From [Mycobacterium] crassicus (GTDB lineage Bacteria > Actinomycetota > Actinomycetes > Mycobacteriales > Mycobacteriaceae), in the NCBI RefSeq assembly GCF_020181615.1, contig NZ_CP084029.1:3516800-3580799 (forward strand): 64,000 nt of DNA, written 5' to 3'. The notes beneath the pieces are model-generated. The model searched no databases and was not told the origin of the DNA. It saw only the letters and a list, made by a program, of their open reading frames with translations. The translations under genes were made by a program, and so were the position numbers. The first letter of the stretch is position 1. Each line of letters starts with the position of its first letter. This document shows positions 1-64,000 of this stretch, piece after piece.

Positions 1-177
1 ACCCGACGCATTCAACGCCTCCAAAGCCTCTTCCGGGAACCGGGCCCGCTCATCAACATCCTTGGCGTACGGAGCGATCTCCTTCTCCGCCAACGCCCGA
101 ATCGCTACCCGCAACTCATCGTGCTCCTCGGGCAACTTGAACAGATCAAACGAGGGATTCCCGGCCCACCCAGCCAT
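1..177 (-). CDS. fadE25: Acyl-CoA dehydrogenase FadE25, 5' part only
   Basis: Only the first 59 codons lie in the window; the gene runs off the left edge. The readable N-terminus begins MAGWAGNPSFDLFKLPEEH and continues into the helical N-terminal domain typical of FAD-dependent acyl-CoA dehydrogenases (EEHDELRVAIRALAEKEIAPYA). The ATG at 175-177 is preceded by an AGGAGG ribosome site at about 182-187. It lies 14 bp downstream of the purE stop, so purK-purE-fadE25 probably form one transcript, as in M. tuberculosis where Rv3274c follows purE. The family oxidises acyl-CoA thioesters in the cytoplasm. The specific substrate cannot be told from this fragment; the name rests on the N-terminus and synteny. 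Confidence 0.85.
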   Translation of the reverse strand, partial: MAGWAGNPSFDLFKLPEEHDELRVAIRALAEKEIAPYAKDVDERARFPEEALEALNASG

Positions 178-191
178 CACAGCCTCCTAAG

Positions 192-707
192 CTACTCGCC
201 GGTAACTTTACCTTGAAGCATCGCGTCTTTCGCAAGCACGGCTTGGGCCAGCTGATCCTGGAATGCCACCATGCGAGCCCGCAGCGCCGCGTCGGCGGAG
301 CCCAGAATACGCGCAGCTAGCAAACCTGCGTTGCGTGCGCCACCGATGGAAACCGTCGCCACCGGAACACCGGCCGGCATCTGCACGATCGACAGCAAAG
401 AGTCCAGGCCGTCCAGGCGGGCCAGCGGTACCGGAACCCCGATCACCGGCAGCGGTGTGGCCGAAGCCACCATCCCGGGCAGGTGCGCGGCGCCGCCCGC
501 CCCGGCGATGATCACCTCGATGCCGCGGCCGGCGGCGTCGCGGGCGTAGTCGAACATCCGTTGCGGGGTGCGGTGCGCCGAGACGACCCCGACCTCGAAC
601 GGGATCTCGAACTCGGCCAGCGCGAGGGCCGCCTCTTCCATCACCGACCAGTCGCTGTCGCTGCCCATGATCACGCCGACCCGGGGACCGGGCTTGTGCT
701 CACTCAT
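192..707 (-). CDS. purE: N5-carboxyaminoimidazole ribonucleotide mutase PurE
   Basis: Class I PurE of 171 residues, converting N5-CAIR to CAIR in de novo purine synthesis. The N-terminus carries the phosphate-binding [10 protein letters not shown] motif. The [10 protein letters not shown] motif and the [12 protein letters not shown] and [11 protein letters not shown] blocks around the active site are intact. The ATG at 705-707 was chosen because the mature domain starts there and because it overlaps the purK stop by 8 bp; an in-frame extension upstream reads through purK sequence and looks spurious. Cytoplasmic enzyme, co-transcribed with purK, whose product it consumes. Confidence 0.95.
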
Positions 708-1947
708 GCGGATTCCATCCATCGCTCCATTCCCCGTGCGACAACCAGTGTGCCGCGCTTTCGGCCCGTTCACGCAGCTTCGCCGATGCCGTCGAGGCGT
801 CTCCGAGCAGATTGATGTGCCCGATCTTGCGTCCGGGCCGTTCATCCTTGCCGTACAGGTGCACCCGGGCGTCGGGATAGCGGGCGAACAGGTGGTGCAG
901 TCGCTCGTCCATCGTCATCGCCGGTGGCTCGGGCGCGCCGAGCACGTTGGCCATCACGGTGACCGGAACCACCGGGGAGGTGTCCCCCAGCGGGTAGTCC
1001 AGCACCGCGCGCAGATGCTGCTCGAACTGGCTGGTGGCTGCGCCGTCCATGGTCCAGTGCCCGGAGTTGTGCGGTCGCATCGCCAGCTCGTTGACCAGCA
1101 ACTCACCGTCCATCGTCTCGAACAACTCGACGGCCAGCACCCCGACCACACCCAACTCGTCGGCCAGTCGCAACGCCAAATGCTGTGCCACAGCTGCTGA
1201 TTCGTCGGACAGATCCGGAGCCGGCGCGATCACGGTCACGCAGATCCCGTCTTCCTGCACCGTCTCGACCACCGGCCACGCCGCGCCCTGGCCGAAGGGC
1301 GACCGGGCGACCAGCGCGGACAGTTCCCGGCGCATCGAGACCCGCTCCTCGGCCAGCACCGCCACCCCGGCGGCCAGGTAGTCGGCGACGGCAGCGCGGG
1401 CCTGGGCCGCATCGTCGACGATCGACACCCCGCGGCCGTCGTAGCCACCCCGGGCCGCCTTGATCACCATCGGGCCACCGGTCAGCGCGGCGAAGTCGTC
1501 CACCGCCGCCACGTCCTCGGGGCCCTCGATCGCAATGAACCGCGGTATCGGAGCCCCCAACGCGGCCAGCTTGCGGCGCATCACCAGCTTGTCCTGGGCA
1601 TGGAGCAGCGCAGCCGGCGGCGGCGCCACGTTGACGCCCTCGGCGATCAACTTCTCCAGCAGCTCGCCCGACACGTGCTCGTGGTCGAAAGTGAGCACGG
1701 TGGCGCCGGCCGCGACCCGGCGCAGAGCGTCGAGGTCGGTGTGCGATCCGATCACCACGTCCGGGCTGACCTGTGCCGCCGGTTCGTCGGCGTCGGCGGC
1801 CAGCACCCGCAGCCGCTGGCCGAGCGCGATCGCGGCCTGGTGGGTCATCCGGGCCAGTTGGCCGCCGCCGACCATAGCGACCTGGGGGTACCTTCCGGGC
1901 GGCGGCATTGCCGGAGCGGGGGGTGTGGACGGCACAGGCACGGGCAA
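700..1947 (-). CDS. purK: N5-carboxyaminoimidazole ribonucleotide synthase PurK
   Basis: ATP-grasp enzyme that makes N5-CAIR from AIR, ATP and bicarbonate. An N-terminal dinucleotide-like motif ([12 protein letters not shown]) is followed by the ATP-grasp region with [12 protein letters not shown] and the catalytic-loop segment [13 protein letters not shown]. The 415-residue reading starts at TTG 1947. In-frame GTG codons at 1941 and 1935 and an ATG at 1908 are alternatives, and conservation only begins around [11 protein letters not shown], so the exact start is uncertain. The 3' end overlaps purE. It is divergent from the GtrA gene, which starts 80 bp away. Confidence 0.93.
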
Positions 1948-2026
1948 TATCGTGACATGTCAGCCGGCGAACGTCGTTATCCAGTCATTAGGCGCGAAAC
2001 GCGCTGAGTCCGTACACTGGCAACTT

Positions 2027-2695
2027 GTGTCTTTTACCGACGTCACGATCGCCCGCCTACCGCGGGTGATTCGGCCGCTGGCCGAACGGCACCACGAGTT
2101 GATCAAGTTCGCCATTGTCGGCGCGACGACATTCGTCATCGACTCGGCACTGTTCTACACGCTCAAGCTGACCATCCTGTCGCCGAAGCCGGTCACAGCC
2201 AAGGTCATTTCCGGGATCGTCGCGGTGATCGCGTCCTACATCCTCAACCGTGAGTGGAGTTTCAAGGACCGGGGCGGCCGGGAGCGTCACCACGAGGCGC
2301 TGTTGTTCTTCGGGGTCAGCGGCGTAGGTGTGTTGCTGTCGATGGCGCCACTGTGGTTCTCCAGCTACGTGATGCAGCTGCGGGCGCCGATGGTGTCGCT
2401 GACCGTCGAGAACATCGCCGACTTCATCTCCGCCTACATCATCGGCAACCTGCTGCAGATGGCGTTCCGGTTCTGGGCGTTTCGCCGTTGGGTGTTCCCC
2501 GACGAGTTCGCCCGCAGCGCCGACACGGCGCTGGGTGCGTCTATCGAGAGCGGGGCGCTCGCCGAGGCGTTGGAAGACGTCCTGGAGGACAACGCAGAAG
2601 CCCTTGAGGGCGGCCCGGATACCGGTGTGGTGACCCTGTTCCGCCGGCCGTCCCACTCTCAGCCGGCAACAGACGGGTTGTCGAAGACTTCGTGA
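2027..2695 (+). CDS. GtrA-family membrane protein (Rv3277-like)
   Basis: 222-residue protein with four hydrophobic segments in the first two thirds (FAIVGATTFVIDSALFY, VISGIVAVIASYILN, LFFGVSGVGVLLSM, FISAYIIGNLLQMAF) and the GtrA signature of an aromatic/basic stretch after the last segment (RFWAFRRWVFP). GtrA proteins are thought to move polyprenyl-linked sugars across the membrane. The acidic C-terminus (residues 165-205) is species-variable. GTG 2027 is preceded by TACACT at 2013-2018 with an 8-nt gap, which fits a leaderless transcript. Its last 37 bp overlap the convergent PH-domain gene. Matches M. tuberculosis Rv3277 in position and type. Confidence 0.85.
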   Translation: MSFTDVTIARLPRVIRPLAERHHELIKFAIVGATTFVIDSALFYTLKLTILSPKPVTAKVISGIVAVIASYILNREWSFKDRGGRERHHEALLFFGVSGVGVLLSMAPLWFSSYVMQLRAPMVSLTVENIADFISAYIIGNLLQMAFRFWAFRRWVFPDEFARSADTALGASIESGALAEALEDVLEDNAEALEGGPDTGVVTLFRRPSHSQPATDGLSKTS

Positions 2696-3168
2696 TAGAG
2701 CAGCGCGTGGACCTGTTCCACGCGCGGTACGTCATAGAACTCCAGCGGCTCCTGTGACGCCGACTCGATGATCAGCGTCCCGGTGCGCAGCATCCGGTCG
2801 ATGAAGCCGTGGACGAACTCCACACTGTTGATGCGCGTCAGGGCGATGTCGATGCCGCTGCGGGTGAGCAACCCGTGCCGGAACATCACCCGCCGGTCGG
2901 TGATGACGAAATGCGTAGTCAGCCAGGTCAGGAACGGCCAGAGCGCCAGCCAGCCGACGATCACCAGCCAGATCGCCCAGATCACGCCGAAGACGACGTT
3001 CTTGGCGTTCGGATCCCAGGCCGTGGAGTTGACGAACCCGGAGACGAAGCCTGCGAAGGCGGTCGCCAGCAGCAGGGCCATGATCGGCCCGATCAGGCGT
3101 TTGACGTGCGGGTGCCGGTGCAGCACCACCTGTTCGTCGTCTGCCAGCACACTTTCGGGGTAACCCAC
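2659..3168 (-). CDS. Bacterial PH-domain membrane protein (Rv3278c-like)
   Basis: 169 residues. Two adjacent membrane segments (about residues 27-45 and 58-85) are followed by a YdbS/YdbT-type bacterial PH domain with the recognisable HFVITDRRVMFRHGLLTRSGIDI segment and an R-INSVEF strand. GTG start, 8 bp downstream of the birA stop, so it is probably expressed with birA. No catalytic residues are seen, and its role in mycobacteria is unknown. It is syntenic with Rv3278c. Confidence 0.85.
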   Translation of the reverse strand: MGYPESVLADDEQVVLHRHPHVKRLIGPIMALLLATAFAGFVSGFVNSTAWDPNAKNVVFGVIWAIWLVIVGWLALWPFLTWLTTHFVITDRRVMFRHGLLTRSGIDIALTRINSVEFVHGFIDRMLRTGTLIIESASQEPLEFYDVPRVEQVHALLYHEVFDNPSVAG

Positions 3169-3176
3169 GGCCGGAC

Positions 3177-4004
3177 CTAGATGGTGGGCCGCAACCGGGT
3201 CACGTCACCGGCGGACACCGTGACCGACTGGCCCCCGGTGTCGATGACGAGCCGACCGGTCTCGTCGATGGACTCGGCCAGGCCCTCGACCCGCTGATCG
3301 CCGGGCATATCGGCACGCACCCGTTCACCCAGCGTGCAGCTGTGCCGCCGATAGTCCGCGACCAGTGCCTCATCGGCTCCGCCGGCGGAGCGCCAGGCCG
3401 CGATTCGTGCGGCGAGGTGACGAAGGACCTTGTCGGCGAGGGTGTTTCGGTCCAGCACCGAGGCGCCCAGCATGGCCAGTGAGACAGCCGCCGGGTCGGG
3501 CACCTCATCGGCAGTCATGGTCACGTTCAGGCCGAGTCCGACCACGATCACCGGGTTCGGAAGCTGCTTGGACGTCGCGACCTCGGCGAGGATCCCGGCG
3601 AGTTTGCCGTCGCCCACCATCACGTCATTGGGCCATTTCAAACCGACCTGCAAGCCGGCAACCTCGGCGAGCGCATCGGCCACCGCGACCCCGGTGGCCA
3701 GGGTCAGCCAACCCCATCCCGACGTCGGCACCGCGCCGGCGGCGGCCCCCACCGACAGGGCGAGCTGACTGCGCGGCGGGGCCGTCCAGTGCCTGCCGTG
3801 CCGGCCGCGGCCGGCCGTCTGGTGATCGGCCAGCAGCACCGCGCCGTCGATGTCGGCGCCCGCCGCGGCGCGAGCCAACAGGTCGGCGTTGGTGGAGCCG
3901 GTTTCGGCGACGACGTCCAGTGCTCGCCAGGGCCCGCCGGGTCCGGCCAGTCCGTCGCGTAGCACGGTTGCGTCCAAGGGCGGCCGGGGCGGCGGAGATT
4001 CCAT
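3177..4004 (-). CDS. birA: Biotin--[acetyl-CoA-carboxylase] ligase BirA
   Basis: 275-residue biotin protein ligase without an N-terminal helix-turn-helix, so a ligase rather than a repressor. Motifs seen: ETGSTNADLL, the biotinyl-AMP loop GRGRHGRHW, KWPNDVMVGDGKLAGIL with the catalytic lysine, and VGLGLNV. It attaches biotin to AccA-type carrier domains, and accA3 lies 8 kb away. The ATG at 4004 has TAGGCT six bases upstream (4011-4016 on this strand), consistent with a leaderless mRNA. Confidence 0.95.
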   Translation of the reverse strand: MESPPPRPPLDATVLRDGLAGPGGPWRALDVVAETGSTNADLLARAAAGADIDGAVLLADHQTAGRGRHGRHWTAPPRSQLALSVGAAAGAVPTSGWGWLTLATGVAVADALAEVAGLQVGLKWPNDVMVGDGKLAGILAEVATSKQLPNPVIVVGLGLNVTMTADEVPDPAAVSLAMLGASVLDRNTLADKVLRHLAARIAAWRSAGGADEALVADYRRHSCTLGERVRADMPGDQRVEGLAESIDETGRLVIDTGGQSVTVSAGDVTRLRPTI

Positions 4005-4038
4005 TTCGCCAGCCTACGGGGGGTGGTGTCGCCGCACC

Positions 4039-4064
4039 GGTTGAAACGCCCGGCCGCGGGGTAT
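4039..4064 (+). promoter_or_regulatory. SigF-type promoter of the esterase gene
   Basis: GGTTG at 4039-4043, 15 bp, then GGGTAT at 4059-4064. This is the same arrangement, including the G in GGTTG, as the promoter upstream of rsbW-sigF in this window. The mycobacterial SigF consensus is about GGTTT-N15/16-GGGTAT. The predicted transcript start near 4072 would leave a short leader holding the strong ribosome site of the esterase. Confidence 0.6.
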
Positions 4065-4095
4065 GCGGATTGCACATGTTGAGGAGGTGATCGCC

Positions 4096-5055
4096 ATGAT
4101 CACCAGGGGGTTACGGAGGCGAGTTCACCGTCGTCGCAGCGCACAGTCGGTCGCGGTTTCGCTGACCAGCCGGTTCTTCGTGAAGAACCTGGTGCGGGCG
4201 TGGGCGGTCCGGCCTGACCTGGCCTGGCCGTTCGCTTCGGTCGACCGGTTCGCCGCTCTGGTGCCCTACGACGGTACCGTCGAGGTCCGGCGTATCCGGT
4301 TGGGTCGCTGTGTGGCCGAACGGATTCAGACCACGGGGGCCTCGACGCAACGGGCGATTCTCTATCTGCACGGCGGCGCGTTCTTCACCTGTGGACTCAA
4401 CACACACCGCTCGCTGGCAGCGCGGCTGTCTAGGGAGGCCAATGCCTGTGTACTCAACATCGACTATCGAATGTTGCCCTCGCACCGGATGTCCGACGCG
4501 ATCGATGACGCCCTGAGCGGGTTCCGTTGGCTGCTTCGTCGCGGGTACGAACCGGAACAGATTGTGGTTGCCGGGGATTCGGCTGGGGGCTACCTGGCCT
4601 TCATGACCGTCCTGGCAGCCCAACACTCGGAGAAGGTGAGACCTGCTGGAATAGCGGTCATCTCGCCGTTCACCGACGCCAATCCGGCAACGAAGCTGTG
4701 CCATCGCAATGCGAGCCGATGCGCGATGTTCCCGGGCGGGGCGCTGTCGGTGTTCACCCGTTACCTACTGCGCGCCCGGGCCGCGTCGCCCGTGGATGCC
4801 GACCTGTCGTCGCTGCCGCCGGTGACCATTCACGTGAGCTCCGACGAACTGCTGCTACCCGACGCCGAGATCATGGCCCAGCGTTTGGATGCCGCCGGCG
4901 TCCGGTGCGATCTGCACCTGTGGGACGGCCAGATTCACGACTTTCCCCTGGCGGCCGACGTGCTCCCCGAAGGCCGGCGGGCCATCCGCTACATCGGCGA
5001 GTTCGTCAAGGAGGTCACCGAGGATCTCAGCGGTCCTGACCTAACCGCCGCATAG
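4096..5055 (+). CDS. HSL-family (type IV) alpha/beta hydrolase, Lip-type esterase
   Basis: 319 residues with the hormone-sensitive-lipase oxyanion motif HGGAFF at 92-97 and nucleophile motif GDSAGG with Ser162. A plausible acid in SSDELLLPDAE and a histidine in IHDFPLA complete the triad. Such enzymes hydrolyse short or medium acyl esters. No signal peptide is visible; the very basic N-terminus (RRRVHRRR) may associate with membranes. The ATG at 4096 was chosen over an earlier in-frame ATG because GAGGAGGTGA sits just upstream (4081-4090). A SigF-like promoter precedes it, which suggests stress control. The gene is absent from this place in M. tuberculosis. The 3' end overlaps the convergent polymerase-domain gene by 29 bp. 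Confidence 0.88.
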   Translation: MITRGLRRRVHRRRSAQSVAVSLTSRFFVKNLVRAWAVRPDLAWPFASVDRFAALVPYDGTVEVRRIRLGRCVAERIQTTGASTQRAILYLHGGAFFTCGLNTHRSLAARLSREANACVLNIDYRMLPSHRMSDAIDDALSGFRWLLRRGYEPEQIVVAGDSAGGYLAFMTVLAAQHSEKVRPAGIAVISPFTDANPATKLCHRNASRCAMFPGGALSVFTRYLLRARAASPVDADLSSLPPVTIHVSSDELLLPDAEIMAQRLDAAGVRCDLHLWDGQIHDFPLAADVLPEGRRAIRYIGEFVKEVTEDLSGPDLTAA

Positions 5056-5929
5056 CCCGTGCCAGAGAGTGCGCATGCCGGCCCATACCGGACCACGGGT
5101 CGTCGCGTTCAGCCATCCGCTTGCATACGTCACGCAGCGTGAACAGATCCGAGCGCATACCGCGCTCGTCGAGCTCATCCCACGCCAGTGGGGTGGCGAC
5201 CGGAGCTCCTGGACGGGCCCGTACCGAGTACGGCGCTACGGCCTTCTGCCCGTAGGCATTTCGCATGATGTCGACGTATACCCGGCCGCCGCGGCCACTC
5301 TTTCGGATCTCGCTCGTCCGGTGCGCCGGATCGTCGTCGACGACGGCTCGTGCGACGGCGCGGGCGAACTCGCGAGCGGTGTCGAAGTCGGCGTTTCCAC
5401 GCACCGGCGCGACGACGTGCAGGCCGCGTGAGCCCGTCGTCTGCACATACGGTGTCAGCTCCGACTCCCGGAGCACGTCGGCGACCGCTTTAGCGGTGTC
5501 GCGCAGGACCGCGAAGTCATCGCCCGCCGGATCCAGGTCGAACACCAACCGAATCGGGGTGTTCAGGTGCCGATTGCGCGACAACCACGAGTGCAGGGTT
5601 ACGCAGTCCTGATTGGCGGCCCACACCAGGGCTTCGCGCCGCCGTACCACCGGATGCACGACGGTGCCGGTACCGGACTTGCGGGCAACCTCGGCACGGT
5701 CCATCCAGTCAGGCAGCGACATGGCGAAGTTCTGCTGAATGAACCCCTCTTCCTCGATGCTGCCGGGGAACCGCGTCAGAGTGAGTGGACGACCATCCAG
5801 GTGCGGCACCATCACGGGCGCGATCTCGCGGTAGTAGTCGACGAGGTCACCCTTGGTGAGCGCGGCGTGGGTGGCCGACGCCGGGAACAGCACCCGATCC
5901 GGGTGGGTGATCGCAACGTCGGGCTTCAT
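5027..5929 (-). CDS. Stand-alone LigD-type polymerase/primase domain protein
   Basis: 300-residue archaeo-eukaryotic primase fold, the polymerase domain of LigD without ligase or nuclease domains. Visible: the N-terminal ITHPDRVLFP block, the metal-binding pair in VFDLDPAGDDF, and the TTGSRGLHVVAPV motif that binds the incoming nucleotide. Mycobacteria carry such separate PolDom proteins (PrimC/PolD type) that fill gaps and extend primers with NTPs, with links to repair and end joining. ATG at 5929. A possible SigF promoter with a long 17-bp spacer lies at 5939-5966. The 3' end overlaps the esterase gene. Confidence 0.87.
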   Translation of the reverse strand: MKPDVAITHPDRVLFPASATHAALTKGDLVDYYREIAPVMVPHLDGRPLTLTRFPGSIEEEGFIQQNFAMSLPDWMDRAEVARKSGTGTVVHPVVRRREALVWAANQDCVTLHSWLSRNRHLNTPIRLVFDLDPAGDDFAVLRDTAKAVADVLRESELTPYVQTTGSRGLHVVAPVRGNADFDTAREFARAVARAVVDDDPAHRTSEIRKSGRGGRVYVDIMRNAYGQKAVAPYSVRARPGAPVATPLAWDELDERGMRSDLFTLRDVCKRMAERDDPWSGMGRHAHSLARAMRRLGQDR

Positions 5930-5938
5930 CAGGGCTGC

Positions 5939-5966
5939 GTACCCGCGGACCCCGGGCCGATAAACC
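5939..5966 (-). promoter_or_regulatory. Possible SigF-type promoter of the PolDom gene
   Basis: On the minus strand GGTTT (5966-5962), then 17 bp from GTTT to GGGTAC (5944-5939). The spacer is at the long limit. The -10 ends only about 10 bp from the ATG at 5929, giving a near-leaderless message. Confidence 0.35.
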
Positions 5967-6038
5967 GAACCACGCGTGTCACGTTACTTTCTTGCGTCAC
6001 AGTGGTTTTAGCGCAAAATTCCTGTCGGCACCCGTCGT

Positions 6039-6060
6039 TACTATTAGCACATGTGTTCGA
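6039..6060 (+). promoter_or_regulatory. Leaderless -10 and degenerate SOS box at the 13E12 start
   Basis: TACTAT at 6039-6044 lies six bases before the ATG at 6051. Over the start, TAGCAC-ATGT-GTTCGA (6045-6060) matches the mycobacterial LexA box TCGAAC-N4-GTTCGA at 10 of 12 half-site positions: the right half is perfect, the left has two mismatches. 13E12-family genes are known to carry SOS boxes, so LexA control at the start codon is plausible. Confidence 0.45.
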
Positions 6061-7478
6061 ACAACCGGGAGCGGGTCGTCGAAGTCTTCGACGCGCTGGC
6101 CGCTGACCTGGACCGGGCACTGGAACTGGACTTCGATGCGTTGACGCCCCGCGAGTGCGTGGCACTGCTGGGACGCTGCGAGGTACTGCGCCGCCGCCTA
6201 CCCGCCGTCGAGCACCCGATGGTCAACCAGGTCGCCGCCGCCGACCCCACCGAGATCGGCGGCAAAGCCCGCTGGGTACTGGCCGACGAGTTACGGATCA
6301 CCCGCGGCGAAGCCGGCCGGCGTATGACCGAGGCCGCACAGTTGGGGCCCCGCCAAGCAATGACCGGCGAACCTCTCGAACCGCTGCTGCCCGCCGTGGC
6401 CGCAGCCCAGAAGAACGGCCAACTCGGCGCCGCCCACCTCGCGGTCATCCGTTCCTTCTTCGACTACCTACCCGACACCATCGACGCCGGCACCCTGACC
6501 CAAGCCGAGCACCACCTCACCGAACTGGCCGGCCACTACCGTCCCGATCAACTCGCCACACTGGCCCAACGCCTCGCCGACCACCTGCACCCCGACGGCA
6601 ACCACGCCGACAACGACCGCGCCCAACGCCGCGGCCTGGTGTTGGGTCCCCAAGACCGCAACGGCATGACCCCGATCAAGGGCCATCTCGATCCCCAAGC
6701 ACGGGCCACCCTCGACGCCGTCCTGGCCCGCTGGGCCGCCCCCGGCATGTGCAACCCCACCGACCTCACCCCCTGCACCGGTGGCACACCATCACAAGAG
6801 CAGATCGACACCGACAAGCGCAGCGCCGCACAACGCAACCACGACGCCCTGACCGCCATGGCCCGCGCCCTACTGGCCTCCGGAGACCTCGGCCACCACA
6901 ACGGCCTACCCGCCACCATCATCGTCTCCACCACCCTGAGCGACCTGGAGACCGGCACCGGCACAGCCCACACCGGCGGCGGCACCCGGCTACCGATGCG
7001 CGACGTGCTGCGCATTGCCGGCGACGCCCACCACTACCTACGCATCTACGACGGCGCCAAAGAATTGGCCCTGTTCCACACCAAACGCCTCGCTTCGCCC
7101 GGACAGCGCGTCGTGCTCTACGCCAAAGAACGCGGCTGCAGCCACCCCGGCTGCCCCATCCCCGGCTACCTCTGCGAAGTCCACCACGACGACGACTACG
7201 CCCGCACCGGCCGCACCGACATCGACGGCCTGAGCCTGCGCTGCGGGCCCCACCATCAACTCATCACCACCAACGGCTGGCACACCCGCAAACGCCACGA
7301 CGGCACCACCGAAACCCTGCCCCCGGCCCACCTCGACCACGGCCAACCCCGCACCAACGGCTACCACCACCGGAGAAAAACTGCTCCAGGACAGCAAAGA
7401 CGACGACGTGCCGTAACCGATCCGGTCAGGCGTTCCAACGGCCCACACTTTAAGATGATTTCTTATGACCAGTGTTAG
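6051..7478 (+). CDS. 13E12-family DUF222 / HNH endonuclease-domain protein
   Basis: 475 residues. The N-terminal two thirds is the DUF222 region ([24 protein letters not shown] and onward). The C-terminus has an HNH-like zinc motif: [18 protein letters not shown] around residue 360, then CGPHHQLIT. This is the repeated 13E12 family of mycobacteria, whose function is unsettled and often linked to repeats and prophage-like loci. Base use is distinctive: the coding strand is very C-rich (runs of ACC, CAC, AAC codons), unlike its neighbours, which suggests acquisition. The last 14 bp overlap accD5, whose own promoter would lie inside this gene. Not at this position in M. tuberculosis. Confidence 0.88.
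7451..7464 (+). promoter_or_regulatory. -10 element for a leaderless accD5 mRNA
   Basis: TAAGAT at 7451-7456 is followed by 8 bases and the accD5 ATG. No ribosome site lies between. It sits inside the 3' end of the 13E12 gene. Confidence 0.4.
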
Positions 7479-9117
7479 TGAGCACGCCGGCGAGTCCGCA
7501 GTCGAGGCCCGAGCCGACCATGTCATCGACCTCCACACCACCGCAGGCAAGCTCGCCGACCTGAAGCGTCGCACTGCGGAGACGCTGCACCCGGTCGGTG
7601 AGGCCGCGGTTGAGAAGGTGCACGCCAAGGGCAAGCTGACCGCCCGCGAACGGGTCTATGCGCTGTTGGACGAGGGCTCGTTCGTCGAACTCGACGCGCT
7701 GGCCAAGCACCGCAGCACCAACTTCGGCATGGGTGACAAGCGCCCGCTCGGCGACGGTGTGGTCACCGGCTACGGCACCATCGACGGCCGTGAGGTCTGC
7801 ATCTTCAGCCAGGACGCCACCGTGTTCGGCGGCAGCCTCGGCGAGGTCTACGGCGAGAAGATCGTGAAGGTCCAGGAGCTGGCCATGAAGACCGGCCGGC
7901 CCCTGATCGGCATCAACGACGGCGCCGGTGCCCGCATCCAGGAGGGTGTGGTCTCGCTGGGCCTGTACAGCAAGATCTTCCGCAACAACATCCTCGCCTC
8001 GGGAGTGATCCCGCAGATCTCGCTGATCATGGGCGCGGCGGCCGGCGGCCACGTCTACTCCCCCGCCCTGACCGACTTCATCGTGATGGTCGACCAGACC
8101 AGCCAGATGTTCATCACCGGCCCCGACGTGATCAAGACCGTCACCGGCGAGGACGTCACCCAGGAAGAGCTGGGCGGCGCCCACACCCACATGGGCAAGT
8201 CCGGCACCGCGCACTACGTCGCCTCCGGCGAGCAGGACGCCTTCGAGTACGTGCGCGACCTGCTGAGCTACCTGCCGCCGAACAACTACGCCGACCCGCC
8301 GCAATTCCCGGTGCCGGTTCCCGAGGGCGCGATCGAGGACAACCTCACCGCCGAGGACATCGAGCTCGACACGCTGATCCCGGACTCGCCGAACCAGCCG
8401 TACGACATGCACCAGGTGATCACCCGGATCCTCGACGACGACGAGTTCCTCGAGGTTCAGTCCGGTTACGCCCAGAACATCGTCGTCGGGTTCGGCCGTA
8501 TCGAGGGGCGCACGGTCGGCATCGTGGCCAACCAGCCCACCCAGTTCGCCGGCTGCCTGGACATCAACGCCTCCGAGAAGGCCGCCCGGTTCATCCGGAC
8601 CTGCGACTGCTTCAACATCCCGATCGTGCTGCTGGTCGACGTGCCCGGGTTCCTGCCCGGCACCGAGCAGGAATACAACGGCATCATCCGGCGCGGCGCC
8701 AAGCTGCTCTACGCCTACGGTGAGGCCACCGTCGCCAAGATCACCGTGATCACCCGCAAGGCCTACGGCGGTGCCTACTGCGTGATGGGCTCCAAGGAGA
8801 TGGGCGCCGACGTGAACGTGGCCTGGCCGACCGCCCAGATCGCGGTCATGGGCGCTTCGGGCGCGGTCGGGTTCGTCTATCGCTCTCAGCTCTCGGAGGC
8901 CGCCAAGAACGGCGAAGACGTCGACGCGCTGCGCCTGCAGCTGCAGCAGGAGTACGAGGACACCCTGGTGAACCCGTACGTCGCCGCCGAGCGGGGCTAC
9001 GTCGACGCGGTCATCCCGCCGTCGCACACCCGCGGCTACATCGCGGCGTCGCTGCGGCTGCTGGAACGCAAGATCGTCCAGCCGCTGCCCAAGAAGCACG
9101 GGAACATCCCCCTGTGA
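7465..9117 (+). CDS. accD5: Acyl-/propionyl-CoA carboxylase beta subunit AccD5
   Basis: 550-residue carboxyltransferase that moves CO2 from biotin on AccA3 to propionyl-CoA or acetyl-CoA, giving methylmalonyl-CoA for methyl-branched lipids. Two crotonase-like halves are visible, with oxyanion segments [17 protein letters not shown] ([14 protein letters not shown]) in the N-half and [11 protein letters not shown] in the C-half, plus the conserved ending NIPL. Length matches the family. The accE5 start overlaps its stop by 4 bp (GTGA). It is syntenic with Rv3280. Confidence 0.97.
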
Positions 9118-9440
9118 GCGGAGCGAGTGGAGTGAGCGCAGCGAGTGACACGAACGACGCGAGCAGCCACGGCACTGTGAGCGACGACGTGACCACCGAG
9201 ACCGCCGCTGCGGAGCACGAGCCCGCAGCCGCCGTACCGCACATCCAGGTGCTCAAGGGCAACCCCACCGACGTGGAGGTCGCGGCCCTGGTCGCGGTGC
9301 TGGGGGCTGCCGGCGGCGGTGTCGCCGAAATCGGTACCCCGGATCGCAACATGTGGGGCCACCCGGTCGACAAGCTGCGGTTCCCGCTGTTCAGCTGGCA
9401 GCGGATCACGCTGCTTGAGCGCACTCATATGCGTCGGTGA
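9114..9440 (+). CDS. accE5: Acyl-CoA carboxylase epsilon subunit AccE5
   Basis: 108-residue small subunit that stabilises the AccA3-AccD5 complex. The conserved C-terminal half reads [20 protein letters not shown] then [16 protein letters not shown] and ends HMRR. The N-terminal 40 residues are low-complexity and encoded by a run of GAGCG/AGCGAG-like words, as in M. tuberculosis where this end is also repetitive and variable. The GTG start overlaps the accD5 stop. The stop codon TGA (9438-9440) is the first element of the 57-bp tandem repeat that follows. Confidence 0.93.
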
Positions 9441-9615
9441 CGAGGACGAGCGCCAGCGAGGCGGAGGATATCCGACGAATAGGGCATGCGTCGGTGACGA
9501 GGACGAGCGCCAGCGAGGCGGAGGATATCCGACGAATAGGGCATGCGTCGGTGACGAGGACGAGCGCCAGCGAGGCGGAGGATATCCGGCGAGTAGGGCA
9601 GCGTCGGTGACGAGG
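9431..9615 (+). repeat. 57-bp tandem repeat (MIRU-like) joining accE5 and maf
   Basis: Copies start at 9431, 9488, 9545 and 9601. The periods are 57, 57 and 56, and the fourth copy is cut to 15 bp. Each copy starts GCGTCGGTGACGAGG. In copy 1 the TGA inside this word ends accE5; in the last copy the GTG of the same word starts maf. Copies 1 and 2 look identical by eye; copy 3 differs near its end (GGCGAG for GACGAA) and lacks one base. The layout, with a GTGA stop/start overlap pulled apart by in-frame-length repeats, is that of mycobacterial interspersed repetitive units. Confidence 0.9.
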
Positions 9616-10248
9616 CTCGTTCTCGGTTCAGCCTCATCGGGCCGGCTGGCCGTACTGCGCGGCGCCGGGATCGAGCCACTGGTGGTGGTCTCCGGGGTCG
9701 ACGAGGACGCCATCATTGCCGAGTTGGGCCCGAACGCCCCCGCCGGGCAGGTAGTGGCCGCTCTGGCGTCCGCCAAGGCTGAGGCCGTCGCCGCAGACCT
9801 CGACGCCGATGTGGCGAGCGATTGCGTTGTGGTGGGCTGCGATTCGATGCTGGAGATCGACGGCCGACTGTGCGGGAAGCCCGACTCCGCCGATGCCGCT
9901 CGCGCCCAATGGAACTCGATGGGCGGGCGGGTCGGACTGCTGCACACCGGACATTGCGTGCTGCGACTGCGTTCTGGATCGATCGTTCGACGTGAGGCCC
10001 AAGTCGGTTCCACCACAGTATTTTTCGCGAAGCCGACCGCAGCGGACCTGAATGCCTACATCGGCGGCGGCGAGCCGCTGGGGGTCGCCGGGGCCTTCAC
10101 GATCGATGGTCGCGGCGGCTGGTTCGTCGACCGTATCGAGGGCGACCCGTCGAACGTGATCGGCTTGAGCCTGCCGCTGCTGCGTCGGTTGCTCGACGCC
10201 GCCGGCCTGTCGATCTCGCAGCTGTGGGCGTCCAGCCCGGAGGCCTGA
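9607..10248 (+). CDS. Maf family nucleotide pyrophosphatase
   Basis: 213 residues. Maf proteins hydrolyse non-canonical or methylated NTPs and affect septation. Seen: [14 protein letters not shown] at the N-terminus, CDSMLEIDG with the catalytic acid, and C-terminal [16 protein letters not shown] then [17 protein letters not shown] 9607 was chosen because it aligns with the family N-terminus (TRLVLGSAS) and lies at the end of the tandem repeat. The in-frame extension upstream would only translate the repeat as [13 protein letters not shown] units. Syntenic with Rv3282. Confidence 0.92.
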
Positions 10249-10321
10249 CCCGCGCCCTGGCCACCTCCGATTTCCCGCCGCCGTCGCGCCGCACTCCAAC
10301 AGGTTGAGTAGGCTCGATACC

Positions 10322-11233
10322 GTGCCAGTTCCTGCTGATCCCAGTCCCGCCCTGCAGTCCTACGCCCACCCCGAACGGTTGGTGACCGCCGACTGGCTCG
10401 CCGGGAATCTGGGCAAGCCCGGTCTTGTCGTGGTGGAGTCCGACGAGGACGTATTGCTCTACGACATCGGCCATATTCCCGGTGCGGTCAAGATCGACTG
10501 GGTCACCGACCTCAACGACTCCCCGGTCCGTGACTACATCAACGGCCAACAGTTCGCCGACCTGATGAACCGCAAGGGCATCTCCCGCGACGACACCGTG
10601 GTGATCTACGGCGACAAGTCGAACTGGTGGGCCGCCTACGCGCTGTGGGTGTTCACCCTGTTCGGCCACGAAGACGTGCGACTGCTCGACGGCGGTCGTG
10701 ACCTGTGGGTGTCCTCGGGCCGCGAGACCACGCTGGACGTGCCCTCGAAGACCACCACCGGCTACCCGGTGGTGCAGCGCAATGACGCCCCGATCCGCGC
10801 GTACAAGGACGACGTGCTGGCGATCATCGGCAAGCGGCCGCTGATCGACGTCCGCTCGCCGCAGGAGTACACCGGCGAGCGCACCCACATGCCGGACTAC
10901 CCGGAGGAGGGTGTGCTGCGTGGCGGTCACATCCCAACCGCGGTCTCCATCCCGTGGAGCAAGGCGGCCGACGACGCCGGCCGGTTCCGCAAGCGCGAGG
11001 AGCTCGACGCGCTGTACGGCTTCCTGCAGCCCGAGGACAAGCCGGTCGCCTACTGCCGTATCGGGGAGCGCTCCAGCCACACCTGGTTCGTGCTGACCCA
11101 CCTGCTCGGCATGGAGGGCGTCCGCAACTACGACGGCTCCTGGACCGAGTGGGGCAACACTGTGCGGGTGCCTGTCGTCGACGGCACCGAGCCGGGACGG
11201 GCACCAGTGGCCGGGGTGGGCGCAGCCGGCTGA
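10322..11233 (+). CDS. sseA: Thiosulfate sulfurtransferase (rhodanese) SseA
   Basis: 303 residues with two rhodanese domains. The first has [13 protein letters not shown]; the second carries the active-site loop [10 protein letters not shown] with the catalytic cysteine. It transfers sulfane sulfur from thiosulfate to an acceptor. GTG 10322 (VPVPADPSP) is chosen over an earlier in-frame start because TAGGCT at 10309-10314 sits seven bases upstream, typical of a leaderless message. It overlaps the SufE-like gene by one base (TGATG), so sulfur is probably handed on locally. Confidence 0.95.
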
Positions 11234-11649
11234 TGGGCCTGCCGGAGGGATTGGTGCAGGTAGCGTCCGACTTCGCCGAAGTCGAAGGGCAGGACAAGCT
11301 CCGGCTGCTGCTGGAATTCGCCGACGAACTCCCGGATCTTCCGGATGACCTGGCCGAATCGGCCATGGAGCCGGTTCCGGAGTGCCAGTCGCCGCTGTTC
11401 CTGCACGTCGACGCCGATGATCGTCAGCGGGTGCGGCTGTATTTCAGCGCACCCCCGGAGGCCCCGACCACCCGCGGTTTCGCGTCGATCTGGGCGGCGG
11501 GCCTCGACGGCCAGCCGGCCGATGTCATCTTGGGCGTTCCGGAGGATTTCGCCGCCAGCTTGGGTCTGGCCGCGCTGATCAGCCCGTTGCGACTGCGTGG
11601 GATGTCGGCGATGTTGACCCGGATCAAGCGGCGGCTGCGTTCGCCCTGA
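11233..11649 (+). CDS. SufE-like sulfur acceptor protein (Rv3284-like)
   Basis: 138 residues of the SufE fold. SufE proteins accept persulfide sulfur on a conserved cysteine and pass it to the Fe-S assembly scaffold; here the cysteine lies in PECQSPLFL. The [20 protein letters not shown] stretch is also typical. It starts one base into the sseA stop (TGATG), so translational coupling with the rhodanese is likely. The basic C-terminus (RIKRRLRS) is as in the M. tuberculosis homologue. Confidence 0.88.
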
Positions 11650-11682
11650 GGGGCGCGTGGAACACGTTCGGCTGTCTCGCCT

Positions 11683-13538
<1,856 letters not shown>

Positions 13539-13544
13539 CTTCTT

Positions 13545-13593
13545 CGCGCACAACGGCCCGTGGCATCTGCGATGCCACGGGCCGTTGTGCGCG
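13545..13593 (+). terminator. Strong hairpin terminator after accA3
   Basis: A perfect 22-bp inverted repeat (CGCGCACAACGGCCCGTGGC and two further bases) around a 5-base loop starts 6 bp after the accA3 stop. No T-run follows, the usual form of mycobacterial intrinsic terminators. Confidence 0.75.
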
Positions 13594-13869
13594 CGGGCGA
13601 TCTTCCGGTTCGCCCGCGGCGCGCGCTGGATCTGCCGGTGGTGGTGACCGCCGTGGGAGGCATTGGCGGCACAGTTGCGCCCGACGAACATCGATGTCCT
13701 TCGCACCGGACATCGCGACAGCGCCGCGACCGCGGGTTCGTCGACACCGAACCCGCCGGGAAATCGGGCGCCACCTTATTGGAACTGCGCGCGAAAACAG
13801 AGCACGTATTCCCCGATAGTGTTCGATAGGACGCCCGACGATACCTTCGCCTACCCTCAGGCATGTGAG
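13594..13869. other. Intergenic stretch without a supported gene
   Basis: About 275 bp after the accA3 terminator. Open frames exist on both strands, but none has a ribosome site, typical codon use or a recognisable domain. I see no RNA gene or repeat here. Confidence 0.5.
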
Positions 13870-14040
13870 ATGGCTTCTGCAACAACCGCGCCGGATCCGC
13901 GCCGGCCACTCCACGTCGAGCAGGCCGAAAACGTCGCGGTGCGCGAACGGGTGGTCCGCAACGCCATGGCCGCTGACCTGCTGCGCCGTAAGCCACACCC
14001 AAGGGTCCGGCATGAGGTTGGGCTGACGCCCGGCCGGTGA
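13870..14040 (+). CDS. Possible small basic protein, 56 aa
   Basis: A short frame from ATG 13870 gives MASATTAPDPRRPLHVEQAE and continues as a basic, arginine-rich peptide. TACCCT at 13853-13858 lies 11 bases upstream, so a short-leader transcript is possible, but there is no ribosome site and no family is recognised. It may be chance; the region has no counterpart in the M. tuberculosis order. Confidence 0.25.
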   Translation: MASATTAPDPRRPLHVEQAENVAVRERVVRNAMAADLLRRKPHPRVRHEVGLTPGR

Positions 14041-14257
14041 CGGGCTCGTCGCTGCTGACGATCTGAAACTTAAGGTTTCCCTAGGTTTTTCCCGAGTTTG
14101 TCACTTAACCCTTTACCAATCGGAAGCCGTGTCGGTAACGTCTGGATTCTCCGGTTGAGTTCACAGCCGCCATGAACGTCACCGCGTTTTAAGAGGTCGG
14201 AACAACTACGCTGACGTGATCCAACAGCACGATTCGTCGACTGATGGAGCCACCAGA
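14041..14257 (+). promoter_or_regulatory. Long leader of the first STAS gene, shared with its paralogue
   Basis: AT-richer region (around 14070-14150) followed by two words that recur before the second STAS gene at 19826. GGTTGAGTTCACAGCC is at 14153-14168, identical to 19689-19704. A block from GATCCAACAG to GACTGATGGAG is at about 14218-14248, nearly identical to 19790-19816. The GATGGAG near the end serves as ribosome site. No confident -10/-35 pair was found. Confidence 0.5.
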
Positions 14258-14695
14258 ATGACTACGAGCAAGATTTCGGACAACGCTTTCGCCACTCCCG
14301 CAACGGAAGCCGCGCACGCTTGGCAGAGCCACACCGCCAATTTCACCGTGCATTGGGGCAGGACCGGAGCGGTGATGGCCGCGAACGGAGAGGTCGACGC
14401 CGCCAACGCCGCCCCGTTCGCCGACTATGTCAAGCGCTGCGCTGATTGCTGCGAATGGCTGATCCTGGACTTGTCCGCGTTGACGTTCATTGGCACAGTG
14501 GGTTTTTCGGCCCTGCAGTCGATCAGCGCCCGGTGCTCCAGGGCGCGGATACAACTCATGGTGATACCCGGCCTGGCACTGACCACCGTACTGCGGATCT
14601 GCGATCCCGACTCACGCCTTCCGCTGGTGAGCTCGCTGGAAGCCGCCCTGGCCGCCGTGCAGAAGTCCGGCCGGCCGCTACACGCCGTGCGGTGA
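14258..14695 (+). CDS. STAS-domain anti-sigma factor antagonist (paralogue 1)
   Basis: 145 residues with a single STAS domain: GEVDAANAAPFADYV then WLILDLSALTFIGTVGF. Such proteins bind RsbW-type anti-sigma factors and free SigF-type sigma factors. At the phospho-acceptor site, where SpoIIAA/RsbV have DSSG or DSTG, this protein reads GTVG (Thr80-Val81), so only Thr80 could be phosphorylated. ATG 14258 rather than an upstream GTG is chosen because the matching leader of the paralogue at 19826 has a stop in that frame, and because GATGGAG lies just upstream. Part of the insertion between accA3 and sigF. Confidence 0.85.
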   Translation: MTTSKISDNAFATPATEAAHAWQSHTANFTVHWGRTGAVMAANGEVDAANAAPFADYVKRCADCCEWLILDLSALTFIGTVGFSALQSISARCSRARIQLMVIPGLALTTVLRICDPDSRLPLVSSLEAALAAVQKSGRPLHAVR

Positions 14696-14917
14696 GCTAG
14701 GCGGGCGCGGCTTCGCCGGCGGAGCATCGCGGAGTGCTCGGCAACTCGCCACGGCTGCTCCTGCCAATCGGCAACTGCTGTGCGGGCGCCTACGCGTGGG
14801 AGCGCGCCCGAGCCATCGCGTCACCGGAGCCATACCCTCCCTGAGCTCTCGACGCACGACAACAGGTTTCACTCGTCTGCGAAGTGGGAACTTGAACGGG
14901 TGCATAAGGAGGACGGG

Positions 14918-15184
14918 ATGAGAGCAGGCGGGTTTCTCGGGGTCGCCGTCCTGGCGTGGTTATCAGTCGGGGTCTTGGCCACGTGGCAGCGTGACTACTT
15001 CAGCGCGGGCCAAACCAATTGCGCCACCGCTGGAACGATCATACTGACGACGCTGGCCGGTCCGTTGAACTATTTCGGCGTGAATCCCATCGTCACGGAT
15101 TGCCATCTACCGGAAGCGCTTTCGCCACCATCTTCAGCCTCCGGCGGAGTTCATACCGCAATCCTCCTTGAAGGGAAGGTTTGA
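14918..15184 (+). CDS. Small membrane or exported protein, unknown function
   Basis: 88 residues beginning MRAGGFLGVAVLAWLSVGV, a single N-terminal hydrophobic segment that could be an anchor or an uncleaved signal. A short outer part with two cysteines (TNCATAG, VTDCHLP) follows. AAGGAGGA lies 6 bases before the ATG. A weak SigF-like pair (GTTT 14866-14869, 16 bp, GGGAAC) lies upstream but mismatches the -10 at two positions. No family recognised. Confidence 0.6.
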   Translation: MRAGGFLGVAVLAWLSVGVLATWQRDYFSAGQTNCATAGTIILTTLAGPLNYFGVNPIVTDCHLPEALSPPSSASGGVHTAILLEGKV

Positions 15185-15241
15185 CCCTCCTCCCGACGAA
15201 AGGCCTGCGGCGCGCTGACGTCGGATGACAGGAGCAATGCG

Positions 15242-16204
15242 ATGAGTGCCGCCGATGACGACGACCACGGCTCCTTCAGACACATCGCACTGTTCTATCG
15301 GTCATCCCAGGAGTATCTGGATTACCTGGTACCGTTCGTCGCCGACAGTGTTACCGCCGGCCTCCCCGTCTTGGTGGCGGTGCCGGAACCGAACCTGTCG
15401 CTGCTGCGCGCGGCCATCGGCGATCTCGCGGGATCAGCCGAGCCGGTAATCCTGGCGGACATGAGCACGGTGGGACGCAACCCCAGCCACATCCTCGGCG
15501 GTGTGTTGGGTTCCTTCGCCGATCAACACCCGTCGGGCCCGGTCCGGATGATCGACGAACCGGTCTGGAACGGTCGCTCGAAGGCGGAGTACGCGGCATG
15601 CGTACAACACGAGGCCCTGCTCAACCGGGCATTCGACGGCCGGGACATCACTGTGCAGTGCCCCTACGACGCAACGCATCTGGACTCCGACAGCCTCGCC
15701 GAAGCCGAGATCACCCATCCGCGCCTGTGCGATGCCGGACGCGCGGACAGAACCAGCCCTGGTTTCGCCCCGGACAGCGCATGGGCGCGCTACAACAAGC
15801 CGCTGCCCAGCAGTACGACCGCGGCGAGCTATACGCTGCACGGACTCACCGACCTCGCCGGTGCCCGGGCATTCGCGGCCAGGTACATCCGCTGGTTCGG
15901 CTTCTCCCCCAGCGGTATCGCCGATATGCAACTGATAGTCAATGAGCTGACATCCAACGGTCTGCAGCACGGGCGGGGCCCGTGCACGCTGCTGCTGTGG
16001 GAGGCGAACGGGCAGTTGATCTGCCAGGTACGCGACTCCGGTCACCTGACAGACCCGATGGCCGGTCACCGGTCGATCATCCGCGACGGCGCTCACGGAC
16101 GCGGCCTGTTCGTGGTCAACGCGACCGCGGACCTGGTACGCGTTCACGCCGCGGCGACCGGGACAACGGTCCAGGCAAACCTTCGGATTCGGAGGTCGGC
16201 GTAA
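15242..16204 (+). CDS. MEDS sensor domain + HATPase anti-sigma regulatory protein (RsbA-like)
   Basis: 320 residues. Residues about 10-170 form a MEDS/DcmR-type sensory domain (HIALFYRSSQEYLDYLVPFV at its start). Residues about 190-318 form a GHKL ATPase with N-box VNELTSNGLQHG, G1 motif VRDSG and G2 motif HGRGLFVVNATAD, as in RsbW-type anti-sigma kinases. No His phosphorylation domain is present, so it should bind or phosphorylate a STAS partner rather than act as a two-component kinase. AGGAG lies 7 bases before the ATG. Its neighbour 0.5 kb upstream is a STAS antagonist, which suggests a partner-switching pair. Confidence 0.85.
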   Translation: MSAADDDDHGSFRHIALFYRSSQEYLDYLVPFVADSVTAGLPVLVAVPEPNLSLLRAAIGDLAGSAEPVILADMSTVGRNPSHILGGVLGSFADQHPSGPVRMIDEPVWNGRSKAEYAACVQHEALLNRAFDGRDITVQCPYDATHLDSDSLAEAEITHPRLCDAGRADRTSPGFAPDSAWARYNKPLPSSTTAASYTLHGLTDLAGARAFAARYIRWFGFSPSGIADMQLIVNELTSNGLQHGRGPCTLLLWEANGQLICQVRDSGHLTDPMAGHRSIIRDGAHGRGLFVVNATADLVRVHAAATGTTVQANLRIRRSA

Positions 16205-16260
16205 TGGCAGATAACCGGCCTGCAGAGGCCGGTTCAGTCCCGGCCGAAGGAGTAGCGTGA
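16204..16260 (+). CDS. Possible 18-codon linker ORF between MEDS gene and methyltransferase
   Basis: ATG 16204 overlaps the preceding TAA (TAATG) and reads MADNRPAEAGSVPAEGVA, ending with a TGA one base before the next gene's ATG. Its message contains a small hairpin (CCGGCCT/AGGCCGG, 16215-16232) and GAAGGAG, the ribosome site of the next gene. It may act only in translational coupling. Confidence 0.25.
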   Translation: MADNRPAEAGSVPAEGVA

Positions 16261-16261
16261 G

Positions 16262-17140
16262 ATGTCGATGCCTGAGTTCGAACCCAAGTACGCCGAACTG
16301 CAGTCGATCTACGACATCTCGAATGAGTTCTTTGAGCTGTTCCTAGGTCCGACTATGGGCTATACCTGCGGGTTTTACGAGCAGCCGGACACCACCCGCG
16401 ACGCGGCGCAGAACGCCAAATTCGACCTCGCACTGGGAAAACTCGGGTTGCAGCCGGGCATGACACTGCTCGATATCGGCTGCGGCTGGGGAGGTGGTAT
16501 GCGGCGCGCCCTCGAAGTATTCGACGTCAACGTCGTCGGACTGACGCTCAGTGAGCGGCAACGCGAATACGCAACCGCCAAGCTGGCAGATGTCCCCACC
16601 CGGCGAACCGTGCAGGTACGCCTGCAGGGTTGGGAAGAATTCGACGAGCCGGTGGATCGCATCGTGTGCATCGGCGCCTTCGAACATTTCGGTCACAACC
16701 GCTACCGCGCCTTCTTCGACATGGCCTACCGCGTCCTGCCGGCCGACGGGGCAATGCTGCTGCACACCATCACCGCGATCACCCAGGATGACGCCCAGCG
16801 ATTAGGCCTCCCGCTGACCATGAGCATGGCCCGGTTCAACAGGTTTGTCATGACCGAGGTCTTTCCCGGCGGTCAACTGCCCACCATGGCAATGGTCGCC
16901 GACCGCGCGATCGAAGCCGGCTTCATCGTCACCCGTGCCCACGAGATCGGAACCAACTACGTACGTACTCTGCAGGATTGGGCCGCCGCGCTGGCCACCA
17001 ACAAAGACCGGGCAATCGCCGCGCAGTCCCAGGAGGTATACGACCGCTACGACAAGTACCTCAACGGGTGCGTGAAACTGTTCCGCGACGGCTACGCCAG
17101 CGTGCATCAGTACACCCTGGAGAAGGCGCGTCGCCGGTAG
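16262..17140 (+). CDS. Cyclopropane-fatty-acid / mycolic acid cyclopropane synthase-family methyltransferase
   Basis: 292 residues of the SAM-dependent CmaA/MmaA/PcaA family. Seen: substrate-entry segment YDISNEFFELFLGPTMGYTCG, SAM motif LLDIGCGWGGG (69-79), VVGLTLSERQ, and GAFEHFG with the conserved acid-containing loop. The family methylates double bonds of mycolic or other unsaturated acyl chains, making cyclopropanes or methoxy precursors. It is co-directional with and closely follows the MEDS regulator; GAAGGAG lies 9 bases upstream. Which acyl chain it modifies cannot be told. Placement in a stress-regulator block suggests envelope remodelling. Confidence 0.87.
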   Translation: MSMPEFEPKYAELQSIYDISNEFFELFLGPTMGYTCGFYEQPDTTRDAAQNAKFDLALGKLGLQPGMTLLDIGCGWGGGMRRALEVFDVNVVGLTLSERQREYATAKLADVPTRRTVQVRLQGWEEFDEPVDRIVCIGAFEHFGHNRYRAFFDMAYRVLPADGAMLLHTITAITQDDAQRLGLPLTMSMARFNRFVMTEVFPGGQLPTMAMVADRAIEAGFIVTRAHEIGTNYVRTLQDWAAALATNKDRAIAAQSQEVYDRYDKYLNGCVKLFRDGYASVHQYTLEKARRR

Positions 17141-17181
17141 CCGGCACCGTCAGCGATGTCGACGCGTCCGGCCGGCCGGAC

Positions 17182-17439
17182 TCAGTTCCCGGAGTCCGGG
17201 GTACTCGTGGACGTGCTTCCCTCGACCGTCGTGGTGGTGGAGGTGGTCATCGGCACGCTGGTGGACGAGGTGGCGACGGTCGTCGTGACCGCCTCGGGGT
17301 CGGGGTCCGCGTTCGCCGGACCAACGAAGCCCGGGGCACCTGAAGACCCCGACAGGACGGCGAACGCTGCCGCCGTCAATGCTGCGATCGCGGCCGTTGA
17401 GCCGAACCGCTTACCCACAATCTGAATTCGCGCGCCCAT
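17182..17439 (-). CDS. Small secreted Thr/Ser-rich protein
   Basis: 85 residues. Basic start (MGARIQIVGKRFG), a hydrophobic Ala-rich segment to about residue 30, and a likely signal-peptidase site near PANADP. The exported rest is rich in Thr and Ser (TTTVATSSTSVPMTTSTTTT), possibly a glycosylation target or wall spacer. ATG 17439 has GGAGG shortly upstream. A well-matched SigF promoter precedes it at 17507-17531. Confidence 0.7.
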   Translation of the reverse strand: MGARIQIVGKRFGSTAAIAALTAAAFAVLSGSSGAPGFVGPANADPDPEAVTTTVATSSTSVPMTTSTTTTVEGSTSTSTPDSGN

Positions 17440-17812
17440 GGTGTCCTCCGGGTTGATCGTTGACGCTGATCGTTGACATCGCGCCTTTGCGGGCGCGTGA
17501 AGGTGTTTACCCCCGAGGTTCTGGCATAAACATCGCAACGGATACCCGGCCACAATATTTTTAACCTCGCGGTGGTGGCTCGCATCTAGTCCTATCAGCG
17601 ACAGCCCATTTTGCTGGAACCATTCACCCCACGAGTCACAGAACGGCTCCCGGGATCGTCGTCGAATTCCATCGCACGAAGTGCGGCGAGATTGTGGGCA
17701 CTGAACAGCCTCGCGCCTTCCGCAGGCGACGGCTCTGACTCCCGTCCACGGCTCGCCTGTCGGCGCCCGGAATTTGGCTCATACTGTTTGAGTACGAGAA
17801 GGCGGGTGCTCG
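17440..17812. other. Divergent intergenic region
   Basis: Holds the SigF-type promoter of the minus-strand secreted gene (17507-17531) and, near its right end, the likely promoter of the PAS-ANTAR gene (CATACT around 17780-17785 with a short leader). Between about 17540 and 17770 nothing recognisable was seen. Confidence 0.45.
17507..17531 (-). promoter_or_regulatory. SigF-type promoter of the small secreted protein
   Basis: On the minus strand GTTT (17531-17528), 15 bp, GGGTAA (17512-17507). The -35 is exact and the -10 differs from GGGTAT only in the last base. The start codon lies 68 bp downstream. Confidence 0.6.
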
Positions 17813-18481
17813 GTGGCCGGGGATGTCAACGCTCAGTTCGCGACGCCGTTGGGCGACGATTCCGAGGAGAACAACGACCTCGACCTGGTGATAGGAAACG
17901 GCGAACCCCAGCGGGTGGGCCGTTTTCGCTACTGGCTCGGTGAGCGGCGCTGGGAGTGGTCGGACACGGTTGCCCGGATGCACGGCTACGAGCCGGGAAC
18001 GGTACAACCCACCAGCGAGCTGCTCCTGCAACACAAGCACCCGGAGGATCGCCCGCAAGTCGCCGAAGTGCTGGAGCGAGTCGCCCAAGGCGGGCGATTC
18101 AGCAGCCGGCACCGGATCATCGACACCTCCGGTCAGATCCGCTGGGTCATCGTGGTGGGCGATCGGATGTTCGACGACACCGGAACGGTGAGCGGCACGG
18201 CGGGCTTCTACATCGACGTCACCGACGTGTTGCAGTCCGACGTAACCGCCGCGGTCTCCGAGGTAGCCGAGTCACGGGCGGTGATCGAACAGGCCAAGGG
18301 CGTGTTGATGGCCGCCTACGGCATCCCCGCCGACCGGGCATTCGATGTTTTGGTCTGGCGCTCGCAGGAGACCAACGTCAAGGTGCGGACCTTAGCGGCC
18401 CGTTTCCTCGCGGCGCTGAGCGGTGGTTTCAGCCCCGACGCGGTGTCGCTGGTCGACCACACGCTGCTCACCCTGACCTGA
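17813..18481 (+). CDS. PAS-ANTAR transcription antitermination regulator
   Basis: 222 residues. A PAS_3-type sensor fold (about 30-140; RYWLGERRWEWSDTVARMHG, then HPEDRPQVAEVLERV) is followed by an ANTAR RNA-binding domain (about 150-205; SRAVIEQAKGVLMAAYGIPA and a final LAARFLAAL helix). ANTAR proteins bind paired stem-loops in nascent RNA and prevent termination. The PAS domain would sense a ligand or redox cue. GTG start with purine-rich GAGAAGGCGGG upstream. It sits between regulators of the SigF type; its RNA target was not found. Confidence 0.85.
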   Translation: MAGDVNAQFATPLGDDSEENNDLDLVIGNGEPQRVGRFRYWLGERRWEWSDTVARMHGYEPGTVQPTSELLLQHKHPEDRPQVAEVLERVAQGGRFSSRHRIIDTSGQIRWVIVVGDRMFDDTGTVSGTAGFYIDVTDVLQSDVTAAVSEVAESRAVIEQAKGVLMAAYGIPADRAFDVLVWRSQETNVKVRTLAARFLAALSGGFSPDAVSLVDHTLLTLT

Positions 18482-18551
18482 ACCGCGCCGGCCCACGCGC
18501 GGGGGCAGTGACGGGAAGCCGGGCGCTCCGACGGGAATCCGCGCGTCGTGC

Positions 18552-19541
18552 TCACGGCCCCGGCGCACACTGCGCCTGGATGACCTGCTCCCACTCTTGC
18601 AGGAATCGGTCCAGCCCGAAATGCTCCGTGGCGTAGTCTCGGGCGGCCGTGCCGACCACCTCGGCCAGATAGCGGTCGGCGACCAACCCGCTCAGCGCGG
18701 CCCGAAGGGTGTCTAGGTCGGCACTGACCACGCCCGCCTCCGGAGGCACCACCAGCGGCGCCATGGTCGAGGCCACCGCAACCACCGGCATGCCGAGGAA
18801 CATGGCTTCCAGTAACGGCACGTCCAGCGACGTCCAACGCGCGGTGTGCAGGTAGACCCGACGATGTGCCAATTCCTTCATCAGCAGGTCTGTCGGCAGA
18901 CTGCCGTGCCCGATGACCCCTGGCCGGCGGTGTAACGGATCGTTGAGGCCTTCGGCGCCGATCCCCCAGACGTCGACCGTCGCCGCGTCCCCGAACTGGC
19001 CCAACAGGTCGGCGCCCACCGTGCGCCCCCGGCGCAATGGTTCGTCGATCACCGCACCCGCGGCCGCGACGTCGCCGGTGTACAGGTGCCCGGGGTCGGC
19101 GACCCCGTGGGTGATGACCATCGTCGGTGCGCGGCCGTTGTCCCACATCAGCCGGTTGTAGTCGGTGACATGGATCAACGGGATATCGTCGCGTTCCCCG
19201 ATGGGATGCGGGCTCTCCACCACGAAGGGGCGCGGCGTGTTGTGCTCGACGTATACCGCCGGCACGTCGATTCCCGGCCGGCGGCCCGACAGCCGCGCAG
19301 TCAGCTCCAGTTCGTGCGGACGCTGCAGCACTACCAGGTCGATGTCTTGATCGCGCAGCTCGTCCATCCGAATCTCCTGCGCTGTCGGCCAATCACGACC
19401 GCACAGTCCGCGGCCGTCAGGATCGTGCGGAGTGTCGACCGGAATGAGGTAGCGGTGGCCGCCGACAACGAACGAGTCCATCCAGGAACCGTGCACGTGC
19501 CAGATGAGCACCGAACGACGGTTGGTCTGCGAAAACGCCAT
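18552..19541 (-). CDS. Glycosyltransferase (GT4-like)
   Basis: 329 residues with a GT-B layout. The start SVLIWHVHGSWMDSFVVGGHRY resembles the donor-independent N-terminal fold, and AVYVEHNTPRPF follows. The C-terminal domain has the acceptor/donor EX7E-like region TSLDVPLLEAMFLGMPVVAV and the end of a GT1/GT4 fold. ATG 19541 (MAFSQTNRR) is chosen over an upstream TTG. It transfers a sugar to an unknown acceptor, in the cytoplasm judging by the lack of a signal. It is divergent from the second STAS gene. Confidence 0.8.
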   Translation of the reverse strand: MAFSQTNRRSVLIWHVHGSWMDSFVVGGHRYLIPVDTPHDPDGRGLCGRDWPTAQEIRMDELRDQDIDLVVLQRPHELELTARLSGRRPGIDVPAVYVEHNTPRPFVVESPHPIGERDDIPLIHVTDYNRLMWDNGRAPTMVITHGVADPGHLYTGDVAAAGAVIDEPLRRGRTVGADLLGQFGDAATVDVWGIGAEGLNDPLHRRPGVIGHGSLPTDLLMKELAHRRVYLHTARWTSLDVPLLEAMFLGMPVVAVASTMAPLVVPPEAGVVSADLDTLRAALSGLVADRYLAEVVGTAARDYATEHFGLDRFLQEWEQVIQAQCAPGP

Positions 19542-19688
19542 ACCCGCTTGTTGCCCGCACGGAGGCCGCCTAAACGTCGAAAAAGTTGGCGACCTGGTTT
19601 GCTGCAAGGAAATTCGGATTGGGCTCTGCCATCAGCCCCGTGACCGAATCGTTGCACGCCTCGGAGAATCGGCGTAGGTTCGGTGGCA

Positions 19689-19820
19689 GGTTGAGTTCAC
19701 AGCCACCCGGAAGACGCGTCAGCCACGCAAACCAGGGAGGCCCACTCCCGAGCTTGTCATCCGTGAAGGTGAAATCGCATCGACGCGATCCAACAGTACG
19801 AATTTCGACTGATGGAGTAA
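19689..19820 (+). promoter_or_regulatory. Leader of the second STAS gene, matching the first
   Basis: Contains GGTTGAGTTCACAGCC (19689-19704) and the GATCCAACAG...GACTGATGGAG block (about 19790-19816), both shared with the region before 14258. The stretch between them is about 35 bp longer here and not conserved. Confidence 0.5.
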
Positions 19821-19825
19821 TCGAA

Positions 19826-20260
19826 ATGCCCGCATTGAGAGCGACCGGGTCGCTGTTTCCGGCCCCGCGAATAGATACCGCACCGCCGACCGATAGCTGG
19901 AAGAGCCACACCGCCCGTTCCGTCACCCGATGGGGACGTTCGGGCGCGGTGATCAGCGTGAACGGCGAACTCGACGCCTCCAACTCCGGTCAACTGGCGG
20001 ACCACGTGCAGCGCTCCTCCAGGTTTTGCGAGTGGCTGATCCTTGACCTGCACGCTCTGGAATTTATTGGTACTACTGGCTTTTCGGCGCTCAAGATGAT
20101 CACCGGCAGGTGCGCCGACACCAATGTCTACTGCACGATGGTGCCCGGCGTTGCGGTAACGCGCCTGTTGCGGATCTGCGACCCCGCAGGCGCGCTGCCC
20201 ACCACGGCGTCGGTGACAGACGCGCTGGCCGGCGTGCAGAGCTTCCGGCCTGCCCTCTGA
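19826..20260 (+). CDS. STAS-domain anti-sigma factor antagonist (paralogue 2)
   Basis: 144 residues, clearly paralogous to the protein at 14258: SVNGELDASNSGQLADHVQ, CEWLILDLHALEFIGTTGF, RLLRICDP. At the phospho-site it reads GTTG (Thr83-Thr84) where the first copy has GTVG. The ATG at 19826 is supported by the conserved GATGGAG leader; the frame upstream is closed by TAA. It ends 6 bp before the convergent cutinase gene. Predicted to bind an RsbW-type kinase, either RsbW at 23801 or the MEDS protein at 15242. Confidence 0.85.
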   Translation: MPALRATGSLFPAPRIDTAPPTDSWKSHTARSVTRWGRSGAVISVNGELDASNSGQLADHVQRSSRFCEWLILDLHALEFIGTTGFSALKMITGRCADTNVYCTMVPGVAVTRLLRICDPAGALPTTASVTDALAGVQSFRPAL

Positions 20261-20266
20261 ACGCGC

Positions 20267-20998
20267 TCATCTGCCAAAGGGAGCCCCAGTCACAGCAGCG
20301 TTTTCGTGGCCCCGTAGTCGCCCGGCGGCGAAGTCGGCCGCCTGGTCCACCATCGTGCCGTCCGCGGCATAACTGTCGTGTGCGGCGAAGTTGACCCCGT
20401 CGGAGCAGACCGCATCCTCCGGGGCGCACAACTGCATGGTCTTGGCCTGGTACAACGGCCCGATCACGATCTTCGGTTCGTTGAGGAAGTTCATCGCCCG
20501 CTCGTTCGGCATGGCGAACAACACCACCGCGGCAACATGATCGGCGACGTTCGGATCCAACGGCTTGGGCACGGTCGCCGGGTCGACGTCATCGGGCACC
20601 TGGGCCGAGGTGACGAAACCCATCACCGCAGCACCCTGGGAATAACCACCCAGCACCATCTTGGTTTTAGGGCACTCGGTCGCCCGCGAGACGACGTGCG
20701 CGCCCGCGTCCCGAATACCGTCGACACCGGTGTCCCACTGGTCGGTGGCCGGATAGTTCACCGCGTAGACAGCTGGCGGAACATCGTTCACACGTGCACC
20801 CAGCGCCTTGACGAACGCCTGCCCGGTCGGCCCGATTCCGGGCGGTTCACCGGTGCCGCGCGCGAACACCACTTCGGTGTCGGGGCACGACGCCTCCGGC
20901 GCGGCCGAGACTTTAGGGGGGAAAAGGATTGCGGCGCTGACACCGGGTGCCACGATCAGTGCAGGGACAAGGGAGCAGACGAGGTCACGCGCGGGCAT
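20267..20998 (-). CDS. Secreted cutinase-family serine esterase
   Basis: 243 residues with an N-terminal signal (MPARDLVCSLVPALIVAPG) and a mature cutinase fold: CPDTEVVFARGTGEPPGIG, nucleophile motif GGYSQGAAV, acid in LCAPEDAVC and histidine in AAHDSYAADG. Four cysteines in the family positions would form two disulfides. Mycobacterial cutinase-like proteins act as lipases or phospholipases outside the cell. An in-frame GTG at 21016 is an alternative start. A weak SigF-like pair (GGTTT, 16 bp, GGGCAC) overlaps that GTG. Confidence 0.87.
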   Translation of the reverse strand: MPARDLVCSLVPALIVAPGVSAAILFPPKVSAAPEASCPDTEVVFARGTGEPPGIGPTGQAFVKALGARVNDVPPAVYAVNYPATDQWDTGVDGIRDAGAHVVSRATECPKTKMVLGGYSQGAAVMGFVTSAQVPDDVDPATVPKPLDPNVADHVAAVVLFAMPNERAMNFLNEPKIVIGPLYQAKTMQLCAPEDAVCSDGVNFAAHDSYAADGTMVDQAADFAAGRLRGHENAAVTGAPFGR

Positions 20999-21137
20999 GT
21001 CGGTGTAGGTGCCCACATCGGCCTCGGCTCAAACCCATTATTTCAATTGATTTTTTGTGATTATTTGTCAGCGCCGGTCTATGGACAACGGCCACCCACG
21101 TTCGAAAAGTACTGACCGGCAGGCCGAGTCGGCGGGA

Positions 21138-21293
21138 TCAATACCAGTGGCGTCGGCCGCCGACCGGGCGCCCGACCAGCCCCAGCAGCCAGAACACCGC
21201 ACCGATCACCAGCAAGGCGACCCCGATCGCCCACAGGAGATAGACCCCGAACACCAGCCCCAGGATCAACAGGACCAGACCGAGCCCGATCAT
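21138..21293 (-). CDS. Small hydrophobic protein, DUF6131-like, 51 aa
   Basis: Two hydrophobic helices (MIGLGLVLLILGLVFGVYLL and AIGVALLVIGAVFWLLG) are followed by a short basic tail ending GGRRHWY. This matches the small DUF6131 proteins of mycobacteria in length and tail. Probably a membrane peptide of unknown role. ATG 21293; no strong ribosome site. A SigF-type promoter lies 45-70 bp upstream, which supports it as a real expressed gene. Confidence 0.7.
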   Translation of the reverse strand: MIGLGLVLLILGLVFGVYLLWAIGVALLVIGAVFWLLGLVGRPVGGRRHWY

Positions 21294-21337
21294 GACGGGT
21301 CCAGGGTCTTGAGTGTCGTCACTGTCATGGTGGGGGG

Positions 21338-21364
21338 TTACCCATGCCAGGATGCCGCGAAACC
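21338..21364 (-). promoter_or_regulatory. SigF-type promoter of the DUF6131-like gene
   Basis: On the minus strand GGTTT (21364-21360), 16 bp, GGGTAA (21343-21338), then about 45 bp to the ATG. Both boxes fit the SigF consensus with a single mismatch in the last base of the -10. Confidence 0.6.
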
Positions 21365-21389
21365 CGGGCAGCGGGTATCCCGCTCAGCG

Positions 21390-21734
21390 TCAGAAGGCGA
21401 CGAACAGTGCCAACAGGTCGATCGCCAACAGTGCCCAGCCCGCCAGTGGGACAAGGAATCCGCGCGGTAGTCGGGCTGTGAAGAACGAGGCCAGGACTGT
21501 CAGTCCGGCGATGACCGGGGCGCCGTAGTACAGCACGCCGAACAGGACTCCCCCCGGTCCGAGGCCAGGGCATTCGACGGTACTGCAGGCGGCGGCGCTC
21601 ATCACCGCCCCCACCGCAAAGGTCATCACCAGGGCGGCGCCGACGATGGTCAGCACGGCCAGAACCCAATTGATCCAGAACCGGGCAGGATGGGCGCCGG
21701 TCCCACGCGGTATCGGCATCGGCTCTCCGGTCAC
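21390..21734 (-). CDS. Small multi-pass membrane protein, unknown function
   Basis: 114 residues with three or four predicted membrane segments (WVLAVLTIVGAALVMTFAVG, GGVLFGVLYYGAPVIAGLTV, GFLVPLAGWALLAIDLLALF) and one outer or inner loop with two cysteines (ACSTVECPG). GTG 21734 is preceded by GGAGGTGG. No named family recognised. Confidence 0.7.
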   Translation of the reverse strand: MTGEPMPIPRGTGAHPARFWINWVLAVLTIVGAALVMTFAVGAVMSAAACSTVECPGLGPGGVLFGVLYYGAPVIAGLTVLASFFTARLPRGFLVPLAGWALLAIDLLALFVAF

Positions 21735-21798
21735 AGCGCCACCTCCCCGGCTGCCTATGCGTGCACCATCGTCACGTATCGGTGGTTTGAGCCATCAG

Positions 21799-22188
21799 TC
21801 AATACTTGTCGCAGGTCTTCGAGATCGGGCCAATCAGATTGACGAACTCCGCGGCCTCCGGGACGCCCTGGGCCTGTTGGAGCATCTCTTCGCGCTGCTG
21901 CGGCGGCGCTGCGAGGAAATTCTGCAGGAAGGACTGCGCCATCGGTGCGGCGTTGAACTCTGCGGCCACCTTCGGTGACTGCGCGTTCATGGCGGCCACC
22001 ACCTGCGAGTAGTTGCATGTGGTGCTGATCGCCGGGTTCTGGGACCACAGGCCCGGCTGGCCCGGCTGAACAGGCTGACTCGGCTGGGCAGGTTGCGGTT
22101 CGGCGCTCGCCAGCCCGGTGCCGGCCGCCAACGCCAGTGCGAATCCGCCGGCGAAGGTGGCGATTCTGGTCAAAGATGTTGTGCTCAT
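21799..22188 (-). CDS. Secreted hemophore-related protein (Rv1174c/TB8.4-like), copy 1
   Basis: 129 residues. A signal peptide ends near GLASAEP, followed by a Pro/Gln linker made of PAQPSQPVQPGQPG. The conserved domain begins TTCNYSQVVAAMNAQSP, contains FLQNFLAAPP and ends TCDKY. Two cysteines bracket the domain. This is the secreted helical family that includes Rv1174c and the haem-carrier Rv0203; haem binding here is inferred only from family. A related copy lies at 25469-25801 on the other side of sigF. Divergent from a cutinase. Confidence 0.82.
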   Translation of the reverse strand: MSTTSLTRIATFAGGFALALAAGTGLASAEPQPAQPSQPVQPGQPGLWSQNPAISTTCNYSQVVAAMNAQSPKVAAEFNAAPMAQSFLQNFLAAPPQQREEMLQQAQGVPEAAEFVNLIGPISKTCDKY

Positions 22189-22283
22189 TGGTGTAGCTAC
22201 CCTTCAGTCGCTGCCGGACCGGATCGGTGACGGCACCGCAGTAGGCTTGCCGTTTTCGCCGGGGCTAAACCACGGTTTGCCGT

Positions 22284-22985
22284 GTGGCCTCAGTGGGTAT
22301 CGGACGAAATGCTGTGATTGCACGGATACTCACCGCAGCGGGCCTGTGCGGCTCGATGCTGCTGCCCTGGCCCGCCGGCGATGCGGTCGCGTCTAGCTGC
22401 CCCGATATCGAGGTGATCTTCGCTCGCGGCACCGCTGAGCCGCCCGGCGTCGGGTGGATCGGCCAACAGTTCATCGACGCACTGAGGTGGCGCGCCGCCG
22501 GCCGGCCCATGGACGTCTACCCGGTCGACTTCCCGTCCGTGCCCGACTTCGCTCCCACCACTTCCGGGGTGGCCGACGCGAGCAGCCATATCCGGGACAC
22601 GGCAGCAGCCTGCCCCGCGACTTCGATGGTGCTCGGCGGGTACTCGCGGGGAGCCGCCCTCATCGGCTACGCCACCGAGCCCGCGGCTGCGGGGTTCGGA
22701 GTTCCCTTGCCGCCCGAAGTGGCCGGCCACGTCGCCGCGGTTGTGCTGCTGGGCAAACCGTCCGACGCCTACTTGGGCTCGATCGGCGCACCGCCGGTGA
22801 AACTCGGCCCCGGATACGCGGTCAGGAGCATCGACCTGTGCGCGCCCGGCGACCCGATCTGTTCGGCGGGCGCCGACGGCGCCGCGCACGCCGCCTACGC
22901 CGCGAACGGTATGACCACGCAGGCGGCGGACTTCGCCATCGCACAGCTAAGGCCGCCAGAAACGCTTTCAGATCAGCCGATTTGA
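22284..22985 (+). CDS. Cutinase-family protein with altered oxyanion motif
   Basis: 233 residues with an N-terminal hydrophobic signal and a cutinase fold: CPDIEVIFARGTAEPPGVG, VYPVDFPS, acid in LCAPGDPIC, histidine in GAAHAAYAANG. The nucleophile motif reads GGYSRGAAL instead of GYSQG. The family glutamine after the serine helps form the oxyanion hole, so the Arg replacement could change or weaken catalysis. GTG 22284 was taken; GTG at 22314 is possible. Ends 30 bp before the convergent sigF stop. Confidence 0.83.
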   Translation: MASVGIGRNAVIARILTAAGLCGSMLLPWPAGDAVASSCPDIEVIFARGTAEPPGVGWIGQQFIDALRWRAAGRPMDVYPVDFPSVPDFAPTTSGVADASSHIRDTAAACPATSMVLGGYSRGAALIGYATEPAAAGFGVPLPPEVAGHVAAVVLLGKPSDAYLGSIGAPPVKLGPGYAVRSIDLCAPGDPICSAGADGAAHAAYAANGMTTQAADFAIAQLRPPETLSDQPI

Positions 22986-23015
22986 TGGCGATCTGCGCCG
23001 TCGCGCGGACCGGCT

Positions 23016-23804
23016 CTACTGAAGCTGTTCCCGCATCCGGGCCAGCGACTTGGCCAGCAAGCGTGATACGTGCATCTGCGAGATACCGACCCGCTCAGCG
23101 ATCTGCGTCTGTGTCATCGACTCGAAGAACCGCAGCACCAGCACGGTGCGTTCCCGCTCCGGAAGTGCGTTGAGCAAGGGCCGCAACGCCTCTCGATCAT
23201 CAATCCGGACCAGGCCGGCGTCGATATCACCCAGGGTGTCGGCGATCGACCGGGCGTCGTCCTCGTCGGACTTGCCGCCGCTGTCGATCGACAACGTGTT
23301 GTAGGAGCTGCCCGCAACCAATCCTTCGACCACCTCGTCGCGGCTGATCTCCAACTCCTGAGCCAGCTCTGAGGCCGTGGGGGCGCGGCCGAGACGTTGT
23401 GACAGTTCGGCCGTCGCCACCCCGAGCCTCAGGTGCAGCTCTTTTAGCCGGCGGGGCACCTTGACCGACCAGCTGTTGTCGCGGAAGTGCCGCCGGACTT
23501 CACCCATGATGGTCGGCACCGCGAATGAGACGAAATCCGAACCGGTCTCGACGTCGAATCGGGTGACGGCGTTGACCAGCCCGACCCGCGCGACCTGGAC
23601 CAGATCGTCGCGCAGCTCGCCACGACCCTCGAAACGACGTGCGATGTGGTCGGCCAGCGGCAGGCACCGCTCCACGATCTTGTCCTTGCGGTTGCGGTAA
23701 TCAGCCGATTCGGAATCGTATTGCGCGAGTTCGCGAAACAGGTCGCCGACATCGGAGTACTCCGAGCCGGACTGTGAGCCACCTGGGGCGGCGCGCCGGG
23801 TCAC
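23016..23804 (-). CDS. sigF: RNA polymerase sigma factor SigF
   Basis: 262 residues, group 3 stress/sporulation-type sigma factor. Region 2 contains HIARRFEGRGELRDDLVQVA and the promoter-melting stretch DFVSFAVPTIMGEVRRHFRD; region 3 has WSVKVPRRLKELHLRL; region 4 ends in the helix-turn-helix TQTQIAERVGISQMHVSRLL. GTG 23804 was chosen because it overlaps the rsbW stop by 4 bp and gives the M. tuberculosis length; a longer frame runs back through rsbW. Released by anti-anti-sigma action, it should read the GTTT/GGGTA promoters listed in this window. Confidence 0.97.
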   Translation of the reverse strand: MTRRAAPGGSQSGSEYSDVGDLFRELAQYDSESADYRNRKDKIVERCLPLADHIARRFEGRGELRDDLVQVARVGLVNAVTRFDVETGSDFVSFAVPTIMGEVRRHFRDNSWSVKVPRRLKELHLRLGVATAELSQRLGRAPTASELAQELEISRDEVVEGLVAGSSYNTLSIDSGGKSDEDDARSIADTLGDIDAGLVRIDDREALRPLLNALPERERTVLVLRFFESMTQTQIAERVGISQMHVSRLLAKSLARMREQLQ

Positions 23805-24238
23805 CGCCCGGCTTCCGCCCGTCGGGTTGTCAGGGTCACTCCGAATACCGCGACCGGGCTTCCGCTTTCGTGACCATCGCGGAACGTCCGCACATCGTCC
23901 ACCAGCGACGTGAGCACGTGCCAACTGAAACTTCCCGGCGACAGCACTTCGGCGCCGTCGCAGGCGGCCGAGGCCTCGATCGTCACATCGTCGTCATGCG
24001 GATCGATAACCACTGTCAACGTCGCATCCGGTGTCGCGCAGCGGATCAGCAGGGTACACAGCTCATCGATCGCCAGTCGCAGGTCGGCTACTTTGTCGAC
24101 GTCGAGGTCCTCGAATGTGGCGATCGCACCGACCAACATGCGTACCACCGCCAGACTCTCGAGTCGCGGGGTCACCCGCAGTTCGACGGCCCGTTCGCTG
24201 CACGGCCGTGGGATCCGCGCGCTCTGAATGTCGGTCAT
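23801..24238 (-). CDS. rsbW: Anti-sigma factor RsbW (UsfX)
   Basis: 145 residues of the GHKL anti-sigma family that holds SigF inactive. The core reads LAVVRMLVGAIATFEDLDVD, then LRLAIDELCTLLIRCA at the N-box position, and SFSWHVLTSLVDDVRTF near the end. ATG 24238 follows a GGGAGG ribosome site; a longer in-frame reading is not conserved. Translationally coupled to sigF (GTGA). Its promoter at 24398-24423 is SigF-type, so the pair is autoregulated with a long leader of about 150 nt. Confidence 0.93.
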   Translation of the reverse strand: MTDIQSARIPRPCSERAVELRVTPRLESLAVVRMLVGAIATFEDLDVDKVADLRLAIDELCTLLIRCATPDATLTVVIDPHDDDVTIEASAACDGAEVLSPGSFSWHVLTSLVDDVRTFRDGHESGSPVAVFGVTLTTRRAEAGR

Positions 24239-24397
24239 TGAGCCTCCCGGCGAAATCGGACCGAGACCACTGCTGCTGCTGAGCGCCAATCGACTGGTCA
24301 CGAACGTCACCTGCCCGCACCGTCGCAGGTGCCGCTGTGACTCGCAATGGTCAACAGCGCATGACCGGCTGCCCGGAGATCAGTCATGGGGGTGTCT

Positions 24398-24423
24398 ATA
24401 CCCGGTCACCAGCGCATTCAACC
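24398..24423 (-). promoter_or_regulatory. SigF autoregulatory promoter of rsbW-sigF
   Basis: On the minus strand GGTTG (24423-24419), 15 bp, GGGTAT (24403-24398). The -10 is perfect and the -35 differs from GGTTT in one base. SigF drives rsbW-sigF in M. tuberculosis, so position and sequence agree. Confidence 0.75.
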
Positions 24424-24458
24424 ATCAATTTCGACTATTTTCGACAGTGAGACGCAAA

Positions 24459-24487
24459 CGGCCCGGCTGGAAAAACCAACCGGGCCG
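24459..24487 (-). terminator. Hairpin terminator after usfY
   Basis: 12-bp stem (CGGCCCGGCTGG paired with CCAACCGGGCCG, one G-U type mismatch) and a loop of five A (T on the transcribed sense). It lies 16 bp after the usfY stop and before the SigF promoter, so usfY and rsbW-sigF are likely separate transcripts. Confidence 0.6.
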
Positions 24488-24502
24488 CTTGACATCTCAG
24501 GG

Positions 24503-24814
24503 TCAACTGGTGGAGTGCTGCCGATGCACCTCAGGGTGGGCCAGGTGCCACTCATGATTCACCTTGCCGATCCGGCGATGTTCGATGACCAGCCACAGTG
24601 CGCCCAGTGCGGCGGCAATCACCGCGACGGCGGCCACCTCCACACCCTGGCGGTCGTGTCCGGTCCCGAACGCGGTGAGGCAGGCGATCCCGGTGACCAT
24701 CCCTACCACCAGCAGCGCATAGCCAGGCCAGCCCATCACGTCGATGACGGCGCGGCCGGCATGCGGTCGAGTCGTCCGGACGTGGTCAACAGGGTCGTGA
24801 AATGTATCGCCCAT
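24503..24814 (-). CDS. usfY: UsfY family membrane protein
   Basis: 103 residues. The start MGDTFHDPVDHVRTTRPHAG is the UsfY signature. Two membrane helices (GYALLVVGMVTGIACLTAFG and VEVAAVAVIAAALGALWLVI) are followed by EHRRIGKVNHEW. It occupies the same place as Rv3288c upstream of rsbW-sigF. Function unknown; in other mycobacteria the gene belongs to the SigF stress group. No SigF box was found within 170 bp upstream. Confidence 0.88.
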   Translation of the reverse strand: MGDTFHDPVDHVRTTRPHAGRAVIDVMGWPGYALLVVGMVTGIACLTAFGTGHDRQGVEVAAVAVIAAALGALWLVIEHRRIGKVNHEWHLAHPEVHRQHSTS

Positions 24815-24990
24815 TTGCAGTTCCTCTCCTGAATCGTCCGGCCAATCCGGAAGGCGTGCCCAGGAGATTGTCTTCGGTAAGTCCGACCTGCGCCCGCCCG
24901 AAATCTATCGTAGGCCGATGTGTTGCGTTTCAGGTTCGCTTTCCAGATGCTTCACAGGTATCTCGCAGTAAATCTGTGACCTGCGCGTGA

Positions 24991-25371
24991 TCAGCCCATA
25001 CCGATGATCGGTGGGGCGCTCATCATCAGGACGAACAGCATCAATGACATAAGGAACCAGCCGGCGCCCTGCCAGCCCCACCAGGTGCCACGTGCGCGCC
25101 ACACCTGATAGGTCCGCAGGAATGCCCGCAGGCCGCCACCGGCCAGGATCGCCGGCCCGCCCAGACCGAGCACCGTCCGGTAAGGCCGCCCGCACGCAAC
25201 GGTGGCCGACACGGGGTCGCAGGAACCGGCCCAGAATGTCGCCAGCACAACGAACATCACACCGGCGGCGGTGATCACGCCGGCGAATCGAATCGCCGTG
25301 CGCACCTCCTCGTCCTCTTGCCCCAACCGGTCGCCGCCGGGACCGGACAGTGATGGCGTGCGGCGTTCCAT
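24991..25371 (-). CDS. Membrane protein, Rv3289c-like
   Basis: 126 residues: acidic N-terminal 30 residues, then three hydrophobic segments (FAGVITAAGVMFVVLATFWA, VLGLGGPAILAGGG, GWFLMSLMLFVLMMSAPPII) and an aromatic loop RARGTWWGWQGAG. ATG 25371 follows a GGGGGA ribosome site. Position next to usfY and length match M. tuberculosis Rv3289c. Function unknown. Confidence 0.75.
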   Translation of the reverse strand: MERRTPSLSGPGGDRLGQEDEEVRTAIRFAGVITAAGVMFVVLATFWAGSCDPVSATVACGRPYRTVLGLGGPAILAGGGLRAFLRTYQVWRARGTWWGWQGAGWFLMSLMLFVLMMSAPPIIGMG

Positions 25372-25468
25372 GTCCCCCACCGTCCGCGCTGAAGAACTCT
25401 GCGTCAAGGCGATTCACGTTTGGGGTGTCGCACACGAGTCGATCCCCGACCAAGCCGGTCGAGCGAAC

Positions 25469-25801
25469 TCAGAATTTGTCGCAGGTGCTAGCCAGCGGGC
25501 CGAAAAGCGCGACGTACTGGGCGGCGTCCGGCGAGTCCTGGGCCTCATCGACCATCTGTTGTCGCTGTGGCGGCGGCGCGGCGAGGAAATTCTGCAACCA
25601 GGACTGCGCGGCCGGCGTCGCGTTGAACTGTGCGGCAATCCCCGGTGACTGCTCGTTCATGGCAGCCACGACCTGCGAGTAACTGCACGTGGTGTTGACG
25701 GCCGGATCGGTGGCCGGATCGGCGGACGCCACTGCCAGGCCGGCAGTCAGCGCCAACGCGGCGCCCCCGCTCGCGGCGGCCAATCTCGTAAGGCCAGACA
25801 T
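25469..25801 (-). CDS. Secreted hemophore-related protein (Rv1174c/TB8.4-like), copy 2
   Basis: 110 residues. The signal peptide ends near VASADP, and the conserved domain TTCSYSQVVAAMNEQSP, WLQNFLAAPPPQRQQM, ending STCDKF, follows directly. It lacks the Pro/Gln linker of copy 1 at 21799 and is closer to Rv1174c. ATG 25801 with AGGAGAGGTGG upstream. The lysine aminotransferase (lat) block found between Rv3289c and lhr in M. tuberculosis is absent; this gene stands there instead. Confidence 0.82.
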   Translation of the reverse strand: MSGLTRLAAASGGAALALTAGLAVASADPATDPAVNTTCSYSQVVAAMNEQSPGIAAQFNATPAAQSWLQNFLAAPPPQRQQMVDEAQDSPDAAQYVALFGPLASTCDKF

Positions 25802-25982
25802 CACTCGGCCACCTCTCCTTTTTCGGGCGCCGGACACTCACCGGCGGGCTCGCCGAGGGGTTCCCGTTTACCAGGGCAGCCAAACTCCGCTCCCCGCAGC
25901 CGCTCCTGGCAGATACCCGCCAACGTGGAACACAAAACCGCAGTACCCGGCATCGCGGCCACACAGTTGGCACCATGGCTGG

Positions 25983-28900
25983 GTGAGCCCAGAAACCCAA
26001 GCCCCGCTGGCCCGGTTCTCGGCGCTGACCCGGGACTGGTTCACCGGCACCTTCACCGCGCCCACCACCGCGCAGGAGCAGGCCTGGTCCGCGATCGCCG
26101 ACGGGCACAACACCCTGGTCGTGGCACCCACCGGATCCGGCAAGACGCTGGCCGCTTTCCTGTGGGCGCTCGATCAGCTGGTCGCGCGGGGCTCGGAATC
26201 GGCGAGAGCCACCCGGGTGCTGTACGTGTCGCCGCTCAAGGCCCTGGCGGTCGATGTCGAGCGCAACCTGCGCACCCCGTTGGCCGGAATCGGCCGGGTC
26301 GCGGAGCATCGCGGCCAGCCAGCGCCTGCCATCACGGTCGGGGTGCGCTCCGGCGACACCTCCCCCGCGCAGCGCCGCGAGCTGGTCGCCAAGCCGCCGG
26401 ACATCCTGATCACCACCCCGGAGTCGCTGTTCCTGATGCTGACATCGGCAGCGCGTGAGGCCCTGGCCGGCGTCCAGACGGTGATCATCGACGAGGTGCA
26501 CGCGGTGGCCGGAACCAAACGCGGCAGCCACCTGGCAGTGTCGTTAGAGCGCCTCGACGCACTACTGGACACCCCGGCCCAGCGCATCGGGTTGAGCGCC
26601 ACCGTGCGACCGCCCGAAGAGGTCGCCCGGTTCCTGTCCGGGCAGGCGCCCACCAGGATCGTGGCGCCGCCGGCGGCAAAGACATTCGAGCTGACCGTGC
26701 AGGTACCGGTACCCGACATGGCTAGCCCGGCCGAGGGCACCATCTGGCCCGAGGTCGAGGAGCGCATCGTCGACCTGATCGAGTCGCACCACTCCTCGAT
26801 CGTCTTCGCCAACTCACGCCGGCTGTCCGAGCGATTGACCGCGCGGCTCAACGAGATTCACGCGGATCGTCACGACGACGACCCGGACGGACAGGTACCA
26901 CTGGCGCGGGCCCACCACGGCTCGGTGTCCAAGGAGACCCGAGCCGCGGTCGAGGAGGACCTGAAAAGCGGACGGCTGCGGGCGGTGGTCGCCACCTCGA
27001 GCCTGGAGTTGGGCATCGACATGGGTGCGGTCGATCTGGTCATCCAGATCGAGGCGCCGCCGTCGGTGGCCAGCGGCCTGCAACGCATCGGGCGGGCCGG
27101 GCATCAGGTAGGTGAGATCTCACGGGGCGTGCTGATTCCCAAGCACCGCACGGATCTGATCGGTTGCGCCGTCTCGGTGCAGCGGATGCTGGCCGGCCAG
27201 ATCGAGACCCTGTCGGTGCCGGCCAATCCGCTGGACATCCTGGCCCAGCACACTGTTGCCGCGGCCGCTCTGGAGCCGTTGGACGCCGACGCCTGGTTCG
27301 ACACCGTGCGGCGCAGCGCGCCGTTCGCCACCTTGCCGCGCAACGTGTTCGAAGCGACCCTGGACCTGCTCTCCGGCAAGTACCCGTCGACCGAGTTCGC
27401 CGAGCTTCGGCCCCGTCTGGTCTACGACCGCGACGCCGGCACCCTGACCGGCCGGCCCGGCGCGCAGCGGCTGGCAGTCACCTCCGGCGGCGCGATCCCC
27501 GATCGCGGACTGTTCGCGGTGTTTCTGGCCGGCGCCCAGAAGCCCTCCCGGGTGGGCGAACTCGACGAGGAGATGGTCTACGAATCCCGGCCCGGCGACA
27601 TCATCTCGCTGGGCGCCACCAGCTGGCGTATCACCGAGATCACCCATGACCGGGTGCTGGTCGCCCCGGCCCCCGGCCAGGTCGGCCGGCTGCCGTTCTG
27701 GCACGGCGACGGGGTCGGCCGGCCCGCCGAACTGGGTGCCGCGGTCGGCGCCTTCACCGGTGAGCTGGCCGGGCTCGACCGGGAGGCGTTCGACGCTCGT
27801 TGCGCAAGACTGGGTTTCGACGACTACGCCGTGGACAACCTGTGGCGACTGCTCGACGACCAGCGCTGCGCCGCAGGAACCGTCCCGTCCGACACCACCC
27901 TGGTGGTGGAACGGTTCCGTGACGAGCTCGGCGACTGGCGGGTGGTGCTGCATTCGCCCTACGGGCTACGGGTGCACGGACCATGGGCGCTGGCGGTGGG
28001 CCGGCGACTGCGGGACCGCTACGGCATCGACGAGAAGCCGACCGCCTCCGACGACGGCATCGTGGTGCGGTTGCCCGACATGATTCCCGACGCCGATACC
28101 GGTCCGCCCGGCGCGGACCTGTTCATGTTCGACGCGGACGAGATCGAGCCGGTGGTCACCGCGGAGGTGGGTGGCTCGGCTTTGTTCGCCAGTCGGTTCC
28201 GCGAATGTGCGGCCCGGGCGCTGCTGCTGCCGCGCCGAAACCCCGGCAGGCGCACACCGCTGTGGCAGCAGCGCCAGCGAGCGGCCCAATTGCTCGATGT
28301 GGCACGCAGATACCCGACGTTCCCGATCGTGCTCGAAACCGTGCGGGAGTGCCTGCAGGACGTCTACGACGTGCCGGCGTTGACTGGCCTGATCGAGCGA
28401 ATCGCGCAACGCCGGGTGCGGGTGGTGCAGGTCGAGACCGCCACGCCGTCGCCGTTCGCGGCGTCGCTGTTGTTCGGTTACGTCGGCGCATTCATGTACG
28501 AGGGAGACAGTCCGCTGGCCGAGCGCCGCGCGGCGGCTCTGGCACTCGATCCCACCCTGCTGGCGCAGCTGCTGGGCCGGGTCGAGTTGCGCGAGCTGCT
28601 CGATCCCGACGTAGTCACCGCGGTGGCCGCCCAATTGCAGCACCTGACCCCGGAGAAGGCGGCCCGCGACGCCGAGGGCGTGGCGGACCTGCTGCGGCTG
28701 CTGGGCCCGCTCACCGCCGACGAGGTGGCGGCCAGGGCCGGTGCAGTGGACGTGTCGGGCTGGTTGGAGCACCTGCTGGCCGCCCGGCGGGTGTTGACGG
28801 TGTCGTTCGCCGGGCATCACTGGTGGGTGGCGATCGAGGACATCGGCCGGCTGCGCGACGGCATCGGGGTGGCGGTGCCGCCCGGGGTGCCGGCCGGTTT

Positions 28901-30476
28901 CACCGATCCGGTCACCGACCCGCTGGGCGAGTTGCTGGGCCGCTTCGCCCGCACCCATGGGCCGTTCACCACCGGGCAGGCCGCGGACCGGTTCGGGTTG
29001 GGCGTGCGGGTGGCGGCAGACACGCTGGGCCGGCTGGCCGCCGACGGACGGGTGGTGCGCGGCGAATTCGCGGACCTGCCGGACACTTCGGGCGATCAGT
29101 GGTGCGACGCCGACGTGCTGCGGATTCTGCGGCGCCGGTCGCTGGCGGCGCTGCGTTCGGCGATCGAGCCGGTGTCGACCCCCGCCTACGCGCGTTTCCT
29201 GCCGTCCTGGCAGCACCTCGGCACCCACGGCGCCGCCGGTGCCGAGGGGATCGCCGGGCTGGCCGGGGTGATCGAACAGCTGGCGGGGGTGCCACTGCCC
29301 GCATCGGCGATCGAGCCGTTGATCCTGGGCCCACGGGTGCGCGACTACTCCCCGGCGATGCTCGACGAGCTGCTGTCCACCGGGGAGGTGCTTTGGTCGG
29401 GAGCGGGTGCCCCGGCCGGCAACGCGCCCGCGGCGGACGGCTGGATCACCTTCCACACCGCCGATTCGGCGCCGTTGACGTTGACCCAGGGAGCGCAGAT
29501 CGAATTCGGCGACCCGCATCGGGCGATCCTGGATGCGATGGGGGGCGGCGGTGCGTTCTTCTTCCGCCAGCTCGGCGACGGCGCGAACGAGGCCGAGCTG
29601 AAAACCGCGCTGTGGGAGCTGATCTGGGCCGGTTGGGTCACCGGCGACACCTTCGCTCCGGTGCGAGCGGTGTTGGCCGGCACCCGGCGTGCCACGCCGG
29701 CGCACCGCACCAGACGTCCGCCCCGACTGAGCCGCTACAGCGTCGCGCACGCCGCCTCCCCCGCAAGCGGGAGGTACCCCCACCGGGCCACCGATCCCGC
29801 CGTGGCCGGACGCTGGTCGATACTGCCCGCGCCGGAACCGGATTCGACACTGCGTGCCCACCACCGGGCAGAGCTGCTGCTGCATCGCTACGGGGTGCTG
29901 ACCCGCGGCGCGGTGGCCGCCGAGGCCGTACCCGGCGGATTCGCCAACCTGTACAAGGTGCTGACCGCGTTCGAGGAGGCCGGGCGATGCCAGCGCGGTT
30001 ACTTCGTGGAGTCGCTGGGCGCCGCCCAGTTCGCGCTCGCCTCGACCGTGGACCGGTTGCGCGGCTACCTCGACGGTGTCGACCCGGCCCGGCCCGAGTA
30101 TCACGCGGTGGCACTGGCCGCCGCGGACCCGGCCAATCCGTATGGCGCCGCACTGAGTTGGCCGGCACATCCCGGGTCGGCCCGGCCGGGCCGCAAGGCG
30201 GGAGCCCTGGTGGTGCTGGTCGACGGCGCCTTGGTGTGGTTCGTCGAGCGGGGCGGGCGGTCGCTGCTGAACTTCGCCGCTGGCGAGGACGCCGTCGAGG
30301 CGCAGCGGGCCGCCGCGGGTGCGCTGGCCGGGCTGATCGCCGACCGCCGGGTGGACGGGTTGTTGATCGAGCGGGTGGACGGCGTCACGGTGCTGGAGTT
30401 GCGCGACTCGCCGACGCTGGCGGCGCTGTCGGGCGCCGGGTTCTCCCGTACGCCGCGCGGATTGCGGCTGCGCTGA
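25983..30476 (+). CDS. lhr: Lhr-type large ATP-dependent DNA helicase
   Basis: 1497-residue superfamily 2 helicase. Walker A APTGSGKT at 48-55, DEVH box in [14 protein letters not shown] in [11 protein letters not shown], and motif [14 protein letters not shown]. Beyond the helicase lobes are the winged-helix and the large C-terminal Lhr domains. Lhr unwinds RNA-DNA hybrids 3' to 5' and is induced by DNA damage. GTG 25983 matches the homologue N-terminus ([19 protein letters not shown]); the frame is open for 98 codons upstream but reads through the antisense hemophore gene. It is coupled to nei1 by TGATG. A small palindrome-bearing insertion lies at about 29753-29782. Confidence 0.95.
29756..29782 (+). 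repeat. Short hairpin element inside lhr (GGTACCCCCAC type)
   Basis: Within the lhr coding sequence, CCTCCCCCGCAAGCGGGAGG is followed by TACCCCCACC. It encodes part of [11 protein letters not shown], a linker not expected in the helicase fold. Similar C-run hairpins ending GGTACCCCCAC occur dispersed in mycobacterial genomes and insert in frame. Confidence 0.45.
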
Positions 30477-31225
30477 TGCCCGAGGGCGACACCGTCTTCC
30501 ACACCGCCGCGGTGCTCGGCGCCGCATTGGCGGGAAAGATCCTGACCCGCTGCGATATCCGAGTCCCCCGCTACGCAACCGTCGACCTGACCGGTCAGCG
30601 GGTGGATCAGGTCATCAGCCGGGGTAAGCACCTGTTCATCCGGGTGGGCCCCGCGAGCATCCATTCGCATCTGAAGATGGACGGCAGTTGGCGGCTCGGA
30701 AATCAGCCGGTCGATCATCGGGTGCGAATCATCCTGGAGGCCGACGACGTTCACGCCGTCGGCATCGATCTGGGAACGCTCGAGGTGCTCGATCGTGACC
30801 ACGACGGCGAGCCGGTCGCCGATCTGGGCCCGGATCTGCTTGGCCCCGACTGGGATCCGGACACGGCCGCCGCCAACCTGCTCGCCGATCCGCAGCGCCC
30901 GTTGGCGGCGGCGCTGTTGGATCAGTCCGTGCTGGCCGGTATCGGCAATGTCTACTGCAACGAATTGTGCTTCGTGGTCGGACGGTTGCCGACGACGCCG
31001 GTCGCCGCACTGGCCGATCCGGTCCGGTTGGTGTCGCGGGCCCGGGAGATGCTGTGGGCGAATCGGCTGCGATGGACCCGCTGCACCACCGGGGACACCC
31101 GGCGTGGCCGGCAACTGTGGGTATACGGCCGGGCCGGGCTGCCGTGCCGGCGCTGCGGCACCCGCGTGGACTTCGACCGCGGCGCCGAACGCATCAAGTT
31201 CTGGTGCCCGTTGTGCCAGCAGTGA
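30476..31225 (+). CDS. nei: Formamidopyrimidine/endonuclease VIII-type DNA glycosylase Nei1
   Basis: 249 residues. The catalytic N-terminus [14 protein letters not shown] has Pro2 (Schiff base) and Glu3. Lys of SRGKHLFIR and the helix-two-turn-helix with GIGNVYCNE follow, and a C-terminal zinc finger is formed by [10 protein letters not shown] and FWCPLC. It removes oxidised pyrimidines and cuts the abasic strand. The ATG overlaps the lhr stop (TGATG), so helicase and glycosylase are made together for repair, as in M. tuberculosis Rv3296-Rv3297. Confidence 0.95.
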
Positions 31226-31227
31226 GG

Positions 31228-31566
31228 TCAGATGCCACCGGGTCCTCCCCAGCTGCTGGGGCCGCCGCGAATGTGACCGCTCCCGCCACCGAGGCCACCG
31301 CCGCCGGTCGGGCCACCGGGAATCTCACCCTCACCACCGGTCGGGCCGCCGGGGGCTTCGGGGCCCGGGTACTCGGATCCGGGCTCACCTGGGACAGGCT
31401 CTGGCGCCATCGGCTCCGTGGTCGTGGTGGTGGTCGTGGTGGTTGTGGTCGTCGTCGTCGTGGTGGTGCTGGTCGGCGCTTCTTCCTTGGCGCCGCTGCA
31501 GCCTGCCGCCACCAGCATGGCCGCGCTGCCGAGCACCGCGATCGTCATCCTGCCGTGTGCATTCAT
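31228..31566 (-). CDS. Lipoprotein with poly-threonine tract
   Basis: 112 residues. The signal peptide ends in a lipobox, LVAAGC with Cys23. After a short acidic stretch comes an uninterrupted run of about 17 Thr encoded by ACC/ACG codons, then a Pro/Gly/Glu-rich tail ending GGPSSWGGPGGI. The Thr tract is probably a glycosylated spacer, and the DNA behind it is a trinucleotide-type repeat that can change length in frame. ATG 31566; GAGGGGAG lies about 13 bases upstream. A SigF-like promoter precedes it. Confidence 0.72.
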   Translation of the reverse strand: MNAHGRMTIAVLGSAAMLVAAGCSGAKEEAPTSTTTTTTTTTTTTTTTTTEPMAPEPVPGEPGSEYPGPEAPGGPTGGEGEIPGGPTGGGGLGGGSGHIRGGPSSWGGPGGI

Positions 31567-31610
31567 CAGAATCAGACTCCCCTCTGCTTCTGTTTCCGTC
31601 GTACGTGGCT

Positions 31611-31636
31611 GTACCCGGGTCGGTCACGGCTGAAAC
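31611..31636 (-). promoter_or_regulatory. SigF-type promoter of the lipoprotein gene
   Basis: On the minus strand GTTT (31636-31633), 16 bp, GGGTAC (31616-31611). It overlaps the last codons of the upstream pseudouridine synthase gene and lies 45 bp before the lipoprotein ATG. Confidence 0.5.
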
Positions 31637-32496
31637 GCGCGCCGGCTCGTGAAGGAGCGCAGGCATCCGGTGAACGGATCCTCGAATTCCAGTCGCACCG
31701 CCAGCAGCCGCAGCGGGGCGGAGAAGTCGTCGGGGGCTACCTCGACGACCTTCGGATACAGCGGATCGCCGTCGATCGGCAGACCTAGCGAAGCCATGTG
31801 CACCCGTAACTGGTGGGTGCGTCCGGTTCGCGGTGTCAACCGGTAGCAACGATCACCCAGCTCCTCCACGAAGGTCTCGGCGTTGGGTTCACCGGCTTCC
31901 TCTCGGGCCTGCAGACAGCCACGCCGTTTGACGATCCGGCTGCGGATCAGCTGCGGAAACTCGCCCACCGCCTCGGCGGACGACCGGGCCAGGTACTGCT
32001 TGCGCACCGCGCCGCGGGCGAACAGCGTCTGATAGGGCCCGCGTAGCTCGCGGCGGGTGGTGAACACCAATACCCCGGCGGTGAGCCGATCCAGTCGATG
32101 CGCCGGACTGAGCTCGGGCAGGTCCAGTTCGCGCCGGAGCCGCACCAGCGCCGTCTGGGCGACGTGTCGGCCCCGGGGCATGGTCGCCAGGAAGTGCGGC
32201 TTGTCGACCACCACCAGGTCCTCGTCGCGGTGCAGCACCGGGATGGCGAAGGGGACCGGCACCTCCTCGGGCAGGTCCCGGTACCAGAAGATGTGGGCGC
32301 CGGCCGGCAGCACGGTCGTTTCGTCAACGACGACGCCGTCGGCGGTCACGACCTCGCCGGCGGCCAGCTTCGCCGTCGCGACGGTGCCGAACCGGGCCCG
32401 CAGCTCATCGGCCACCGGCCCGCCGTGCAGTCGCAACCGGGCCGGGCCGAGTCCGTCGCGCACCGGCAGCGGGGCGGGACGTCGGCGGGAAGCCAT
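31624..32496 (-). CDS. RluA-family pseudouridine synthase (Rv3300c-like)
   Basis: 290 residues. Catalytic motif HRLDRLTAGVLVF contains the essential aspartate. An S4-like N-terminal part (ELRARFGTVATAKLAAGEVV) and the RluA ending RTGRTHQLRVHMASLGLPI are present. It isomerises uridine in rRNA or tRNA; the target is unknown. ATG 32496 was chosen because CATACT sits seven bases upstream on this strand, a leaderless start. Confidence 0.9.
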   Translation of the reverse strand: MASRRRPAPLPVRDGLGPARLRLHGGPVADELRARFGTVATAKLAAGEVVTADGVVVDETTVLPAGAHIFWYRDLPEEVPVPFAIPVLHRDEDLVVVDKPHFLATMPRGRHVAQTALVRLRRELDLPELSPAHRLDRLTAGVLVFTTRRELRGPYQTLFARGAVRKQYLARSSAEAVGEFPQLIRSRIVKRRGCLQAREEAGEPNAETFVEELGDRCYRLTPRTGRTHQLRVHMASLGLPIDGDPLYPKVVEVAPDDFSAPLRLLAVRLEFEDPFTGCLRSFTSRRAFQP

Positions 32497-32521
32497 GGCC
32501 CCAAGTATGACCATGGCCCGC

Positions 32522-32569
32522 AACGACACATCGGCCACAACCGTCGGGGGTTGTGGCCGATGTGTCGTT
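32522..32569 (-). terminator. Perfect 21-bp hairpin terminator
   Basis: Arms AACGACACATCGGCCACAAC plus one C, and the exact complement, around a 6-base loop. It lies just after the stop of the secreted protein gene at 32591 and before the pseudouridine synthase start; it may work in both directions. Confidence 0.7.
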
Positions 32570-32590
32570 ATTTGGTGCGGGCTACCTCAC

Positions 32591-33526
32591 TCAGGTCAGG
32601 CCGAGCATATGGAAGATGTCCAGGCCGGCCAGGAAGTCGGTCACCGTGGTGTCGTCAGTCACCGCGGTGGCCCCCGGTCCCAGCAGGGCGGTCAGCAGGG
32701 CGCCCAGGGTCTCGTCGCCCAGAACTCCCGTGCCGTCCGGGTTCATGATCGTGCCGCCGAGCTTGATGTTGTCGACGAACGTGTCCCAGCCCGCGGCCAA
32801 CTCGGTAGAGCTGATACCCAGCAGGCCGCCGATGGTGGCATTGCCCAGCGTCTGCCCGCTACCGATCACCAGATCGTTCAGCGTGTCAGTCGGCTTGATC
32901 CCGAGGAACTCGGTGAGCAGGCTACCCACCGTGTCCACCGGCGACAAGTTGAGGAACGGCAGGTCCAGCAGGCCGACGTACGGGCCGAACCCGAGGGCAC
33001 CCAGTACATCGCCGATGCTCTCGTTGGCGCCGGTACCGCCGATGAATCCACCGATCAGCGAATCGATCGGTACCGTCCCCAGCGGAATTGCGGTGTTGTT
33101 GGGGCCGGCGATCATCACGGTGGCCAGTAATCCACTGATGTCGGTGGAGAGCAGATGTCCGGTGGCGTCGTCGAGCGACAGCGGGTTGGGGCCAGGGTTC
33201 AGCAATGACAACAGGGCACTCAGCTCCGAGGCGCTGTTAATGGGATTGGCCGCCGTGCCGAACGCGCCCAGCACTTCACCGATGTTGCCGAACTTCAGGG
33301 TGTCCAGCAGGTTCTGCAGACTCTCGGTGAAAGTCGGGAACGGGGTGGCGGTCAGCATGATGTCGTGTTGCACCGAGGCGGTGAGGCCTTCGGTAATCGT
33401 CGGCGCTACGACCGTTCCGCCGAATAGAACCGCACCGGCTAATGCGGTACCGGCCGCGAGTGTGCCGGCTTTCGCCAAAAATCCACGCGTCTCCATCGGC
33501 GCGGCAACAGCGTAAATAGTGGACAT
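32591..33526 (-). CDS. Secreted protein of unknown function, FPTF-family copy 1
   Basis: 311 residues. A long N-terminal signal-like region (hydrophobic about 15-42) is followed by a block shared with the protein at 34023: FPTFTESLQNLLDTLKFG, then NIGEVLGAFG. The rest is rich in Gly, Leu, Asn and Asp with short repeats of the type (S/T)IGDVLGALGFG, and ends DIFHMLGL. No enzyme motif or cysteine was recognised. The texture resembles the non-PE parts of mycobacterial PE/PPE-type cell-surface proteins, but no PE or PPE domain is present. ATG 33526 follows AAGGGGGC. Confidence 0.7.
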   Translation of the reverse strand: MSTIYAVAAPMETRGFLAKAGTLAAGTALAGAVLFGGTVVAPTITEGLTASVQHDIMLTATPFPTFTESLQNLLDTLKFGNIGEVLGAFGTAANPINSASELSALLSLLNPGPNPLSLDDATGHLLSTDISGLLATVMIAGPNNTAIPLGTVPIDSLIGGFIGGTGANESIGDVLGALGFGPYVGLLDLPFLNLSPVDTVGSLLTEFLGIKPTDTLNDLVIGSGQTLGNATIGGLLGISSTELAAGWDTFVDNIKLGGTIMNPDGTGVLGDETLGALLTALLGPGATAVTDDTTVTDFLAGLDIFHMLGLT

Positions 33527-33970
33527 ATATCAGCCCCCTTCAGAGTTCGAACAAAATGACGGTGTGATGCATACAACGTTCATTAACTTATGTGGCACTC
33601 AGCCTTGTGTCAACGGTTACATGGATTAATTTTCTCGCGTCAGCAACCCATATTGCCAGGAACTTCCCAGCTCAATAGCAAGACAGCAAAACCCGGGTAC
33701 TACCAGGTCCGCTCCAGCGGACAGCGGAAATCCCGCCTTTTCGTAAGAAACTTACTCAACAATTTTCAGGCAATCCGGTCACGGAGCCCGCACTTGACTG
33801 GAACGTAAATATTCATGGGCGTTAACATCCGTAAAAATCCGTCAAACGGTATGCAATTGATATCGCCGAAATACCGTCCCATTACGGCAGTGTGCGAAAT
33901 ACGCACAATAGGGCGGGCGACTATCGCACCAGGCGCGTCTATTTGTCACGCTGCAGTCGAAAATAAAGGA
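33527..33970. other. AT-rich intergenic region
   Basis: About 440 bp noticeably poorer in G+C than the rest of the window, between two paralogous minus-strand secreted genes. It must hold the promoter of the gene at 32591. It contains a small perfect inverted repeat GTGCG-AAATA-CGCAC (33892-33906). A 72-codon frame at 33590-33808 has no ribosome site and no family and is not called. No RNA gene was recognised. Confidence 0.5.
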
Positions 33971-34002
33971 CACACCCCGCAGCCGGTCGGCTGCGGGGTG
34001 TG
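33971..34002 (-). terminator. Intrinsic terminator of the secreted gene at 34023
   Basis: Perfect 14-bp stem (CACACCCCGCAGCC and its complement) with a 4-base loop, followed on the minus strand by TCCTTTATTTT. This is the clearest stem plus T-tract in the window. Confidence 0.8.
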
Positions 34003-34022
34003 GGGGCAGGAGAGCTGCTCGG

Positions 34023-35105
34023 CTACCAGTTCAGCAGACCGAAGGCCTCCAGGATGTCGGTGATCGGCGTGTCGCCGGTGATCGCCAGGGTGCTGCTCTC
34101 GGGCAGGAAGCTGGCCAGGAACGTGCCCAGCGTCTGGGTGCCCCAGGTTTCGCCGGACGGATCCAGCAGCGTCCCGCCGAACGGGAGGCCGTCGAGGTAC
34201 TGGTCCCAGGGTTGAGTGGGCGTCAGACTGAACAGCTGGGCCAGGGTCGCGGCGTCCATCATCGTGGTCGAACCGGTGCTGATGGGCAGGATGTGCAGGT
34301 ACTCGCCCAGCGTCCAGGCGGTGTTCGGCACAACCGTGGCGGTGGGGTTGATGAGACCAACAAATTGGGTGATATCGGTGGTGGGCTTGCCCAGGATGCC
34401 GCTCAGCCAGTCGACCAGTGAGCTGTTGGCAGTCAGATCGGGATGGGTGTTGACGCTGAGGATATTGCCGCACGACAAGGTGCAGTTGAGGATGTTCAGG
34501 TTCGGCAGGCCCAGCGTGGTGATCATGCCCGCGTACTGAGTCAGCATCGAGCCCAGGCCCACCGCATTGGCCAGGTCGGTCAGCGAGTGCGTGCCGGCGC
34601 CGGCCCCGAGAGCGACGTTCACCAGATCCCCGAGGTCGACGTTGCCGATCGGCACGCCGTTCACCATCCACACGCCGCCGGCGCCCAGCAGCGATGGGAT
34701 CGCGGCATTGGCGCTGTAGAGCGGCTCGGTGATCGATATCCCGAAGATATTGCCGACACCGGCCAGGGTCGTGCCGTCCGGGTTGAAGGCGGCCAGCATG
34801 TCCGAAACGTTCGAGGTGACGCTGAGCGGTGTGGTGGTCCCGGGTACGTCACCCAACGCGGCGAGCACCTGGTTGAGGTCACCGACGCCCATGGTGTTGA
34901 GCAGGTTCTGCAGACTCTCGGCGAACGTCGGGAAAGCCGTCAGCACCACGCTGTGGTTTGCCGGGGCCATTGGCGCGCCGGCGATCTCCGGCCCGACCGT
35001 CCCGACCCCGAGCAGACCGGCACCGGCCAGGACGGTGGCCGCGGCCAGTGCGGCACCCTTCGACGCGCCCACAGGTGGGCCCGCAGCCATGAAGTGAACC
35101 GCCAT
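34023..35105 (-). CDS. Secreted protein of unknown function, FPTF-family copy 2
   Basis: 360 residues. N-terminal hydrophobic signal (GAALAAATVLAGAGLLGVG), then the block shared with the 32591 gene: FPTFAESLQNLLNTMGVG and DLNQVLAALGDVPG. The longer body has alternating GVW/GVP and LL-rich segments, two cysteines (NCTLSCGN) and an ending DILEAFGLLNW. Function unknown. Paralogy with copy 1 is seen directly. ATG 35105 follows a purine-rich GGGGAAGGGGCGGGG. It has its own strong terminator. Confidence 0.7.
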   Translation of the reverse strand: MAVHFMAAGPPVGASKGAALAAATVLAGAGLLGVGTVGPEIAGAPMAPANHSVVLTAFPTFAESLQNLLNTMGVGDLNQVLAALGDVPGTTTPLSVTSNVSDMLAAFNPDGTTLAGVGNIFGISITEPLYSANAAIPSLLGAGGVWMVNGVPIGNVDLGDLVNVALGAGAGTHSLTDLANAVGLGSMLTQYAGMITTLGLPNLNILNCTLSCGNILSVNTHPDLTANSSLVDWLSGILGKPTTDITQFVGLINPTATVVPNTAWTLGEYLHILPISTGSTTMMDAATLAQLFSLTPTQPWDQYLDGLPFGGTLLDPSGETWGTQTLGTFLASFLPESSTLAITGDTPITDILEAFGLLNW

Positions 35106-35265
35106 TCCCCGCCCCTTCCCCCACCGGAATCGCTGATGCGATCCCGCTGACTAGGGAAAAAATAATGTCCTTCCATGGAGGCGTCAAAGCATTTGTTAAT
35201 CCCAATGTCAGGCAAAATGCATGGGAAGCCCGCCCGAACCATGGTCATCGGTCCTGAAAAACAGT

Positions 35266-37011
35266 TCAGTTAAGCGGAACCGGCTCCAGAATCTCGGTTC
35301 GCGCCTCTGGGGCGCTCGCCCGCAACGCATCCGCCGACTCATCGTCGGGCTGCTCCTGCGACAAGATCTCGGCCTCCACCCGGGCGGCGTAGTTGGCCAC
35401 CTCCCAGTCCACGGCGGCGTCATCCCAACCCAGCACCGGCGCCATCACCTCGGCGACTTCGCGGGCACAGTTCACCCCGCGGTGGGCGTACTCGATGGAG
35501 ATCCTGGTCCGGCGGGCCAGCACGTCCTCCAGGTGCAGAGCACCCTCGGCGACGGCCGCGTAGGCGACTTCCACCTTCAAGTAGGTGGGCGCCTCGGCGA
35601 TCGGGTCCAGCAGCTCTGGCCGGCCGTCGGCCACCGCCAGCACCTTGTGGATCAGCTCGCCGTAGCGATCCAGCAGGTGACGCACCCGATAGGGGTGCAG
35701 GCCTTGGCGGGCACCGACGTGCTCGGCCTGATTGACCAGCGCAAAATAGCCGTCAGCGCCCAGCAGCGGCACCTTCTCGGTGATCGACGGCGCCACCCGC
35801 GTCGGGATGAATTCGGCGGCGGCGTCGATCGCGTCGGCACCCATCACCCGGTAGGTGGTGTATTTGCCGCCGGCGATCGCCACCAGGCCCGGCGCCGGCA
35901 CCGCCACCGCGTGCTCGCGGGACAGCTTGGAGGTGTCGTCGTTCTCCCCCGCCAGCAGCGGCCGCAATCCCGCGTACACACCCTCGATGTCGGCGTGGGA
36001 CAGCGGATTGGCCAGCGCGGAGTTGACGTGGGTCAGGATGTAGTCGATATCGGCCTTGGTCGCCGCCGGGTGCGCCAGATCCAGGTTCCAGTCGGTGTCG
36101 GTGGTGCCGATGATCCAGTGGGTGCCCCACGGGATGACGAACAGCACCGACTTCTCGGTGCGCAGGATGATCGCCGCCTCCGAGACGATGCGGTCCCGCG
36201 GCACCACGATGTGCACGCCCTTGGAGGCCCGCACGTGGAAGCGGCCACGCTGGCGCGACAGCGCCTGGATCTCGTCGGTCCACACGCCGGTGGCGTTGAC
36301 CACGACGTGCCCGTGCACCTCGGCGACCCGGCCGTCCTCGGAGTCACGGATCCGGACCCCGGTCACCCGGTCGCCTTCGCGCAGCAGCGCGACCACCTGG
36401 GTGGAGGTCCTGATGACCGCGCCGTAGTGCGCAGCGGTGCGGGCCACGGTCAGGGTGTGCCGGGCGTCGTCGACGACCGTGTCGTAGTAGCGGATCCCGC
36501 CGATCAGCGCGCTGCGCTTCAACCCGGGCGCCAGCCGCAACGCCCCGGCTCGGGTCAGATGATGTTGCGGAGGCACCGATTTGGCGCCGCCCAACTGGTC
36601 GTAGAGGAAGATGCCGGCCGCCACGTAGGGGCGCTCCCAGTACCGGCGGGTCAGCGGGTACAGAAATGGCAGGGGCTTGACCAGGTGCGGGGCCAGTGTG
36701 GTCAGCGACAGCTCGCGTTCGTGCAGCGCCTCACGCACCAACCCGAACTCCAGTTGCTCGAGGTAGCGCAGGCCGCCGTGGAACATCTTCGAGCTGCGGC
36801 TCGACGTGCCGGCGGCGAAGTCGCGGGCCTCCACCAGGGCCACCTTGAGGCCGCGGGTGGCGGCGTCCAGAGCGCAACCCGCGCCCACCACGCCGCCGCC
36901 GATCACCACCACGTCGAACTGTTCCGCGCCCAGCCGCTGCCAGGCCTGTGCTCGTTGATCCGGGCTCAGCGTCGCGCCGTCCCAGGTGTCGTCGATCTCG
37001 GGGCTGACCAC
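35266..37011 (-). CDS. glpD: Glycerol-3-phosphate dehydrogenase GlpD (GlpD2-like)
   Basis: 581 residues, FAD-dependent. FAD-binding GGGVVGAGCALDAATRG at the N-terminus, SSRSSKMFHGGLRYLEQLEFG, and the substrate-binding GTTDTDWNLDL and AGGKYTTYRVM motifs. It oxidises glycerol-3-phosphate to dihydroxyacetone phosphate and feeds electrons to menaquinone at the membrane. GTG 37011 was chosen because TAGCCT lies seven bases upstream (leaderless) and the length then fits Rv3302c. A longer frame to 37074 would translate a palindromic repeat. Confidence 0.93.
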   Translation of the reverse strand: MVSPEIDDTWDGATLSPDQRAQAWQRLGAEQFDVVVIGGGVVGAGCALDAATRGLKVALVEARDFAAGTSSRSSKMFHGGLRYLEQLEFGLVREALHERELSLTTLAPHLVKPLPFLYPLTRRYWERPYVAAGIFLYDQLGGAKSVPPQHHLTRAGALRLAPGLKRSALIGGIRYYDTVVDDARHTLTVARTAAHYGAVIRTSTQVVALLREGDRVTGVRIRDSEDGRVAEVHGHVVVNATGVWTDEIQALSRQRGRFHVRASKGVHIVVPRDRIVSEAAIILRTEKSVLFVIPWGTHWIIGTTDTDWNLDLAHPAATKADIDYILTHVNSALANPLSHADIEGVYAGLRPLLAGENDDTSKLSREHAVAVPAPGLVAIAGGKYTTYRVMGADAIDAAAEFIPTRVAPSITEKVPLLGADGYFALVNQAEHVGARQGLHPYRVRHLLDRYGELIHKVLAVADGRPELLDPIAEAPTYLKVEVAYAAVAEGALHLEDVLARRTRISIEYAHRGVNCAREVAEVMAPVLGWDDAAVDWEVANYAARVEAEILSQEQPDDESADALRASAPEARTEILEPVPLN

Positions 37012-37055
37012 GTCTGCCAGGCTACGTGGTCGACTCGTCGGTTCTTCGGACGCCG

Positions 37056-37081
37056 AGCGTGAAGTTGGCTTCACGGCGCGA
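37056..37081. repeat. Palindromic GAGCGTGAAG repeat, copy near glpD
   Basis: CGCCGAGCGTGAAGTTGGCT followed by TCACGGCG: a 7-bp stem (CGTGAAG/CTTCACG) with the same GCCGAGCGTGAAGTTG word as the hairpin at 58154. Both are probably members of one dispersed intergenic palindrome family. Confidence 0.5.
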
Positions 37082-37098
37082 GGAGCTTGTCACACGGG

Positions 37099-38274
37099 TC
37101 ACGGATCGGGTTGACGCTGAATGAAGTCGGCCATGCCAGGAACCGTGAAGGCTACGACACCGTGTTCGGGAGCGAATATGAGCCCCTTGGCAATCAGGTT
37201 TGCACGTACCGGCCCGAAACTGTTGACACTTCGTCCGAGCCGCGCAGCAACGTCTCCAGATGCGCTGCCGGTGTCACCGTCGTCAGCCATCGCCCGCAAA
37301 TAGCGCTGCTCAGCTCGAGTTGCGCGGTCCCAGCGCGCACGGAAGAACCCACTGTCGAGAGCGGCTCGTCCCCGCGCCGCGCCTACGCGGGCATCGGACA
37401 AGGTGAGTTCCGGTCCGATCGCCTCGTTCCAGGTCTCCTGCCCGAACTGCTGAAGGAAGTACGGGTAACCAGACGTTTCTTGCACGATCAAGGTGACGGC
37501 GTCGTCATCCCACCGCGCACTCTCAAGCTCCGCAGGCTTGACAAGGGCCTTTCGCGCCAGAGTCTGGTCGAGCTGTTCGATGCGTTCGAAAACGAACAGC
37601 CGCTCCGCATACGACTTGGCCTCGGCCAGGACCCGCGGCAGGCTCGGCAGCCCGGCGAGCGCGAAAGTACAGGCCCAGCCACGTTGCCCGGCGATGTGCG
37701 CAACGGAGCAGACGGCGGCAAGTTCTTCGGGCGTGAGATCCTGCGCCTCGTCAATGAGTATTGCCAGCCCGACGCCTTCTTCCTCCGCCGCCTCAGACAG
37801 GTCCAGGGCCAGCTTATGCAGATCGGTCTCGAACATGCCGGTGTCAGCGCCACCACCTCCCGCGGATTCAGTGAGGTCGAGACCGAATGTCCAGGTGCCG
37901 CCGGTGTCGTAGGACGCTTTGAAACTCAGGGCCGTCTTGAGGCCTTTCAGCAGCCGCTTACCTGCCGATGGACGCGCCAGGTCCGCCAGCGGGGCGTGGA
38001 GCGCCTCCCCGAGCGCCTCTCGCAGCGACTTCCCGGTTCCGGCTTCAACCTGGGCGACGATCCAGTTCCGATCGCGAGCAATGCTGAAGAATCGAGTCAA
38101 CAGAACCGTCTTACCCACGCCGCGAAGGCCGTACAGCACTAACGGTTGCGCGGTCCGGCCGGCTTCAATGCGATCGAGGGCAATCCGCCAGCGGTCCAAC
38201 TGGCTGTCGCGACCGACCAGCGCCGCCGGTAACCGACCCGCACCAGGCGCATACGGATTCAGTACCGGGTCCAT
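37099..38274 (-). CDS. AAA ATPase (AAA_16/ORC-like), unknown function
   Basis: 391 residues. LVGRDSQLDRWRIAL, Walker A GLRGVGKT near residue 50, Walker B LAILIDEAQD, and sensor-like TFALAGLPSLP. A C-terminal winged-helix-like region with GDVAARLGRSVNSFGPVRA follows. No membrane segment. Related single ATPases occur scattered in actinobacteria, often near mobile regions; the role is unknown. ATG 38274 with a GGGAGG ribosome site and a perfect TATACT -10. The upstream operator (38306-38354) points to tight control. Not at this place in M. tuberculosis. Confidence 0.8.
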   Translation of the reverse strand: MDPVLNPYAPGAGRLPAALVGRDSQLDRWRIALDRIEAGRTAQPLVLYGLRGVGKTVLLTRFFSIARDRNWIVAQVEAGTGKSLREALGEALHAPLADLARPSAGKRLLKGLKTALSFKASYDTGGTWTFGLDLTESAGGGGADTGMFETDLHKLALDLSEAAEEEGVGLAILIDEAQDLTPEELAAVCSVAHIAGQRGWACTFALAGLPSLPRVLAEAKSYAERLFVFERIEQLDQTLARKALVKPAELESARWDDDAVTLIVQETSGYPYFLQQFGQETWNEAIGPELTLSDARVGAARGRAALDSGFFRARWDRATRAEQRYLRAMADDGDTGSASGDVAARLGRSVNSFGPVRANLIAKGLIFAPEHGVVAFTVPGMADFIQRQPDP

Positions 38275-38305
38275 CGCGCCTCGTCCTCCCGACGTTTCTA
38301 GCCAA

Positions 38306-38354
38306 GTATAGCGATGAATAGCATTTCGCTATACGGACACATATATCGCTATAG
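38306..38354 (-). promoter_or_regulatory. Operator with three TCGCTATA half-sites over the ATPase promoter
   Basis: GTATAGCGA (38306-38314), TCGCTATAC (38326-38334) and TCGCTATAG (38346-38354). The first faces the other two, and all three are spaced exactly 20 bp apart, two helical turns. The minus-strand -10 TATACT (38310-38305) lies in the first half-site, so a bound regulator would cover the promoter. Confidence 0.7.
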
Positions 38355-38432
38355 ATCGTGCATTTCCGAACCCCGCTCGTCCTGCGGTTCCCCGGGCCAC
38401 CAGCTCCCGGTCGGCAGGGGCCGCGCCCATCC

Positions 38433-38492
38433 GCCGAGCGTGTGCTCAGTGCGAGATCCGCCGACAGATCTCGCACCGAGTACACGTTCGGC
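38433..38492. terminator. Long hairpin after lpdA
   Basis: About 25-bp stem starting GCCGAGCGTG with three mismatches, all G-U compatible in RNA on one strand, and a loop around CCGCCGAC. It lies 14 bp after the lpdA stop and shares the GCCGAGCGTG word with the palindromes at 37056 and 58154. Confidence 0.55.
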
Positions 38493-38506
38493 GCAGGGTC
38501 GGGGCG

Positions 38507-39931
38507 TCAGTCCAGATCGTCGTGTGTCATCAGCCGGCGGGCGGCCTCGGTGAGCGAGCCCGACAGCGACGGGTACACCGCCAGCGTCTGCGCCAGGTCG
38601 GCGACGGTGATCCGGTTCTGCACCGCCAGCGCGATCGGCAGGATCAATTCCGAGGCGATCGGCGCAACCACCACGCCGCCGATCACCGTTCCGGTGGCCG
38701 GCCGGCAGAACAGCTTGAGGAAACCGTGGCGCATCCGCGACATCTTGGCCCGGGCGTTGGTCTGCAGCGGCAGCATCACGGTGCGGGCCGGCACCGTGCC
38801 ATCGTCGATCTGGGACTGCGGCACCCCGACCGCGGCGATCTCGGGCCGGGTGAACACCGCCGCGGCCACCGTGCGCAGCCGGATCGGCTGTACCGCCTCG
38901 CCCAATGCGTGATACATCGCGATCCGGCCCTGCATGGCCGCCACCGAGGCGAGCGGCAGCAGTCCGGTGCAGTCGCCGGCGGCGTAGATCCCGGCCACCG
39001 AGGTCCGCGACACCCGGTCCACCGGCAGATAGCCCCCGGGCCCGAGTTCGATCCCGACCCGGTCCAGGCCCAGCCCCTCGGTGTTGGGCACCGACCCGAC
39101 CGTCATCAGGGCGTGACTGCCGGCCACGGTGCGCCCGTCGGTCATCGTGACCAGCACCCCGTCTCCGTCGCGAGCCACCGAGGCGGCCCGGGCGTTCTTG
39201 ACCAGCGTCACGCCGCGTTCGGCGAAGGAGCGCTCCAGGACCCGGGCGGCGTCGGGATCCTCATGCGGCAGCACCCGGTCGCGGCTGGCCACCACGGTGA
39301 CGTGGACGCCGAGTTCGGTGTAGGCGTTGGCGAATTCCGCGCCGGTCACCCCGGAGCCGACGATCACCAGGTGTTCGGGCAGGGCGCTGAGGTCATAGAG
39401 CTGACGCCAGTTCAAGATGCGCTCGCCGTCCGGCTCGGCGCCGGGCACCACCCGCGGGCTGGCGCCGGTCGCGATCAGCACCACGTCGGCCTCGATCACC
39501 CGCCGGCTCCCGTCGTGTTCGGTCACCTCGACCCGGTGATGAGCCAGGCCGTGATGTTTGTCGGTCAGCTGCGCCCGACCCGCGATCACCTCGACGCCGG
39601 CCGCGACGAGCTGGGCCTTGATGTCGTCGGACTGCGCCGCTGCCAGCGTCTTGACCCGGTCCTGGATCTTCTCCAGCTCGATCTCGGCATCGGTGAAATG
39701 GATGTCGAAGCCCAGGTGGGGGGCCCGGCGCAGTTCGGTGCGGACCCCGGATGAGGCGATGAAGGTCTTGGACGGCACGCAGTCCCACAGCACGCAGGCA
39801 CCACCGATGCCGTCGGAGTCGACCACGGTCACCGTGGCGGCCTCCGAGCCGCGGGCCGCCGCCACCAATGCCGCCTCGTATCCGGCCGGGCCGCCGCCAA
39901 GGATCACAATGCGCGTGGAGGGAGAAGTCAC
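38507..39931 (-). CDS. lpdA: NAD(P)H quinone reductase / flavoprotein disulfide reductase LpdA
   Basis: 474 residues of the pyridine nucleotide-disulfide oxidoreductase fold: FAD site ILGGGPAGYEAALVAA, CVLWDCVPSK at the redox-cysteine position, NAD site VIVGSGVTGAEFA, and IYAAGDCTGLLPLA. The C-terminal interface has AVYPSLSGSL where true lipoamide dehydrogenases have HPTLSE, so the catalytic His-Glu pair is missing. This fits Rv3303c, described as an NAD(P)H quinone reductase. GTG 39931 lies seven bases after TAGGTT. It is divergent from the Rv3304-like gene, with starts only 42 bp apart. Confidence 0.9.
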   Translation of the reverse strand: MTSPSTRIVILGGGPAGYEAALVAAARGSEAATVTVVDSDGIGGACVLWDCVPSKTFIASSGVRTELRRAPHLGFDIHFTDAEIELEKIQDRVKTLAAAQSDDIKAQLVAAGVEVIAGRAQLTDKHHGLAHHRVEVTEHDGSRRVIEADVVLIATGASPRVVPGAEPDGERILNWRQLYDLSALPEHLVIVGSGVTGAEFANAYTELGVHVTVVASRDRVLPHEDPDAARVLERSFAERGVTLVKNARAASVARDGDGVLVTMTDGRTVAGSHALMTVGSVPNTEGLGLDRVGIELGPGGYLPVDRVSRTSVAGIYAAGDCTGLLPLASVAAMQGRIAMYHALGEAVQPIRLRTVAAAVFTRPEIAAVGVPQSQIDDGTVPARTVMLPLQTNARAKMSRMRHGFLKLFCRPATGTVIGGVVVAPIASELILPIALAVQNRITVADLAQTLAVYPSLSGSLTEAARRLMTHDDLD

Positions 39932-39973
39932 AGCTACTAACCTATCGGCGACGCGACGTTTAAGCTTTCTGCC

Positions 39974-40465
39974 GTGCCGCTCTACGCCGCCTACGGGTCA
40001 AACATGCATCCCGAGCAGATGCTCCAGCGCGCACCACATTCGCCGATGACCGGGACCGGCTGGGTGCGCGGCTGGCGACTGACGTTCGCCGGCGAGGACA
40101 TCGGGTGGGAAGGCGCCCTGGCCACCGTGGTCGAGGACCCGGAGTCCAGCGTCTTCGTCGTCCTCTACGACGTGACGTCTGAGGACGAGAAGAACATGGA
40201 CAGCTGGGAAGGCTCGGACTTCGGCATCCACAAGAAGATCCGCTGCCGAGTCGACCGGGTGGACGGCATCACTTCGGATCTCACCGACGCCGCACCGACG
40301 CCGGTGCTGGCCTGGCTGTACGTGGTGGACGCCTGGGAGCGCGGCCTGCCGTCAGCACGCTATCTGGGGGTGGTCGCCGAAGCGGCCCAGATCGCCGGTG
40401 CACCAGACGAATACGTACGCAACCTACGCACCCGCCCGGCCCGCAACATCGGGCCCGGCAGTTAG
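39974..40465 (+). CDS. Gamma-glutamylcyclotransferase-like protein (Rv3304-like)
   Basis: 163 residues of the GGCT/AIG2 fold; the signature YAAYGSNMHPEQM is at the N-terminus and DSWEGSDFGIHKK follows. Such proteins cleave gamma-glutamyl amines, but the substrate here is unknown. GTG 39974 is seven bases after TAAGCT (39961-39966), a leaderless start back to back with that of lpdA. Confidence 0.85.
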   Translation: MPLYAAYGSNMHPEQMLQRAPHSPMTGTGWVRGWRLTFAGEDIGWEGALATVVEDPESSVFVVLYDVTSEDEKNMDSWEGSDFGIHKKIRCRVDRVDGITSDLTDAAPTPVLAWLYVVDAWERGLPSARYLGVVAEAAQIAGAPDEYVRNLRTRPARNIGPGS

Positions 40466-40517
40466 CAAGCCTCGACGGAGGAGAGGCGAAGCTGGACCGC
40501 CGAATCAAACCCGGAAG

Positions 40518-41708
40518 CTAGCTCGCGCTCGCCTGCGCCCCGGCCTGATCGACTATGCCGGCCATCACCTGCACCCCGATCGCGAGCGCCCGCTCATCGA
40601 GATCGAACGTCGGCTGATGCAGGTCCAGTTGCGGCCCGGCGCCCGGCCACACCCCGAGGCGGCCCATCGCGCCGGGTACCTGCTCGAGGTACCAGGAGAA
40701 GTCTTCACCGCCGCCGGACTGCCGGGTGTCGGCCAGCACCCCGGGGCCGATGGCCTCGATCGCGTGGGTGAGCATCCGCGTCGACACCTCTTCGTTGACC
40801 ACTGGCGGAACCCCGCGGTAGTAGTACAGCGTGTGGTCGATGTTCAGCGGCGCCAGCAGCGACGCCACCGCGTCCTCGACGATGCCCTGCATCGCCACCC
40901 AGGTGTCGCGGCTGGCGGTGCGCACTGTTCCGGCCAGCCGGCCGGCCTGCGGAATCGCGTTGGCGGCCGCGCCCGCACTGACCGCGCCCCACACCATCAC
41001 GGTGCTGTTGCGCGGGTCGATGCGCCGCGACAGCACCCCCGGCAGCCCGGTGATCAGGGTTCCCAGCCCGTAGACCAGGTCGGAGGTCAGGTGCGGTCGT
41101 GAGGTGTGCCCGCCGGGGCCGTTGACGCTGATCTCGATGGTGTCGGCCGCTGACGTGATCGGTCCCGCGATGGTGGCCACCCGGCCGACTTCCAGGCGCG
41201 GATCGCAATGCAGCGCGAAGATCCGGCTGACCCCGGTCAACACCCCGGCCGCGATCGCGTCGATCGCTCCGCCCGGCATCAGTTCCTCGGCCGCCTGGAA
41301 AACCAGCCGCACCCCGACCGGCAGCTCCGGCGCCGAAGCCAGCGCCAGCCCGGCCCCCAACAGGATCGCGGTGTGGGCGTCATGGCCGCAGGCGTGCGTC
41401 ACCCCGGGCACCATCGAGGCGTACGGCGCCCCCGTCTGCTCGGCCATCGGCAGCGCGTCGATGTCGGCCCGCAACGCGATCCGGGGTACGCCCTCCGGGC
41501 CGAAATCGCAGGTCAGCCCGGTGCCCGACGGGAGGACCTTGGGGTTGAGGCCGGCTCCGGCCAGGCGTTCGGCGATGAACTGGGTGGTGGCGAACTCCTG
41601 GCGGCTCAGCTCCGGGTGGCGGTGCAGGTGCCGTCGCCAGACCACCAGCTCGTCGGCATTGGCGGCCAGCCATGCCTGAGCGGCATGGGACGCGGCAGCT
41701 GCAGGCAT
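40518..41708 (-). CDS. amiA1: M20-family amidohydrolase (AmiA1-like)
   Basis: 396 residues of the M20D peptidase/aminoacylase family: [16 protein letters not shown], metal ligands in [23 protein letters not shown], and the dimerisation domain with [14 protein letters not shown], ending [12 protein letters not shown]. It probably hydrolyses N-acyl amino acids or related amides. ATG 41708 is six bases after GATACT, a leaderless start. In M. tuberculosis two such genes (Rv3305c, Rv3306c) lie here; only the AmiA1-type one is present. Confidence 0.88.
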
Positions 41709-41714
41709 TAACGC

Positions 41715-41743
41715 AGTATCGCACCGCAGCGCACGGCTAAGCT
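41715..41743. promoter_or_regulatory. Back-to-back leaderless promoters of amiA1 and deoD
   Basis: GATACT for amiA1 on the minus strand (41720-41715) and TAAGCT for deoD on the plus strand (41738-41743). The two start codons are 43 bp apart, so both genes share one tiny control region. Confidence 0.5.
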
Positions 41744-41751
41744 CAGGGGCT

Positions 41752-42540
41752 GTGACGGTTCCGCTCGCAACCCAGGCGGCGGGGGTCGTGGCCCGGCGCA
41801 CCGGCGTCGACAGCCACGACGTGGCGATCGTGCTCGGTTCCGGGTGGGCGCCCGCGGTGGCGGCCCTGGGCAGTCCCACCGCGAGCCTGCCGATGGCCGA
41901 CCTGCCCGGATTCAGTTCACCGACCGCGGCAGGACACACCGGCGAAGTCGTGTCGATGGCGATCGGCAGCCACCGGGTGCTGGTGCTGGTCGGCCGAATC
42001 CACGCCTACGAAGGCCACGAGCTGGCCGACGTGGTGCGCCCGGTGCGCATGGCCGTCGCGGCGGGGGCGAACACCGTGGTGCTGACCAACGCGGCCGGCG
42101 GTCTGCGCGACAGCTTCGAGGTCGGCCAGCCGGTGCTCATCAGCGATCATCTGAACCTGACCGGACGATCGCCGCTGCAGGGCGCGCATTTCGTCGACAT
42201 GGTCGACGCCTACACCCCGGCGCTGCGTGCCCTGGCCATGCAGGTCGACCCGACGCTGGCCGAGGGCGTCTACGCCGGAATGCCCGGCCCGCAGTACGAG
42301 ACTCCGGCGGAGATCCGGATGCTGCGCACCCTGGGCGCCGACCTGGTGGGCATGTCGACCGTGCACGAGGCGATCGCTGCCCGGGCGGCCGGCGCGCAGG
42401 TGCTGGGCCTGTCCCTGGTGACCAACCTGGCAGCCGGGATCACCGGCGAGCCGCTCAGCCACGCCGAGGTGCTGGCTGCCGGCCGGGAGTCGGCGGCCCG
42501 GATGGGTGCGCTGCTCGCCGACGTCGTGACCCGGCTGTGA
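41752..42540 (+). CDS. deoD: Purine nucleoside phosphorylase DeoD (trimeric type)
   Basis: 262 residues. IVLGSGWAP (phosphate site), [25 protein letters not shown] and [11 protein letters not shown] are all family motifs of trimeric PNP, which splits purine ribonucleosides such as inosine and guanosine with phosphate. GTG start; TAAGCT lies eight bases upstream. It overlaps pmmB by 4 bp (GTGA), so the ribose-1-phosphate released can pass to the co-made phosphomutase. Confidence 0.93.
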
Positions 42541-44156
42541 ACCCCGAGGACTGGATCGCCCACGACCCCGACCCGGTGACCGCCGCCGAACTCAGCACGT
42601 GCAGCCCCGGCGAGTTGGCGGCCCGCTTCGCGGCCCCGCTGCGATTCGGAACCGCCGGCCTGCGAGGCCCGGTGCGGGGCGGCCCGGACGCGATGAACCT
42701 CGCCGTGGTGCTGCGCGCCAGTTGGGCGGTGGCCCAGGTACTCATCGCGCACCGACGCGCCGGCTCCACGGTGGTGGTAGGCCGCGACGCGCGCCACGGC
42801 TCTGAGGATTTCGCGATGGCGACCGCCGAAGTGCTTGCCGCCACGGGCTTTTCGGTGCTGCGTTTGCCCGATCCACTGCCGACACCGGTGGTGGCGTTTG
42901 CGGTACGCGAGACCGGCGCCGCGGCCGGCATCCAGATCACCGCCTCGCACAATCCGGCCGCGGACAACGGTTACAAGGTGTACTTCGACGGCGGCGTACA
43001 GATCGTCTCGCCGATCGACGCCGACATCGAAGCGGCGATGGCCTCTGCTCCCCCGGCTGATCAGATCGCCCGACGCCCCGTCCCGCCCGGCGGAGAGGAA
43101 CTGTTGGCGCGCTACATCGGGCGGGCCGCGATGGTCCGGCGGCACCGCGGGCAGGTCCGAGTGGCACTGACCCCGCTGCACGGGGTGGGCGGAGCAACGG
43201 CGGTCGCGGCGTTGCGCGCCGCCGGTTTCCGTGATATCCACACCGTGACAAGCCAATTCGATCCGGATCCGGATTTTCCCACGGTGGCGTTCCCCAATCC
43301 GGAGGAGCCCGGTGCCGCCGATGAGCTGCTGAAGTTGGCCGCCGACACCGGCGCCGACATCGCGATCGCCCTGGATCCCGATGCCGACCGGTGCGCCGTC
43401 GGCGTTCCGGGTTCGGACGGCTGGAGGATGCTGACCGGCAACGAAACCGGCTGGCTCCTTGGCGATTATCTGCTTTCACGACTTTCACCCGGCCGGACGG
43501 CGGACGCGGTGGTGGCCAGCAGCGTGGTCTCGTCACAGATGCTGGCGGATATCGCACAACATCATGGGGCTCGCCACGTCGAGACGTTGACCGGGTTCAA
43601 GTGGCTGGCGCGCGCCGACATGCCGCCCATCGGGCAGCAGGGCACGGTCCTGGTCTACGCCTACGAGGAGGCGATCGGTTACTGCGTCGACCCGGATGCA
43701 GTCCGCGACAAGGACGGCATCAGTACCGCGGTACTCGCCTGCGATCTGGTGGCGGCGCTGCGCGACCGGGGCACTTCGGTGATCGGGGAGCTCGACGAGT
43801 TGGCCCGCCGGCACGGCGTGCACGTCACCGACGCGGTGACGCGCCGGGTGGCGGACATCGACGAAGCGGCCGAGGTGATGACACGGCTGCGCGCCGCCCC
43901 GCCGGGCATGCTGGCCGGTTTCACCGTCGCCGCAACCGATCTGCTGTACCGCCGCGGTCCGGTCACCGACGCGTTGGAGTTCACCGGCGAGCGCGACGGC
44001 ACCTCGGTGCGGGTGGTGGTGCGACCCTCGGGCACCGAGCCGAAGCTCAAGTGTTACCTCGAGGTCGCGCGGCCGCCTTCGGATGACCTTGCCGGGGATC
44101 GCGCCGAGGCACAGCGGGTGCGCCAGGCCGTCGCCGACGCGGTGCGCGCCTGGTAG
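42537..44156 (+). CDS. pmmB: Phosphohexomutase PmmB (phosphomannomutase/phosphoglucomutase family)
   Basis: 539 residues, alpha-D-phosphohexomutase fold. [13 protein letters not shown], phosphoserine loop [14 protein letters not shown], metal loop [12 protein letters not shown], sugar-recognition YEEAIGY, and phosphate-binding [14 protein letters not shown] are intact. Given the deoD neighbour, phosphopentomutase activity on ribose-1-phosphate is as likely as a mannose role. GTG 42537 overlaps the deoD stop. It is convergent with upp, with stops 1 bp apart. Confidence 0.92.
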
Positions 44157-44157
44157 C

Positions 44158-44781
44158 TCAGCGCGGCCCGAACTGCCGGTCGCCCGCATCCCCCAGGCCA
44201 GGCACGATGAAGGCGTCGTCGTTGAGCCGCTCGTCGACCGCCGCGGTGAACAGCCGAACCCGGGGCTCGGTTTTCTCCAGCGCCGCAACGCCATCCGGCG
44301 CGGCCACCACGCACAGCACGGTGATGTCGGTGGCGGCGCGCTCACCCAGCAGTCCCAGCGTGTGCACCAGTGAGCCGCCGGTGGCCAACATCGGGTCCAG
44401 GACCATGACCGGCCGGTCGCTCAGATCCGCCGGCAGCGACGCCAGGTACGGCACCGGAAGGTGGGTGGTCTCGTCGCGGGCCACGCCGACGAACCCGACC
44501 TGGGCTTCCGGGATCAGCGCGTGCGCGGCATCGACCATGCCCAGCCCGGCGCGCAGCACCGGCACCAGCAGCGGTGGCCTGGCCAGCCGCGCCCCGACGG
44601 TGTCGGCCAGCGGGGTGCGCACCCGGACCGGTTCGCGGACTGCGTCGCGGGTGGCCTCATAGACGAGCATCCAGGTCAGATCGCTCAGCGCCGACCGGAA
44701 CGTCGCGCTGTCGCTGCGCTCGTCGCGCAGCGTGGTCAGCCGCGCCGCGGCCAGCGGGTGGTCGACGACGCGCATTTCCAC
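44158..44781 (-). CDS. upp: Uracil phosphoribosyltransferase Upp
   Basis: 207 residues. [17 protein letters not shown] at the start, [16 protein letters not shown]-binding loop [12 protein letters not shown] and the C-terminal [13 protein letters not shown] are characteristic. It makes UMP from uracil and PRPP. GTG 44781 was preferred to ATG 44775 because TAGGGT lies exactly seven bases upstream (leaderless) and the length then equals the M. tuberculosis enzyme. Confidence 0.95.
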
Positions 44782-44798
44782 GCCTGCGACCCTACGGG

Positions 44799-46178
44799 TC
44801 ATGCGCCGAGGAAGTTGAGGATCTCGAAGACCACGGCGCCCGCCTCGAGCATCGGCGCAAGCGAGATCAACGGTTCCCCGTTGAATACCGCGTCCGGTCC
44901 GAGCCATTCGATGACATCCAGCGACACGGCCAACTCGTTCCACGCACCCAGCAGATAGGCGTCCACCTCGTTGGTGAAGTGGTAGCCGGCCAGCAGCGCC
45001 TCGACGAACGAATCCGGCAGCGGATCTCGTCCGGCGAAGCCGAGCAGGTCGTTGACCGGGTCGACGAAGCTGCGCACCGCGGCGTACTGCAAGCCGGCCA
45101 GCATCTGCAGCGGATCCATCCGCGACACGAACCCGGCCACACCGGATCCCTCGGCCAGTTGACCACTCGCGGTGACCGCCCAGGGCCCGACGGCGTTGGT
45201 TCCGTTGACGCCGACAAACGGGTCGCCCGGATTGCCGTATCCCCAGTCGATGACCAGTTTGAGTCCCGGCGCCAGGGTGTCGCCGATCACCTTGCCGACG
45301 TCGCCGAGGGCATAGATCGGCCAGAGGATCGGCAGCTGTTGCGGGATCAGGTAGAAGTCGGTGTCGCCGATCCTGCCGAGATCGACTGTGTCGGAGAGGT
45401 TGTCGAAGTCGACGTAGGAGAAATGCACCGTCGCGGTGCCGATCAGCGCGTTGATCATGGCCAGCAGGTTGCCCGGATCCTGCGGGAAGTTGGCCAGACC
45501 GTCGTATTCGCCGGTGTAGATGTCGGTGTCGAATCCGCTGGTCGGCGTAGGCCCGATGCTCAGTGGGATGCCCAAGAACGGCAGGTGCACCGGCTGGTCG
45601 CCCAGCAGTGGATACGCGGGGAAGCGGGTCAGGACTCCCCCGAGCGGATTGTTGGGGTTGCCGACGAGCACGAAGTGCAGATTGTCGGGGTCAAGACCGG
45701 CGCCGCCGGAAGCCCCCGCGAGCAGGTTGATCATCTCCTGGGTGGAGATGGTGGCGCTCTGCGAGTAGCCGAACACCGTGACGTCATCGCCGTCCCGCAG
45801 TTGCGGCTCAAGAGCGTTGTGCAGGATGTCGACACCGCGGGCCACCGACTCGGCGAAGGTCAGATAGGGGTTCGGCGGAGGCAGGCACACCAACGGGCAG
45901 AACTGTTCGGGGGTGACCAGGGGCTCGAACCGGTAGCCGGGGAACGTCGGTTGCCCGGGGAACCACGGCGAGGCGGGCTGCAGGAACCGTTGCAGCACCG
46001 CCTCCAGGTAGCCGCCGACCGTGGGGTCGGGAATGCTGGTCGGCCCCATGATCCAGCCCTCGGCCCCCAGCAGCGCCACGTCCTGCTGGGAACCCTGCCA
46101 GGGCTGCACCCCAACGGTGACCGCCAGCACCGACGCCGCTGCGAGCAGTACTGCCCCCAGCGGACGCCGGCGGGACAC
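44799..46178 (-). CDS. PE-PPE-domain serine hydrolase without PE domain, tandem copy 1
   Basis: 459 residues. N-terminal signal or anchor ([18 protein letters not shown]), then the PE-PPE alpha/beta-hydrolase domain with nucleophile motif [11 protein letters not shown] and candidate acid and histidine in [11 protein letters not shown] and TATVHFSY. Shared blocks with copies 2 and 3: [12 protein letters not shown] and [11 protein letters not shown]. Likely an exported esterase acting on envelope lipids. GTG 46178 lies 4 bp after the copy 2 stop, so the two are co-transcribed. Confidence 0.85.
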
Positions 46179-46182
46179 CGGA

Positions 46183-47598
46183 TCAGGCGTCGAAGTAGTT
46201 GACGATGCTGAAGCCCAGTCCGACCAGGTCCAGCAGCGGCTGCGCGGAGATCAGCGGCGCCCCGTTGAAGATGGCGTCCGGCCCCAGCACGTCGAGGACG
46301 TTCCACTGGGTCGCCAGGTCCTGCCAGCCGGTGAGCAGCGCCTGGTCCAGGCCGATCGTGAAGTTGTAGCCGGTCAGCAGCGTGTCCACGATCGACTGCG
46401 ACAACGGGTCCTGCCCGGCGAAGTCCAGCAGGTGGTTGATGGTGTTGGTCAGGCTCTGCACGCCGGCGTACTGCATGCCGGCCAGCATCTGGAGCGGGTC
46501 CATCCGCAGCAGGAACCCGGCGACACCGGTGTCGTCCGACAGGTGGCCGGTCGCGGTGACCGCCCAGGGGCCGGCCGCGGCGATCGGGTCGACACCGTTG
46601 ACGGTGATGCCGGCGCCCGGGGCACCGGGGTTGCCGTAGGACCAGTCGATGGTCGTCTTCAGGATGGGCGCCACGGCGTCAGCGACGAACCTGCCGATGT
46701 CGCCGAGCCCATAGAGCGGCCCCAGGATCGGCAACTCAGCGGTGGGCAGCATGTAGAAGTCGTTGGCCCCGATCGAGCCGAGGTCGATCGCGTTGCCGAG
46801 GTTGTCGTCGAAGTAGGCGCCGTGCACCGCCATAATCCCCATCAGGGCGTTGAGCACGGCCACCAGGTTGGTGAATTCCCGCGGGAAGTTCGACCAACCG
46901 TCGTACTCGGTGCTGTAGACGCTGGCCGAGAAGTCGGTCGGACCCGCGCCGATACCGACCGGAATGCCGAGGAACGGGATGTGCTGCATGCCCCCGTCCA
47001 AACCGGCGGAAAAGTCCAGCCGGCTCAAGATGCCGCCGATCGGGCTGTTCGGGTCACCGATCAGCACGAAGTGCAGGTTGTCCGGGTCGTAGGAGCCACC
47101 GGGCGCGTCGGCGAGCAGCTTCTGCATCGCCAGGGTGGAGACCACCGCGCTCTGCGAGTAGCCGAACACCGTGACGTCCTCGCCGGCCTCGAGTTGCGGG
47201 CGGATGGCGGCGTCGAGGCTGGCGGCGCCCACCGCGAGCGAGTCCGCGAAGTTCAGCTGCGGGACCGGCAACGGCTGGCAGACGATCGGGCAGAACTGTT
47301 CCGGGGTGACCAGCCCTTCGAACGTGTAGTCGGGGAACATCGCCTGCCCGGAGAACCACGGCGCTGTGGGCTGCAGGTAGAAGGCCCGCACCACATCCAT
47401 GTAGTTGCCGATGGTCGGGTCGGCCTGGCCGGTGCCGGTCATGATCCAGCCCTCGCCGGCCAGCAGCGAGATGTCGGCGACCAGCTTCTCCAGCCGGAGC
47501 GCCAGCGCCGGAGGCAGCAGCGCGGACACACCCAGGACGGCGGCGCACAGCGCGGCCAACATTGTTGCCGCCAGCGGATGCAGTCGCTTCGCCGTCAT
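46183..47598 (-). CDS. PE-PPE-domain serine hydrolase, tandem copy 2
   Basis: 471 residues. N-terminal hydrophobic segment (ATMLAALCAAVLGVSALLPP), [14 protein letters not shown], nucleophile motif [11 protein letters not shown], acid/histidine candidates in STEYDGWSNFP and AVHGAYF. ATG 47598 is chosen over GTG 47601 because AGGAGG stands six bases before it. The gap to copy 3 is 170 bp and holds a palindrome. Confidence 0.85.
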   Translation of the reverse strand: MTAKRLHPLAATMLAALCAAVLGVSALLPPALALRLEKLVADISLLAGEGWIMTGTGQADPTIGNYMDVVRAFYLQPTAPWFSGQAMFPDYTFEGLVTPEQFCPIVCQPLPVPQLNFADSLAVGAASLDAAIRPQLEAGEDVTVFGYSQSAVVSTLAMQKLLADAPGGSYDPDNLHFVLIGDPNSPIGGILSRLDFSAGLDGGMQHIPFLGIPVGIGAGPTDFSASVYSTEYDGWSNFPREFTNLVAVLNALMGIMAVHGAYFDDNLGNAIDLGSIGANDFYMLPTAELPILGPLYGLGDIGRFVADAVAPILKTTIDWSYGNPGAPGAGITVNGVDPIAAAGPWAVTATGHLSDDTGVAGFLLRMDPLQMLAGMQYAGVQSLTNTINHLLDFAGQDPLSQSIVDTLLTGYNFTIGLDQALLTGWQDLATQWNVLDVLGPDAIFNGAPLISAQPLLDLVGLGFSIVNYFDA

Positions 47599-47687
47599 CA
47601 CAGACCTCCTGGGTCGTCTCGTCGCGCCATTTGCCGAACTGTGTTCCGCCTAATAACCAGACACATCTTTGTCAGGCGAATTTAAGG

Positions 47688-47708
47688 ATTCAAGGGTTTA
47701 CCTTGAAT
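47688..47708. promoter_or_regulatory. Palindrome upstream of PE-PPE copy 2
   Basis: ATTCAAGG-GTTTA-CCTTGAAT, a perfect 8-bp inverted repeat 90 bp before the copy 2 start and 60 bp after the copy 3 stop. It could be an operator or a weak terminator. Confidence 0.35.
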
Positions 47709-47768
47709 GAGAAAACGGGCGTTGTCAAATGGAATGCGCAGTGCTCAACTGCCGGCGTCCGACGAGCG

Positions 47769-49247
47769 TTATGCGCCGAAGGTGTTGAAGATGTCGAAGC
47801 CCGCCCCGACCAACGCCAGCAGCCCGTCGCCGGGGATACCCACCCCACTCAGCACGGCGTCGGGGCCCAGCACATCGCCCAGGTCCAGCGAATTGGCCAG
47901 GCTGGTCCACCCGTCGAGAATGAACTTGTCGACCGAGTTCACCAGGTCGTAGCCGGTGATCATCTGCAGAAAGTCGGTGATGCCGCTGATGGTGCTGATG
48001 TCACCGGCCGACAGGGCGCCCCCGCTGGCGGCGGCCGCGACATTGGCCCACGGACCGACCAGGCTCTGGATCAGCGCGTTCTGGGTACCGGCCAGCATCT
48101 GTAGCGGGTCCATCTTCGAGAACAGGCCCATGGTCCCCGAGCCGTCATAGAGCTCTCCGGTCGGGGTCATCGCCCACGGTCCCCCGGCCACCCCGAACGC
48201 CTGCTGGTAGGGGCTGCCGCTGATGAACTCGCCGGCCGGAATCCGGTAGAGCCCGTTGACGGCCGGATCTCCGGCATTGCCGTAGCCCCAGTCGATGGCC
48301 AGCCTGGCCCACGGGGAGAAGAAGTCGCCGAAGAACTGTCCGGGAATCCCGCCGTTGTACATGAACTGCAGGATCGGGAGATTCTCCGGAATCATGAAGA
48401 AGTTGGCGTCGCCGATGGTGCCGATATTGATGGCAGCGGCCAACTGGTCGGCGCTGTAATCCGGGTAGTACGGGTGCACGGTGGTGATGCCGATCAGGGC
48501 GTTGATCACGGCCAGGATGTTGGTCGGGTCCCGCGGGAAATTGGCCCAGCCGTCATATTCACCGGTGTAGATATCGGTCGATATGTGCTCGGTGGGAGTG
48601 GGCGCCAGGCTCAGCGGGATATTGACGAACGGCAGGTGCTGATCGTCAGGGAACTGGAACCGGTCCAGAATTCCGCCGATCGGGTTGTTGGGGTCGCCGA
48701 TCAGAACGACGTGCAGATTGCCCAGCTGATCCAGGGTCGGATTGCCCGCGGTGCCGGCGTTGGCGATCAGGTTGTTCATCTCGATGGATGCGATGGCGGC
48801 GCTCTGCGAGTACCCGAACACCGTGACGTTGTCGCCGGCCAGAAGCTGCGGCTGGATCGCCTGATTCAGCTCGCCCACGCCGGCGTTCAGCGATTGGCCG
48901 AAGTTGAGCGGCGGCTGACCGGGAATGCACACGAACGGGCAGAACTGCTCCGGGGTGACCAGGCCCTGGAAGTCATAACCGAGAAACGTCGGCTGACCGG
49001 GGAACAGCGGCGACGACGGCTGCAGGTAGTTCGCGAGGATCTGACTGATGTAGGGACCGACGGTGGGGTCGGGCACACCTGTGCCGCTCATGATCCAGCC
49101 CTCGTCGGCCAGCAGCCGCAGTCGGGCGGTCAGTTGGTCCAGCCCGTACCCGAGCACCGACGACACCATCGACGTCACGCCCAGCACGACGGCGCACAGC
49201 ACCGTCAACACCATCGCGCCCAGCGGGCGTAACCGTTCTGTCGTCAT
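47769..49247 (-). CDS. PE-PPE-domain serine hydrolase, tandem copy 3
   Basis: 492 residues, the longest of the three. N-terminal segment [35 protein letters not shown], nucleophile motif [23 protein letters not shown] and TTVHPYYPD. It has an insert around PYQQAFGVAGGPWAM and an ending GLLALVGAGFDIFNTFGA like the others. ATG 49247 has GGGGAGG upstream. The three genes occupy the place where M. tuberculosis has sapM between upp and Rv3311. Confidence 0.85.
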   Translation of the reverse strand: MTTERLRPLGAMVLTVLCAVVLGVTSMVSSVLGYGLDQLTARLRLLADEGWIMSGTGVPDPTVGPYISQILANYLQPSSPLFPGQPTFLGYDFQGLVTPEQFCPFVCIPGQPPLNFGQSLNAGVGELNQAIQPQLLAGDNVTVFGYSQSAAIASIEMNNLIANAGTAGNPTLDQLGNLHVVLIGDPNNPIGGILDRFQFPDDQHLPFVNIPLSLAPTPTEHISTDIYTGEYDGWANFPRDPTNILAVINALIGITTVHPYYPDYSADQLAAAINIGTIGDANFFMIPENLPILQFMYNGGIPGQFFGDFFSPWARLAIDWGYGNAGDPAVNGLYRIPAGEFISGSPYQQAFGVAGGPWAMTPTGELYDGSGTMGLFSKMDPLQMLAGTQNALIQSLVGPWANVAAAASGGALSAGDISTISGITDFLQMITGYDLVNSVDKFILDGWTSLANSLDLGDVLGPDAVLSGVGIPGDGLLALVGAGFDIFNTFGA

Positions 49248-49446
49248 GACGGCCTCCCCGACCCCCGAGCTGTGTCCTGGCTCACAGTTCCCAGCGATAC
49301 GACCCTAACCATCTGATGAATATCGCGCCAATACCCACCACAGAGAATTCAGGATTCTCAAATTGGACGGCAGGGTCGCCACGCCGCTGATCCCGGCGCT
49401 AATCCCGGCTCCCGAGCCCTGGGGGTGCCTCGTTACTCTGTGCCGC

Positions 49447-50718
49447 ATGGCAGCTGACCTCGTACCGATCCGCGTTGCAGTGACCGCTGGTGACCGCTAC
49501 ACCCTGTGGGCGCCGCGCTGGCGCGACTCCGGCGACGAGTGGGAGGCGTTCCTCGGCAAGGACGAAGACCTGTACGGCTTCGCCTCCGCCGCCGACCTGA
49601 CGGCCTTCGTGCGGACCAACACCGACAACGACTTGGCCGATCATCCGGCCTGGCAGGCACTGACCGAAGCCAACGCCCACCGGCTCAACCCGCGCCGCAG
49701 CCGCCAGTACGACCTGATCGCGGTGGAGGAACTGCTCACCGAGAAGCCGACCGAGAAGTCCGTCCGGAAGGTCGCCGACGCGATGGAAGTCGTCTCGGCG
49801 ATCGGATCGGTCTGCGACCTGACCACGGTGACGAAGTTCTTCAACGGCAACCCCAGCCTGGGAACCCTGGCCGGCGGCGTCGACAACTTCAGCGGCCGCG
49901 CCGGCCGCAAGCGGTGGAACGCCATCGCCGAGATCATCAACCGCAGCTGGGGCAACGTGCTGGCCGCGGTCGAAGAAGTGATCAGCACTCCCGACGTCGA
50001 CGCCGCCGCGTCGTCGCGCGCGGCCGACGAACTGGCCGCGGAAGCCCCGGCCGAGCCGGAGCCGCCGGCCCCCGAAAGCACCGACGAGACCGAAGCCACC
50101 GAGGGCGCCGACCCCGAGGCGACGACGACGGACGCGCGGGCCACCGGTGATCGGGTGGTGCTCGGCGACGACAAGAACTTCTGGACCAAGGTCGGCATCG
50201 ACCCGATCCGGATCATCACCGACAACGGCACGTTCTTCTCGCTGCGCTGCTACCTCGGCGACCAGCCGGTGTTCCTCGGCCGCAACGGCCGGATCAGCGT
50301 GTTCGGCTCCGAGCGCGCCCTGGCCCGCTACCTGGCCGACGAACACGATCACGACCTGTCGGACCTGAGCACCTACGACGACATCCGAACCGCCGCCACC
50401 GACGGCTCACTGTCGATCGACATAACCGACGACAACGTCTACGTGCTGTCGGGGATAGCCGACGACCTGACCGATGGACCGGACGCGGTGGACCGCGAGC
50501 AGCTCGAGCTGGCCGTCGAGTTTCTGCAGGACGTGGGTACCTACGCCGAAGACGGCGTGGTCACCGAAACCCTCAAGCCGGACCGCCCGCTGGGCCGGCT
50601 GGTGAGCTATGTGCTCGACCGCGAATCGGTGGCCGAGCCCCAACGCCCGTTCGCGCCCGCAATCAAGGAATGGGAACAACTCGAACAGTTCATGCAGTCA
50701 CGACTGCGGCGCGAGTAA
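49447..50718 (+). CDS. Conserved mycobacterial protein, Rv3311-like
   Basis: 423 residues, no signal. Two similar halves: an N-terminal part with LWAPRWRDSGDEWEAFLGKDEDLYGF and a C-terminal part after an acidic, Pro/Glu-rich linker (about 205-245) with RCYLGDQPVFLGRNGRISVF. Each half recalls a repeated beta-rich unit followed by helices (AADLTAFVRTNTDNDL versus ERALARYLADEHDHDL), so an internal duplication is likely. Function unknown. ATG 49447 sits seven bases after TACTCT (leaderless). Confidence 0.85.
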   Translation: MAADLVPIRVAVTAGDRYTLWAPRWRDSGDEWEAFLGKDEDLYGFASAADLTAFVRTNTDNDLADHPAWQALTEANAHRLNPRRSRQYDLIAVEELLTEKPTEKSVRKVADAMEVVSAIGSVCDLTTVTKFFNGNPSLGTLAGGVDNFSGRAGRKRWNAIAEIINRSWGNVLAAVEEVISTPDVDAAASSRAADELAAEAPAEPEPPAPESTDETEATEGADPEATTTDARATGDRVVLGDDKNFWTKVGIDPIRIITDNGTFFSLRCYLGDQPVFLGRNGRISVFGSERALARYLADEHDHDLSDLSTYDDIRTAATDGSLSIDITDDNVYVLSGIADDLTDGPDAVDREQLELAVEFLQDVGTYAEDGVVTETLKPDRPLGRLVSYVLDRESVAEPQRPFAPAIKEWEQLEQFMQSRLRRE

Positions 50719-50870
50719 CACGCGATCAAAGCTTTTTCACAGGTTGCCGCGGGCACACTAACGTAAACGGCGCCCTGTATGTGACTGCTTGCGGATATCG
50801 CAGGGAATTCACTGGAATTGCAGCATTCATTTGCTCGATTTCATTGCCGAGTGCCCGTATCCCCGATAAC

Positions 50871-50902
50871 ATCTGGCCCGATAACCTCTGGCCGGGCCGT
50901 GT
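50871..50902 (+). repeat. 16-bp tandem repeat before the LGFP lipoprotein
   Basis: CCCGATAACATCTGGC is followed immediately by CCGATAACCTCTGGCC. The pair lies about 40-65 bp before the ATG, in a leader or promoter region, and could be a regulator site. Confidence 0.45.
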
Positions 50903-50937
50903 GGGTTTGTGGCCCTTCCCATTCGAAAGGACTACAC

Positions 50938-51501
50938 ATGCACAAGGCGACGCAACGAGCCGCAGCACTGTCCGCCGCAGTCTTGGGGATCGCGCTGATC
51001 GGCACCGGTTGCAGCACGACCAAGGAGAAGACCAGCGAGGCGTTGAGCTCAGCCAGCTCCGTCGCATCCTCGGCGAGTTCGGTGATCTCGTCCGCGGTCA
51101 GCGGTCCGGCCGAGGAGAGCGGCGCGGCCAGCTCCACCGAGATGACCGGCGCCGACGGCAAGGAATACACCGTCTCCGGCCCGATCCTGGCCAAGCTCGA
51201 CTCCCTGGACGCAGCCGCCAAGCAGGACCTGGGCGAGCCGACCGGTGCCGAGCAGAAGAACCCCGACGGCGGCACCTACCAGCAGTTCGACGGCGGTGTG
51301 ATCGTTCACACCACCCGTTCTTACGTGGTGTGGGGCAAGATCCGCGACAAGTGGAACGAGCTGGGCGGTTCGCAGGGCAAGCTGGGTTACCCGACCAGCG
51401 ACGAGACCACCAACGCCGACGGTTCCAAGCAGACCACCTTCGAGCACGGCATCGTGAGCTGGAAAGACGGCGACACCGAAGCCACTGTCACCGAGCACTG
51501 A
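50938..51501 (+). CDS. LGFP-repeat lipoprotein
   Basis: 187 residues. Lipoprotein signal with lipobox LIGTGC (Cys25), then a Ser/Ala-rich stretch of about 40 residues and two to three LGFP-type repeats (KQDLGEPTGAEQ, GSQGKLGYPTSDET, with TYQQFDGGVIV and TTFEHGIVSW between). LGFP repeats are thought to bind cell-wall arabinogalactan or mycolate layers. Anchored on the outer face of the membrane. The ATG follows AAAGG, a modest ribosome site. Confidence 0.85.
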   Translation: MHKATQRAAALSAAVLGIALIGTGCSTTKEKTSEALSSASSVASSASSVISSAVSGPAEESGAASSTEMTGADGKEYTVSGPILAKLDSLDAAAKQDLGEPTGAEQKNPDGGTYQQFDGGVIVHTTRSYVVWGKIRDKWNELGGSQGKLGYPTSDETTNADGSKQTTFEHGIVSWKDGDTEATVTEH

Positions 51502-51512
51502 TCCGACTGACG

Positions 51513-51548
51513 AAGGCCGGGCAGTCGCAACCGCGATTGCCCGGCTTT
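51513..51548. terminator. Bidirectional hairpin terminator between LGFP gene and add
   Basis: 13-bp stem (GCCGGGCAGTCGC with GCGATTGCCCGGC, one mismatch) flanked by AAG on one side and TTTCG on the other. It stands between two convergent genes, so it can end both transcripts. Confidence 0.6.
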
Positions 51549-51555
51549 CGCCGTT

Positions 51556-52644
51556 TCAGCCGACCAGCACCGCATAGCGCGGCTTGATCACTTCTTCGAT
51601 GATCTCCACGCGCTGGTCGAACGGAATGAATGCGGACTTCATCGCATTCACCGTGAATCGCTGCAGATCGATCCAGCCGTAACCGAATGTCTCGGCGAGC
51701 ACCAGCATCTCCTTGCTCATGGTGGTGTCGCTCATCAACCGATTATCGGTATTGACCGTCACCCGCAGTCTGGCGCGGGCCAGCAGATCGAACGGGTGCT
51801 CCGCGATGCTGTCGACCGCGCCGGTCTGCACATTGGAGCTCGGACACAATTCCAGCGGGACCCGCTTGTCGCGCAGGATCGCCGCCAGCCTCCCCAGCCG
51901 CACGCCACCGTCGTCGTCGACGGTGATGTCGTCGGTGATCCGCACCCCGTGCCCCAGCCGGTCGGCACCGCAGAACGCGATCGCCTCGTGGATGGACGGC
52001 AGCCCGAACGCCTCACCGGCGTGAATGGTGAAGCGCGCGTTGTGGTCTCGCATGTACTCGAAGGCGTCCAGATGCCGGCTCGGCGGGTAGCCCGCCTCGG
52101 CGCCGGCGATGTCGAAGCCGACCACGCCCTTGTCGCGGAACCGGATGGCCAGCTCGGCGATCTCCCGGGATAGCGCGGCGTGGCGCATCGCGGTGACCAG
52201 GCAGCGCACCGTGATCTCCCGGCCGACCGCAGCGGCGGCGCGCTCCCCGTCGGCGAAACCGGCCAGCACCGCGTCGGTCACCTCGTCGAAGGACAGTCCG
52301 CCTTCGATGTGCAGTTCCGGCGCGAAGCGCACCTCGGCGTAGACCACCGCATCGGCGGCCAGGTCCTCGACACATTCCCGGGCCACCCGGTGCAGCGCGT
52401 CGGCGGTCTGCATCACCGCCACGGTGTGGCTGAACGGCTCCAGGTAGCGCTCCAGCGAACCGCTGTGCGAGCGGGTGCGGAACCAGGCGGCCAGCTCATC
52501 GGGGTCGGTCGCCGGCAGCCCGTCGTAGCCGACCCGCCCGGCGATGTCCACGACGGTGGCCGGGCGCAGACCGCCGTCCAGATGGTCGTGCAGCAGCGCT
52601 TTGGGGGCTTTACGGATCGCCTGCAGGTTCAGTGGAGTGCTCAT
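51556..52644 (-). CDS. add: Adenosine deaminase
   Basis: 362 residues. Zinc and substrate motifs of the adenosine deaminase family: [42 protein letters not shown] and VNTDNRLMS. Converts (deoxy)adenosine to (deoxy)inosine, which DeoD can then split. ATG 52644 overlaps the deoA stop by 4 bp (ATGA), making it the last gene of cdd-deoA-add. Confidence 0.95.
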
Positions 52645-53957
52645 GCCTTCATTCCCGGGTCTGCGGCGATGATCAGCGGCCGCGATACCAGCGGAGTATC
52701 CGCGGCACCGAGGATGCGATAGCCGCCGTCCAGCTCGGCGCACGCCGGCCCGAATCGCTTCGGAGTGTCGGTGTACAGCGTGAACAGCGCCTCTCCGGCA
52801 CGCACCGGATCACCCGGACGCCGATGTATCCGCACACCGGCCCCGGCCTGCACACCCTCGCCGGGGCGAGCCCGGCCCGCTCCCAGCCGCCACGCCGTCA
52901 TACCCACCGCCATCGCGTCGATTTCCCCCATTGTGCCGTCCCGGGGTGCGGTGATGGTCTCCGAACATGCCGCCACCGGCAGCGGCACACCCAGGTCGCC
53001 GCCCTGCGCGGCGATCATCGCGGTGAACCGGTCCATCGCGGTGCCGTCGACCAGGGTGGCGGCGGGATCGCACTTGTCCAAGCCGGCCAGGGTGAGCATC
53101 TCGGCGGCCAGCGTCAGGGTCAGCGACACCACGTCGGCGGGACCACCGCCGGCCAGCACCTCCAGCGCTTCGGTGACCTCGATGGCATTGCCGACCGCGG
53201 CTCCCAGCGGGGTGTTCATGTCGGTGAGCAGGGCACGAGTCGGCACGCCGTGCGCCGCACCGAGTTCGACCATCATGTCGGCCAATTCCCGGGCCTGCGT
53301 CGGGGATTTCATGAACGCGCCCGATCCGACCTTGACGTCCAGAACCAGTGCTGCGGCGCCCTCGGCCAGCTTCTTGCTCATCACCGAGCTGGCGATCAGC
53401 GGCAGCGACTCCACCGTGGCGGTGATGTCGCGCAGCGCGTAGAGCTTGGCGTCGGCGGGCGCCAACGCGCCGGCGGCGAAGATCGCCGCACCCACGTCGG
53501 TCAACTGTTCGCGCAGCCGCGCCGTCGACAGCGCCGCATCGAAGCCGGCGATGGACTCCAGCTTGTCCAGGGTGCCGCCGGTATGGCCCAGGCCGCGCCC
53601 GGAGGCCTGCGGAACCGCCGCACCGCAGGCCGCGACGACGGCGACCAGCGGCAGGGTGATCTTGTCGCCCACCCCGCCGGTGGAGTGCTTGTCGACGGTG
53701 GGGAGCCGGTCGTCCTGACGGCGCAGGTCGCGCCAGTCCATCCGCTCCCCCGAGGCGATCATCGCCGCGGTCCAGCGGGCGGTCTCGTGGGCGTCCATGC
53801 CGCGCAGGAAGATAGCCATCAGCAGCGCCGCCATCTGCTCGTCGGCGAGGCGTCCGGCGGTGTAGGACTCGATCAGCCAGTCTATGGCGCCGTCGGTCAG
53901 CCGGTGGCCGTCGCGTTTGGCGGCGATCAGCGTCGGTGCGTCGTAGCTCTGGTTCAC
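52641..53957 (-). CDS. deoA: Thymidine phosphorylase DeoA
   Basis: 438 residues. Family motifs [16 protein letters not shown] (phosphate site), [39 protein letters not shown] and the C-terminal [14 protein letters not shown] barrel-sandwich domain. Splits thymidine or deoxyuridine to base and deoxyribose-1-phosphate. GTG 53957 was taken because it overlaps the cdd stop (GTGA); ATG 53963 two codons upstream is also possible. Confidence 0.94.
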
Positions 53958-54355
53958 GCCCATGCGTCGGGTCCGAAGGCATCCGGCAGCAGTTCGCCGA
54001 GCGTCCTGGCACCGGCCGGGTGGTCGATCAGGAGCTCGGCCCCGCCGTGCTCGAGCAGCACCTGGCGGCAGCGACCGCACGGCATCAGCAGCTTGCCGGC
54101 GGCATCGGTGCAGGACAAGGCCACCAGCCGGCGGCTCCGGCCGGCGCCGGCCGCGTGCAGGGCGCAGACCACCGCGCACTCGGCACAGAGGCCCAGACCA
54201 TATGAGACATTTTCCACATTGCAGCCGGTCACCACCCGGCCGTCATCGGTCAGTGCGGCGGCACCGACCCGCAGCCCCGAATACGGCGCGTAGGCGTTGG
54301 CGGCCGCAGATATGGCCTTGTGCCGCAACGTATCCCACTCGATTTCGACGGCCAT
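53954..54355 (-). CDS. cdd: Cytidine deaminase
   Basis: 133 residues, homotetrameric type. Zinc ligands in LCAECAVVCAL and MPCGRCRQVL, with the catalytic Glu in CAE. APYSGLRVGAAALT and NVENVSYGLGLCAE complete the site. Makes uridine from cytidine, feeding DeoA and Upp. ATG 54355 with GGAG about 10 bases upstream; an earlier in-frame start is not conserved. First gene of cdd-deoA-add, divergent from sdhC. Confidence 0.94.
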   Translation of the reverse strand: MAVEIEWDTLRHKAISAAANAYAPYSGLRVGAAALTDDGRVVTGCNVENVSYGLGLCAECAVVCALHAAGAGRSRRLVALSCTDAAGKLLMPCGRCRQVLLEHGGAELLIDHPAGARTLGELLPDAFGPDAWA

Positions 54356-54592
54356 GTCAGCCCACTCCGTTTCGATCTGAGCGCACCGAATCACCCCATC
54401 AACCCGTCTGGCCGGCCGAAAATCAGGGTAACCGCAGGCCGTTGCTACTCGACGGTAACTACGACGTGGTCGTTTCGGCCCTGTGATTGGGTTTAGAGTC
54501 CAAACCGAGGTTATTGACAGATGGCGTTGCGTAGCGACCGTCAGCGCGGCAAAGCCGGGCGAAACGGGTCACTACAGATATTGGAGGCGCTG

Positions 54593-55018
54593 ATGACGGC
54601 GGATGCGACTGGTTTGCCGGGAACGCGGGCAGACGCTCCGCGAAGCCGGCGGCAAAGTCTTTACAAGGGCGATCCCGGAATGTGGGCGTTCGCGCTGCAC
54701 CGGATCACCGGTGCGACCATTTTCTTCTTCCTGTTCGTGCATGTCCTCGACACGGCGCTGGTCCGGGTGAGCCCGCAGGCCTACACCGAGGTCATCGCGA
54801 CCTACAAGACGCCGCTCGTGGGCCTGATGGAGCTGGGCCTGGTGGCCGCGGTGCTGTTCCACGGCCTCAACGGCGTCCGGCTGATCCTGATCGACTTCTG
54901 GTGGCAGGGCTGCCGCTGGCAGCGCCAGATGCTGGTGGCGGTCGGCGTCATCTGGCTGGTGGTGATGGTCCCGGTGGTGGTTCGGATCGGAATGCACATG
55001 GCGGAGCGATTCTTATGA
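54593..55018 (+). CDS. sdhC: Succinate dehydrogenase cytochrome b subunit SdhC
   Basis: 141 residues, three membrane helices: FALHRITGATIFFFLFVHVL, GLMELGLVAAVLFHGLNGVR and MLVAVGVIWLVVMVPVVVRI. Histidines in HRITG, FVHVLDT and FHGLNG are the usual haem/quinone-side residues. Anchors the dehydrogenase and reduces menaquinone. ATG 54593 has GGAGG at the right distance. sdhD starts inside its stop (ATGA). Confidence 0.93.
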   Translation: MTADATGLPGTRADAPRSRRQSLYKGDPGMWAFALHRITGATIFFFLFVHVLDTALVRVSPQAYTEVIATYKTPLVGLMELGLVAAVLFHGLNGVRLILIDFWWQGCRWQRQMLVAVGVIWLVVMVPVVVRIGMHMAERFL

Positions 55019-55482
55019 GCACACCTGACCTGCAGCTCGGACGCGGTGGGATAGCCCCGGTACGCGGCCCGGACCGTGACCGCCCGGCCAGCCTGGGCGA
55101 CCCGCGTGCGCCGTTCCGGCACTCGGGGATGGCCAACTTCGAGAAATACACCTGGCTGTTCATGCGGTTCTCCGGCGCCGCACTGATCTTCCTGGTGCTC
55201 GGGCACCTGTTCATCATGCTGATGTGGCAGGACGGTGTGTACCGGATCGACTTCAACTACGTGGCGGAGCGCTGGCGCTCGCCGTTCTGGCAGGTCTGGG
55301 ACCTGAGCCTGCTGTGGCTGGCCCAACTGCACGGCGGCAACGGCATGCGCACGATCATCGGCGACTACACCCGCAGCGGCCGTAGCCGGTTCTGGCTGAT
55401 GGCCCTGCTGGCGGTGTCGATGATCTTCACGCTGGTGCTGGGCAGCTACGTGCTGCTGAGCTTCGACGCGAACATTTCTTGA
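55015..55482 (+). CDS. sdhD: Succinate dehydrogenase membrane anchor SdhD
   Basis: 155 residues. An N-terminal soluble stretch to about residue 45 is followed by three helices (LFMRFSGAALIFLVLGHLFI, VWDLSLLWLAQLHGGNGM, FWLMALLAVSMIFTLVLGSY). Histidines in LGHLFI and QLHGGNG match anchor-subunit positions. Overlaps sdhC by 4 bp. Confidence 0.92.
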   Translation: MSTPDLQLGRGGIAPVRGPDRDRPASLGDPRAPFRHSGMANFEKYTWLFMRFSGAALIFLVLGHLFIMLMWQDGVYRIDFNYVAERWRSPFWQVWDLSLLWLAQLHGGNGMRTIIGDYTRSGRSRFWLMALLAVSMIFTLVLGSYVLLSFDANIS

Positions 55483-55514
55483 CGGCAGATCTCCTACGAA
55501 CGGGTGATATCGCG

Positions 55515-57269
55515 GTGATTCAGGAACATCGATACGACGTGGTGATCGTCGGCGCCGGCGGCGCCGGGATGCGCGCGGCCGTCGAGGCGGCGCCCCGGGC
55601 CCGCACGGCGGTGCTGACCAAGCTCTACCCCACACGCAGCCACACCGGCGCTGCCCAGGGCGGCATGTGCGCGGCGCTGGCCAACGTCGAGGACGACAAC
55701 TGGGAGTGGCACGCCTTCGACACCGTCAAGGGCGGCGACTACCTGGCCGACCAGGACGCGGTGGAGATCATGGCCAAGGAGGCCATCGACGCGGTGCTGG
55801 ACCTGGAGAACATGGGCATGCCGTTCTCCCGCACCCCGGAGGGCCGCATCGACCAGCGCCGCTTCGGCGGCCACACCCGCGACCACGGCAAGGCGCCGGT
55901 GCGCCGCTCGTGCTACGCCGCCGACCGCACCGGTCACATGATCCTGCAGACGCTGTACCAGAACTGCGTCAAGCACGATGTGGAGTTCTTCAACGAGTTC
56001 TACGTGCTGGACCTGGTGCTCACCGAGACCCCGTCGGGTCCGGTCGCCACCGGTGTGGTCGCCTACGAGCTGGCCACCGGTCAGATCCACGTCTTCCACG
56101 CCAAGGCGATCGTGCTGGCCACCGGCGGTTCCGGCCGGATGTACAAGACCACCTCCAATGCCCACACCCTGACCGGTGACGGCATGGGCGTCGTCTTCCG
56201 CAAGGGACTTCCGCTGGAGGACATGGAGTTCCACCAGTTCCACCCGACCGGCCTGGCCGGCCTGGGCATCCTGATCTCCGAGGCCGTGCGCGGCGAGGGC
56301 GGCCGACTGCTCAACGCCGACGGCGAGCGATTCATGGAGCGCTACGCCCCGACGATCGTCGACCTGGCGCCCCGCGACATCGTGGCCCGCTCGATGGTGC
56401 TCGAGGTGCTCGAGGGCCGCGGCGCCGGGCCGAACAAGGACTACGTCTACATCGACGTGCGCCACCTCGGTGAGGAGGTGCTGAACGAGAAGCTGCCCGA
56501 CATCACCGAGTTCGCCCGCACCTACCTGGGCGTGGACCCGGTCAAGGAGCTGGTGCCGGTCTATCCGACCTGCCACTACGCGATGGGCGGCATCCCGACC
56601 ACGGTCACCGGCCAGGTGCTGCGCGACAACACCGCAACGGTGCCCGGCCTGTACGCGGCCGGCGAGTGCGCCTGCGTGTCGGTGCACGGCGCCAACCGGC
56701 TGGGCACCAACTCGCTGCTGGACATCAACGTGTTCGGCCGGCGGGCCGGTATCGCAGCGGCCGAGTACGCCAACTCCCACGACTTCGTCGAGCTTCCGGA
56801 GAACCCGGCCGACATGGTGGTCAACTGGGTGGGCGACATCCTCTCCGAGCACGGCAACGAGCGGGTCGCCGACATCCGCGGCTCCCTGCAGCAGTCGATG
56901 GACAACAACGCAGCGGTGTTCCGCACCGAGAAGACCCTCAAGCAGGCGCTGAGCGACATCCACGCGCTCAAGGAGCGCTACTCCCGGATTACCGTGCACG
57001 ACAAGGGGAAACGCTTCAACTCCGACCTGCTGGAGGCGATCGAGCTGGGCTTCCTGCTGGAGCTGGCCGAGGTCACCGTGGTGGGCGCGCTCAACCGCCA
57101 GGAATCCCGCGGCGGCCACGCGCGCGAGGACTACCCCAACCGCGACGACGTCAACTACATGCGCCACACCATGGCCTACAAGGAAGGCCCCGACCTGATC
57201 GCCGACATCCGGTTGGACTACAAGCCGGTGGTGCAGACCCGCTACGAACCGAAGGAACGGAAGTACTGA
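55515..57269 (+). CDS. sdhA: Succinate dehydrogenase flavoprotein subunit SdhA
   Basis: 584 residues. FAD site VVIVGAGGAGMRAAVEA, covalent-flavin histidine in RSHTGAAQGG, substrate site HTRDHGKAPVRR and HQFHPTGLAG, and the ending RYEPKERKY. Oxidises succinate to fumarate. GTG 55515 (VIQEHRYDVV) aligns with the M. tuberculosis N-terminus; a TTG at 55479 overlapping the sdhD stop would add 12 residues and fit the operon overlaps, so the start is not certain. One base overlap with sdhB (TGATG). Confidence 0.96.
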   Translation: MIQEHRYDVVIVGAGGAGMRAAVEAAPRARTAVLTKLYPTRSHTGAAQGGMCAALANVEDDNWEWHAFDTVKGGDYLADQDAVEIMAKEAIDAVLDLENMGMPFSRTPEGRIDQRRFGGHTRDHGKAPVRRSCYAADRTGHMILQTLYQNCVKHDVEFFNEFYVLDLVLTETPSGPVATGVVAYELATGQIHVFHAKAIVLATGGSGRMYKTTSNAHTLTGDGMGVVFRKGLPLEDMEFHQFHPTGLAGLGILISEAVRGEGGRLLNADGERFMERYAPTIVDLAPRDIVARSMVLEVLEGRGAGPNKDYVYIDVRHLGEEVLNEKLPDITEFARTYLGVDPVKELVPVYPTCHYAMGGIPTTVTGQVLRDNTATVPGLYAAGECACVSVHGANRLGTNSLLDINVFGRRAGIAAAEYANSHDFVELPENPADMVVNWVGDILSEHGNERVADIRGSLQQSMDNNAAVFRTEKTLKQALSDIHALKERYSRITVHDKGKRFNSDLLEAIELGFLLELAEVTVVGALNRQESRGGHAREDYPNRDDVNYMRHTMAYKEGPDLIADIRLDYKPVVQTRYEPKERKY

Positions 57270-58135
57270 TGTCCGAAACTGGTTCAGCCTGCTGCTCGTC
57301 CGAGGGCGGATGCTGCTCGCCGGGACCGTCGAGCACGGCACCGGCGGCGCTGGTCGACACCGCCCCCGCCGGTGACCCGCCGCTGCCCCCGGTGCCCGAG
57401 GGTGCGCACATGGTCACGCTCAAGATCGCCCGGTTCAACCCGGAGAACCCCGACCAGTACGCCGCCACCGACGGCTGGCAGAGCTTCCGGGTTCCGGCGC
57501 TGCCCACCGACCGGCTGCTGAACCTGCTGATCTACGTCAAGAGCTACCTGGACGGCACGCTGACCTTCCGCCGGTCCTGCGCCCACGGGGTGTGCGGCTC
57601 CGACGGCGTGCGGGTCAACGGCAACAACAAGCTGGCCTGCAAGATGCTGATGCGCGACATCCTGCCCAAGAAGCCCGGCAAGGAACTGACGCTGACCATC
57701 GAGCCCATGCGCGGGCTGCCGGTGGAAAAAGACCTCATCGTCAACATGGAACCGTTCATGGACGCCTACAAGGCGATCAAGCCGTATCTGATCACCTCCG
57801 GCAACCCGCCCACCCGGGAATGGATCCAGAGCCAGGAAGACCGGCACCGCTACGACGACACCACCAAGTGCATCCTGTGCGGCATCTGCACCACCAGCTG
57901 CCCGGTGTACTGGAGCCAGGGTTCCTACTTCGGCCCGGCGGCGATCGTCAACGCCCACCGGTTCATCTTCGACTCGCGTGACGAGGGTGCGGCCGAGCGT
58001 CTGGATATCCTCAACGAGGTCGACGGGGTATGGCGCTGCCGGACCACGTTCAACTGCACGGACGCCTGCCCACGTGGCATCGAGATCACCAAGGCGATCC
58101 AGGAGGTCAAGCGGGCGTTGATGTTCGCCCGCTGA
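57269..58135 (+). CDS. sdhB: Succinate dehydrogenase iron-sulfur subunit SdhB with Cys-rich N-terminus
   Basis: 288 residues. [2Fe-2S] ligands in RRSCAHGVCGSDG and KLAC; [4Fe-4S] and [3Fe-4S] ligands in CILCGICTTSCPVYW and NCTDACPRG. Odd feature: an N-terminal extension beginning MSETGSACCSSEGGCCSPGP with two Cys-Cys pairs. To my memory it is absent from the shorter M. tuberculosis SdhB, whose sequence begins near the PPLPPVP segment. The ATG overlaps the sdhA stop, so the extension is probably translated. Passes electrons from SdhA to SdhC/D. Confidence 0.95.
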   Translation: MSETGSACCSSEGGCCSPGPSSTAPAALVDTAPAGDPPLPPVPEGAHMVTLKIARFNPENPDQYAATDGWQSFRVPALPTDRLLNLLIYVKSYLDGTLTFRRSCAHGVCGSDGVRVNGNNKLACKMLMRDILPKKPGKELTLTIEPMRGLPVEKDLIVNMEPFMDAYKAIKPYLITSGNPPTREWIQSQEDRHRYDDTTKCILCGICTTSCPVYWSQGSYFGPAAIVNAHRFIFDSRDEGAAERLDILNEVDGVWRCRTTFNCTDACPRGIEITKAIQEVKRALMFAR

Positions 58136-58153
58136 TCTTCCTCTGCTTTCCCC

Positions 58154-58218
58154 AAGGCCGAGCGTGAAGTTGATTTCACGCTCGGCCTTCGGCGTTCTCG
58201 TGGCTTCACGCTCGGCCG
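58154..58218 (+). terminator. Terminator hairpin after sdhB with a duplicated right arm
   Basis: Perfect 15-bp stem AAGGCCGAGCGTGAA/TTCACGCTCGGCCTT with a 6-base loop (58154-58189). A second copy of the right arm, TTCACGCTCGGCC, follows at 58206-58218, so two alternative hairpins can form. The left arm is the same GCCGAGCGTGAAG word as near glpD. Confidence 0.7.
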
Positions 58219-58278
58219 GGGCCCGCTCAGTGAGATGCGGCCCTCGGTCCGGTCCCGGCCGCGTGATAGGACACAGGG

Positions 58279-59070
58279 ATGCACTGGTACACCGGAAACA
58301 CCGTCTACGACTCCGTCCTGACCGCAGCGTTCGCCTTCGCCGCGTTCGTGATCGTCGGCGGGTTCTTCGGCCAGAGTTCTTATGGCCGGTTCTCGACGAC
58401 GAAGCTCGGCTTGAACCTGAACCCCAAGTTCGGCTGGTGGCTGATGGAGATCCCGGCGACCGTGGTGTTCCTGGTCGCCTATCTGAGCGGGCCGGCCCGC
58501 TTCGAGCCCACCTCGCTGGTGCTGGCCGGGATCTGGGCGCTGCACTACGCCAACCGCGGCTGGTTCTTCCCGTTGGCGATCCGCCAGGTGCCCGGTAAGC
58601 GCAGCACCTTCAACATCTCGGTGGTGGTGATGGGCATGCTCGTCACGTCCATGCACGGCTACCTCAACGGTGCGCTGTTCAGCCACGACTACTTTCACCA
58701 GTACGGCACCGACTGGCTGACCGACCCCCGGTTCCTGATCGGCCTGACGATCTACCTGTGCGGGTTCGCGCTGATCGTGAACTCCGAGTCGATCGTGCGC
58801 AACCTGCGCGACAAGAACAGCCCGGGCGGCGCCGAGTACCGGATCCCGTTCGGCGGCGGCTTCCGGTTCGTCACCAGCCCGGCCTACTTGGGCGAGATGA
58901 CGGCGTGGACCGGTTTCGCGATCCTGACCTGGGCGCTGCCCGGCGTCGCCATCCTGCTGATCACCGCCGGAAATCTGATCCCCCGGGCGCTGGGCACCCA
59001 CCGGTGGTATCAGGAGAAGTTCGTCGACTACCCCACCGACCGCAAGGCACTGGTCCCCTTCGTGATCTGA
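58279..59070 (+). CDS. 3-oxo-5-alpha-steroid 4-dehydrogenase-family membrane protein
   Basis: 263 residues, about six membrane segments, with the SRD5A/isoprenylcysteine-methyltransferase-like C-terminal core FRFVTSPAYLGEMTAWTGFA and ALGTHRWYQEKFVDYPTDRK typical of steroid 5-alpha-reductases. It would reduce a double bond in a steroid or polyprenol with NADPH. The actual substrate is unknown. No ribosome site is obvious before ATG 58279. Does not fit the Rv3320c-region genes of M. tuberculosis. Confidence 0.82.
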   Translation: MHWYTGNTVYDSVLTAAFAFAAFVIVGGFFGQSSYGRFSTTKLGLNLNPKFGWWLMEIPATVVFLVAYLSGPARFEPTSLVLAGIWALHYANRGWFFPLAIRQVPGKRSTFNISVVVMGMLVTSMHGYLNGALFSHDYFHQYGTDWLTDPRFLIGLTIYLCGFALIVNSESIVRNLRDKNSPGGAEYRIPFGGGFRFVTSPAYLGEMTAWTGFAILTWALPGVAILLITAGNLIPRALGTHRWYQEKFVDYPTDRKALVPFVI

Positions 59071-59084
59071 GGCCCATGCCGGCT

Positions 59085-59111
59085 CGTCACACTTCCGCGG
59101 GCTGTCCCGTC
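59085..59111 (+). promoter_or_regulatory. ECF41-type promoter of the carboxymuconolactone-decarboxylase-like gene
   Basis: CGTCACA (59085-59091), 16 bp, CGTC (59108-59111), nine bases before the ATG at 59120. The published ECF41 motif is TGTCACA-N16-CGTC; only the first base differs. The adjacent gene at 60188 encodes an ECF41 sigma factor, so this is its likely target. Confidence 0.65.
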
Positions 59112-59119
59112 TAAGAGGT

Positions 59120-59713
59120 ATGACTACGACACCTCGCATCGAACCGCTGCCCCCGAAACGCACCAACATGCTGGTGCGCGCCATGTACCGCTACGCCAAG
59201 CGCCGCTTCGGTGAGGTTCCCGAGCCGTTCGCCGTCGCCGCGCATCATCCCCGGCTGCTGGTGGCCAATGCCGTGCACGAAGGGCTGCTGCAGTCCGCGT
59301 CCCGCAAACTGCCCGCCGGGCCGCGGGAACTGGCGGTGTTCTGGACCGCCCGCACCGTCGGCTGCTCATGGTGCGTGGACTTCGGATCCATGCTGACGCG
59401 ACTCGAGGGCCTGAACGTCGATCGGCTCAAGCAGATCGACGACTACGCCACCTCGTCGCTGTACAGCGACGACGAGCGGGCCGCGATCGCCTACGCCGAC
59501 GCGATGACCACCAACCCGCATAACGTCACCGACGAACAGGTCGCCGACCTGCGGGACCGATTCGGCGACGCCGGGGTGATCGAGCTGACCTACCAGATCG
59601 GCGTGGAGAACATGCGCTCCCGGATGTACGTCGCACTGGGTGTCACCGAGCAGGGCTTCAACTCGGGTGACTCCTGCCGGGTGCCGTGGGCCACCGGAGA
59701 TCAGCCTCGCTGA
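59120..59713 (+). CDS. Carboxymuconolactone decarboxylase / AhpD-like protein
   Basis: 197 residues. AhpD-like redox motif CSWCVDFGSML with a CxxC pair, preceded by RELAVFWTARTVG. These proteins act as peroxidase partners or decarboxylase-like enzymes. They are the classical neighbours and targets of ECF41 sigma factors, and here an ECF41-type promoter stands directly before the gene. Predicted leaderless. It ends 13 bp into the convergent PPOX gene. Confidence 0.85.
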   Translation: MTTTPRIEPLPPKRTNMLVRAMYRYAKRRFGEVPEPFAVAAHHPRLLVANAVHEGLLQSASRKLPAGPRELAVFWTARTVGCSWCVDFGSMLTRLEGLNVDRLKQIDDYATSSLYSDDERAAIAYADAMTTNPHNVTDEQVADLRDRFGDAGVIELTYQIGVENMRSRMYVALGVTEQGFNSGDSCRVPWATGDQPR

Positions 59714-60186
59714 GCAGCAGGGGCGATCTCGAGGTAGGTGATCGCAATCCCCGTCGCGGCGCTGCCCTTGTCCAGACTGCGCTCAAGGATCCGCATCGGC
59801 GTGCTCCAGTTGGCGGCGATCACCTGCTCGGCGTGAGGGTGTTCGGATTCCGGCAGAATCCTGGCGACCCCCGCCACCGGCTGCCCCTTGGGCCTGCCGC
59901 GCAGACCGCTGGGCACCACAACGACGTTCGGATTGTTCCGGATCCGTTTGACCTTGCCGGTGGAGGCGTCGGTGCGGACATAGATCCGGCCGTCGGCGAC
60001 ACCGTGGTTGATCGGGCTGGGCATCGCCTCACCGGAGCGCTTGAACGTCACCAGGACGATCTGGCGGACTGCGTCGAAGCCGGTGAAATCCGTGCCGGTG
60101 GGGGCGCCGATGTCGAAGACGGCGCGGTCGCGCACCTTGTCCATAGCGCGAAACATCAACGCGCTCAGTCTCTGTACGGCCGACAT
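59701..60186 (-). CDS. PPOX-class F420-dependent oxidoreductase
   Basis: 161 residues of the split beta-barrel (pyridoxamine-oxidase-like) fold: IVLVTFKRSGEAMPSPINHG, RIYVRTDASTGKVKRIRNNP and NVVVVPSGLRGRPKG. The TGKVKRIRNNP segment with basic residues is usual in F420-binding members. ATG 60186 lies one base after the ECF41 gene's TGA, so the two are co-transcribed. Confidence 0.83.
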   Translation of the reverse strand: MSAVQRLSALMFRAMDKVRDRAVFDIGAPTGTDFTGFDAVRQIVLVTFKRSGEAMPSPINHGVADGRIYVRTDASTGKVKRIRNNPNVVVVPSGLRGRPKGQPVAGVARILPESEHPHAEQVIAANWSTPMRILERSLDKGSAATGIAITYLEIAPAAQRG

Positions 60187-60187
60187 G

Positions 60188-61096
60188 TCACCCACCGATC
60201 GACTCACGCAGCGGCGTGCCGCGGAACTTGTCCGGGTTGGCGACATCCCAGATCGCCACCACCCGGCCGTCGCGCACCGTCACCGCGGTGACGCGGGGCA
60301 GCAACTCGGCGAATCCCTCGGCACCGGGCGCCCCGGGCGTATAGGTGCCGAGTTCCCCGTTGACCAGCGCGAGCTGTTGGGCACCTGCCAGAGTCGGGCC
60401 ATAGCGTCGCGCCAGACCGAACAGGAACCGGGCCACCTTGTCCGCACCGTGGATGACCCGCGCGGCGGTCGGAGCCCGGCGGTTGGAGTCTCCGGTGAAG
60501 GTCACGTCCGGGTGCAGCAGCGCCACCACCGCGTCCAGATCACCGGACGCCATGGCCGCCATCAGGGTGCTGACGACCTCGGCGTGGCCCGGATCGGGTT
60601 TCGGCGCAGGATCGGCCGCGACGGCTTTACGGGCTCGCGACGCGAGCTGGCGGGCCGTGGCCGCGGTGGTGCCCAGTGTTGCGGCCACGTCGTCGAACGG
60701 CACCGCGAACCCGTCGTGCAGCACGAACGCCACCCGCTGATCCGGATTGAGCCGTTCGAGCACCACCATCGCGGCGAACCGGGCGTCTTCGCCGGCCACC
60801 ACCGCCGACAACGGATCATGAGCGTCGATACCGGTCACCACCGGCTCCGGCAGCCATTCGCCGACGTAGGATTCCCGCCGCCGCGACGCGGACCGCAGCC
60901 GGTCCAGCCCGAGCCGGCTGACCACCGTCGTCAACCAGGCCCGCAGATCGGCGATGTCGTCGCGCTCTGTCGCGGCGTAGCGCAGCCAGGCGTCCTGCAC
61001 GATGTCCTCGGCGTCGGCGAACATCCCGGTGAGCCGGTAGGCCACCGCCAACAGATGCGGCCGCAACGCCTCGAAGTCGTCCACCCGGGCCGTCAT
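60188..61096 (-). CDS. sigJ: ECF41-family RNA polymerase sigma factor (SigJ-like)
   Basis: 302 residues. Region 2 has YRLTGMFADAEDIVQDAWLRY and region 4 PDQRVAFVLHDGFAVPFDDVA. A long C-terminal SnoaL-like domain (about 175-300) includes TFTGDSNRRAP and ends in NPDKF, the DGGGR/NPDKL-type tail of ECF41 factors, which controls activity from within the protein. No separate anti-sigma gene is seen, as expected. ATG 61096 is six bases after TAGGCT (leaderless). Near dacB1 as Rv3328c is, which supports the SigJ name. Confidence 0.87.
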   Translation of the reverse strand: MTARVDDFEALRPHLLAVAYRLTGMFADAEDIVQDAWLRYAATERDDIADLRAWLTTVVSRLGLDRLRSASRRRESYVGEWLPEPVVTGIDAHDPLSAVVAGEDARFAAMVVLERLNPDQRVAFVLHDGFAVPFDDVAATLGTTAATARQLASRARKAVAADPAPKPDPGHAEVVSTLMAAMASGDLDAVVALLHPDVTFTGDSNRRAPTAARVIHGADKVARFLFGLARRYGPTLAGAQQLALVNGELGTYTPGAPGAEGFAELLPRVTAVTVRDGRVVAIWDVANPDKFRGTPLRESIGG

Positions 61097-61122
61097 CACA
61101 CCAGCCTAGGCGCGGGGATTGC

Positions 61123-61560
61123 TCAGCGCGGTGCGTCGGCTCCGGGCCGCAGACCCACCAGCGCGATGACGCACACCGCCAGCATCGCGACGCTCAGGCT
61201 GAAGAGACCGAAGTCGACGAGGTTCTCCTGCCACACCGCCCCGCGGTGACCGGCCCCCGCGATCGGCGTCGTCCGTCCGGTACCGAAGATCGCCGCGGCC
61301 AGGGTGCTGGCCCAGTTCACGTAGGTGCCGTAGAGCGCCAACCAGAACAGCGCGGTCAGCCAGCGCGCCGAGAGCCGCAACCGGCCCCACAGCAGACCGA
61401 GCGTCAACAGGAACAGTCCGTTCATCACGCCTTCGAGGTGCGACGACAACCCCATCCGGGGGTTCTCCAGCGACCCGCTGGCGATTCCGGTGAGCAGACC
61501 CAGCAGGAACAGGAAGATGCCGTGCCACAACAACCCCCGGCCCTTGTCCGCACTCATCAT
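61123..61560 (-). CDS. Hydroxylaminobenzene mutase-like (HabB) membrane protein
   Basis: 145 residues, four membrane helices: GRGLLWHGIFLFLLGLLTGI, MNGLFLLTLGLLWGRLRLS, LTALFWLALYGTYVNWASTL and FGLFSLSVAMLAVCVIALVG. The HLEGVMNGLFL and YGTYVNW words fit the HabB-like membrane family. Whether it has mutase activity is unknown. ATG 61560 or 61557. Confidence 0.7.
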   Translation of the reverse strand: MMSADKGRGLLWHGIFLFLLGLLTGIASGSLENPRMGLSSHLEGVMNGLFLLTLGLLWGRLRLSARWLTALFWLALYGTYVNWASTLAAAIFGTGRTTPIAGAGHRGAVWQENLVDFGLFSLSVAMLAVCVIALVGLRPGADAPR

Positions 61561-61640
61561 CGGCCGAGAGTAGATCCCGGCAACGCCGCGGGACGGCCGA
61601 ACGCGGCAATCGTTGCGGCCGTGGCCCTAAAGTCGCCAAC

Positions 61641-62636
61641 ATGAGCCGCAAGCCGCGCATCGACCCCGTTCGCTGGCAGCCGCCGCCGTCGCGCCCGCTG
61701 CCGCCACCGGATCCGACACCCGCGCTGACCGTGGTCGAGATCCCGGGCACCGCGCCCGAAGACGTCGTCGTCGACGCCACCGGCACCATCTGGACCGGGG
61801 TCGAGGACGGGCGGATCGTCGCGGTCGGACCCGACGGCACCGCGCCGCAGGTGGTGGCCGACACCGGCGGGCGCCCGCTGGGACTGGCCGTCACCCGCGA
61901 TCAGCGGCTGTTGATCTGCGACAGCCACCGCGGCCTGCTGCGCTTGGACCCGAAGACCGCACAGCTGGAGACCCTCGTGGCCGAGGTGTCCGGACGGGCC
62001 CTGACGTTCTGCTCCAATGCGGTCGAGTCTGCTGATGGCACAATCTATTTCACCGAATCCACCGACCGCTTCCGGTACGAGTACTACAAGGCCTCGGTGA
62101 TCGAGGGCCGCGGCAGCGGATCGTTGATGCGGCTGGGGACCGACGGGCAGGTGGGTGTGCTGGCCTCCGGCCTGCACTTCGCCAACGGCGTGACGCTGAC
62201 CGCCGACGAATCGGCGGTGGTGTTCGCCGAGAGCACCGCACGCCGGCTGTCCAAGTACTGGCTCACCGGACCCCGCCGCGGCTCCATCACCCCCCTGGTG
62301 ACCGCGTTGCCCGGCCATCCCGACAACATCTCCACCGGGCGCGACGGCCGGATCTGGGTGGCGATGGTGTCGGATCGCAACGCGCTGTCGGACTGGCTGA
62401 GCCCGCGCGCACCGGTGTTGCGCTCGCTGTTGTGGCGGCTGCTGCCGTATCGCTGGCTGCCGGACGTGAATTCGGGGGCATGGGTGGTCGGGTTCGACGC
62501 CGATGACGGGCGGGTGCTGAGCCAGTTCCGCAGCACCGATCCGAGGTTCGGGATGGCGACCGGAGTGGTCGAGACCGGTGACCGGCTGTGGCTGGGCCGG
62601 ATCGGCGGGCCGGGTCTGGCTTATTTCCGGCTGTAG
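61641..62636 (+). CDS. SMP-30/strictosidine synthase-like beta-propeller hydrolase
   Basis: 331 residues, six-bladed propeller of the SMP-30/APMAP group: PEDVVVDATGTIWTGVEDG, GRPLGLAVTRDQRLLICDS, SNAVESADGTIYFTESTDRF, HFANGVTLTADESAVVFAES and HPDNISTGRDGRIWVAMVS. Calcium-ligand type Glu/Asn/Asp residues appear in each blade. Probably a lactonase or esterase. No signal. ATG 61641 follows TAAAGT by seven bases, a leaderless start. Confidence 0.83.
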   Translation: MSRKPRIDPVRWQPPPSRPLPPPDPTPALTVVEIPGTAPEDVVVDATGTIWTGVEDGRIVAVGPDGTAPQVVADTGGRPLGLAVTRDQRLLICDSHRGLLRLDPKTAQLETLVAEVSGRALTFCSNAVESADGTIYFTESTDRFRYEYYKASVIEGRGSGSLMRLGTDGQVGVLASGLHFANGVTLTADESAVVFAESTARRLSKYWLTGPRRGSITPLVTALPGHPDNISTGRDGRIWVAMVSDRNALSDWLSPRAPVLRSLLWRLLPYRWLPDVNSGAWVVGFDADDGRVLSQFRSTDPRFGMATGVVETGDRLWLGRIGGPGLAYFRL

Positions 62637-62717
62637 CCTCCTGCTGTAACTTGCGTATCACCAGCCACAGCGTGGCTTCCCGGTTTCACGGCGCCGTTCG
62701 CCTACCCTGCACACACG

Positions 62718-63941
62718 ATGACTTTTGCACGCTCGGTATCAGCCCTGGTGGCGGTGGGTTTTCTCGTTACCGCCGCTCCCCTGGCGGCGGCTGATCCCAC
62801 CCCGGGACGGGGCGCCGGGCCGGTCAACTGCCCGTACAAGGTCAGCACCCCGCCGGCGGTGGACGCCTCGGAGGTCCCGCTGGCCGGAGATCCGCCGCTG
62901 CCGTTGCCGGTCCCGGCCACCCCGGTCGGCGGTCAGGCGCTGAGCGGCTGCGGGATCGTCGCCGCACCCGACACCCCGCCGGTCCCCGGCGAGATCTCCG
63001 CCGAGGCGTGGCTGGTGGCCGACCTGGACAGTGGCGCGGTGATCGCCGCCCGGGACCCGCACGGCCGGCACCGGCCCGCCAGCGTCATCAAGGTGCTGAC
63101 CGCGATGGCATCGCTGAACGAGCTGGATCTGGACCGGGTCGCCGTCGGCACCCAGGACGACGCCAACGCCGAAGGCACCCGGGTCGGCGTCGGCCCCGGC
63201 GGCAACTTCACCGTGAACCAGCTGCTGCACGGGCTGCTGATGGGCTCGGGCAACGACGCCGCCCACGCCCTGGCCGCCCAGCTGGGTGGTATGCCGGTCG
63301 CGCTGGAGAAGATCAACACCCTGGCGGCCAAACTCGGCGGCTACGACACCCGCGCCGCCACCCCGTCCGGACTGGACGGGCCGGGTATGAGCACCTCGGC
63401 CTACGACATCGGACTGTTCTACCGCTACGCCTGGAACAACCCGGCGTTCGCCAATATCGTCGCGACCCGCACCTTCGACTTCCCCGGCTACGGCGACGTA
63501 CCCGGCTACGCCCTGGAGAACGACAACCAGCTGCTGTACAACTACCCGGGCGCCCTCGGCGGCAAGACCGGCTACACCGATGACGCCGGGCAGACGTTCG
63601 TCGGCGCGGCCAACCGGGACGGACGGCGGCTGGTGGCGGTGCTGCTGCACGGCACCCGGCAGCCGATCGCTCCCTGGCAGCAGGCCGCCCAGCTGCTCGA
63701 CTACGGCTTCGCCACCCCGCCCGGCACCCGAGTCGGCACCCTGATCGAGCCCGACCCGGCGCTGGTGGCGCCCCGGGCCCCGGCCGAGGGACCGAACCCG
63801 CAGGCCCTGGCGCTGGTCCCGGCCGACGACACGGTGCCGGTGCGGGTCGGGGTGGGCATCTTCGGCACGATTGTGGTGTTCGCGCTGATCATGGGCGCCC
63901 GGGCGGTGAACCGCCGGCCCGGCGCAGGGTCGACCTGGTGA
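62718..63941 (+). CDS. dacB1: D-alanyl-D-alanine carboxypeptidase DacB1
   Basis: 407 residues. Signal peptide ([21 protein letters not shown]), then penicillin-binding domain with SxxK in PASVIKVLT, SxN as LMGSGNDAA and KTG in [10 protein letters not shown]-terminal membrane helix ([19 protein letters not shown]) would anchor it outside. Trims the terminal D-Ala of peptidoglycan stem peptides. TACCCT lies nine bases before the ATG. Syntenic with Rv3330. Confidence 0.92.
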
Positions 63942-64000
63942 TCAGGGCCCTCAGGGTTTTCGGCTGGCTCACCGGCCTGCTGCTGATCGGGCTGGGGATC
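63938..64000 (+). CDS. Membrane protein, 5' end only
   Basis: GTG 63938 overlaps the dacB1 stop by 4 bp (GTGA) and reads [20 protein letters not shown] before the window ends. The basic start and hydrophobic run suggest a membrane protein; the rest is missing, so no family is named. Confidence 0.5.

Follow-up and report, generated by a model that had tools for sequence, protein, structure and literature searches.

Introduction

The described system against which we compare this locus is the SigF partner-switching system of Mycobacterium smegmatis and M. tuberculosis, which comprises SigF, RsbW1/UsfX, RsfA, RsfB, RsbW2 and RsbW3. RsbA of Streptomyces coelicolor, an anti-sigma-B factor, provides a second point of comparison. 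We take the gene order in M. tuberculosis to be sigF directly after accA3. Passages of four papers give the SigF promoter consensus as GTTT-N15-17-GGGTA (PMC7390352, PMC4694148, PMC7693655, PMC10950880), and Table 1 of PMC4694148 lists many SigF-dependent genes near sigF in M. smegmatis (MSMEG_1766-MSMEG_1804), including those for ChaB and UsfY. A literature search of titles and abstract openings returned no description of an island between accA3 and sigF.

Here we analyse a window of 64,000 nucleotides from [Mycobacterium] crassicus (NZ_CP084029.1), in which a block of regulator and envelope genes separates accA3 from sigF. As far as the cited passages describe it, the M. smegmatis/M. tuberculosis system shares with this locus SigF and RsbW relatives, STAS-type antagonists, a kinase-type ATPase and the SigF consensus. 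The locus differs in having two STAS genes and an RsbA-type MEDS-HATPase gene among its outputs, and in that its STAS proteins are distant from RsfB and carry threonine for serine at the aligned phospho-site. Like the MSMEG_1766-MSMEG_1804 region in Table 1, it places many SigF-dependent or SigF-site genes near sigF; however, locus-tag numbering puts that region on the rsbW side of sigF, while the island described here occupies the stretch between accA3 and sigF. In three non-clade genomes (G011, G065 and G102), SigF sites accompany GT4, GT and PAS-ANTAR relatives within about 26 kb, also on the rsbW side.

The accA3-sigF interval is long throughout one clade

The interval was examined in 160 genomes (148 sampled plus 12 further members of the clade of interest). 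Eight had no sigF match at E 1e-60, six had sigF but no accA3 match, the place of sigF was not listed in G003, G050, G088 and G092, and accA3 was only partial in G015 and G062; of the 140 genomes with both genes listed, five had them split over contigs. The clade was defined as the genomes nearest by SigF and comprises 21 of 396 genus genomes. Outside it, the median gap was 1,584.5 bp (118 genomes), which agrees with the gene order taken for M. tuberculosis, and three of the 118 gaps exceed that of the window. Within the clade, gaps ranged from 9.5 to 66 kb (17 genomes with a measurable gap). The gap in the window is 9,483 bp, the smallest measured in the clade, and lies between accA3 (11742..13538, plus strand; 96-98% identity in 12 further clade genomes) and sigF (23016..23924, minus strand), the left and right island boundaries. 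The original prediction had read the block as some 9 kb inserted at this position. That wording is misleading because the gap is the smallest of its clade: the direction is reversed, and the window holds the smallest form of a larger region common to the clade.

STAS1, PAS-ANTAR, RsbW and SigF are each present in all 21 clade genomes, cut2 in 20, STAS2 in 19 and RsbA in 18, in one gene order, and the window genes form a colinear skeleton throughout the clade. The block was therefore neither absent nor scattered in close relatives, the outcome that had been named in advance as counting against it. In G086, PAS-ANTAR and RsbA are on a contig unlinked to accA3 or sigF, and the RsbA match in G292 comes in two pieces. 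The gaps of relatives add catalase, HSP20, ChaB, hemerythrin, DJ-1 and other families; of the island-type KatE, the window genome (G000) has only a 40%-identical catalase elsewhere. In addition, 81 clusters are each confined to five or fewer clade genomes, and 37 representatives of such rare clusters included matches to three families of defence genes. Absences of small families carry less certainty, since our home-made gene caller overlooked ChaB in G150 as well as sm1 and sm2 in the window.

Gene content of the window block

All gene families named between accA3 and sigF in the original prediction were found by Pfam or NCBIfam profile matches, while the small window ORFs had no Pfam match at E 0.001. 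The envelope-related genes include two cutinase-family enzymes, cut1 (20267..21016, minus strand; Pfam Cutinase, 145 bits; probable start 20998) and cut2 (22284..22985, plus strand; 130 bits; probable start GTG 22314), and a GT4-like glycosyltransferase, GT (18552..19607, minus strand; probable start 19541), identified by a weak match to one Pfam model (30.1 against a cut-off of 27). A cyclopropane mycolic acid synthase-type methyltransferase, CMAS (16262..17140, plus strand; NCBIfam mycolic_MTase, 417 bits, cut-off 390), is present in seven of the 21 clade genomes. A hemophore-related exported protein (21799..22188, minus strand) matches NCBIfam MTB_hemophore (61 bits, cut-off 32). The small proteins are sm1 (14780..15184, plus strand; probable start 14900-14918), with a hydrophobic N-terminus; sm2 (17182..17553, minus strand; probable start 17439), with an N-terminus that by eye resembles an exported protein's signal peptide; the membrane protein mem (21390..21734, minus strand), which 19 of the 21 clade genomes have in their gap; and orf18, a 51-aa ORF (21138..21293, minus strand) whose cluster occurs in 16 of 21. 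The nominal starts of cut1, cut2, GT, sm1 and sm2 look too far upstream, and the revised starts were deduced from the reading frames, from N-termini resembling signal peptides and from where the promoters lie.

SigF-consensus sites

Across the clade, 204 of 906 gene copies have the exact published consensus close to their start; the reversed motif gave 0 and shuffled sequence 0.8 (the per-family controls being reversed and mononucleotide-shuffled stretches). In 16 of 74 families at least half of the copies carry an exact site, and exact sites precede every copy of cut2 (20/20), a TPP enzyme (16/16), DAO-Rieske (15/15) and hemerythrin (11/11). Many cargo families, HSP20, GMC, SDR, GH15 and MFS among them, lack a SigF site at their own start.

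The whole window contains six exact sites against 0.23 expected. Only three, those of cut2, sm2 and orf18, are in the block, where the sites of sm1, GT and cut1 have one mismatch; a one-mismatch scan gave nine matches in the block and 11 in the other 51.6 kb searched. The cut2 site (22275..22299, plus strand) is the commonest across genomes and is exact in all 20 orthologues, with the inferred start 14 nt past the -10 box. Motif scanning placed an exact site (17508..17531, minus strand) and a one-mismatch site, GGTT-N15-GGGTA (17543-17566), at sm2, and an exact minus-strand site likewise precedes sm2 in the nearest relative, G150. The orf18 site (21339..21363, minus strand) is exact in five of 17 copies and has one mismatch in two more. 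The sm1 site, GTTT-N16-GGGAA (14866..14890, plus strand), has a one-mismatch counterpart in all 14 members of cluster c27, taken as sm1 orthologues by position. GT is preceded, 10 nt ahead of its inferred start, by GTTT-N15-GGGCA (19552..19575, minus strand), and its family has 10 exact and three one-mismatch sites in 14 copies. The cut1 site, GTTT-N16-GGGCA (21010..21034, minus strand), is matched by a one-mismatch site in 16 of 17 orthologues. Upstream of rsbW-sigF there is a possible site with one mismatch, GGTTG-N15-GGGTA (24399..24423, minus strand), found in nine of 21 orthologues against 1.4 expected from shuffles, and autoregulation of rsbW-sigF through it is possible.

No qualifying site was found for STAS1, STAS2, RsbA, CMAS, PAS-ANTAR, mem or the hemophore-related gene. 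Sites precede none of seven CMAS copies and one of 20 mem copies, which does not show SigF control, and the mixed hemophore cluster has one-mismatch sites in two of 20. Among the outputs that the original prediction had tentatively assigned to SigF, conserved sites thus single out the cutinases, the glycosyltransferase and the small exported proteins, and not the cyclopropane synthase or the hemophore. Exact sites were found in none of 118 copies of seven regulator families (STAS, RsbA, ANTAR), and sites precede STAS1 in none of 21 and RsbA in none of 18 orthologues. STAS3 of G174 has one exact site, 195 nt upstream.

A large share of each genome's exact sites falls inside the gap in five relatives with gaps of 14-66 kb (G022, 13 of 34; G309, 15 of 37; G069, 15 of 40; G073, 14 of 34; G371, 8 of 28), with smaller counts in G150 (5 of 39) and in the window genome (3 of 29). 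The corresponding enrichment is 37-fold in G022, 39-fold in G309 and 53-fold in G000. The reversed pattern gives 8-23 matches per clade genome, so many of the sites outside the gap may be chance matches. Among scrambled motifs, TTTG..GGGTA (97) and TGTT..GGGTA (53) gave high counts, which we think come from overlap with real sites, and the other seven gave 1-11. In the two non-clade genomes with all sites listed, a single exact site lies within 100 kb of sigF (one of 49 in G085, one of 58 in G060). To call the sites scattered elsewhere is too simple, as exact sites also form small local clusters in other mycobacteria, at a distance from sigF. Seven are grouped at 3378690-3394871 in G060, where its ChaB sits, and five at 5603769-5608936 in G085.

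Candidate input regulators

STAS1 (14216..14695, plus strand; Pfam STAS, 41.5 bits) and STAS2 (19754..20260, plus strand, longest ORF from 19586; 33.6 bits) both exceed the Pfam cut-off of 22.6 and are candidate anti-sigma-factor antagonists with the STAS fold of the RsfA/RsfB type; both fall under the NCBIfam ant_ant_sig (TIGR00377) cut-off (33.5 and 30.7 against 53.45 bits). The best solved relative of STAS1 is RsfB (8ih8_A, E 4e-6), to which it is only distantly related. A threonine and two cysteines are invariant in the 21 STAS1 orthologues. The threonine is aligned with the phospho-serine of RsfB, and threonine occupies the same position in at least 75% of 27 rows of the STAS2 cluster. 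Both proteins thus have a phosphorylatable residue at the position of RsfB Ser61, on the assumption that a short tag shifts the numbering of the solved chain and its aligned serine (chain position 63 of 8ih8_A) is Ser61. An RsfA-type cysteine pair was also considered for STAS1, but its invariant cysteines are 22 residues apart as opposed to 36 for Cys73 and Cys109 in a passage on RsfA (PMC10950880), and we do not claim equivalence.

The rsbA gene (15242..16204, plus strand) encodes a candidate anti-sigma factor or switch kinase matching NCBIfam RsbA_anti_sig over residues 12-314 (321 bits, cut-off 210), with Pfam MEDS and HATPase_c_2 domains; its single match among solved structures (E 0.061) was not useful. 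It shares this family match and architecture with S. coelicolor RsbA but, unlike it, adjoins a SigF/RsbW pair, in which an anti-sigma factor is already present. A profile search of a set of genome contigs placed RsbA at seven loci, one of which (L001) is in the clade. RsbA was not found in three of the 21 clade genomes, a further difference from S. coelicolor RsbA, while STAS1 is in all 21; RsbA therefore cannot be an obligatory partner. The PAS-ANTAR protein (17813..18481, plus strand; Pfam ANTAR 61 and PAS_3 56 bits), a candidate sensor/antiterminator, also occurs in G072 outside the clade. The cognate anti-sigma factor RsbW/UsfX (23801..24310, minus strand) has RsbW (8ih8_C, E 5.6e-51) as its best solved relative, although its ATPase domain is narrowly under the Pfam HATPase cut-off (26.6 against 27.4). 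The nearest solved relatives of STAS1 and of the window RsbW thus share one PDB entry, 8ih8. Domains, synteny and the conserved threonine at the RsfB phospho-site suggest that the STAS proteins and RsbA may act on RsbW.

Alternative explanations

The interval could be a general integration or rearrangement hotspot, carrying unrelated cargo whose proximity to sigF is incidental. The 7-fold size variation within the clade, the 81 rare clusters and the single integrase core domain seen among 37 representatives of rare clusters (among the best 25 of 53 matching families) would fit this, but the common genes hold one order across the clade and SigF sites are conserved family by family. The window contains no tRNA, and neither its block nor the 30 families scanned out of 60 widespread cargo families contain a transposase or integrase domain. 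We consider a hotspot improbable. A mobile element was likewise rejected: neither an integrase or transposase domain nor a tRNA was seen in the window block, and the relatives' rare cargo gave the one integrase-core match. That the block was gained recently by the window genome, the larger gaps of relatives having arisen separately, might be suggested by its having the smallest gap and by the uncertain root of the tree. However, its genes are the common colinear skeleton, and the tree groups G000 with G150, G292 and G350, which have gaps of 15-25 kb. The MTS-type methylase family, in our home-made clustering, occurs in 19 of 21 clade genomes and is missing only from G000 and G150, and ChaB is in the G150 gap but was not found anywhere in G000. 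Synteny and tree grouping make a recent insertion very improbable indeed.

It is also conceivable that only the outputs belong to SigF, with the STAS, RsbA and ANTAR genes forming an independent partner-switching pathway that serves another target and shares the location. The regulator families lack exact SigF sites, NCBIfam lists RsbA as a distinct anti-sigma family, and RsbA-like genes occur in 43 non-clade genomes among the 148 sampled, at least 240 kb from sigF in the single-contig genomes compared. Set against this are the retention of STAS1 in all and of STAS2 in nearly all clade genomes, the RsfB-like nearest structure of STAS1, and a STAS2-cluster gene adjoining sigF in seven of the nine short gaps fetched from non-clade genomes. 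On balance we regard a separate pathway as unlikely, though it keeps appreciable weight.

Discussion

We favour, with a probability of about 0.72, the reading that the accA3-sigF interval is a clade-specific SigF-regulon island, reduced in the window genome. Synteny, gene content, promoter enrichment and conservation are directly observed, whereas all protein-protein and expression steps, and deletion as the cause of the reduction, are inferred. The original prediction of a local input-and-output module thus divides: the output half is well supported by sequence through its SigF sites, the STAS/RsbA input half remains an inference, and the inserted origin falls away.

In these environmental mycobacteria, SigF probably switches on many genes packed beside sigF. 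These would be stress and envelope genes: cutinases, the glycosyltransferase and small exported proteins in the window, joined in relatives by catalase, ChaB, hemerythrin, DJ-1 and others. The sites are often 9-11 nt ahead of the start codon, which suggests leaderless mRNA. STAS1, STAS2, RsbA and PAS-ANTAR have no SigF sites and are therefore probably made independently of SigF. Under stress, unphosphorylated STAS1 and STAS2, which have threonine at the RsfB serine position, would bind RsbW, and the freed SigF would transcribe the surrounding output genes. Of the forms measured, that of the window genome is the most reduced, probably through deletions; the inputs and envelope outputs are kept, and most enzymatic stress outputs are missing. 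More tentatively, and at slightly under even odds, this Mycolicibacter clade may have consolidated its SigF regulon in cis, with a large part of the genome's genuine SigF promoters in one colinear island at sigF that also houses dedicated antagonists and a switch of the RsbA type. Sensor, switch, outputs and the sigma factor itself would then be inherited together, and deletion would trim them as one unit.

Sigma-factor regulons are usually scattered over the chromosome; in this clade, a region beside sigF that makes up at most 1-2% of the genome holds a large share of the exact SigF sites. The region varies naturally in length from 66 kb to 9.5 kb, and it can therefore be tested directly which stress outputs are dispensable and which STAS and RsbA proteins feed SigF, with the window genome, the smallest set measured, as a natural minimal version. 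The predicted control of secreted cutinases by SigF would link stress signalling to the envelope.

Gap size across the genus

Positions of sigF and accA3 were paired in 160 examined genomes of the genus; both genes were located in 140, on one contig in 135 of them. The clade closest to the window genome by SigF (E ≤ 1e-148) comprised 21 of 396 genus genomes. We term it Mycolicibacter because the rsbA coordinates of one locus from Mycolicibacter sp. MYC340 (L001) are those of clade genome G150. Outside this clade, the accA3–sigF gap has a median of 1,584.5 bp (118 genomes) and is larger than the 9,483 bp of the window genome (G000) in three genomes (G052, G014, and G072). Clade gaps were measurable in 17 genomes, the remaining four being split over contigs, and range from 9,483 bp in G000 through 14–15 kb (G371, G078, G150), 25–33 kb (G292, G350, G181, G174, G226, G073, G016) and 41–53 kb (G130, G309, G321, G022, G101) to 66,265 bp (G069). 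The original prediction described about 9 kb inserted in the window genome. As the window gap is the smallest of the 17, it is instead the smallest measured form of a gap that is enlarged clade-wide relative to the 118 other genomes, and not a fresh 9-kb insertion.

Gene content and probable history of the island

In the window, the block is bordered by accA3 (11742-13538) and sigF (23016-23924). The gene families predicted to lie between them are present, the glycosyltransferase (GT) weakly. The MEDS-HATPase protein falls in the NCBI family of RsbA anti-sigma proteins, at 321 bits for a cut-off of 210, and the methyltransferase is of the cyclopropane mycolic acid synthase type (CMAS; 417, cut-off 390). 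The ATPase overlapping the sigF start is of the cognate RsbW/UsfX type (8ih8, E 5.6e-51). Elsewhere in the window, the ORF at 9319-10248 begins with a short tandem peptide repeat (9319-9680; three copies by eye of a 19-letter type), possibly a repeat expansion ahead of the gene that follows, which we take to be Maf-like.

Searches using tblastn revealed that the order STAS1, sm1, RsbA, PAS-ANTAR, GT, STAS2, cut1, mem, hemo, cut2 is kept across the clade wherever these genes are present. STAS1 and PAS-ANTAR occur in all 21 genomes, cut2 in 20, STAS2 and the small membrane protein mem in 19, RsbA in 18, cut1 in 17, GT in 14 and CMAS in seven. Part of the absences coincide with contig breaks, as in G086, where the contig that carries RsbA, CMAS, and PAS-ANTAR includes neither accA3 nor sigF. 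Relatives have extra colinear families, 30 of 60 of which were scanned for domains. These include KatE catalase, HSP20, ChaB, hemerythrin, DJ-1/PfpI, uracil-DNA glycosylase, haem-oxygenase-like, TPP enzyme, DAO-Rieske, GMC, ADH, GH15, and Orn/Lys/Arg decarboxylase families, among others, and further regulators (GAF-ANTAR, MEDS-STAS, and a third STAS protein, STAS3). In G376, the rare cargo families c87, c89, c90, and c91, which occur in three clade genomes and G072, adjoin one another (L067:13089-19023). A scan of the rare families returned PfkB, SIS, GT9, and carbamoyltransferase domains, not assigned to carrier members, and our guess is that this is a glycan cluster.

G072, which is outside the clade and has a 39-kb gap, has PAS-ANTAR, GT, STAS2, and many cargo families in common with it. 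This suggests that gap enlargement predates the clade. Concatenation of ten locus proteins gave a tree in which G000 joins G150, then G292 and G350; the branch of G072 is long and the root uncertain. ChaB turned up in six of seven genomes searched but nowhere in G000, and the only KatE counterpart in G000 is a 40%-identical catalase elsewhere in the genome. Reduction of a larger island is therefore the likelier history of the window genome.

Distribution of SigF sites among putative outputs and candidate regulators

The SigF consensus is GTTT-N(15-17)-GGGTA in an excerpt of PMC7390352, with variants in excerpts of PMC4694148 and PMC7693655. The window contains six exact matches versus 0.23 expected (0 of 100 shuffles reach six), all preceding a plausible same-strand gene start, and three are inside the block (sm2, the 51-aa orf18, and cut2). 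Three further observations concern sites beyond the island. An exact site at 5940-5965 (-) is 10 nt upstream of an ORF at 5027-5929 (-), named by eye as LigD-polymerase-like, which is possibly a leaderless SigF-controlled DNA-repair gene. A second hemophore-like gene (25469-25837, -) lies to the rsbW side of sigF and has an exact site upstream at 25914-25938 (-) and a nearer one-mismatch site; similar exact sites occur on that side in G150 (3780748), G022 (3695586), and G069 (3630029). A further exact site, at 31612-31636 (-), precedes by 45 nt an ORF (31228-31566, -) that by eye encodes a small, Thr-rich putative lipoprotein; G150 (3786373), G022 (3701426), and G309 (971959) have similar sites on this side of sigF as well.

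Across the 74 families found in at least six clade genomes (906 gene copies, -160 to +45 nt around the called start), the best sites comprised 204 exact and 119 one-mismatch matches, versus 0 and 31 in reversed stretches and 0.8 and 22.6 in mononucleotide shuffles. Sites are exact in every copy of cut2 (20/20), TPP (16/16), DAO-Rieske (15/15), c31 (13/13), hemerythrin (11/11), and c71 (7/7), and have at most one mismatch in ChaB (19/19), c27, at the position of sm1 (14/14), cut1 (16/17), GT (13/14), and KatE (11/15). Within the same interval, none of the 118 copies of seven regulator families (21 STAS1, 21 PAS-ANTAR, 19 STAS2, 18 RsbA, 17 GAF-ANTAR, 13 STAS3, and 9 MEDS-STAS) has an exact site and two have one-mismatch sites; a scan with a wider reach found a single exact site, which in G174 precedes STAS3 by 195 nt. 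A one-mismatch site precedes rsbW in 9 of 21 genomes. Evidence against an island of SigF outputs comes from CMAS (sites in 0/7 copies), mem (1/20), the mixed hemophore cluster (one-mismatch sites in 2/20), and HSP20, GMC, SDR, GH15, MFS, and others, which have no site at their own start, although some families lacking their own site may sit in operons. Among the 217 exact clade sites followed by a reading frame, 86 have an ATG or GTG 9–11 nt after the -10 box (an uncontrolled count), suggesting leaderless transcripts; the M. smegmatis table, in an excerpt of PMC4694148, likewise includes positions of 8–11.

Exact sites were counted genome-wide in seven of the 21 clade genomes. The gap holds 3 of 29 in G000 (53-fold, binomial P 2.6e-5), 5/39 in G150, 8/28 in G371, 13/34 in G022, 15/37 in G309, 15/40 in G069, and 14/34 in G073. 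The reversed pattern yields 8–23 matches per genome (G000 14, G150 12, G371 14, G022 23, G309 10, G069 17, G073 8), so many of the sites elsewhere in these genomes may be random matches. In the two non-clade genomes with complete site lists, 1 of 49 (G085) and 1 of 58 (G060) exact sites are less than 100 kb from sigF, and 40 kb on the rsbW side contain 0–5 sites in each of ten non-clade genomes. Small site groups do occur away from sigF in G085 and G060; one of them, in G060, comprises seven sites at 3378690-3394871, close to the ChaB gene of that genome. Separately, G150 has a segment about 10–17 kb outside accA3 (C1:3742204-3749428) with four exact sites resembling the island sites of relatives and the first part of the island KatE (residues 2-283, 93% identical), perhaps a displaced island piece.

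A candidate SigF switch

STAS1 has two solved relatives at E ≤ 0.1: RsfB, at E 4e-6 (8ih8), and 4qtp, an antagonist of an anti-sigma factor. Neither STAS1 nor STAS2 reaches the cut-off for the general antagonist model. The STAS1 motif FIGTVGF aligns opposite FLGSVGL of RsfB, the STAS2 counterpart is FIGTTGF, and the motif threonine is invariant in 21 STAS1 rows. Phosphorylation of Ser61 inactivates RsfB, according to an excerpt of PMC10950880, and the aligned serine is taken to be Ser61 on the assumption that the solved chain carries a short tag.

SigF, RsbW, antagonists, and the SigF regulon are already known. In M. smegmatis, the SigF-dependent genes MSMEG_1766-1804 are close to sigF (an excerpt of PMC4694148), and their tag numbers put them on its rsbW side. 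Likewise on that side, non-clade genomes G011, G065, and G102 carry relatives of GT4, GT, and PAS-ANTAR together with SigF sites. No published description of an accA3–sigF SigF island was found among titles and abstract openings. Three features appear to be new: the accA3–sigF placement with STAS and RsbA genes embedded in it, the clustering of sites in that gap, and the stepwise range of gap sizes.

The architecture, conservation, and promoter sites of the island are documented here; we infer all binding and expression steps of the following mechanism. STAS1 and STAS2 would be produced independently of SigF and, when dephosphorylated, would bind RsbW and free SigF. RsbA would modulate STAS1 and STAS2 or act as a second anti-sigma factor. 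Freed SigF would then fire the outputs around it, most of them predicted to be envelope-facing in the window.
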